Source: a virus | IMG/VR virus record: IMGVR_UViG_3300006805_003639 | Coordinates: 1 to 26,664 of that record | DNA length: 26,664 nt | Reading direction: 5' to 3' (one strand) | In this document: positions 1 through 26,664 of the stretch, one piece after another | How positions within the stretch are numbered: position 1 is the first letter of the stretch | Layout: each line of letters begins with the position of its first letter | Notes under the pieces: model-generated | What the model was told of the DNA's origin: nothing | The model's database searches: none | The model's input: the letters and a program-made list of their open reading frames with translations, nothing else | Translations under genes and position numbers: made by a program

Positions 1-264
1 CGTGATACTGCGGTCTCCCGTGGTGCTGTGGATGATGTAGCGAAGCAGCGCGGCGGGGGTGATGCTCCAGCGCGTGTTTTTATACAGGCCCTGCTTGGCG
101 GTGCGCAGGGCGGTGGCGGTGATGACGCCGTTGTGGCAGAGGTCGTACATGGCATCCCGGCCGATGTTGAGGATGGAGGCTGCGTGCTCCGCGCTCATGG
201 ACTCCGAGGCATCCCGCGAGAAGCGGGTGATGCGCGGGTCAAGATCTGCGGAGGGAGAGGACAT
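1..264 (-). CDS. Helix-turn-helix DNA-binding protein, excisionase/MerR-like (C-terminus beyond window)
   Basis: Reading leftward from an ATG at 264, the frame is open to the window edge (88 codons). The protein starts MSSPSADLDPRITRFSRD. It then has a helix-turn-helix-like stretch, SAEHAASILNIGRDAMYDLC followed by HNGVITATAL and NTRWSITPAALLRYI. The A-A-x-I-L-x-I-x-R-x-x-x-Y-x-L order, a short beta wing and then a basic/aromatic residue before a final helix are typical of excisionase (MerR-fold) DNA-binding domains. It is the most distal visible gene of the leftward early operon, so a role in early control or recombination is plausible. The C-terminus and any further domain are not visible. 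The fold is inferred from pattern only. Confidence 0.6.
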   Translation of the reverse strand, partial: MSSPSADLDPRITRFSRDASESMSAEHAASILNIGRDAMYDLCHNGVITATALRTAKQGLYKNTRWSITPAALLRYIIHSTTGDRSIT

Positions 265-355
265 CAGGGGCGGGCTTGGGCGGTGGTGATGAGGAGCGGT
301 GGTGTGAGGAGAGCAGGCGGCGGAGGTGGGTGGTTATCCCACGTGCGCGGCGGGC

Positions 356-829
356 TCAGCGTCTGCGGAAGAGCCAGTTCTTGAGCAGGGTCAGGACTGG
401 CAGGTCCATGGGGATGGCGGTGCGTGGGTTCAGCGGCAGCGCGAGATGCACGGCATCCGTGGTGGCGACGACTTGCGGCGCCAGATCTGGCAGCGTGTTG
501 TCGCAGACACGGGAGTGCTCGCGGTGATGCTGGCGCTGCACGCGGCGTTCCATCGCTTCGCGCTGCAGCCGTGCTTCTGCTTCCAGCCAGGCCTGTGAGG
601 CCTGAGTGTGAAGCAGCTGCTGTGCGGCTGCGGCTTGCTGCCGTGCCTGGGTGGATTCAGCTTCGAGCTGAAGCACGCGGGCGCGGAGGGCGCGGCATTC
701 GGTGTCATCCTGCAGGAAGACCGTGGCCGGCTTCATGGTGCGTGCCGTTTCGGCAGCGGTTTGAAGACGGGCGCGGGTGATCGCTGCAGGTGGCAGGTTG
801 ATGCTGCGTTTGTGTTTGAGTGTGAGCAT
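356..829 (-). CDS. Hypothetical coiled-coil protein of the early operon
   Basis: 157 codons. The N-terminus is basic (MLTLKHKRSINLPP). From about residue 37 to 105 the protein is a long Glu/Gln/Ala/Arg-rich helix (RALRARVLQLEAESTQARQ onward) with coiled-coil character. The C-terminal tail ends LLKNWLFRRR. No enzymatic motif is recognised. Met32 (MKPATVFL) is an alternative start just before the helical region. It follows the 230-residue gene by 50 bases on the same strand and is probably co-transcribed. Other frames are also open here because the DNA is G+C-rich, so the coding call rests on operon position, strand and a coherent helical composition. Function unknown. Confidence 0.55.
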   Translation of the reverse strand: MLTLKHKRSINLPPAAITRARLQTAAETARTMKPATVFLQDDTECRALRARVLQLEAESTQARQQAAAAQQLLHTQASQAWLEAEARLQREAMERRVQRQHHREHSRVCDNTLPDLAPQVVATTDAVHLALPLNPRTAIPMDLPVLTLLKNWLFRRR

Positions 830-879
830 GTGTTTGGGCTTGGTGTGTGGTTTACCGGGCTACCGGCGTTTGCGGGAAA

Positions 880-1572
880 TCAGGCGGCGGACTTGTCGGG
901 AGAGAGCGGCTGGCTAGGCTGAGCGGATGAACTCATGGGAAGACATGGCGCAGCTGCTGGGGGTGGTGACTCAGATGCACCGGGAGGCGTGGGGCCTTCT
1001 GCCTGCGCCATTGGGAAGCCGATCTTCACCAGCAGTTGACGCAGCCGTTGACGAATGGTGCTCACGTCTGGCGGAACATCCGCTGGCAGAGCTGTGCCCT
1101 CCCGCAGAGCTGCGGCCCTGGCTGCTTGCCAGGCTGCGTGCTGCTGATGCGATTGCGCGACTACGTGCACAAGCATCGCAATCCCCTCCTCCTTTGAAAA
1201 ATAGTACCATGGCGATTCATCAGCTGCTGGTGATCGGCTGGTATGTTCAGGGCCGTTAGATGTGGCAGGAAGCGAAGCCACCGGTGAGCTGGAATTGACA
1301 GGCGGGCCGAAGCAGTCTTTGAAGGCGCTGATGAGACCATCACGAAGTGCTACTTCACTGATGCCGTAGCCGTCATTGGAATGAGACTCGACTTTGCCGG
1401 AGATGATGATGACCCATTCGTAGCAGCCGCAGTCCGGATCTCCGACGATGAGCAGGCGGGTGCCCATGCAGTCATGCTCATGGATGATGCGGCAGTCCGA
1501 CCATGGGGCGCTGTATTTAAACTGAGGGCGTGCGCCAATGATCTGCGGCACGGATGGGTAACGGGTGTTCAT
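880..1572 (-). CDS. Hypothetical early phage protein
   Basis: 230 codons, starting 2 bases after the stop of the Cro-like gene, so almost certainly in the same transcript. The N-terminal half looks folded. It has a segment CGCYEWVIIISGKVESHS followed by NDGYGISEVALRDGLISAF, a [YW]-E-W...GYG...ALRDGL pattern that I associate with small phage proteins of unknown function. The middle is Ser/Pro-rich linker. A second segment around YYFSKEEGIAMLVHVVAQ is followed by an Ala-rich helix and RQRLRQLLVKIGFPMAQ, then a low-complexity Pro/Ala/Ser tail. No catalytic motif was found. Role inferred only from position: early lytic, under the divergent operator. Confidence 0.7.
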   Translation of the reverse strand: MNTRYPSVPQIIGARPQFKYSAPWSDCRIIHEHDCMGTRLLIVGDPDCGCYEWVIIISGKVESHSNDGYGISEVALRDGLISAFKDCFGPPVNSSSPVASLPATSNGPEHTSRSPAADESPWYYFSKEEGIAMLVHVVAQSHQQHAAWQAARAAALREGTALPADVPPDVSTIRQRLRQLLVKIGFPMAQAEGPTPPGASESPPPAAAPCLPMSSSAQPSQPLSPDKSAA

Positions 1573-1574
1573 GA

Positions 1575-1853
1575 TCAGGCGGCTTTCTTTTTGCTGGCTT
1601 GAACCGATGTGTTCAGCGTGGGCTTGACCTTGGCGGCGGCGGGCCAGGCGACGTTGCGCTCCTTCAGGAAGGCGGCATAGGCGTTGACCATGGTGATGCT
1701 CTCACGCTCGCCAGTGAGGACGCGGAAGACGTGGGATGGATGACAGCCATGCTCTCTGGCGAAAACGCAGGAGCCTGGGAAACGTGTAACCGATCCGAAA
1801 GGTCGGGATGGGCTAGGCTCTTTCAATTTGCGGGCGGTATTAATTGCGGGCAT
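1575..1853 (-). CDS. Cro-like small helix-turn-helix regulator
   Basis: 92 codons. The core FAREHGCHPSHVFRVLTGER followed by ESITMVNAYAAFLKER has the recognition-helix layout of small Cro/YdaS-like repressors (A-x-x-x-G-x-x-x-S-H-V-x-R-V-L-x-G-x-R). The C-terminus is Lys/Ala-rich (QASKKKAA). The ATG at 1853 has a good Shine-Dalgarno AGAAGG six bases upstream, formed by one arm of the operator palindrome at 1861-1876. It is the first gene of the leftward operon and divergent from the S24-type repressor, which is the classical cro/cI arrangement. It would be expected to bind the same operator and favour lytic growth. Family assignment is by pattern and is moderately sure; its opposition to the repressor is inferred. 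Confidence 0.7.
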   Translation of the reverse strand: MPAINTARKLKEPSPSRPFGSVTRFPGSCVFAREHGCHPSHVFRVLTGERESITMVNAYAAFLKERNVAWPAAAKVKPTLNTSVQASKKKAA

Positions 1854-1856
1854 ATT
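1828..1856 (+). promoter_or_regulatory. Candidate repressor promoter inside the cro-like gene
   Basis: TTGCGG (1828-1833) and CATATT (1851-1856) are separated by 17 bases on the plus strand and would place a start about at the operator palindrome. Both boxes are only partial matches to a sigma70-type promoter. Because the divergent genes are only 30 bases apart, the repressor promoter must overlap the cro-like coding region, as proposed here. Weak evidence. Confidence 0.25.
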
Positions 1857-1860
1857 GAAC

Positions 1861-1876
1861 CTTCTAAACTTAGAAG
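1861..1876. promoter_or_regulatory. Operator-like inverted repeat between divergent cro-like and repressor genes
   Basis: CTTCTAA-AC-TTAGAAG is a perfect 7+7 inverted repeat that fills most of the 30-base gap between the two divergent starts (1853 leftward, 1884 rightward). Each arm reads AGAAG toward its own start codon, so the palindrome also supplies the Shine-Dalgarno of both genes: AGAAGG 6 bases before the ATG at 1853, and AGAAG 7 bases before the TTG at 1884. A related sequence, TTCTAAACTTGAACGTTCATT with one extra base at its left end, occurs at 2061 inside the repressor gene. Confidence 0.6.
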
Positions 1877-1883
1877 TTCATTC

Positions 1884-2579
1884 TTGCAAGATAAATTCCA
1901 CTCCGAAGGCGATTTTAATCAACGGCTGAAGCAAGCCGTTGAGGAAGACTTGCGTAGCAAATCGAAAATCGCTGAACTGGTGGGGGTTCATCCCACGGTG
2001 CTGAGTCGGTGGCTGAAGAACGTGCAGCCTGATGCGAACAATGTGAAGCGTATCGCTGAGGTTCTAAACTTGAACGTTCATTGGTTGATGAACGGTGAAG
2101 GCAAGAGGCGTTTAGAGTGGGGGAGTTCGAGAGTTGAGGAATCACCTCCTGTGATGCAAGGCCAGAGTCCTGTGCCTCCAGGAGCGCTGCCGATTTACTG
2201 GATGCCCGTCATCTCATGGGCGCATGCCGGTGTCGCTTCGTCCTATGAGGAGATTCCATCGCACTGGCAGGAGCAGATTCCCATCGTGACAAAAAGTACG
2301 CGTGCATTTGGGCTTATGGTCGAAGGCGACAGCATGCGGCCGCGCTGCGAGCCGGGCGACATCGTCGCGGTGGATCCCGATCAGTCTCCGCGCAATGGAT
2401 GCCTCGTTGTGGCCAAGCTGAAGAATGACGGTGTGGTGCTGCGGCGCTTTGTGCCGATGGAAGCGGAGCGTGTGAAGCTCATTCCCTACAACGAGCTGTA
2501 CCCATCGGTGGAGTACAGCTTGAATGAATTTCACTGGATCTATCCAGTGCTGTCCACCGTGCGCAAAGAGATGTCTTAA
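1884..2579 (+). CDS. LexA/CI-type phage repressor: HTH plus S24 peptidase-like domain
   Basis: 231 codons from TTG 1884. The open frame continues upstream but overlaps the cro-like gene antisense, and the next in-frame ATG would cut the HTH. HTH: residues about 25-46 (SKIAELVGVHPTVLSRWLKN), followed by IAEVLNLNVHWLMNGEG. Linker: about 70-100. C-terminal S24 fold: cleavage-type dipeptide A115-G116 (SWAHAGV), nucleophile S150 in VEGDSMRP, then EPGDIVAVD. A115-S150 spacing is 35 and S150-187 is 37, the same as LexA A84-S119-K156. Residue 187 is Arg (GVVLRRF), not the catalytic Lys. It maintains lysogeny by binding the adjacent operator. The Arg may prevent or slow self-cleavage. Start codon moderately sure, family very sure. 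Confidence 0.85.
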   Translation: MQDKFHSEGDFNQRLKQAVEEDLRSKSKIAELVGVHPTVLSRWLKNVQPDANNVKRIAEVLNLNVHWLMNGEGKRRLEWGSSRVEESPPVMQGQSPVPPGALPIYWMPVISWAHAGVASSYEEIPSHWQEQIPIVTKSTRAFGLMVEGDSMRPRCEPGDIVAVDPDQSPRNGCLVVAKLKNDGVVLRRFVPMEAERVKLIPYNELYPSVEYSLNEFHWIYPVLSTVRKEMS

Positions 2580-2588
2580 ATTCGAACC

Positions 2589-3251
2589 ATGAAAACACTG
2601 CTTATCCTCTTCATCATCGCAGCAGCACATAACGTACGCGCGCAGACTTACGTCCCAAAGCCTGAGGCCAAACAATTGGGCAATGTGCCCGGGCGGTACG
2701 TGTTCATCGCCACGCACACGGGTGAGCTTTACAAAGAGGTGCAGATCATTCGATTTACGAACTATGATGTCTTCTTCACGCATACCAAGGGGATGGAGAC
2801 CTTGAAGCTGGCTGACATGCCGGTGGAGATTCAGAAGGCCTGCGGCTTCAATCCTTTTGCAGCGGACTCCCCGGAAGTTTCAACGCCTACCAAAGCGGCT
2901 GAGAAAAAGCGGGCTGATGACATCGCAGCCATTGCCAAGTCGCCCGTCAATATTCGCATCGTCGTTTATGGCATTGAACGCGCTGGATCCACTCTCTGCG
3001 AAATCAATAGGATGACCCAGGTGAAGACGAACAAGCGAAATTTTAGCGGTGAATACATGTTCAAAGACGTGGAGTCCAAGACACCGGTGAAGGCCTATAT
3101 TCTGGGACTCGGAGACAACAAGCCTGATGATGAGAAAGGCTTGATCAAGGTTTACCCATGCATGATTGATGATCCTTTTCACCCTTCGGTTTACGCCATG
3201 ACTCCTGAAGCGGCTTATGAATGGCTGTCGAAGCCTAAGGCTGAGAGGTAG
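2589..3251 (+). CDS. Secreted protein co-transcribed with the repressor (putative lysogenic-conversion gene)
   Basis: 220 codons. There is a clear signal peptide, MKTLLILFIIAAAHNVRAQ, with likely cleavage after ALA-type NVRA. The mature part contains GMETLKLADMPVEIQKACGF. This resembles a short motif common in secreted Verrucomicrobia and Planctomycetes proteins (hydrophobic-x-L-P-x-x-x-Q-x-x-x-G-[FY]); I know that motif only as a recurring pattern of unknown role. A second half starts near residue 115 with IRIVVYGIERAGSTLCEI. It begins 9 bases after the repressor stop and is followed by a strong terminator, so it should be expressed in the lysogen rather than in late infection. No enzyme motif was seen. 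Possible roles are surface modification, superinfection exclusion or another host-fitness function, all inferred from location. Confidence 0.75.
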   Translation: MKTLLILFIIAAAHNVRAQTYVPKPEAKQLGNVPGRYVFIATHTGELYKEVQIIRFTNYDVFFTHTKGMETLKLADMPVEIQKACGFNPFAADSPEVSTPTKAAEKKRADDIAAIAKSPVNIRIVVYGIERAGSTLCEINRMTQVKTNKRNFSGEYMFKDVESKTPVKAYILGLGDNKPDDEKGLIKVYPCMIDDPFHPSVYAMTPEAAYEWLSKPKAER

Positions 3252-3272
3252 ATTAAATCAAACGCCTTCAAG

Positions 3273-3299
3273 AGCCGCGCATCCGTGCGCGGCTTTTTT
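3273..3299 (+). terminator. Rho-independent terminator of the repressor operon
   Basis: A perfect 9-base stem AGCCGCGCA / TGCGCGGCT with loop TCCG (3282-3285) is followed directly by six T (3294-3299). It lies 21 bases after the stop of the secreted-protein gene and separates lysogenic transcription from the late control region. Confidence 0.9.
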
Positions 3300-3307
3300 G
3301 TGTTCAA

Positions 3308-3360
3308 ATTTCCAACGTTGGAAATGTGGGGCCCCACAAATTGGCAACGTTGCCAATTTG
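3308..3360. promoter_or_regulatory. Three abutting perfect palindromes (candidate operator cluster)
   Basis: Palindrome 1 (3308-3325, 18 bases) has half-site ATTTCCAAC. Palindrome 2 (3325-3338, 14 bases) has half-site TGTGGGG. Palindrome 3 (3337-3360, 24 bases) has half-site CAAATTGGCAAC. All three have no mismatch and no spacer, and each shares one or two bases with the next. Palindromes 1 and 3 share the core CAACGTTG, and their centres are 32 bases apart, about three helical turns. There is no T-run on either strand, so a terminator is unlikely. They sit just upstream of the first late repeat. Confidence 0.7.
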
Positions 3361-3374
3361 AGGAATCCCCAAGC

Positions 3375-3402
3375 CTTAACTGGCTGATCTGGCGCGGTGC
3401 GG
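3375..3402 (+). promoter_or_regulatory. Late-region repeat, copy 1 (before lysis/packaging genes)
   Basis: A 28-base element begins CTTAACTGGCTGATCTGGCG and ends CGGTG-[CT]-GG. It is identical to the copies at 8735 and 16756 except for one C/T position. Copy 1 starts 14 bases after the last of the three palindromes and 149 bases before the first gene of the lysis/packaging unit. It is not a conserved coding segment, because the reading frame is not kept after the element in the three copies. Candidate late promoter or activator site. Confidence 0.6.
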
Positions 3403-3550
3403 TTGGGGTGTGGGATGGGAAGATGAAGCGTTGGCACCGGGGCGCTGGGGTCAGCGGGGCTGCACTTCATTCCAAGGGCTTGGTGATGAGGTGCGGCTCT
3501 ACCCTCCGGCGCCGGTGCTTGTTGGATCTTCACCTTCACTCACGCTGCTC

Positions 3551-4306
3551 ATGAAACTGCTCTGCCTCCTCGCTCTTGCTCTCCTGTTTGCCGCTCCCTG
3601 TGTTTTTGCGCAGGACATTGATCCTGCGATTCAGCAGGCCATTACCAACGCGCTGCCACCGGCCTATGCGGGTTATGGGGCGCTGGCCCTGGTGGTGATC
3701 GCCGCTGTGTTTCGCTTCCTGACCGCCCGCAAGAACGGGCTCAGTGTGGTGGAGGCGATTCTTGCCACCTTGAAGGGCACGAACGTTCCCACGAAGATGC
3801 CGTTGCTGATGGGGTGCCTGTGCATGCTCTCGCTGAGTTCGTGTGCCACAAGCTCGGCGTTGATCGCTTCACCCTTTGGCCGCGCTCTCATCGCCACGGC
3901 GGATCAGCTGGGCAAGGCGGTCATTGAGACTACTCAGAAGGTCGGGCTTGAGCAGATCATTCTGCAAGCCTCTGCCAAAGTGTCCACGCTTAAGGCCGAA
4001 GGCATCAGTGCCGATCCTGTGAAGGAAATCCTGCGAGGCTCGCAGATCTCCGCCTTCACCGATGTCATTGAAGCCGCTCAAGCGAAGTATGAGCAGCTCA
4101 CGGGCAAGCGCTTCACACTGCCGAAGAATCCGGTGAAGGTGCTGTCGGTTAAGGTGCTGCCAACCGCCGCTGTGGAGCCGCGCCAGAACCGGCTGAAGCC
4201 GGTACTACAATACGAAGACGGCCCGGGCTGCATGCAGCTGGCTGAGAGGATCCCGCTGTATGGCGAGCGCGTGGCGTTCATGCTGAGCACTGGGGTGGTG
4301 AAGTGA
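3551..4306 (+). CDS. Membrane/lipoprotein fusion of the lysis region (holin-like N-part, lipoprotein-like C-part)
   Basis: 251 codons. N-terminal signal sequence MKLLCLLALALLFAAPCVFA-Q, a short periplasmic stretch, then a membrane segment GALALVVIAAVFRFL with a basic flank, as in small holin-like phage proteins. At residue 83 a second leader begins, MPLLMGCLCMLSLSSC, with a lipobox LSSC (Cys98) typical of lipoproteins. The rest is an Ala/Lys-rich helical domain (GRALIATADQLGKAVIETTQ onward) ending in a short tail. A REP-like hairpin is embedded in the 3' part of the gene at 4183. The internal ATG at 3797 could give a separate lipoprotein. The open frame also runs upstream to 3410, but the signal peptide fixes the start at 3551. 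The lysis role is inferred from position just before the endolysin. Confidence 0.75.
   Translation: MKLLCLLALALLFAAPCVFAQDIDPAIQQAITNALPPAYAGYGALALVVIAAVFRFLTARKNGLSVVEAILATLKGTNVPTKMPLLMGCLCMLSLSSCATSSALIASPFGRALIATADQLGKAVIETTQKVGLEQIILQASAKVSTLKAEGISADPVKEILRGSQISAFTDVIEAAQAKYEQLTGKRFTLPKNPVKVLSVKVLPTAAVEPRQNRLKPVLQYEDGPGCMQLAERIPLYGERVAFMLSTGVVK
4183..4213 (+). repeat. REP-like hairpin, family A copy 1, inside the lipoprotein gene
   Basis: A 31-base sequence with stem CCGGCT-GA-AGCCGG followed by TACTACAATAC. 27 of 31 bases match the copy at 15172. It is translated here as RQNRLKPVLQYE. The differences between copies preserve the stem. Confidence 0.7.
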
Positions 4307-4366
4307 GCGCTTATTTTTGGCAAGGGAATGAAGGCGCAAAGGAATGACTGAACTGAATCCGATCTT

Positions 4367-4831
4367 ATGACAGCGAATCAACGCATCTATCAGGCCGCGC
4401 TCAAGTATCGCGGCATCTGTGAAGTACCCGGGCCGAAGAGCAACAAGATCATCCAAGGATGGATCAAAGAAGCCGCGTCATGGCTGGGGGATGATGTGGG
4501 CAATGATGATTCCAAGGTGGCGTGGTGCGGCTGCTTCCGGGGCCACCTCGGCACGGAGACGATGACTGGCACGCCTGCTGCGTGCTATCGCGCTGCGAAC
4601 TGGATCAAGTGGGGCAAGGCCATCGACCCCAACAAACCCAAGACGTGGGAACAGGGAGACACGCTGATCTTCAAACGCGCTGGTGGTTACCACGTGACGC
4701 TGTTCGCGGACTTCACCAACTGCGGCCCGAAGAACGTGAACTGCCTTGGGGGCAACCAGAGCGACAAGGTCTGCATCGCTTCTCTTTCCTTGATGAACCT
4801 CCTCGGTGTGCGTCGTGCGCCTGATCTCTAA
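4367..4831 (+). CDS. Phage endolysin, TIGR02594-type (NlpC/P60/CHAP-like Cys-His hydrolase)
   Basis: 154 codons. The family pattern is complete: an E-x-P-G segment (CEVPGPKSNKIIQGWIKEA), catalytic-type Cys54 in VAWCGCF, then GTPAACYRAANWIKWGKAI, and EQGDTLIFKR leading to His109 in GGYHVTLF. It ends with the typical CLGGNQSDKV and LLGVRRAP closing strands. These phage proteins are taken to cut peptidoglycan peptide bonds. Length matches the family (about 140-160). No signal peptide is present, so release would need the membrane protein encoded upstream. It is the second gene of the lysis cassette. Family assignment is strong; the exact bond cut is not known. Confidence 0.85.
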   Translation: MTANQRIYQAALKYRGICEVPGPKSNKIIQGWIKEAASWLGDDVGNDDSKVAWCGCFRGHLGTETMTGTPAACYRAANWIKWGKAIDPNKPKTWEQGDTLIFKRAGGYHVTLFADFTNCGPKNVNCLGGNQSDKVCIASLSLMNLLGVRRAPDL

Positions 4832-4842
4832 CTCTTCTCATC

Positions 4843-5004
4843 ATGCTCTCTCTGCGCCCCTTCTACTCGCCAAACCTGTTTGCGATCGCAATCAGTCTTG
4901 GCGCGATTGTCTGTGAGGATGAGCGCTGCGGGCGTGTGCACGGCTGGGTGTTCACGCTGCAGTTCAGCTGGTGGGGACTTGAACTCGAATACATGCGCTC
5001 ATGA
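4843..5004 (+). CDS. Small hypothetical protein of the lysis cassette (53 residues)
   Basis: A short frame from ATG 4843 to TGA 5002-5004: MLSLRPFYSPNLFAIAISLG, then AIVCEDERCGRVHGWVFTLQ, ending WWGLELEYMRS. Its stop overlaps the start of the metalloprotease gene (ATGA at 5001), which supports translation. The aromatic-rich pattern with a C-x4-C pair resembles small phage proteins ending in W-x-[FL]-x-[IL]-E-[FY]. No function is assigned. It could be peripheral to the membrane, but the hydrophobic stretch is too short for a confident transmembrane call. Confidence 0.65.
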   Translation: MLSLRPFYSPNLFAIAISLGAIVCEDERCGRVHGWVFTLQFSWWGLELEYMRS

Positions 5005-5507
5005 TCACGCTCTACTATCACGCTCCCAAGGAACTGCTGCCGCTGGCCAGCAAAGCAGGCATGCAGTGGATGACTGCGCTGGGCAAGACGATGCAGAGTC
5101 CGGCTCTGGTGATGCTGGCGCCGGTGCCTTTGCGGCTGGCGAATGTAGTGATCAAATGGGGAGTGGTGGATCGTCGCCAGAATCCAGACCGTGTGGCGCA
5201 GCATGAGAAGCATGAAACGCGTTTGGATGCCAAGAGCACGACAACTCTGCACATCATCACTCTGGCGGATGATGTGAAATGGCGCATCAGCTGGTGGCAG
5301 AGGTTCATGGGGATCGGTGATGCGGATGCGCATGCCGCGCTGCTGCATGAGATGGGCCACGCGCTGGGCCTGCCGCACTCCGACCGTGAAAGCGATGTGA
5401 TGGCGCCGGATCTGGGCACGACGGTCATCAGTGACGATGAAGCGCAGCGCTACCGTGCCTTTCTTTCCCCGCGTCAAAACACCTTTGCTCCGCCTTTGAT
5501 TCCATGA
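5001..5507 (+). CDS. Matrixin-like zinc metalloprotease
   Basis: 168 codons. The zinc site is complete: H116-E-M-G-H120-A-L-G-L-P-H126, the H-E-x-x-H-x-x-G-x-x-H signature of metzincins, with Met134 in SDVMAPD as the Met-turn. The preceding segment (STTTLHIITLADDVKW, MGIGDADAHAAL) fits the strands before the catalytic helix. No signal peptide is present. It overlaps the small ORF upstream (ATGA) and the coiled-coil gene downstream (ATGATG), so it is translationally coupled in the lysis/packaging operon. Metzincins of this kind cut proteins. Possible targets are host envelope protein at lysis or a virion protein, both inferred. Family call strong, role open. Confidence 0.85.
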   Translation: MITLYYHAPKELLPLASKAGMQWMTALGKTMQSPALVMLAPVPLRLANVVIKWGVVDRRQNPDRVAQHEKHETRLDAKSTTTLHIITLADDVKWRISWWQRFMGIGDADAHAALLHEMGHALGLPHSDRESDVMAPDLGTTVISDDEAQRYRAFLSPRQNTFAPPLIP

Positions 5508-6025
5508 TGCTCGCTGGTTCACTCCCCGATATCTCCAAGGTGCCTGCGGACTTCACGCAGTGGTACATCATCCTGTCGTGCTTCTTCATCATGATCGGCA
5601 TCCAGGTGTTCAACACGATCTTCAACGTGTGGGACAAGCGCCAGACGAAAAAGGCGGAGATCAGCGGGACGATTGAGAGCACGCACCCGGTGCGGCATGC
5701 GGAGCAAACCGACCTGGACGAACTGACGAAAACCGTCAATGCGATGCGCGAGGAAATCACCGCGCAGTTTCGCGAGGCGCAAAGGTCCGGAGAGAACCGC
5801 GTGGCGGCGATCACCTCCGACGTGAACGATCAGATGCGCGTGCTGGGCACCAACGTGGCCCGACTGGGCGAGAACATCACCGCGGCGATGGTCGACAACG
5901 CCAAGCAGGGCGCGGAGATCACCGCGCTGCAGACTGCCGACTACCGCCATGACGGCGCCATCCAGCGCATTCAGCAAAACATTGCCGACCTGATGCGGCA
6001 CCCACCCAAACGCAGCGCCTCCTAA
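5504..6025 (+). CDS. Membrane-anchored coiled-coil protein (spanin-like candidate)
   Basis: 173 codons from ATG 5504 (or the adjacent ATG 5507), overlapping the metalloprotease stop. One membrane segment, WYIILSCFFIMIGIQVFNTI, lies near residues 20-40. It is followed by a basic stretch (KRQTKKAE) and a long coiled coil (ELTKTVNAMREEITAQFREA and onward to about residue 160). A single N-terminal anchor with a long coiled coil is the shape of i-spanins, but it is also the shape of many membrane-linked phage proteins. The basic residues after the segment suggest the coiled coil could instead be cytoplasmic, which would argue against a spanin. Position next to endolysin and before terminase is common in Mu-like phages. 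Confidence 0.7.
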   Translation: MMLAGSLPDISKVPADFTQWYIILSCFFIMIGIQVFNTIFNVWDKRQTKKAEISGTIESTHPVRHAEQTDLDELTKTVNAMREEITAQFREAQRSGENRVAAITSDVNDQMRVLGTNVARLGENITAAMVDNAKQGAEITALQTADYRHDGAIQRIQQNIADLMRHPPKRSAS

Positions 6026-6029
6026 GCCC

Positions 6030-6302
6030 ATGACACCGCAACAACACGAAAACGCCACCCGCGACTGGAGCCTTCCTTTGAGGCCCGTGATCCGCGAAAC
6101 CATGCAGCTCAAACCGGACACCCAGTGGACGGCGAAAAGCCTGCATGGTCTGATCAAGGCCGATTACTCCGACGCCACCGAGGTGGATGTGCGCAACGCG
6201 CTGCTGTGGAACCAGAGCAAGGGCTTTGTCGATTACACCTTCAATGCGCAGTTTGAACGCGATGAATGGTTTCTCACGGAAAGGGGGAAGTCTCAGGAAT
6301 GA
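6030..6302 (+). CDS. Small winged-helix-like protein before the terminase genes
   Basis: 90 codons. The layout is helix, helix, then a wing-like end: LRPVIRETMQLKPDTQWTAK, SLHGLIKADYSDATEVDVRN, ALLWNQSKGFVDYTFNAQFE and RDEWFLTERGKSQE. This fits a winged helix (W-T-A-x-x-L-x-x-x-I ... V-R-N-A-L-x-W-x-x-x-x-G-F) of the kind found in small Mu-like phage proteins upstream of terminase. Gap of 4 bases to the upstream gene; its stop overlaps the start of the next gene (ATGA at 6299). Could be a regulator or a packaging DNA-binding protein. No firm family. Confidence 0.65.
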   Translation: MTPQQHENATRDWSLPLRPVIRETMQLKPDTQWTAKSLHGLIKADYSDATEVDVRNALLWNQSKGFVDYTFNAQFERDEWFLTERGKSQE

Positions 6303-6895
6303 GCACTGATCCCACACGCAAAGTCAATCCACGTGCCAAGCTCAAGCTGCTGCCTGAAGACATACAGGAAAAGCTTTTCGAGCAGGTTGAAAGCTCGACT
6401 CTTGAAGAGACGCTGGAGTACGTGCGTGAAGAACTTCAGATCACGATTGGCCGCACAGCCCTGGCTGACTGGGCGGCGTGGTATCGGCGGCGTGAATGGA
6501 TCAAGGATGCTGAGAGTGATGCCGCTGAGATGGAAGACATGCTCAAGCGCAGCGGCCTGCAGCTTGGGCCTGAAGCGATCTCTGCCGTGGCTAATGCGGT
6601 GTTCTTGAATCGTGCCTCCAAGATGGGAGATGCCAAAACCTTCGTGGCCACTGCCGGCGTGATCCAGCGCAGCCAGGAGCTGCAAAGCAGCCAGAGCGCG
6701 CACAAGGACAAGATGGAAGTGGCGCACAAGAAGCTGGAGCTGCAGCAGCAAGATCAGGTGCGCAAAATGAAGGAGCTGGAAATGAAGGTGGCCGAATTTG
6801 AGCGCAAGGAAACTGAGACCAAGGATGACCTGAGCAATCCCCAACTCACCGAAGAACAACGCGCAACGCGGATGCGTGAACGCTTTGGCGTCTGA
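6299..6895 (+). CDS. Mu gp27-like small terminase subunit
   Basis: 198 codons from the ATG overlapping the upstream stop; the open frame extends 11 codons further back without support. N-terminal helix-turn-helix-like part: LKLLPEDIQEKLFEQVESST then LEYVREELQITIGRTALADW, followed by AAWYRRREW. This matches the DUF3486 (Mu gp27) order of L-P-x-x-[IV]-x-x-x-L and a DNA-recognition helix. The C-terminal half is a long charged coiled coil (KLELQQQDQVRKMKELEMKV) ending ATRMRERFGV. It lies directly before the large terminase (3-base gap), as gp27 precedes gp28 in Mu. It would recognise phage DNA at packaging initiation. Family call good by context and pattern. Confidence 0.75.
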   Translation: MSTDPTRKVNPRAKLKLLPEDIQEKLFEQVESSTLEETLEYVREELQITIGRTALADWAAWYRRREWIKDAESDAAEMEDMLKRSGLQLGPEAISAVANAVFLNRASKMGDAKTFVATAGVIQRSQELQSSQSAHKDKMEVAHKKLELQQQDQVRKMKELEMKVAEFERKETETKDDLSNPQLTEEQRATRMRERFGV

Positions 6896-6898
6896 CCC

Positions 6899-8491
6899 AT
6901 GAGCAAGTCCACAGCACAGCGTGATGCGATGGAGCGGCTGCGGGGGAACCCGGAGCCCAAGGCTTCCTTGAAGCACGCGGATCTGGCGTGGGAGAAGCTC
7001 ATGCGGGCGGTGGCCGATGCGCTGGCCTGGCCGAATGCGACGGTGAGCGCGAAGATCGAGGAGCTGAAGCAGATCTTTGAGCGGATCAAACCCGGGGAGA
7101 ACTGCAATGGCTGGGTGAATCCCTTCCCGCGTGATGACCCGCGATCGCTGATGAAGCAGTACCAGTTCGTGAGCTTTTGCGACACGCATCAGTTCATCAT
7201 GGACATCTGGAGCCGCCAGACGGGCAAGGATCACACGCTTGCCCTGGTGGCCTCCACAGACTGCTACTCACGCAAGACGCAGTGGACGATTGCGGCGCCG
7301 TCTGAGCGGCAGTCTTTGGAGTCGCTGGAGAAGTGCAAAGACATGGTCCTGGCGTTTGGCGATGTGATCGCCGACTTCCGTGAAGAGCGCGAGCACCCGG
7401 AGGCGCTGATCAAGAGTTCGATGATCACGCTGCCAAACGGGTCGCGGATCCGCGCTGTGCCGGGCATGCCGCACACGGTGCGTGGTCTGACATCCAACGT
7501 GGGCATCACGGAGGCGGACTTCCTCGAACAGCCGAAGGAAACCATGCGCGCCTTGCTGGGCTCGCTGGCCAATGAAGAAGCCGGCAGAAAGAACATCCGC
7601 CTCATCACGACGCCGAACGGCAAGAACGGGATGACGTACAAGATTTGGAATGATGCCGAGAGCATCTACTCCAAGCGGCTGGTGACGATCTGGCATGCGG
7701 TGTGCATGGGCCTGAAGCAAAACCCGGCCGTGCTAGAGAAGGCGCTGGATGATCCGGAGGGCTGGGCACAAGAGTTTCTGTGCGAGTGGCTGGACGGCAG
7801 CGCGGTGCTGCTGAGCTATGAGCTGATCCAGAGCTGTGAGAGCTTTGAGGCCAGCGAGTTTTGCAGCGTCGAGGAACTCGCAGCGCGGCAGCTTTCCAAA
7901 GTGGCCGGGGTCGACTTCGGGCGCATCAGTGATCCCACGGTGATGACCATCGCCGAGAAGGGCTTGGATTTGCGCCTGGTCAAACACATTGCACGGCTCA
8001 AAGGCATGAGCACGCCAGACCAGGTGGAAGTGCTGCTGCCCTATCTGCGGCTGTGTGATCGCATCTGCGTCGACTACACGGGGCCGGGCATCGGCTTTGG
8101 TGACATGCTCGTCAAAGAACTCAAGCGGTGGGATCCTGAGAAGCATGAGTTTGGCAAGGTGGAGCTGTGCACCTTCACGCTGCCTTTGAAGCGGCAGATC
8201 TTTCCGGCGCTGCGGCTGGCCTTTGAGCGGCGGCAGTGGCGGATCCCGGTCAGCATCTGGCTGCGTGAGGATCTGCACTCGATGTCGCAGGTGATCACCA
8301 ACGGGCAGTACAACTACAAGGCACCGCGCAGCGATGACGGCCACAGCGACGGCTGCACCTCGCTGGCTTTGTGTGAGCGGGCGGCGGGCGGTGAGAGCAG
8401 TCCGTTTGGTTTTGAGTCCACGCCGCGAGACTGGGAAGGCGGGCGGGAATATGAGAGTGAAGGGAGCCGGGGGCGCAGCCTGATTCTTTGA
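6899..8491 (+). CDS. Mu gp28-like large terminase (ATPase-nuclease)
   Basis: 530 codons. Packaging motor ATPase followed by an RNase H-fold nuclease. Walker A-like SRQTGKDHT at residues 105-113 (K110). Walker B position NVGITEADFLEQP (E205), where the usual acidic residue before the Glu is Thr204. Coupling-type motif LITTPNG at 235-241. Nuclease acids D339 (GVDFGRISD), D392 (VDYTGPG) and D484 (GHSDGCTS). These residues and the length fit the gp28 group of Mu-like terminases. The large subunit drives headful packaging and cuts DNA, partnered by the gp27-like protein. It is followed by a hairpin (8511-8536) and a 300-base non-coding region, so it closes the lysis/packaging unit. Confidence 0.92.
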   Translation: MSKSTAQRDAMERLRGNPEPKASLKHADLAWEKLMRAVADALAWPNATVSAKIEELKQIFERIKPGENCNGWVNPFPRDDPRSLMKQYQFVSFCDTHQFIMDIWSRQTGKDHTLALVASTDCYSRKTQWTIAAPSERQSLESLEKCKDMVLAFGDVIADFREEREHPEALIKSSMITLPNGSRIRAVPGMPHTVRGLTSNVGITEADFLEQPKETMRALLGSLANEEAGRKNIRLITTPNGKNGMTYKIWNDAESIYSKRLVTIWHAVCMGLKQNPAVLEKALDDPEGWAQEFLCEWLDGSAVLLSYELIQSCESFEASEFCSVEELAARQLSKVAGVDFGRISDPTVMTIAEKGLDLRLVKHIARLKGMSTPDQVEVLLPYLRLCDRICVDYTGPGIGFGDMLVKELKRWDPEKHEFGKVELCTFTLPLKRQIFPALRLAFERRQWRIPVSIWLREDLHSMSQVITNGQYNYKAPRSDDGHSDGCTSLALCERAAGGESSPFGFESTPRDWEGGREYESEGSRGRSLIL

Positions 8492-8510
8492 GCCGGGGCA
8501 TCGGGGAAAA

Positions 8511-8536
8511 CCTGACCTTGGCACCAAACGGTCAGG
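8511..8536 (+). terminator. Hairpin after the terminase gene, possible terminator
   Basis: Outer stem CCTGACC / GGTCAGG with an inner TTGG-CA-CCAA stem and a small AC bulge. It has no T-run after it, so it may be a factor-dependent terminator or an RNA-processing hairpin rather than an intrinsic one. Confidence 0.45.
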
Positions 8537-8734
8537 AAGGCTTAAACACCCCCATTCCGCTACTCTGACGCCACCCACCCCCCGAAAACGCGCCAGATAC
8601 CGCTTAAAAACCCGACAGACCTCTTAAATATCGGGAGTGTGATGCCGGGAATGCGGTTGGGGCATTTCGGGCCGGGGTCGGGGTCGATGCTCCCCGGGGC
8701 TCGGTTTGGGCTCTGAACACCTTATTAAGACGGT

Positions 8735-8762
8735 CTTAACTGGCTGATCTGGCGCGGTGTGG
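8735..8762 (+). promoter_or_regulatory. Late-region repeat, copy 2 (before the portal gene)
   Basis: Same 28-base element as at 3375 and 16756. Its first bases CTTAA form the right arm of the perfect palindrome TTAAGAC-G-GTCTTAA (8725-8739). It ends 30 bases before the TTG start of the portal gene, so a transcript starting within or after it would carry a very short leader. Confidence 0.65.
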
Positions 8763-8792
8763 TGGCAGAAACGGTGAGCGATTGAATGGGCC

Positions 8793-10307
8793 TTGAGCAC
8801 CACCGACGCCATCACTGAAAACCTTGCACTGAGCTGGAAGCAGCAGCGGTTCAATCCGCTGCAGGGTGTGACGCCTCCAGGGGTGGCATCCATACTGAAC
8901 GGGTTTGATCGGGGTATGATGCGTGAGGCGGCCCTTGTCTGGGATGAGATGATTGAGAGGGATGATACTCTTTCGGTTTGCGTTCCCAAATACATCGACC
9001 AGGTGTCATCGCAGCCTTGGGACGTTTTGATTGGTGAGGAAGTGCCCGATGAACTACATGCAGAGGCGGAGCGCCATCAGTCCGTTTTAAAACACTTCTA
9101 TTCCAATCTTGGTTATGAAGATGCCTTAGATCGAAATTTCGAGGGTGATATTGAGATGGTGATCCGCCGCACGATTCAGGCCCGATTCTATCGTTACAGT
9201 GTGCAACGCATCATCTGGCAGCCTTCTGTAGATGGCATTACGGCCACTGCTCGTTACTGCAATCTTGCTTTGTTTGACAATACGACCGGTAAAATTCGCT
9301 GGTCGGGTGTGGAAGGTACGACGCCGGGCCAAGAAATCACCGACCCAGAAAACTGGCTCATTGCCGCCAGCGACCGGTGTCTGATGAAGGCACTCTCCAT
9401 CTGCTACATCTATAAGCGCCTGCCGATGCAGGACGCGCTCAACTTCTGCCAGCGCTTTGGGATTAATGCGGTGCATGGCGAGACCAGCGCGAAGCCAGGC
9501 TCCAAGGAATGGGACGAATTTGTGCGGGCGCTGCGGTGCTTTGCCAATGATATGACCATCGCCACAACTTTGGGCGACAAGTTCAACATCCTCGAAAACC
9601 CTGCTGCCAATGGTGAGCAAGTATTTGGCTGGGTCATTGAAGTGATGAAGCGGGCAATGGTGACTATTTCTCTCGGCAGCGATCTTAAAACCATGAGCCG
9701 TCAGGATGGCACAGGGGCCAGTTTGCAAGCTGATGATGGTGATTTGATGACAGCAGCAGGATGTCGCTTTGTGACGGGTATATTCAACCGTCAGCTCGAC
9801 CGCCGCATCATTGAAGACCAGTTCGGCACCGGAGTGAAGCCGCTGGCGTTCTTCAAGCTGATCCCGCCGCAGAACGAAGACGCGGAGCTGGAGATGAAGA
9901 TTGACGAGCACGTGACGAAGCATGGCGTCGTGCTGGATCCCGATGACGTGGCGGAACGGTTCAACCGCACGAATGCCGGCAAAGGTGACAAGGTGCCAAG
10001 CAAGGCACCTGTGAAGTCTAAGCCCGTTCCCCTGGCGGATGCTGCCAATGAAGCACTGAACGCGCTGGAGCGCAGCGAGCTGGAAAGCTTCAAGCGCGGC
10101 ACTGACAAGGACAGCGCGCCGTTGATCCGATTCCTCAAGCCGGTGGTGGATGCGCACGGTGCGGACGCCACGCGCAGCTCACTGCTCACACTGCAAGCCA
10201 ACCTCGATCAACTGGAAACCGAAACCATCGACCAGGGCGCGAGCACGCAGGCCCTGGAGGTCAGCGTCGCCACCGAGCTGCTGCGCGCCCTGGCTGGTGC
10301 TGCCTGA
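8793..10307 (+). CDS. Mu gp29-like portal protein (DUF935)
   Basis: 504 codons from TTG 8793. In-frame stops lie just upstream and no ATG fits the N-terminus MSTTDAITENLALSWKQQRF. Family features: an early ALVWDEMIERDDTLSVCVPK segment, SSQPWDVLIG, the conserved core of Mu-like portals in TIQARFYRYSVQRIIWQP, and AASDRCLMKALSICYIYKRL with a following ALNFCQRFGINAVHG. The C-terminal half contains SLGSDLKTMSRQDGTGASLQ and ends in an Ala/Glu-rich helical region. The portal forms the dodecameric DNA gate of the head and docks the terminase. It is the first gene after the second late repeat. Confidence 0.9.
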   Translation: MSTTDAITENLALSWKQQRFNPLQGVTPPGVASILNGFDRGMMREAALVWDEMIERDDTLSVCVPKYIDQVSSQPWDVLIGEEVPDELHAEAERHQSVLKHFYSNLGYEDALDRNFEGDIEMVIRRTIQARFYRYSVQRIIWQPSVDGITATARYCNLALFDNTTGKIRWSGVEGTTPGQEITDPENWLIAASDRCLMKALSICYIYKRLPMQDALNFCQRFGINAVHGETSAKPGSKEWDEFVRALRCFANDMTIATTLGDKFNILENPAANGEQVFGWVIEVMKRAMVTISLGSDLKTMSRQDGTGASLQADDGDLMTAAGCRFVTGIFNRQLDRRIIEDQFGTGVKPLAFFKLIPPQNEDAELEMKIDEHVTKHGVVLDPDDVAERFNRTNAGKGDKVPSKAPVKSKPVPLADAANEALNALERSELESFKRGTDKDSAPLIRFLKPVVDAHGADATRSSLLTLQANLDQLETETIDQGASTQALEVSVATELLRALAGAA

Positions 10308-10328
10308 ACATTCTCTGAACCCGATCTT

Positions 10329-11642
10329 ATGAAACGCACCTCCATCCTTCAAATCATCCTCACCAGCATTGCGAGGCCTTCACGCAAACGTGTGTTCATG
10401 GCCGCCAATGACGCCACAGAGCCGGAGATCATGGCCGTGAATGATCAGTCCTTCGGCGTGGAGACCGGAGGCGTGATGATTGTGCCGTTCCAAGAAAAGG
10501 AGGTCAATGTCTCCATCGGTGGCCGGCAGATGCGCGGACTGCAGCGCATCGACGCGGAAGCAGGCAACTCCATGGCGGCGGATCTCGGCAGCCTGGCGAG
10601 CAAGTTTAAGCGGCTGTTTGTGAATCCGCCGATCTTCAGCGGGCATCCCTTCCATCCCAATGCCGAGGTGGCGAAGAAATATCCCGATCGCAAACTGCGC
10701 GGATCCATTGTGTCGATCGAAGTCGCCAATGAGACCGTGCGACTGATCCCCAAGTACAACAAGCTGGGCAAGGAAGAGGTCGAAGACGGTCAGCTTTTGT
10801 TTCACAGTCCGCAGTGGCGCATGGAACCTGTCATGGCCGCCAATGGTGCGCAGGAAATCAAAGGCGGACTGCCCGTGTTCAGGCCGGTGTCATTGCACAG
10901 CGGCGGATTGACCAATGATCCCAACCTTGAAGTGCCGCCCGTGATGGGGGCCAATGATGCCGCAGGCGGCAGCATCGACATCAGCAAGCTGCTGGCGCCG
11001 TTCATCGCAGAAGGCTTCATCAAGGCCGATGATGACGAAGCCATGATGCTGGGGGCGATCAACGCCTTTGTGCAGGACATCAAGTACGCCCGGGAGCGCA
11101 AGGCGCAGATGGAAGCGGATCTGCTGCGCCTGAAAGCCGCGCAGCCGGATGCGGCCAATGATGCCAGCTATGAAGTGCTTCTTGAGGGGCTCTTGAAAAA
11201 GGTGGAAGTCATGGCCGCGAACGAAGCCACGGCCGCCAATGAGAAGGCCGATGTGGAAGCGCGATTCAAGGCGGCACGCACCTCACGTGTCAGCGCTGCC
11301 GTGGCAGATCTGATCGAACGCGGCCATGTGACCAATGCCAACGCTGAAACGCTGCGCACCGAACTCATCGAAGCCGCGAATGAAGAAGCGATCGATGAGC
11401 GCCTGCAGGAGCTTGCCAAGACGAAGCCCAGGCTTGGGCTTGGCGGTGGCCCAACCGATGCGCTGAAAGGCGTCAAGAAGATGGTGATGGCCGCCAATGA
11501 GCAGAGCGAAGGCAACCGCCTGCGCACCGAGGCCGTGCATGCCTGCCTGCGTGAAATCACCCAAGGCAAAGCCGCGCAGCCCGGAGACCAGGAGAAGGCC
11601 TGGAACCTCGCCCGCAGCCGCAATCCCACACTCTTTGCCTGA
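10329..11642 (+). CDS. Mu gpI-like prohead protease with C-terminal scaffold domain
   Basis: 437 codons. After a 23-residue basic/hydrophobic leader (MKRTSILQIILTSIARPSRK) comes MAANDATEPEIMAVNDQSF. The protease part has FSGHPFHPN (His106, His109), LFHSPQWRMEP and VFRPVSLHSGGLTNDPNLEV, matching the gpI order of a Pro/His strand, a Y/F-x-S-P strand and L-x-S-x-x-L-T-N-x-P. From about residue 225 it becomes helical, charged scaffold. M-[AG]-[AV]-N-[DEG] occurs at residues 24, 35, 159, 206, 285 and 377, plus further AAN[DE] at 265, 292 and 339. In Mu the scaffold Z is read from an internal start of gene I. Here Met285 (MAANEATAANEKADVE) is a candidate for the same. Lies 21 bases after the portal gene. 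Confidence 0.85.
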   Translation: MKRTSILQIILTSIARPSRKRVFMAANDATEPEIMAVNDQSFGVETGGVMIVPFQEKEVNVSIGGRQMRGLQRIDAEAGNSMAADLGSLASKFKRLFVNPPIFSGHPFHPNAEVAKKYPDRKLRGSIVSIEVANETVRLIPKYNKLGKEEVEDGQLLFHSPQWRMEPVMAANGAQEIKGGLPVFRPVSLHSGGLTNDPNLEVPPVMGANDAAGGSIDISKLLAPFIAEGFIKADDDEAMMLGAINAFVQDIKYARERKAQMEADLLRLKAAQPDAANDASYEVLLEGLLKKVEVMAANEATAANEKADVEARFKAARTSRVSAAVADLIERGHVTNANAETLRTELIEAANEEAIDERLQELAKTKPRLGLGGGPTDALKGVKKMVMAANEQSEGNRLRTEAVHACLREITQGKAAQPGDQEKAWNLARSRNPTLFA

Positions 11643-11652
11643 CCTACATGAG

Positions 11653-11676
11653 GCGGGCAGGAGTGCCCGCGCTCCC
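11653..11676 (+). repeat. REP-like palindrome, family B copy 1
   Basis: GCGGGCA-GGAG-TGCCCGC followed by GCTCCC. The copy at 14107 differs in the loop (GAG, one base shorter). This looks like an extragenic palindrome common in Verrucomicrobia and Planctomycetes chromosomes. It lies in the 90-base gap between the protease and cement genes. Confidence 0.65.
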
Positions 11677-11732
11677 CTCCCAATCCCCGGCGCACGCCGG
11701 ATCAAACAAACCGCAACCGTAAACACACACAC

Positions 11733-12335
11733 ATGAAATCGAAACGCTACATGCGCAATCAACTCACCGGCGTGCTCGCAGTCTTCTGCAGCGCTCTGGC
11801 CATCGCCTCCCAGTGGCTCCTTGGAGCTTCATCCAGCTGCCTTGCTGCCAACACCTATGACGCCGCTGTGGACATTCACTGCGAGTCTTTGACCCGCACG
11901 AATGATGCCGCTGTCTCCACGCGCCATCTCCTGTGGAAAGAAGGTGCCACCCCCGGCAAAACGGTGGCTCTCTGCGGCGCTGCCAACGCACCTCTGGGAA
12001 CGGTGGACAACATTGAATCCGCCACGGGCGCATACCAAAAAGTCATTCTGCTTGGCAAAGAGCAGACGGTCAAAATGGTGGCATCCGCAGCCATCGCCAT
12101 TGGCGCGAATGTTTACACGGCGGCGAATGGCAAGATCCAAGACGCCACCACGCTCACGGCGGGATCCTACTATCATGTGGGACGCCTGCTCACTGCGGCT
12201 GGCGCTGATGGTGATGTGGTCGAGGTCGAGAGCATCGTGCCAAGGAAAGTCAACGTGGTCGCCAACGCCGCCAACCTCGCGACCACGCAGGCTGCGATGC
12301 TGGATGGTGCGATCGTCATCGTCCTTGGTGCTTGA
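11733..12335 (+). CDS. Head decoration/capsid cement protein (DUF2190-like) with N-terminal leader
   Basis: 200 codons. From residue 40 the sequence NTYDAAVDIHCESLTRTNDA, then LLWKEGATPGKTVALCGAAN, matches small capsid cement proteins (DUF2190), which usually start close to that point. Later parts fit too: KMVASAAIAIGANVYTAANG and SYYHVGRLLTAAGADGDVVE, ending VIVLGA. The 39 residues before it are a signal-like hydrophobic leader (GVLAVFCSALAIASQ) ending SSSCLA-A-N. Such proteins trimerise on the capsid surface to stabilise it. Located between protease/scaffold and major capsid, as in related phages. The leader is unusual for the family and suggests processing. Confidence 0.75.
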   Translation: MKSKRYMRNQLTGVLAVFCSALAIASQWLLGASSSCLAANTYDAAVDIHCESLTRTNDAAVSTRHLLWKEGATPGKTVALCGAANAPLGTVDNIESATGAYQKVILLGKEQTVKMVASAAIAIGANVYTAANGKIQDATTLTAGSYYHVGRLLTAAGADGDVVEVESIVPRKVNVVANAANLATTQAAMLDGAIVIVLGA

Positions 12336-12433
12336 TCCGCCTTTTCCTAAACCCTCACGGATCTCTGAATTAGCAAGCTGACCCCACGCCCCGACTGCCT
12401 GCCCTCAATCACGAATCCTTCTTCTCCATCCTC

Positions 12434-13543
12434 ATGAAATTCAATCTCTCCTTCATCGTGCTCGCATCCATGTATGCACAGCGCGCCTTCTCCAGCGGCC
12501 CGATGGCCGTCAATGAACGCAGCTTCACCAAAGACCCGGGCATGGATGCCTCCAAGTCCGGTGAAACCTACGCCGCCAATGATGGCGACATCGAGGCCGC
12601 CTGGAAAAGCGGCAACGAGTTCACCGCCGCCAATGATGGCAATCTCAGCGCCACACCGATGGGCCTGAGCCAGGCGCTGTCACAATACGCGGCCGGCGTC
12701 TCCGACTCTGAGAACCTGCAGGCGCTGCTTGACCGCATCGCCCCGCCCACACCTGTGGGTGCCATCCGCTTCACCTACGGCCTCGAAACCGAGTCCGAGG
12801 AATTCCAGAAGCGCACGCTGGCCAACATCACGCGCCCTGTGCATGGCGAGTTCCCAGAACTCAAGATCACCGGCTCTGAAGCTGAAGGTCGCTGCAACAA
12901 CATTGGTCTGGTATCCTATCTGGACCTTGACCAGGGCGGCGCACTTCCGCAGATGCAGCAGCTCGAAGTTCAGCGCCTGCGCAACATCATTCTGCGCAGC
13001 CAGATTGCTGATGCGCTCGCGCTCATTGACGCCGCCGCCAGTGCCGACACCGGCATGAACTGGGGTGCTTCTGGTGCGGATCCTGACAGCGACGTGGATG
13101 ACATGGTCGATGCCGGTGGCCGCGCTTCTGGTGTCGACAACAACATCGTCGTCTTTGGCCGTGGCAGCTTCATGAAGCGCCGCCGCAGCTACCGCAAGGA
13201 AAGCCGCACGAACGGCGGTGAGCATGCGATCCTGACCCCCGACCAGCTGCGCGATGTGTATCAGGTGGATGATGTCATCAACCTGCGCACGCTTTACCGC
13301 AGCAGCAGCACCGCAAACACCGCGCTGCTCGACAACACGCTCTACACCTATGATGCGCGTCCGGGCCTGTCCCTCAAGGACAGCAGCAACATCAAGCGCA
13401 TGACGTATGTGGCCGCAGGCGGCGCAACCCGCGTGTGGATCACGGTGGGCACGCACCGCGTGAAGATCACCGTGGACGCCTACGCCGTGAACAAGATCAC
13501 GCGCAGTGTCGGCATCCGCAAACGCGCTGTCACGTTCAGCTAA
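12434..13543 (+). CDS. Major capsid protein with N-terminal leader and Ala-Ala-Asn repeats
   Basis: 369 codons. Placed directly after the cement gene and followed by a strong hairpin, as expected for the most expressed head gene. N-terminus: a 23-residue leader (MKFNLSFIVLASMYAQRAFS), then MAVNERSF, nearly the same as MAVNDQSF of the protease. TYAAND and FTAAND follow at about residues 46-50 and 64-68. The capsid-like body includes LDQGGALPQMQQLEVQRLRN, ALIDAAASADTGMNWGAS, a GRGSFMKRRRSYRKESR segment, and DPQ-free strands at the C-terminus (ATRVWITVGTHRVKITVDAY). It is not obviously related to Mu gpT but fits HK97-fold coat proteins in size and position. Identity inferred mainly from context. 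Confidence 0.75.
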   Translation: MKFNLSFIVLASMYAQRAFSSGPMAVNERSFTKDPGMDASKSGETYAANDGDIEAAWKSGNEFTAANDGNLSATPMGLSQALSQYAAGVSDSENLQALLDRIAPPTPVGAIRFTYGLETESEEFQKRTLANITRPVHGEFPELKITGSEAEGRCNNIGLVSYLDLDQGGALPQMQQLEVQRLRNIILRSQIADALALIDAAASADTGMNWGASGADPDSDVDDMVDAGGRASGVDNNIVVFGRGSFMKRRRSYRKESRTNGGEHAILTPDQLRDVYQVDDVINLRTLYRSSSTANTALLDNTLYTYDARPGLSLKDSSNIKRMTYVAAGGATRVWITVGTHRVKITVDAYAVNKITRSVGIRKRAVTFS

Positions 13544-13566
13544 GCTTTGAGCTAAGCGTTCAAACC

Positions 13567-13596
13567 CTGCGCACTCCGTGAAAGCGGAGTGCGCAG
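13567..13596 (+). terminator. Strong hairpin after the capsid gene
   Basis: A perfect 12-base stem CTGCGCACTCCG / CGGAGTGCGCAG with a six-base loop TGAAAG lies 23 bases after the capsid stop. There is no T-run after it, so it may attenuate transcription or protect the capsid mRNA 3' end, raising capsid over downstream connector expression. Confidence 0.6.
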
Positions 13597-13641
13597 TCTT
13601 GAGCGAAAGCCACATCAACGCCACACCCACCCACCACCGCC

Positions 13642-14088
13642 ATGATCAACAAAGAAACCATCGACGAACTCAAGAAAAGCCACTCTGAAATCTTTGCCGC
13701 CAAGATGAGCGTGCTGAAAGATGAGCAGGTGGTGGCATCCGTCATACTTGCGCAGATCGAGCAGGACAAACTTAATCCACCGGAGAATGCTGCGAAGAAT
13801 ACGGTGCGCAGTGCCGCGGCGGTGGTGATCACCCACATCGAGCGTGCTAGTCTTGCCAAGGGTGAGCTGGATAAAGTCGTGCAGTCTGTTCTTGCTCAAT
13901 TTCCAAGTCTTGACCTCAGCGATGTGCTGAACTTGCAACTGCCAACAGCCGAGTCTGTTCCATCCTACCAGGCTGATTTAAAAGCCGCTCAAGATCTCCT
14001 CAAGAAGATCGGTGAGTGTGGCAGCATCAAGGATGTGCGCGAGCTGCTCAAGGCGGCGGATCCGCAGCCGGCTGCTGAAAGCAAGTAA
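13642..14088 (+). CDS. Hypothetical helical head-region protein
   Basis: 148 codons: MINKETIDELKKSHSEIFAA at the start, then a largely helical sequence (VVASVILAQIEQDKLNPPEN, VVITHIERASLAKGELDKVV) ending with LLKKIGECGSIKDVRELLKA and a polar tail. No family is recognised. It stands between major capsid and the gp36-like connector, where head-tail joining or chaperone proteins are often found. Its base composition is slightly less G+C-rich than its neighbours. The start follows the capsid hairpin by 45 bases. Confidence 0.65.
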   Translation: MINKETIDELKKSHSEIFAAKMSVLKDEQVVASVILAQIEQDKLNPPENAAKNTVRSAAAVVITHIERASLAKGELDKVVQSVLAQFPSLDLSDVLNLQLPTAESVPSYQADLKAAQDLLKKIGECGSIKDVRELLKAADPQPAAESK

Positions 14089-14106
14089 CCGCCGAGCCTC
14101 CAATCA

Positions 14107-14129
14107 GCGGGCAGAGTGCCCGCGCTCCC
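14107..14129 (+). repeat. REP-like palindrome, family B copy 2
   Basis: GCGGGCA-GAG-TGCCCGC followed by GCTCCC, matching the copy at 11653 apart from one loop base. It ends only 10 bases before the ATG of the connector gene and could mask its ribosome-binding region. Confidence 0.65.
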
Positions 14130-14139
14130 TTCTTGAATC

Positions 14140-14589
14140 ATGGCCTGGATCACTCCCACTCTCGACAGCTGCAAGCGGCGCATTCCCAAGGAATGGCCGG
14201 CGCTTTCCAGTGCTGCCAGGCAGCAGGGGGAAGATGCGGACACGATTGGGCAGGAAGTGATCGACACGCAGGTGACGAAGATCCGGGGCCGTGTGCCGAT
14301 GCACGTGCCCCTGGGGGAAGCCGGGACGATCCCGGATGAGATGCAGGATTCGTTCTTTGCGCTCTGGGTGTACGGCTTCATCACCAAGCTGCCAGGGATG
14401 AAGTCATTGCTGGATGAGCTGCGGGTGAAGGCCTGGGAGAATGCCAATGCGGAGCTCACAGCGCTGTCAGGTGGCAAGATCCAGCTCGTGCCACCGGTGA
14501 CGGCGGCGCCGGACAATGAGCAGGCCGCAGGGCCGGGCATCGAAGTGGCGCATGAAGCGCGGCCGGTGCAGTCGTTTGCCGGCCTTTAA
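14140..14589 (+). CDS. gp36-like head-tail connector protein (DUF1320-like)
   Basis: 149 codons. The N-terminus MAWITPTLDSCKRRIP and a helical body DADTIGQEVIDTQVTKIRGR, followed by LGEAGTIPDEMQDSFFALWV, match the Mu gp36-type proteins (an I-T-x-x-D-L opening, then V-x-E-[VI]-R-G and G-T-I-P-D-E-L). The C-terminus (KAWENANAELTALSGGKIQL and after) is flexible and Pro/Ala-rich. These proteins sit at the portal exit and join head and tail. Position after the capsid is normal. Confidence 0.75.
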   Translation: MAWITPTLDSCKRRIPKEWPALSSAARQQGEDADTIGQEVIDTQVTKIRGRVPMHVPLGEAGTIPDEMQDSFFALWVYGFITKLPGMKSLLDELRVKAWENANAELTALSGGKIQLVPPVTAAPDNEQAAGPGIEVAHEARPVQSFAGL

Positions 14590-14601
14590 ACCAAGCCCGT
14601 G

Positions 14602-14844
14602 ATGAAACCTGAAATCAGAGCCCTCTGTGAAACCCTCGGTCTGCGCCTGTTCGATGCGTCGGACCTGAGCCGCGAAGGATCATGGATCTTTGAGTCCCAG
14701 GGGAAGCAGTGCCTGATTGAAGTCTCGTATGATGCGCAGCCCAAGGATGTGGCGGAGCTGCTCTTCAAAGCAGGCAGCAAACAGACGCGGCAAGGCCTGT
14801 GCGATCGCTTCAACGGTTTCGTGAATGCTCTGAACGAAAAATGA
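14602..14844 (+). CDS. Hypothetical small protein, head-tail region
   Basis: 80 codons from ATG 14602; a GTG three bases before it is an alternative. Sequence: MKPEIRALCETLGLRLFDAS, then LSREGSWIFESQGKQCLIEV and LLFKAGSKQTRQGLCDRFNG. The alternation suggests an alpha/beta fold with two helices. No family recognised. Compact spacing (12 bases after the connector, 4 before the next gene) supports co-translation. Confidence 0.6.
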   Translation: MKPEIRALCETLGLRLFDASDLSREGSWIFESQGKQCLIEVSYDAQPKDVAELLFKAGSKQTRQGLCDRFNGFVNALNEK

Positions 14845-14848
14845 CGCC

Positions 14849-15220
14849 ATGGACGCCATCATCACGGATCATGCGTTTGAGCGCTGCAAGGAACGCTGCG
14901 GCTGGAAGCACGATGCCGCGCAGCGCATGGCCACGCTGGCCCTGAATGAGGGGATCAGGCACGCGGACACCAAGGGTGCGCTGAAGCGCTACGTGGACGG
15001 CATCTACCTTTCTGAGCGCAATGCCAACAACGTGCGCATCTATGGCCGCCATGTGTTTCTGTTTGCCGGTGTGTGCCTCGTCACGGTGCTGCATCTCGAT
15101 CATCAGCATGTGCGGGCGGTGGAAGATTTGAGCGGCCGCAAGAAGGCGCAAAAAGCGGCAGGCACCGGACCCCAGAACCGTCTAAAGACGGGACTACAAT
15201 ACACAGAACCGGAAGCATGA
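14849..15220 (+). CDS. Conserved hypothetical protein resembling a small Firmicutes family
   Basis: 123 codons. The core ITDHAFERCKERCGWKHDAA, then LALNEGIRHADTKGALKRYV, then NANNVRIYGRHVFLFAGVCL and VTVLHL, follows an order I know from small Firmicutes proteins of unknown function (T-x-H-A-x-x-R-x-K-E-R-x-G ... A-x-E-x-G-I ... N-x-R-I-Y-G-x-x-[VI]-F-[LI]-F ... L-[IV]-T-V). Its presence inside a phage head operon of a presumed Verrucomicrobium is unexpected. The last codons come from a REP-like hairpin (15172-15202), so the C-terminus may have been extended by it. Its stop overlaps the next start (ATGA at 15217). Confidence 0.7.
   Translation: MDAIITDHAFERCKERCGWKHDAAQRMATLALNEGIRHADTKGALKRYVDGIYLSERNANNVRIYGRHVFLFAGVCLVTVLHLDHQHVRAVEDLSGRKKAQKAAGTGPQNRLKTGLQYTEPEA
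15172..15202 (+). repeat. REP-like hairpin, family A copy 2, at the 3' end of the small conserved gene
   Basis: Stem CCGTCT-AA-AGACGG then GACTACAATAC. Compared with 4183, the stem pair G-C has become T-A on both sides, so pairing is kept. Translated as PQNRLKTGLQYTE just before the stop. Confidence 0.7.
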
Positions 15221-16158
15221 AGATCTCCACCACAGAACCCTTGTTTCAAGCGCTCAAGCTGGCGCAGGAGCGCGGGTTGCTGCCGACAGCGCTTAGCAGT
15301 GCTGAACTGCAGGAGATGACGCTGCGGATGAAGGAGCGTGTGTTCTTTGCGGCGCGGTGGACGAACCTGCAGGCGCTGGATGAAGTCAAAAAACTGGTGG
15401 AGCGGCATGTGCAGGGCGAGGGCATGAACAATGACCTGGCCAAGCTTCGCATCGAGGCGCGGCAGATTCTGGCGAAGCATGGCTATGATCCTGAAAGCGG
15501 TTTCCCAGGTGATGTGGAGCTTGGCGTCCCACCCGCGACAGCCGGCTCTTTGCGCGATCTGAGCAGTGGCAAGCGGCTCAACCTGATCTTTGAGACACAG
15601 GCCGCCCTGGCCCGGGGGCTGGGCATGAAGCTGCGCAACCTGCAACGGCAGCAGGTTTTTCCAGCGATCGAACTTGTGAGGCTCAAGGATGCGCGCCAGA
15701 TCGACTGGCAGCGCGACTGGCTGGCACGCTGGAAGATCGCGGCTGATAACGTCGACTGGGTGGGAGTCTCCAAAGAGGCCTTTGCACAGGGGCGAATGAT
15801 CGCACTGCAGACATCCCCCATCTGGCCTGCGCTTGGGAGCAGTGCGTTGTTTGCCGATGCGCTGAACGTCGACTATCCGCCCTTCGCGTTCAACAGCGGC
15901 ATGGGCTGGCGCTTTGTGGGATTTCGTGAGAGCGCGACTTGGGGCCTCAACCAGGAAGAGATACCCGCCGCGGCTGCTGCGGATCCAGCCACGGCGGTGC
16001 GCACGTATGCCAAGACTTTGGGCAGTGCGCTGAGCGACACTTTGAAGAATGGGATCCGCAAGGCTCCGACCACGAGCGCGCCAGATCCAGAACGGCTGCA
16101 GCGGCTGCTCAAGCTGCGTGAGAAGTTCAACGCGATCACCGCCAAACGAGGATACTGA
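15217..16158 (+). CDS. Putative minor head/head morphogenesis protein (MuF-like position)
   Basis: 313 codons from ATG 15217, which overlaps the previous stop; the open frame extends 48 codons back without support. Helical N-terminal half (RMKERVFFAARWTNLQALDE, LAKLRIEARQILAKHGYDPE). Middle: RLNLIFETQAALARGLGM, then VFPAIELVRLKDARQIDWQR and WLARWKIAA. C-terminal: ALQTSPIWPALG, YPPFAFNSGMGWRFVGFRES. The P-A-x-E-L-x-R ... R-D-W ... S-P-I-W ... P-P-F-x-F-x-S-G-M order is one I associate with phage minor head proteins. MuF usually lies next to the portal, so its place after the connector would be a rearrangement. Moderate certainty. Confidence 0.55.
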   Translation: MKISTTEPLFQALKLAQERGLLPTALSSAELQEMTLRMKERVFFAARWTNLQALDEVKKLVERHVQGEGMNNDLAKLRIEARQILAKHGYDPESGFPGDVELGVPPATAGSLRDLSSGKRLNLIFETQAALARGLGMKLRNLQRQQVFPAIELVRLKDARQIDWQRDWLARWKIAADNVDWVGVSKEAFAQGRMIALQTSPIWPALGSSALFADALNVDYPPFAFNSGMGWRFVGFRESATWGLNQEEIPAAAAADPATAVRTYAKTLGSALSDTLKNGIRKAPTTSAPDPERLQRLLKLREKFNAITAKRGY

Positions 16159-16160
16159 TC

Positions 16161-16760
16161 ATGCCCGGACTTGAGATCACCCTCGAATTCAAAGGCGACA
16201 CGAAGCTGAGTCTGCTGGAGAAGGAAATGAAGTTTCCTGAGAAGCTGGAGTTTGCCGATGCGGTGGCAGCCAACATCGAGGAGCTGACGCGCAAGCATAT
16301 TTCCACAGCGGCACAAACAAGGCACAAGACGGCCACCAGGCTGGGTGCGACGCCGACGCAGTACCTGCTCAACAAAGCGGCGAGCGTGGAAGCGATCGGC
16401 GCACCAGGGCGGGTGCTGTTAAGCGTCTCTGGAGACATCTTCAAGCGCACCTTCAATCCGGTGACGGTGTCGGCGGTGAATGCGAAGATGCTGACCATCC
16501 CCGTAGCCGCAGAGAGCTATGGCAAGCGGGCGGGTGAGTTCGGGGATCTGTTTGTGTACAAGAGCAAGGGCGGCGCGGGGCCGGCCTTTCTGGCGCGGCG
16601 TGAAGGGAAAACGATGAAGTTTCTCTTCATGCTCAAGCGCAGCGTGGTGCTGCCGCAGGATCGGGGATTACTGCCGGGTGAAGAGGACTTCTTCAAGAGC
16701 GTCGAGCAGACGGCGGATGACCATCTTGAGCTGATGACCAAGCGGCTGGCTGAGTCTTAA
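16161..16760 (+). CDS. gpG-like tail completion/virion morphogenesis protein
   Basis: 199 codons, 2 bases after the previous gene. Contains LEFADAVAANIEELTRKHIS, then TATRLGATPTQYLLNKAASV, VLLSVSGDIFKRTFNPVTVS and IPVAAESYGKRAGEFGDLFV. This order (helix, T-P-x-x-Y/F, a strand pair, I-P-x-x-A-x-x-Y-G) resembles the gpG/phage virion morphogenesis family that completes the head-to-tail joint. The stop codon TAA (16758-16760) lies inside the third copy of the late repeat, so gene end and control element overlap. Confidence 0.6.
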   Translation: MPGLEITLEFKGDTKLSLLEKEMKFPEKLEFADAVAANIEELTRKHISTAAQTRHKTATRLGATPTQYLLNKAASVEAIGAPGRVLLSVSGDIFKRTFNPVTVSAVNAKMLTIPVAAESYGKRAGEFGDLFVYKSKGGAGPAFLARREGKTMKFLFMLKRSVVLPQDRGLLPGEEDFFKSVEQTADDHLELMTKRLAES

Positions 16761-16783
16761 CTGGCTGATCTGGCGCGGTGTGG
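16756..16783 (+). promoter_or_regulatory. Late-region repeat, copy 3 (before the tail genes)
   Basis: Same 28-base element as at 3375 and 8735. It carries the stop of the gpG-like gene and runs into the GTG at 16780 that would start the next gene. A second CTGGCTGA lies immediately upstream (16746-16753), giving a direct repeat with the one inside the element (16761-16768). If transcription starts in this element, the real start of the next gene is more likely a TTG or GTG further down (16804 or 16813). Confidence 0.65.
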
Positions 16784-17568
16784 AGCGGCGTGAGGATGCT
16801 TCCTTGCAAGCCGTGATCGACGACTTCATCCAAGAACTGCAAGATGATCAGTACTTTGCCCTGCTGGGTGATGCTGAGATATCGGGCGTGTCTGTCTTCC
16901 GGCGCCGCACACCGCTGGCGAAGGATGAAGAGGGCAACCCTGTGGTGGGTGCCACGGTGGCGATCGATGACAAGCTCAATGAAGTGCTCAGCGGGATCAC
17001 ATCACGCAATGGTAAGACAGGTGCGGCCATCATTGTGATGCTGCCTGACGTGGCGCTGGAGAGCGCGCAAAACATGAGCCTGCCACTGCGGCTGAAATGG
17101 AAGCTGCGCGTGGTGGAGAACCAGATGTTCAACGAGAGCACCGGAGGCACCGGCATTGCTTCCTCACGGCTGGCGCTGCATGTGGCGCAGCTGATGCAGA
17201 CGCGGGCCTTCCGTGGTGGCAATCCGCTGCGCTGTGATCCGGCGAAGGCCATCGAAGAAATTTCACTGCCGGGCTTTCTGGTACATGAGATCAACGGAGA
17301 GGTGACCGTGAGAGCGGCCGCTCGTGCCAAGTGCTCCGTGCCCGTGCCGGCACAGAGTGACGGAACGCTGACGCTGACCTGCAGCACCGCCGCCTCAAGC
17401 ATCTACTACACTTTGGACGGCAGCTATCCGGGCAGCGGCAATGAAGACGCGCTTGAGTATGCCGAGCCGATCACCCTGGAGCCGGGTGTGCATGAGCTGC
17501 GCGCTGCTTCTGAAGCCGATGACCTGCAGGCGAGCGATGACATCTCCGCCCGCATCACGGTCTCCTGA
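16780..17568 (+). CDS. Tail-terminator-position protein with C-terminal CHB_HEX_C-like domain
   Basis: 262 codons from GTG 16780; alternative starts are TTG 16804 or GTG 16813 because 16780 lies in the repeat. Residues 1-165 (VIDDFIQELQDDQYFALLGD, LPLRLKWKLRVVENQMFNES, SSRLALHVAQLMQTRAF) resemble gp37-type tail completion proteins. Residues about 185-262 form a separate domain: TLTLTCSTAASSIYYTLDGS, then EYAEPITLEPGVHELRAAS. This is the pattern of the chitobiase/hexosaminidase C-terminal domain (I-Y-Y-T-L-D-G-S-x-P ... Y ... P-I-x-L ... L-R-A). That domain is found in sugar-binding and cell-surface proteins and could project from the virion. Fusion of the two is unusual. Confidence 0.65.
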   Translation: MERREDASLQAVIDDFIQELQDDQYFALLGDAEISGVSVFRRRTPLAKDEEGNPVVGATVAIDDKLNEVLSGITSRNGKTGAAIIVMLPDVALESAQNMSLPLRLKWKLRVVENQMFNESTGGTGIASSRLALHVAQLMQTRAFRGGNPLRCDPAKAIEEISLPGFLVHEINGEVTVRAAARAKCSVPVPAQSDGTLTLTCSTAASSIYYTLDGSYPGSGNEDALEYAEPITLEPGVHELRAASEADDLQASDDISARITVS

Positions 17569-17612
17569 TTTTCCAAACCCACCCACCCTAATCCGAACAC
17601 CACCCCTCCTCT

Positions 17613-18560
17613 ATGAGCGACCGCAACCTGATCAAACGTGAAACCGGCCATCTGGTCTATGACGCAGCCGGCACACCTGCAACGTTCTTTGCTGAAGCCT
17701 CCATCTCATTGGAGCTGATGGAAGAAACTGTGAAGCTGCCAAGCATGATGTTTGGTGACCTGGATGAAATCCCCGTGGGGCGGCTGGCCAAGCTGAAGTT
17801 CATTCCGCAGGAGTTCAGCGTGGGGGCTGTGGCGGCTTTGTTTCCGCACCAGGCGCTGGCTCTGGGTGCCAGCATCTATGGCGCCACAGACAAGACGATG
17901 GACATCCACACCACGAGCGGCAAACGCGTGCGTCTGAGCTGCGTGGCGGTGTATGCGGAACCGGGGATCCGTGGCGACATCAAGAAGACGGTTTTTGATG
18001 CGGTGGAGTTTTGGGGCATCCTGCCGATCGGCGGAGATCCCAATGCGCTGGCCAGCTTTGTGAATGAGACGAGCGTTTCGTATCCGGGCGCTTCTGGGTT
18101 TGATCAGACAGCCTGCATCACACCGGCATGGGTGACCACCTGGGGAGCTTCACCGTTTGACAGCATCGACCTCAGTGAAACGGGGTGGAGCCTCAAAACG
18201 AAATCCAGCTTCAATGAAGACAAGGTGATGGGCAAAGGGCTGGTGGATGTGACGCTCAAAGGCTACGATCTTGAAGTGAGCTTTGAGGCCATGAATATCA
18301 CGCGTGCGGCGGTGATGGCACGGCTGGGCATGGGAGTGGCCCTGGGCGGCCGCAAATCATCGGTGGCCAGCGACTTCATCGCCACGGGAACGGGCATCTA
18401 CATCGCTGCGCGCAACATGGCGCCGAGCAAGGCGGATCCGTTTGAGTTTGACAGCAACAAACGCACGACGGGCAAGCTCAACCTGGTCAGCACGAAAAGC
18501 ATCACGGCCGGGGTGCGTGATGAGATGCTCTTCATCGGCACGGAAGAGCCGGAGGCCTGA
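17613..18560 (+). CDS. Major tail tube protein
   Basis: 315 codons. It has the typical late position between the terminator-like gene and the tape measure. The N-terminus has DAAGTPATFFAEASISLELM; the body has GLVDVTLKGYDLEVSFEAMN and SKADPFEFDSNKRTTGKLNL, ending EMLFIGTEEPEA. The repeated V-x-L-x-G-Y-D-[LV]-x-V-S-F strands are typical of tail tube proteins with a beta-sandwich. No sheath gene is present, so the tail is non-contractile. Assigned by context and strand pattern. Confidence 0.7.
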   Translation: MSDRNLIKRETGHLVYDAAGTPATFFAEASISLELMEETVKLPSMMFGDLDEIPVGRLAKLKFIPQEFSVGAVAALFPHQALALGASIYGATDKTMDIHTTSGKRVRLSCVAVYAEPGIRGDIKKTVFDAVEFWGILPIGGDPNALASFVNETSVSYPGASGFDQTACITPAWVTTWGASPFDSIDLSETGWSLKTKSSFNEDKVMGKGLVDVTLKGYDLEVSFEAMNITRAAVMARLGMGVALGGRKSSVASDFIATGTGIYIAARNMAPSKADPFEFDSNKRTTGKLNLVSTKSITAGVRDEMLFIGTEEPEA

Positions 18561-18582
18561 ACCTGAACCCGGGTGTGCTGCC

Positions 18583-18753
18583 ATGACCTCCTCTGCCAAA
18601 CGCGCGTATCATGAATCCATCGACATGGTGGAGTCCCACCAGGTGACGCTGGATGTGAATGATCAGTACGCCTTCATTCAAAGTCTGCGCGATGTGCTGA
18701 CGGAGAAGCTGCGGGCGATGCGCGAGGCCACCGATTACGAAGCGGAGCAGTAA
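18583..18753 (+). CDS. Small tail-assembly-chaperone-position protein
   Basis: 56 codons from ATG 18583: MTSSAKRAYHESIDMVESHQ, then DQYAFIQSLRDVLTEKLRAM, ending DYEAEQ. It sits between tail tube and tape measure, where long-tailed phages keep their assembly chaperones, often as two products joined by a frameshift. No slippery sequence or second overlapping frame is seen before the tape measure start at 18757, so there may be only one product. Function inferred from position only. Confidence 0.6.
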   Translation: MTSSAKRAYHESIDMVESHQVTLDVNDQYAFIQSLRDVLTEKLRAMREATDYEAEQ

Positions 18754-18756
18754 GCC

Positions 18757-21021
18757 ATGGGAGACAGCACCACCAACATTGAGATCAACCTGCGCAGCAC
18801 CGCTGACACCAGCGCGGCGCGCAGTCAGTATGATGAGCTGTTTGAAGATCTGAAGCAAGGCGTGGCCAACGCTCTCAAAGGTGAGGGCGTTGACAGCAAG
18901 TTCATCACCCACGTCACGGATGAGTTTGACCGGCTCAATGCCGTGCTGCAGGAGACCGGCGCGAGCGGTGATGAAGTGGCGCAGAAGATTGCGAAGCTGG
19001 AGCAGAATCTGCAAGCGGCCGCTGCTGCGGAGGCCAAGCGCATTGCACAGCTCAAAACCAACTTTGAGATGGCCCTTCACGAGAAGGACGTGAAGGAAGA
19101 AGAGGCGGCCAACCAGCGCCGCCGCCGTCAGGAAGATCAGCTGTACATGGAGGCTGAAGGCCGCAGGCTCCAAGCGAATACCGAGAAGCTGGAACAGGAG
19201 ATCATGGTGCGGCTCAAGAATGAGCGTGTGGCACGCGAGGCCACGGAGAACACGAAGCAGCTCGGTGCCGCGATGCAGGGCACGCGTCGCGATATCGGCA
19301 GTGCGCTGCTGGTCGGGGCTCAGTTTGCGGATGACATGCAGTACGGACTGCGCGGCATCATGAACCAGATCCCGCAACTCGCGGCTGCTTTGGGGTTGGG
19401 CGCGGGTCTGGCCGGTGTGATCGGTATTGCGGCCGTGGCGGTGAATCTTCTGTGGGACAAGTTTGGCGGAGCCAAGGATGCCAAGGAGAAAACTGATGCA
19501 GTCAAGGACTCCATCAACTCCATGAATGAGGCCTTGAAGAGGGCCAGCGAAGCCTCTAATGAGGCGTTCAAGAAAGACTTGAGCGCCTACACCGCCGAAG
19601 TCGACAAGGCCACCAAAGGATGGCAGCAGACGGCATCTGAAATTCAGAAGATCATTGGCTACCACAATGAGCTGGCTGCGGTGCAAACCAAGATCGCCAA
19701 TCATAAGCTGGAAATTGACCGCCAGACGGCACTGGCAGGCGCTGGCTCTGAAGAAGAGCGCAAGGCGATCAATACGAAATTCGAGAGCCACAAAGCTGCG
19801 ATGAATGATGCCAGCGACGTTGAACTGGCCAAGCGTAATCTCGATGCGCAGCGCGCTCATGACGAGATGCTCAAAAAGCAGTTCGACAATGTCTCCCGTG
19901 TCAAAGATGAAGCTGAAGGCAAGGTTGGGGAAGCAAACACGGGACGGAAGGCTTTCGTAGATCAGTACGGAGATCAGAGCGATCAGGCCAGGCGGATTAA
20001 AGAAGCCGAGGCTGCAAGTGAGCAGCTCAAACAGCTTCAGGATCAAAAGCGGTCGATGGAGAAGCGTTTCAGCGAAACTCCCTATTCTGAAGGTGATGAC
20101 ATAGCTTCTAGGAATTACGAGCGCAGCCAGTTGCAGGCAAAGATCGACGCGGCAATTAAGGAACGCGACATCAAGAACACGGCAACATCCGGAGACAAGG
20201 CCGCGCTCGAATCAGGCAAGGGTTTAAAGTTTGACCAGCTTGCTGCAGAAGCCCAGAAAGCCGCAGATGCAGAAGCAGCCAATGCTGACCAACTTGTGAG
20301 CCTGGCTAAACTGGCAGAGCAGGCCAAGCTCAAACAAGAGCAGCTCGATGCACAGCTTGAAACCGCGCAGAAGGCGGTCATCACAGCGACTGAAGCAAAA
20401 GCTAAAATTCTTGAAGAGCAGGCGGAGAGTCAACGTCAGATCAGATTGAAAACTGAGCAGGCTGAAGCTGCTGCACTTAAAGCGATTGAAGACTTCGCCA
20501 AGGCTGGTGCTCAGAAGGTGATCGCTGATCAGGAAGAAGCTGCCAAGCAGCGCAAACAGCAGCTTGAAGAGCAGGCGCGGAAACTGGAGAACGATGCCAA
20601 GGAAGCGGAGCTGAAAGGCGACCCGAAGAAGGCGGAGGATCTGCGGCGGAGAGCCGAGCGTGCAAAGCTGCCGGATGATGCCACCGAGGAGCAGCGCCGT
20701 GCGCTGGAGCTGGAGCAGCGGCAGCGTGCGAAGAACGCCACCAAGGGCGGGCCTGAAGGTGTGGTCGATGCGAGCCAGATCACCGCGCCGCTTGATAACT
20801 TGGCGAAGAGTCTAGGACCGGCAGGCAGTGAGCTGGCCAAGGCGGTGCAGCAGCTGCGCCAGGGCGGTGCCACAGCGAAGGAACTGCAGCAGGTGGTTCA
20901 GCTCGTGCAGGCGCTGACACCGATCATCACCCAGCGCTTCGGCAATCAAGACAAACAGATCGCCTCCCTTAAGCAGGCCGTGGCAACGTTGAACGCCAAA
21001 CTGAGGACTTCCCAGCAATGA
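18757..21021 (+). CDS. Tail tape measure protein
   Basis: 754 codons, the longest helical protein here. N-terminus MGDSTTNIEINLRSTADTSA, then long coiled coils (LEQNLQAAAAAEAKRIAQLK onward), a membrane-like stretch (PQLAAALGLGAGLAGVIGIA, VAVNLLW) near residues 205-235, and again a long charged coil (EEQARKLENDAKEAELKGDP). The end is QQLRQGGATAKELQQVVQLV and IASLKQAVATLNAKLR. It sets tail length and is released during DNA entry. At roughly 1.5 angstrom per residue the size would predict a tail of about 110 nm. The ATG is preceded by GGAG at a useful distance, and the stop overlaps the next gene (ATGA). Confidence 0.9.
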   Translation: MGDSTTNIEINLRSTADTSAARSQYDELFEDLKQGVANALKGEGVDSKFITHVTDEFDRLNAVLQETGASGDEVAQKIAKLEQNLQAAAAAEAKRIAQLKTNFEMALHEKDVKEEEAANQRRRRQEDQLYMEAEGRRLQANTEKLEQEIMVRLKNERVAREATENTKQLGAAMQGTRRDIGSALLVGAQFADDMQYGLRGIMNQIPQLAAALGLGAGLAGVIGIAAVAVNLLWDKFGGAKDAKEKTDAVKDSINSMNEALKRASEASNEAFKKDLSAYTAEVDKATKGWQQTASEIQKIIGYHNELAAVQTKIANHKLEIDRQTALAGAGSEEERKAINTKFESHKAAMNDASDVELAKRNLDAQRAHDEMLKKQFDNVSRVKDEAEGKVGEANTGRKAFVDQYGDQSDQARRIKEAEAASEQLKQLQDQKRSMEKRFSETPYSEGDDIASRNYERSQLQAKIDAAIKERDIKNTATSGDKAALESGKGLKFDQLAAEAQKAADAEAANADQLVSLAKLAEQAKLKQEQLDAQLETAQKAVITATEAKAKILEEQAESQRQIRLKTEQAEAAALKAIEDFAKAGAQKVIADQEEAAKQRKQQLEEQARKLENDAKEAELKGDPKKAEDLRRRAERAKLPDDATEEQRRALELEQRQRAKNATKGGPEGVVDASQITAPLDNLAKSLGPAGSELAKAVQQLRQGGATAKELQQVVQLVQALTPIITQRFGNQDKQIASLKQAVATLNAKLRTSQQ

Positions 21022-21488
21022 CGATTGATCTGCATGATGGAGGCACTGACTTTGCGATCGCCAACGGCGATGACCGCACGCTGCAAGTGCTGGGTGATGA
21101 GAGCGTGGACATGCAACAGCAGACGCAGGTGGCGACGCTGAGCCGCGATGATGCACCCACGGCCTTTCCTGAGCATGCGGTGCGCAGCGTCTCCTTGAGT
21201 TATGCCGTGGCATTCCCGGCATGTGCCAGCCTGGAAGATGCGCTGATGCAGTCGCGCTTGATCCAAGCGCAATGCCCCAAGGGCGGTGTGCTCAAGGAAT
21301 ACCATGCCGGTGTGCGCGTCACATACGCGCAGGCATGGATCAACCGCATCTCCACTGACCGCACTGGTGTGAGCAACCGCTTTACTTTTTCTCTGACCGC
21401 AGTGCGCCCGACCGCTGAGGAGCTGGTGCTGGACAGCGACGGCGAGATTTTCACCGATGGCGAAGACGACGAAGAATTCACTTACTGA
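21018..21488 (+). CDS. Hypothetical distal-tail-region protein
   Basis: 156 codons overlapping the tape measure stop. Mostly beta-like: MTIDLHDGGTDFAIANGDDR, then TAFPEHAVRSVSLSYAVAFP, LEDALMQSRLIQAQCPKGGV, RVTYAQAWINRISTDRTGVS and RFTFSLTAVRPTAEEL with a very acidic tail. The position after the tape measure and before the fibre fits a distal tail or baseplate-like protein. No named family recognised. Confidence 0.65.
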   Translation: MTIDLHDGGTDFAIANGDDRTLQVLGDESVDMQQQTQVATLSRDDAPTAFPEHAVRSVSLSYAVAFPACASLEDALMQSRLIQAQCPKGGVLKEYHAGVRVTYAQAWINRISTDRTGVSNRFTFSLTAVRPTAEELVLDSDGEIFTDGEDDEEFTY

Positions 21489-21500
21489 ACCCCTTTTTTT

Positions 21501-22907
21501 ATGAGCAAGAAACTGCAAGACCAGGCCACGACCACCACCACACCCACGAACTGGTTTGTGAACATCGCAGGCGGTGTGAGGCAACTGACTGCCGCCGCTT
21601 TCAATTCATTGATCGGCTCATTGCTGGGAACTCAGACGCATGCGGCGACCGCCAAGACGACGCTGGTGGACGCGGATGAGCTGCCGATCTCCGACAGCGC
21701 GGCGAGCAATGCGACGAAGAAAATCACATGGGCCAATCTCTGGCTGGCCATCAAGGCCAAGGCAGATCTGGTGTACGCTGCCGTGGCGCACAGTCACAGC
21801 GCGGCGGATCTCACCAGCGGCACGCTCCCCGATGCACGCTTCCCCAGTACGCTGCCCGCGCTCAATGGCAGCGCATTGACCAACCTCAACGCGGAGGCGC
21901 TGACAACAGGCACCATCGACGTGGCGCGTATCCCTCTGCTTTACAGCGGCGTGCAGGTGGTGAGCAGCGGTGCTATTGCTGATCTCACCAGCCCGCAGCA
22001 GGCGACGGTGACAGGCGGTGCCATTGTGACGACGACCGATGGGCGGCGCTGGATCTACAAAGGCAGCGGCGGCAAGACGACCGAAGCGAGCTACATCGAG
22101 ACGGCGGATGTGACGCCTGAATGGAGCGTCATTGCGAACAAGCCGAGCACGTTTGCGCCATCAGCGCACGCCGCCTCGCACAAATCTGGCGGCGCAGATG
22201 AGATCAAGCTCGATGAGCTGGCCGCGCCCACCGACGTCACCACGCTCAATGCCACAACCTCCGCGCATGGCCTGCTGCCCAAGCTCGGCGGCGGCACGAC
22301 TAACTTTTTGCGCGCCGATGGCTCATGGGCCGCTCCTGCTGGCGGTGGTGGCGGCGCTAGCTTTGTGACGGGGATGGAGATGGATTATGCAATAGACGCT
22401 GCGCCAACTGGATGGGTGCGGAAGAACGGCCTCACCATCGGCAACGCGAGCAGCTCCGCCACGGAGCGAGCCAATGATGATACGGCTGATTTGTATGCAC
22501 TTTTGTGGAACAACTACGGAGACTCTCAATGCCCGGTGGCAGGCGGCAGAGGCTCCGATGCGGCCTCTGACTTTGCGGGCAACAAAACGCTGACATTGCC
22601 TAATGCCATGGGCCGCGTCTCAGTCCCACAGATTTCAGGTGGCGCATTTGGAACTTTGGGAGATGCCATTGGTGAAGCGTCTCACGCTCTAACGGAGGGC
22701 GAAAATGGAACACACTCTCACAGCCACCAATACTCGATTGGCGCATCGTCCATTACCACAGACCTCAAGGGCTATTCAGCCGGGGACACGACCGTTGTGA
22801 TTAGCGCGGGGGCCAGCACAGATTCAACTCAATCCAGCGGCAGCGGAACCCCGCATAACAACATCCAGCCATCTATTGTGACGGGATGCCGGATCATCAA
22901 GCTTTGA
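21501..22907 (+). CDS. Tail fibre with collar-like C-terminal domain
   Basis: 468 codons. The N-terminal part is rich in Thr/Ala. It then has fibre-type repeats: AHSHSAADLTSGTLPDARFP, LPALNGSALTNLNAEALTTG and TIDVARIPLLYSGVQ, followed by AASHKSGGADEIKLDELAAP. A Gly-rich linker (PAGGGGGASF) leads to a tail-collar-like C-terminus: GWVRKNGLTIGNASSSAT, LTLPNAMGRVSVPQISGGAF, EASHALTEGENGTHSHSHQY and SGTPHNNIQPSIVTGCRIIK. The H-N-N-x-Q-P-S-x-x-x-x-x-x-I-[IV]-K ending is diagnostic of collar-domain fibres. Likely receptor-binding protein. It is placed before the hub rather than after it. There is no convincing Shine-Dalgarno, only a run of seven T before the ATG. Confidence 0.85.
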   Translation: MSKKLQDQATTTTTPTNWFVNIAGGVRQLTAAAFNSLIGSLLGTQTHAATAKTTLVDADELPISDSAASNATKKITWANLWLAIKAKADLVYAAVAHSHSAADLTSGTLPDARFPSTLPALNGSALTNLNAEALTTGTIDVARIPLLYSGVQVVSSGAIADLTSPQQATVTGGAIVTTTDGRRWIYKGSGGKTTEASYIETADVTPEWSVIANKPSTFAPSAHAASHKSGGADEIKLDELAAPTDVTTLNATTSAHGLLPKLGGGTTNFLRADGSWAAPAGGGGGASFVTGMEMDYAIDAAPTGWVRKNGLTIGNASSSATERANDDTADLYALLWNNYGDSQCPVAGGRGSDAASDFAGNKTLTLPNAMGRVSVPQISGGAFGTLGDAIGEASHALTEGENGTHSHSHQYSIGASSITTDLKGYSAGDTTVVISAGASTDSTQSSGSGTPHNNIQPSIVTGCRIIKL

Positions 22908-22967
22908 CCGTCATGACTCTCTTTGCCACCTCGGCGCAAAATTGAAGCCTCCTGAATTGATACCACA

Positions 22968-25544
22968 ATGGCTGAATGGACGCTCACCTTTGAAGATGAC
23001 ACCCGCACTCTGAGAGGGTGGGGGATGAGTCATTGTGTGATCTCTGAGCAGTCACTGACAGCGGGCATGTTCACGGCGCAGATCCCGGGCAACATGCTGG
23101 CAGAGCTGCCGTGGGCGTTTGAGGATGTGATCACGCTGAAGCTGGACGGCGTGACGAAATTCAAGGGCGTGGCGCTGGATCCTGAACATGATGAAAACGG
23201 CTACAGTGCAAATATTGTCGTGAGGTTTGCAGATCCGTGGTGGTACCTGAGCCAGGGGACGTATGAGCAGCCGTGGTGGGTGGCCGGGACGGGCGGGACG
23301 CAGGACTCTGCGCTGGTGGCTTTGTTTGCGAGCATCAGCCCTGGAGCAGGCTGGGTGAAGCGTCCGATCTCGGATGAGATCCCGGCGATCATCGCGGCAT
23401 GCAACACGTACTTTGGCGGTGGCGTGATGCAGATGGGTGACCTGCTGGGCGATGGCTTTTCTGCAAACCCGATCCCACAGCGCATGAACAATGCGACGTA
23501 TGAGACCGTGCTGAAACAGGCGCTGGGGTGGGCTCCGGGTGCGATCCAGCAATGGGACTACACGACGACACCACCGACGCTTTCCTTTGTGCAGCGCGCT
23601 GAGGCGACTGCGCGCACGTATTCATTTGCTGACAATGGTGTGATCGTGGAGAGAAAATTTAAGAAGCGCAGTGACCTCGTGGTGCGTGGCATCAAGATCA
23701 CGTACGTAGGACTCAATGCGGAAGGGCAGGTGACAAGGACGGTGGACGATGCGGGCGAGACGACAGGCACGCGGCTGCTGAAGGCGGTGATCGACTGCGG
23801 CGGCAATGCCCGGGGTGCTGCTGTGACGGCACCCACAGTGATCCCTGCGCAGACGCGCGACTACACGGTGGAGAGTGAAGCGATCACCATGACGCGGGAG
23901 TGGTGGTTTCAATACGGTGACACGGGCGCGGCAGCGGCGGCGGACATCGTGGTGGAGAGTACTTCGCCAGGACTGGAGTTTGCGATCAATGCGCCGGAGA
24001 ACGCAGGCAAAGATGATCTGGGTGGATGTGACCGGCAGTGGCTGGAAGGTGGCATGCCGAAGAGCCGACTCAGTGCCAACACGCGCATGGGGGTGGTGAC
24101 AGGCCACCTGACGGTGACAACCAACAAGACGGAAGATGCCAGTGCCTCGCCGATCACCACCACGGAGATCAAGGAACGGCGCACGGTGAAACTGCTGATG
24201 CCGGTGACGAAGCTGAGAGGCAACTACACGCAGGTGATCTCCGAGGCATCCACGATCTACAATGGTGTGATCCCGCAGATCACGACGGGCAGCTATGTGA
24301 CTCCGGGTGTGGCTGAGAAACTGCTGGCTGCCTGGAGTATGCCGCAATACGACGGCACCTTTAAACTGGTGAAAAGTGAGTGTGATGAGGCGGTGGCCCT
24401 GGGCGATGTGATCAATGTGACGGGCGGCCTGACTGAGTGGGCTGACATGAACACGCAGGTGCATTCATTGACGCGGGACATCGACACCGGCACGACCACG
24501 ATCCAGACGGGTGCTGCGGAGCATCTGGGCATCGAAGAATATGCGAGCCTGCTGCCGATGAGCCGACTGCGCACGGTGGTGGCGACGGATCTGGACCAGC
24601 AGGCGATGGGCGAAGTGCCATCGACCACTCCTGACCCGGCTGAGCTTGATGATTTGGTGGGACCGGGATCGGTCAAATCAAACGTGTCGTATGGGGAGCA
24701 GACGATCAAGATCACGACATCGACTGCCGTCCACCTGACTGACATGAAGGCGGAAGCTGGCCCGACCATCAGCAACAAGAACACCAGCAGCGGTGACGAG
24801 GTGGTGACGACTCCGGGCAAGCAGACGGTGCAGAATACGACGGCTGCCAAGAGCAACACGAGCACGCCTAGCAAACAAAGCCTCAAGAGCGGCGAAACTG
24901 ACACTGCGGAGCTGAGTGTGGCTGATGGTCTGAAGCTGATCACAGAGACGATGACTGCGCAGCTCAAGGCTGGCATACTGACCATCACGGGTGAGGATGG
25001 ATTCAGCATCACGCTTTCGGCTGCGGACGGGCTGCTGATGACTCAAGACGGGCTGACGGTGCAGCTCAAGCCAGGCACAGGGCTGGTGATCAGCGATGGC
25101 ACGGGAGAAACCACGCTGAACCTGCTGCAGCTGCTGCATGACAATGGCAGCGGGAAGACGATGTCTGTGACGGATGAGCAGATGGTGATCGCCTCATCTG
25201 GCAAGACGGCGGTGTACGAAGTCACGGGTGTGACACTGACGCAATCTGGCGGAAGCCTGGAGCTGACGATCCCGGATGGTCTGACTGTGACTGCTGATGG
25301 TGATACTCTGACAGCATCTGCCAGCGGTGGTGTGGCACAGGTGACAGCAGGGGGTGCCTCAGCGGATCTGAGCGCCTCAGGCGGCATGCATCTGAATGAC
25401 GGTGCAGGCGGCACCGTGACCGTCGAGGTGCAGGCTGGGGAGGCGATCAGCTTCCAGGCTACCGAAGGCTGCGATGTGGATGATGGCGGGGAACCGATCA
25501 CGACCACCGCGAAAGTGCTGCGGGGGGCGGTGACAGAGGTATGA
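22968..25544 (+). CDS. Large tail hub/host-contact protein with beta-rich C-terminal spike
   Basis: 858 codons. The N-terminal part MAEWTLTFEDDTRTLRGWGM, TAGMFTAQIPGNMLAELPWA and LKLDGVTKFKGVALDPEHDE resembles baseplate-hub strands. There are several aromatic segments (DPWWYLSQGTYEQPWWVAGT). The middle (KKRSDLVVRGIKITYVGLNA, EWWFQYGDTGAAAAADIVVE, DVINVTGGLTEWADMNTQVH) fits a hub or tail-tip protein. From about residue 560 it is Thr/Ser-rich, then a series of beta repeats (GILTITGEDGFSITLSAADG, LTVTADGDTLTASASGGVAQ) ending with a Cys/Asp patch (EGCDVDDGGEPITTT), like a trimeric spike. No hydrolase motif was seen. Its stop overlaps the next gene. Confidence 0.7.
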   Translation: MAEWTLTFEDDTRTLRGWGMSHCVISEQSLTAGMFTAQIPGNMLAELPWAFEDVITLKLDGVTKFKGVALDPEHDENGYSANIVVRFADPWWYLSQGTYEQPWWVAGTGGTQDSALVALFASISPGAGWVKRPISDEIPAIIAACNTYFGGGVMQMGDLLGDGFSANPIPQRMNNATYETVLKQALGWAPGAIQQWDYTTTPPTLSFVQRAEATARTYSFADNGVIVERKFKKRSDLVVRGIKITYVGLNAEGQVTRTVDDAGETTGTRLLKAVIDCGGNARGAAVTAPTVIPAQTRDYTVESEAITMTREWWFQYGDTGAAAAADIVVESTSPGLEFAINAPENAGKDDLGGCDRQWLEGGMPKSRLSANTRMGVVTGHLTVTTNKTEDASASPITTTEIKERRTVKLLMPVTKLRGNYTQVISEASTIYNGVIPQITTGSYVTPGVAEKLLAAWSMPQYDGTFKLVKSECDEAVALGDVINVTGGLTEWADMNTQVHSLTRDIDTGTTTIQTGAAEHLGIEEYASLLPMSRLRTVVATDLDQQAMGEVPSTTPDPAELDDLVGPGSVKSNVSYGEQTIKITTSTAVHLTDMKAEAGPTISNKNTSSGDEVVTTPGKQTVQNTTAAKSNTSTPSKQSLKSGETDTAELSVADGLKLITETMTAQLKAGILTITGEDGFSITLSAADGLLMTQDGLTVQLKPGTGLVISDGTGETTLNLLQLLHDNGSGKTMSVTDEQMVIASSGKTAVYEVTGVTLTQSGGSLELTIPDGLTVTADGDTLTASASGGVAQVTAGGASADLSASGGMHLNDGAGGTVTVEVQAGEAISFQATEGCDVDDGGEPITTTAKVLRGAVTEV

Positions 25545-26029
25545 GGCTGGGGAAGTGCATCGACCTCACGGTGCTGACCCCGAACATCGTCCAGGGCGGT
25601 GGGGCTACAGCGACGTGGACGGCCATCACAGCGACGCACGGCACCCTCGACATTCATTTTCCACCGGGGCGTTTTTGTCCTGGGGGAGACCCGGAAGCGG
25701 AGATCGACCCCTATGCCTCATGCAGCCTGAAATTCAGCGGGTGCGGGCAGCTGCACGTGACAGCGGCTGGCACGGGCGGTCCAACGGGTTTGCCTGTGGC
25801 AAGTTCACAGCTGACGCTGCGGGATGGAGTGACTCTTTCTGTGCAGCCTTCCATCAGCCTGGTGAGCGGCTCTGGCGGTGTGGCCTGTGATAGCACCGGG
25901 CTGGAAGGCGATGATGATGTGACCTTTAAAGTCGGCTGCGGGATGCTGCTGGTGCTGGCCTTTGACGGCACGGGGGCAACCACGGCACCGGCCTGCGATG
26001 TGAGCTTTGATGTGAAGGTGGAATCATGA
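25541..26029 (+). CDS. Hypothetical Cys/Gly-rich beta protein of the tail region
   Basis: 162 codons, overlapping the previous stop. The sequence is beta-prone with scattered Cys: LGKCIDL, FCPGGDPEAE, YASCSLKFSGCGQLHVTAAG, SLVSGSGGVACDSTG, FKVGCGMLLV and TTAPACDVSFDVKV. Eight cysteines in a short protein with no signal peptide suggest metal binding or a tightly packed virion protein. No family recognised. Next to the hub/spike and the CPEGKW-type protein, so probably a tail tip or fibre-associated piece. Confidence 0.65.
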   Translation: MRLGKCIDLTVLTPNIVQGGGATATWTAITATHGTLDIHFPPGRFCPGGDPEAEIDPYASCSLKFSGCGQLHVTAAGTGGPTGLPVASSQLTLRDGVTLSVQPSISLVSGSGGVACDSTGLEGDDDVTFKVGCGMLLVLAFDGTGATTAPACDVSFDVKVES

Positions 26030-26487
26030 CGGTGATCTCCGACATGGATCTGGCGCGGCTCTGGCTGCGGAAGTGGAGGTCTGCGCCTGGCCGCTATGCC
26101 GCACCAGCTGCCACGGTGATGTGGGATGGCACAGCGCTGGTGTGCGAGCCTGGCCATGCTGAGCTGGATCCCGCTGCGGCGCTGCTGTGTCCTGAGCTGG
26201 CAGTGCGCCTGGCACAACTGCAGCGGAGGAAGGCTGCGACGGTCCTAGAGCCGTCTATTGCCGCGCTGGAGGGTGGCTATGGCCCTGCCACGGCTGCTCT
26301 GAATGCTGAGGGGGCGGTGATAAGCGAAGAGATCTTCCGCGCCCGTCTGGACGCCTGCCGGGGCTGCGATCTATGGAACGAGCGCGCCCGGGATGGCCGG
26401 GGGCTTTGTGACAGCGTACGCTGCCGGTGCTCTCATCCCTTGCTCTGGCTGGCTGGAAAGCCCTGCCCGGAGGGCAAATGGGGCTGA
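26026..26487 (+). CDS. Small protein with C-terminal Cys cluster (zinc-ribbon-like, CPxGKW)
   Basis: 153 codons, overlapping the previous stop (ATGA). The N-terminus has MDLARLWLRKWRSAPGRYAA. The C-terminus holds a Cys-rich unit: CRGCDLWNERARDGRGLCDS, then VRCRCSHPLLWLAGKPCPEG and KWG. C-x2-C ... C-x4-C-x-C ... CP-x-G-K-W is a pattern seen in small proteins beside phage tail-fibre genes in several phyla. Zinc binding is likely. The function in those phages is not established as far as I know. Confidence 0.7.
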   Translation: MTVISDMDLARLWLRKWRSAPGRYAAPAATVMWDGTALVCEPGHAELDPAAALLCPELAVRLAQLQRRKAATVLEPSIAALEGGYGPATAALNAEGAVISEEIFRARLDACRGCDLWNERARDGRGLCDSVRCRCSHPLLWLAGKPCPEGKWG

Positions 26488-26664
26488 GAACGGCCTTAAA
26501 AGTCTTTCAAATCGCGCTTTAGAGGCTCTGGAGCGGTGCGCGGCGGAGGCTCGCAGGCGTGTAAAGTGGGTCATTCTGCCTGTCCAAGCGGGTTATTCTG
26601 GTTTGCGGCTTACAGTGGTGGATGTTCTGGGCGCGGGGCCGGATGTGCTCAATGAGGCGAAGGC
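26480..26664 (+). CDS. Possible partial CDS running off the right end
   Basis: In the frame of 26480 the DNA is open to the window edge and reads NGLKSLSNRALEALERCAAE, then RRRVKWVILPVQAGYSGLRL and TVVDVLGAGPDVLNEAK. The mix of a helix followed by hydrophobic strands looks like real protein. No ATG is available; GTG 26408 lies inside the previous gene. The short frame starting with ATG 26478 stops at 26519-26521. A start inside the upstream gene, a non-standard start or a frameshift are all possible. Confidence 0.35.

Follow-up and report, generated by a model that had tools for sequence, protein, structure and literature searches.

A virus record of 26,664 bases raised the question of what is served by three nearly identical short sequences, each of which stands at the start of a block of late genes. 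The stretch analysed here (the window) is the whole of a fragmentary IMG/VR record and encodes a Mu-type portal, a CI-like repressor, a terminase and tail genes. The element, CTTAACTGGCTGATCTGGCGCGGTGYGG, is 28 bases long and is present in three plus-strand copies, identical except at base 26 (C, T and T, respectively); for copies 2 and 3 the identity spans 30 nt. A search of all 26,664 bases yielded neither a fourth copy nor a copy on the minus strand. With the 21-mer core and up to three mismatches, three matches were obtained in the window, whereas the mean over 100 shuffles was 0.00. The preliminary description of this DNA had reported the three near-identical copies, the stop codon of a preceding gene within one of them, and their location ahead of the lysis/packaging, portal-head and tail genes. 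All of this was borne out: only base 26 varies and no copies are expected in shuffled sequence, the TAA that ends the open reading frame 16161-16760 lies within copy 3, and the placement agrees with the gene content of the units (Table 1) and with the assignment of the portal to Pfam Portal_Mu (1.6e-37). The GTG at 16780 falls within the element, and the true start of the tail unit is probably located further downstream.

Table 1. Positions of the repeated element and of the surrounding features in the window.
Feature	Position	Strand	Remarks
Candidate regulator gene, 5' part (88 codons)	1..264	-	HTH_17/excisionase-like winged-helix protein (predicted); gene cut by the end of the record
CI-like repressor	1599..2579	+	HTH_3 and Peptidase_S24; lysogeny control; weighed as rival binder
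Intrinsic terminator	3273..3299	+	Hairpin AGCCGCGC-ATCCGT-GCGCGGCT at 3273-3294, T-run to 3299; ends the upstream unit
Element copy 1	3375..3402	+	Opens the lysis/packaging unit; CTGGC at 3380-3384 and 3389-3393 (9-bp period); GGTG at 3396-3399
Lysis/packaging unit after copy 1	3410..8491	+	Conserved lysis-region genes; terminase 6899-8491; start of first gene uncertain
Element copy 2	8735..8762	+	Portal start 58 nt downstream; repeats at 8740-8744 and 8749-8753; GGTG at 8756-8759
Portal-head unit after copy 2	8793..16760	+	Mu-type portal, protease, major head protein
Element copy 3	16756..16783	+	Opens the tail unit; repeats at 16761-16765 and 16770-16774; GGTG at 16777-16780
Tail unit after copy 3	16780..26487	+	Mechanically assigned GTG start at 16780

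A search with the portal led to a prophage (L007) in a Prosthecobacter MAG (G001), the portal of which is 75% identical to that of the window. This prophage contains a 28-mer of different sequence, CTGACATCTGGTCGTCCTGGTCAGGTGC, in three perfect copies. Two of them precede the portal start, by 5,636 and 60 nt, and the third follows it by 7,773 nt; the corresponding distances in the window are 5,418, 58 and 7,963 nt. Profile searches of Verrucomicrobia genomes added L041 (in G030), with TGCACGACGGGCACTTCGGGTCAGGTGCG at -4,680, -72 and +8,175 relative to the portal start, and L053 (in G038), with GCGGYAAAGGCGGSTAAGGCGGGGTG at -5,091, -101 and +7,850. In the viral contig L004, the terminase of which is 77% identical, AGCGAAGRGGGCAAAGGGGGACGTGA occurs twice, at -70 and +7,974, the lysis end being off the contig. 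Two more prophages were reached via the search with a candidate regulatory protein (see below), and their repeats were found afterwards: (i) G153:C12, with two perfect copies of CATCCACGTCATGCACGTCATGCAGCGTGATCGG, upstream of the lysis block and of the head protease; and (ii) G001:C81, with three copies of CCARACGYGCCAGATGCGCGACGTGAAG, upstream of the lysis block, the portal and a tail-tube-like gene. Overall, the six related Mu-like Verrucomicrobia phages each bear a 24-34-mer of their own in two or three copies, which mark the beginnings of lysis, head and tail units and always lie on the coding strand. A search of related Verrucomicrobia prophages, which the preliminary description had proposed, thus yields own repeated elements at matching unit starts. 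The third copy in G001:C81 lies one gene further downstream than elsewhere and the head copy in G153 lies downstream of the portal, indicating that the element tracks unit boundaries and not one particular gene. The two related prophages in G001 differ in their element, and the specificity therefore appears to be phage-borne, provided that the MAG is unmixed.

In principle, the copies could belong to an intergenic repeat family dispersed in the host genome, or to a small mobile repeat, and have no regulatory role. Verrucomicrobia genomes do carry such repeats, and a look-alike upstream of a related portal in G034 was dropped for this reason, as it is a dispersed repeat of the host with 27 near-copies. 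However, when the genomes of four prophages (two in G001, and those in G030 and G038; 6-7 Mb) were searched in full, exactly three copies were found for each, all of them within the prophage; a scatter of copies over the host chromosome, named beforehand as evidence that would count against a regulatory role, was not seen in any of the four. The copies are confined to unit starts and to one strand, and the sequences at matching sites differ in seven phages, which makes a dispersed repeat extremely improbable.

An exact pattern scan of viral contigs with the window element returned no other record. Portal profiles likewise detected no relatives among the viral contigs, and the same outcome was obtained with a third gene of the window and two further terminases as queries. 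The element was absent from L005 and L006 (terminase 60% and 44% identical, respectively), and no such repeat was found in 20 class-level loci with more distant portals or in most of the order-level loci. Four Mu-like proteobacterial phages were included as outgroups, and a direct-repeat element of this kind was present in none of them. The lack of the repeat in distant relatives of the class suggests that the element is confined to the clade, as far as a partial sampling of genomes can tell.

Alignment of the seven elements at their 3' ends revealed a common architecture: a sequence directly repeated once with a period of 9 bp, and SGTG after the second repeat. The arrangement is CTGG-N5-CTGG-N3-GGTG in the window and L007; the repeat unit is CGGG in L041 and AAGG in L053, the rest being analogous. 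The repeat unit is constant within an element and variable between phages. The longest lag-9 runs, summed over the seven elements, amount to 44, compared with an average of 13.4 and a highest value of 26 in 20,000 shuffles that preserved composition. The dyad symmetry of the elements is low (at best 3-6 out of 10 pairs, versus 8 out of 10 in a Mor-encoding Mu-like phage). The repeat search was also run, as a positive control, on the Mor-encoding Mu-like Pasteurella phage AFS-2018a and returned the palindrome TTTAAAGCRCTTTAAA, with sites upstream of lysis, protease, tail and baseplate genes. The earlier remark that sigma70 boxes are not visible holds for all 19 copies in the seven phages: a TATAAT-like -10 box at a fixed offset is absent, and the best offset averages 2.1 out of 6 matches and falls on start codons. 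A sigma54 promoter (GG-N10-GC, with TGGCAC/TTGCA boxes) was also considered and found no support on inspection, as the spacing varies across the seven elements.

The surroundings of the copies bear on where late transcripts begin. An intrinsic terminator precedes copy 1 in all six phages in which this copy is visible, at distances of 10, 13, 13, 17, 46 and 75 nt; the largest value is that of the window, and the five relatives range from 10 to 46 nt. The first start codon follows about 20-36 nt downstream of SGTG. A gap of 10-17 nt, as in four of the phages, leaves no room for an upstream promoter, and the close terminator and near start codon together suggest from the layout that the late transcript should begin in or beside the element. 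The three copies as late-gene control sites acting as one regulon are strongly supported, and we infer that transcription would start at the elements. The elements of the relatives and the lack of copies outside the four prophages searched genome-wide support the original reading, in which the copies are promoters or activator sites and form one regulon under a late regulator not described before.

Alternatively, the elements might act as RNA, or as pause or loading sites (for processive antitermination or mRNA processing), on transcripts begun further upstream. Such a role would suit sites that are near transcript starts and on a single strand, with the G-rich/GTG strand always the coding one. 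However, copy 1 comes after and not before the terminator, and a gap of 10-17 nt in four phages leaves little space for a start upstream; a shared hairpin is not evident by eye, the dyad scores are low, and the double 9-bp repeat is better suited to a DNA-binding protein. We consider a role in RNA or as pause site improbable.

The layout recalls that of phage Mu, in which the promoters Plys, PI and PP (activator C) likewise open several late units, each by one site before the lysis, head and tail genes. This parallel had been drawn for the window, and it now extends to several phages with site copies where the lysis, head and tail units begin. The likeness includes the Mu-type portal and head genes and, in the relatives, transposases A and B. 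In contrast to Mu, the sites described here are direct repeats and not dyads, and a -10 box at a fixed place is absent. No protein of the Mor/C family (PF08765) was found in G000 (the window, a fragment), G001, G030, G038 or G153; the control genome was positive. The element is therefore not classed in the Mu late-activator system, despite the similar layout.

Early regions are available for six phages: those of G030, G038 and G153, both prophages of G001, and the window, with the start of the cut-off gene. An HTH_17-type protein is the only early-region protein common to all six; its length is 131-159 residues (142 in G153 from the likely start). Transposase A is present in all five phages with a complete early region. 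When the candidate protein was searched against 387 order-level genomes, the strong matches fell in the three genomes known by then to bear the element and in two further prophages, and both of the latter proved to bear elements. HTH_17 was recognized in five of the six members, in just one of them above the Pfam cut-off (Pfam and NCBIfam matches were mostly below cut-off), and TIGR01764 in three of the six, with a best value of 1.5e-4. The curated cut-off of NCBIfam HTH_BldC was not reached, a single member out of six giving a match (E 0.027). An AlphaFold model, built on a shallow alignment of two sequences, predicts a winged helix (mean pLDDT 61.8, and 80-87 in the domain core). Foldseek did not find a confident match with this shallow model. 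Structural realignment ranked the Xis protein of Pukovnik at the top (Z 6.2), along with the BldC-DNA complex 6amk (Z 5.6, 1.3 A over 51 residues); these Z values are middling and, according to the notes of the aligner, can reflect a common arrangement.

BldC of Streptomyces, a MerR-like regulator, occupies 9-bp direct repeats in head-to-tail fashion, its site spanning about 22 bp (PMC5859096; PMC11963761), and the predicted winged helix and the 9-bp direct-repeat sites of the phages resemble this system. The phage protein differs from BldC in that it is encoded by an early gene, has a C-terminal tail that is longer and carries a DLF/DF motif, and is accompanied by GC-rich, phage-specific sites. 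RdfS also forms head-to-tail oligomers and activates promoters (PMC11963761). Similarity to HTH_17/TIGR01764 and the best structural match with Pukovnik Xis relate the candidate to the excisionase/Cox/RdfS group, but the element copies stand only at late unit starts. Moreover, the phages appear to be transposable, given their Mu-type transposases, and excision with a tyrosine recombinase is therefore not expected.

The co-occurrence in six phages, the 9-bp period and the similarity in fold all point to the winged-helix protein as the likely binder of the elements, and it may well be the activator of the late units. The gene is part of a divergent early operon that one would expect to be silenced by the lysogenic repressor, so that a role as activator seems likelier than one as repressor. 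The protein could instead act in early control. For the 15 pairs that can be formed from the six phages, no clear correlation was observed between the similarity of the elements and that of the proteins.

As judged from sequence, we favor as the probable explanation that the elements are late promoters of a single regulon, activated by the early winged-helix protein. The three copies would then serve as recognition and start region, through which the lysis/packaging, head and tail genes are switched on together. The small HTH_17/excisionase-like protein, produced from the divergent early operon, would occupy each site as a head-to-tail pair, with one protomer per 9-bp direct repeat in a BldC-like manner, and would recruit or activate the RNA polymerase of the host at the constant SGTG next to the repeats. 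A short leader would be transcribed ahead of the first start codon, 20-36 nt downstream.

The late promoters may also be read by another factor, such as a sigma-like protein, a specificity subunit of RNA polymerase or an unrelated phage regulator. Every argument for promoters stands without the winged-helix protein, the missing -10 box would suit a factor that replaces sigma70, and every phage has other small early genes that lack a functional assignment. Yet a second early-region regulator common to all phages was not found, and the spacing of the sigma54 motif GG-N10-GC is not conserved over the seven elements. Promoters of T7-like RNA polymerases are similarly self-contained, with a length of about 23-28 bp, and they too vary from phage to phage while hardly differing within one; the architecture here, in contrast, is a direct repeat plus SGTG, and, judged by the size of the open reading frames, the early regions listed contain no RNA polymerase-sized one besides transposase A. 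We regard a different factor as unlikely, though worth keeping in mind.

Stoperators are in general layout similar to phage-specific, asymmetric and oriented repeated sites at unit starts, and the window encodes a CI-like repressor; the elements might thus be operators or stoperators with which a lysogenic repressor silences the late units in the prophage. However, copies near the repressor or an early promoter were found in none of the phages, the phage of G030 has the element but no homologous repressor was seen there, and the repressors of G038 and G001:C97 are 55% identical, yet the elements differ. Silencing by the repressor is thus quite improbable.

Detailed knowledge of late-gene switches comes from a limited number of model phages, and our search of the literature did not yield a description of late promoters or of a late-gene switch for Verrucomicrobia phages. 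The element probably represents such an undescribed switch, worked by a small DNA-binding protein encoded by the phage. The site varies strongly between relatives, is constant within a phage and has a fixed placement; the phages therefore form a natural series for studying the co-evolution of regulator and site. The system also offers a test of whether a BldC/excisionase-type protein can be a late transcription activator, and of whether bacterial RNA polymerase can initiate at GC-rich promoters without a -10 box. In phage T4, late transcription is coupled to replication via gp45, gp33 and gp55. By analogy, the winged-helix protein might be a late promoter-specificity factor, for promoters that have no sigma70 -10 box, of which a DLF-type C-terminal peptide docks onto the sliding clamp of the host, thereby coupling late transcription to replication of the phage; we find this variant rather improbable. 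The C-terminal motifs to which the analogy refers are QLDLF, GDLF, GDLF and PDLF, with FDF in one of the candidate proteins.

A DLF-type peptide lies close to the C-terminus of the winged-helix protein, the candidate late regulator, in the related prophages L007 and G001:C81 and in those of genomes G030, G038 and G153. The peptide reads FDF in G038 and QLDLF, GDLF (twice) or PDLF in the others. It resembles sliding-clamp binding motifs and, by analogy with T4, could link late transcription to replication. In Pasteurella phage AFS-2018a (L149), which is Mu-like and encodes Mor, the palindrome TTTAAAGCRCTTTAAA occurs four to five times, ahead of the lysis, protease, tail and baseplate units; these copies are probably C-type activator sites.

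Positions of the features discussed, by sequence.
Feature	Sequence	Position	Strand
Winged-helix protein	L007	229-705	-
TTTAAAGCRCTTTAAA palindromes	L149	9609, 16819, 22250, 28202, 30289	
GCCGCCAATGA stretches	window	10394-12641	
First tail-unit protein	window	16780-17568	
AAAGGGTCCGCTTGGGTCCGTTG, one copy	G034, C94	3126-3148	

In L007, G001:C81 and the G038 prophage (L053), the element at the start of the lysis unit (copy 1) is followed some 30 nt further downstream by a shared stretch like GGTGCGCTTAGCCGTGCTT, possibly a leader feature. At their left ends, the G038 prophage and both G001 prophages carry a DNA adenine methylase-like gene on the opposite strand. It is 79-87% identical among them, whereas their other early genes are mostly far less alike, which suggests recent exchange.

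In the window, repeated GCCGCCAATGA stretches inside the genes for the protease and the major head protein encode AAND/AANE motifs, which may be sites of cleavage or motifs for assembly; L007 has similar stretches. An Fn3-associated/chitobiase C-terminal domain (PF13287, PF13290) is present in the first tail-unit protein, where it would not be expected.

The dispersed host repeat AAAGGGTCCGCTTGGGTCCGTTG has 27 near-copies in the Verrucomicrobia genome G034, and four other Verrucomicrobia loci (L005, L006, L050 and L051) carry different simple dispersed repeats.
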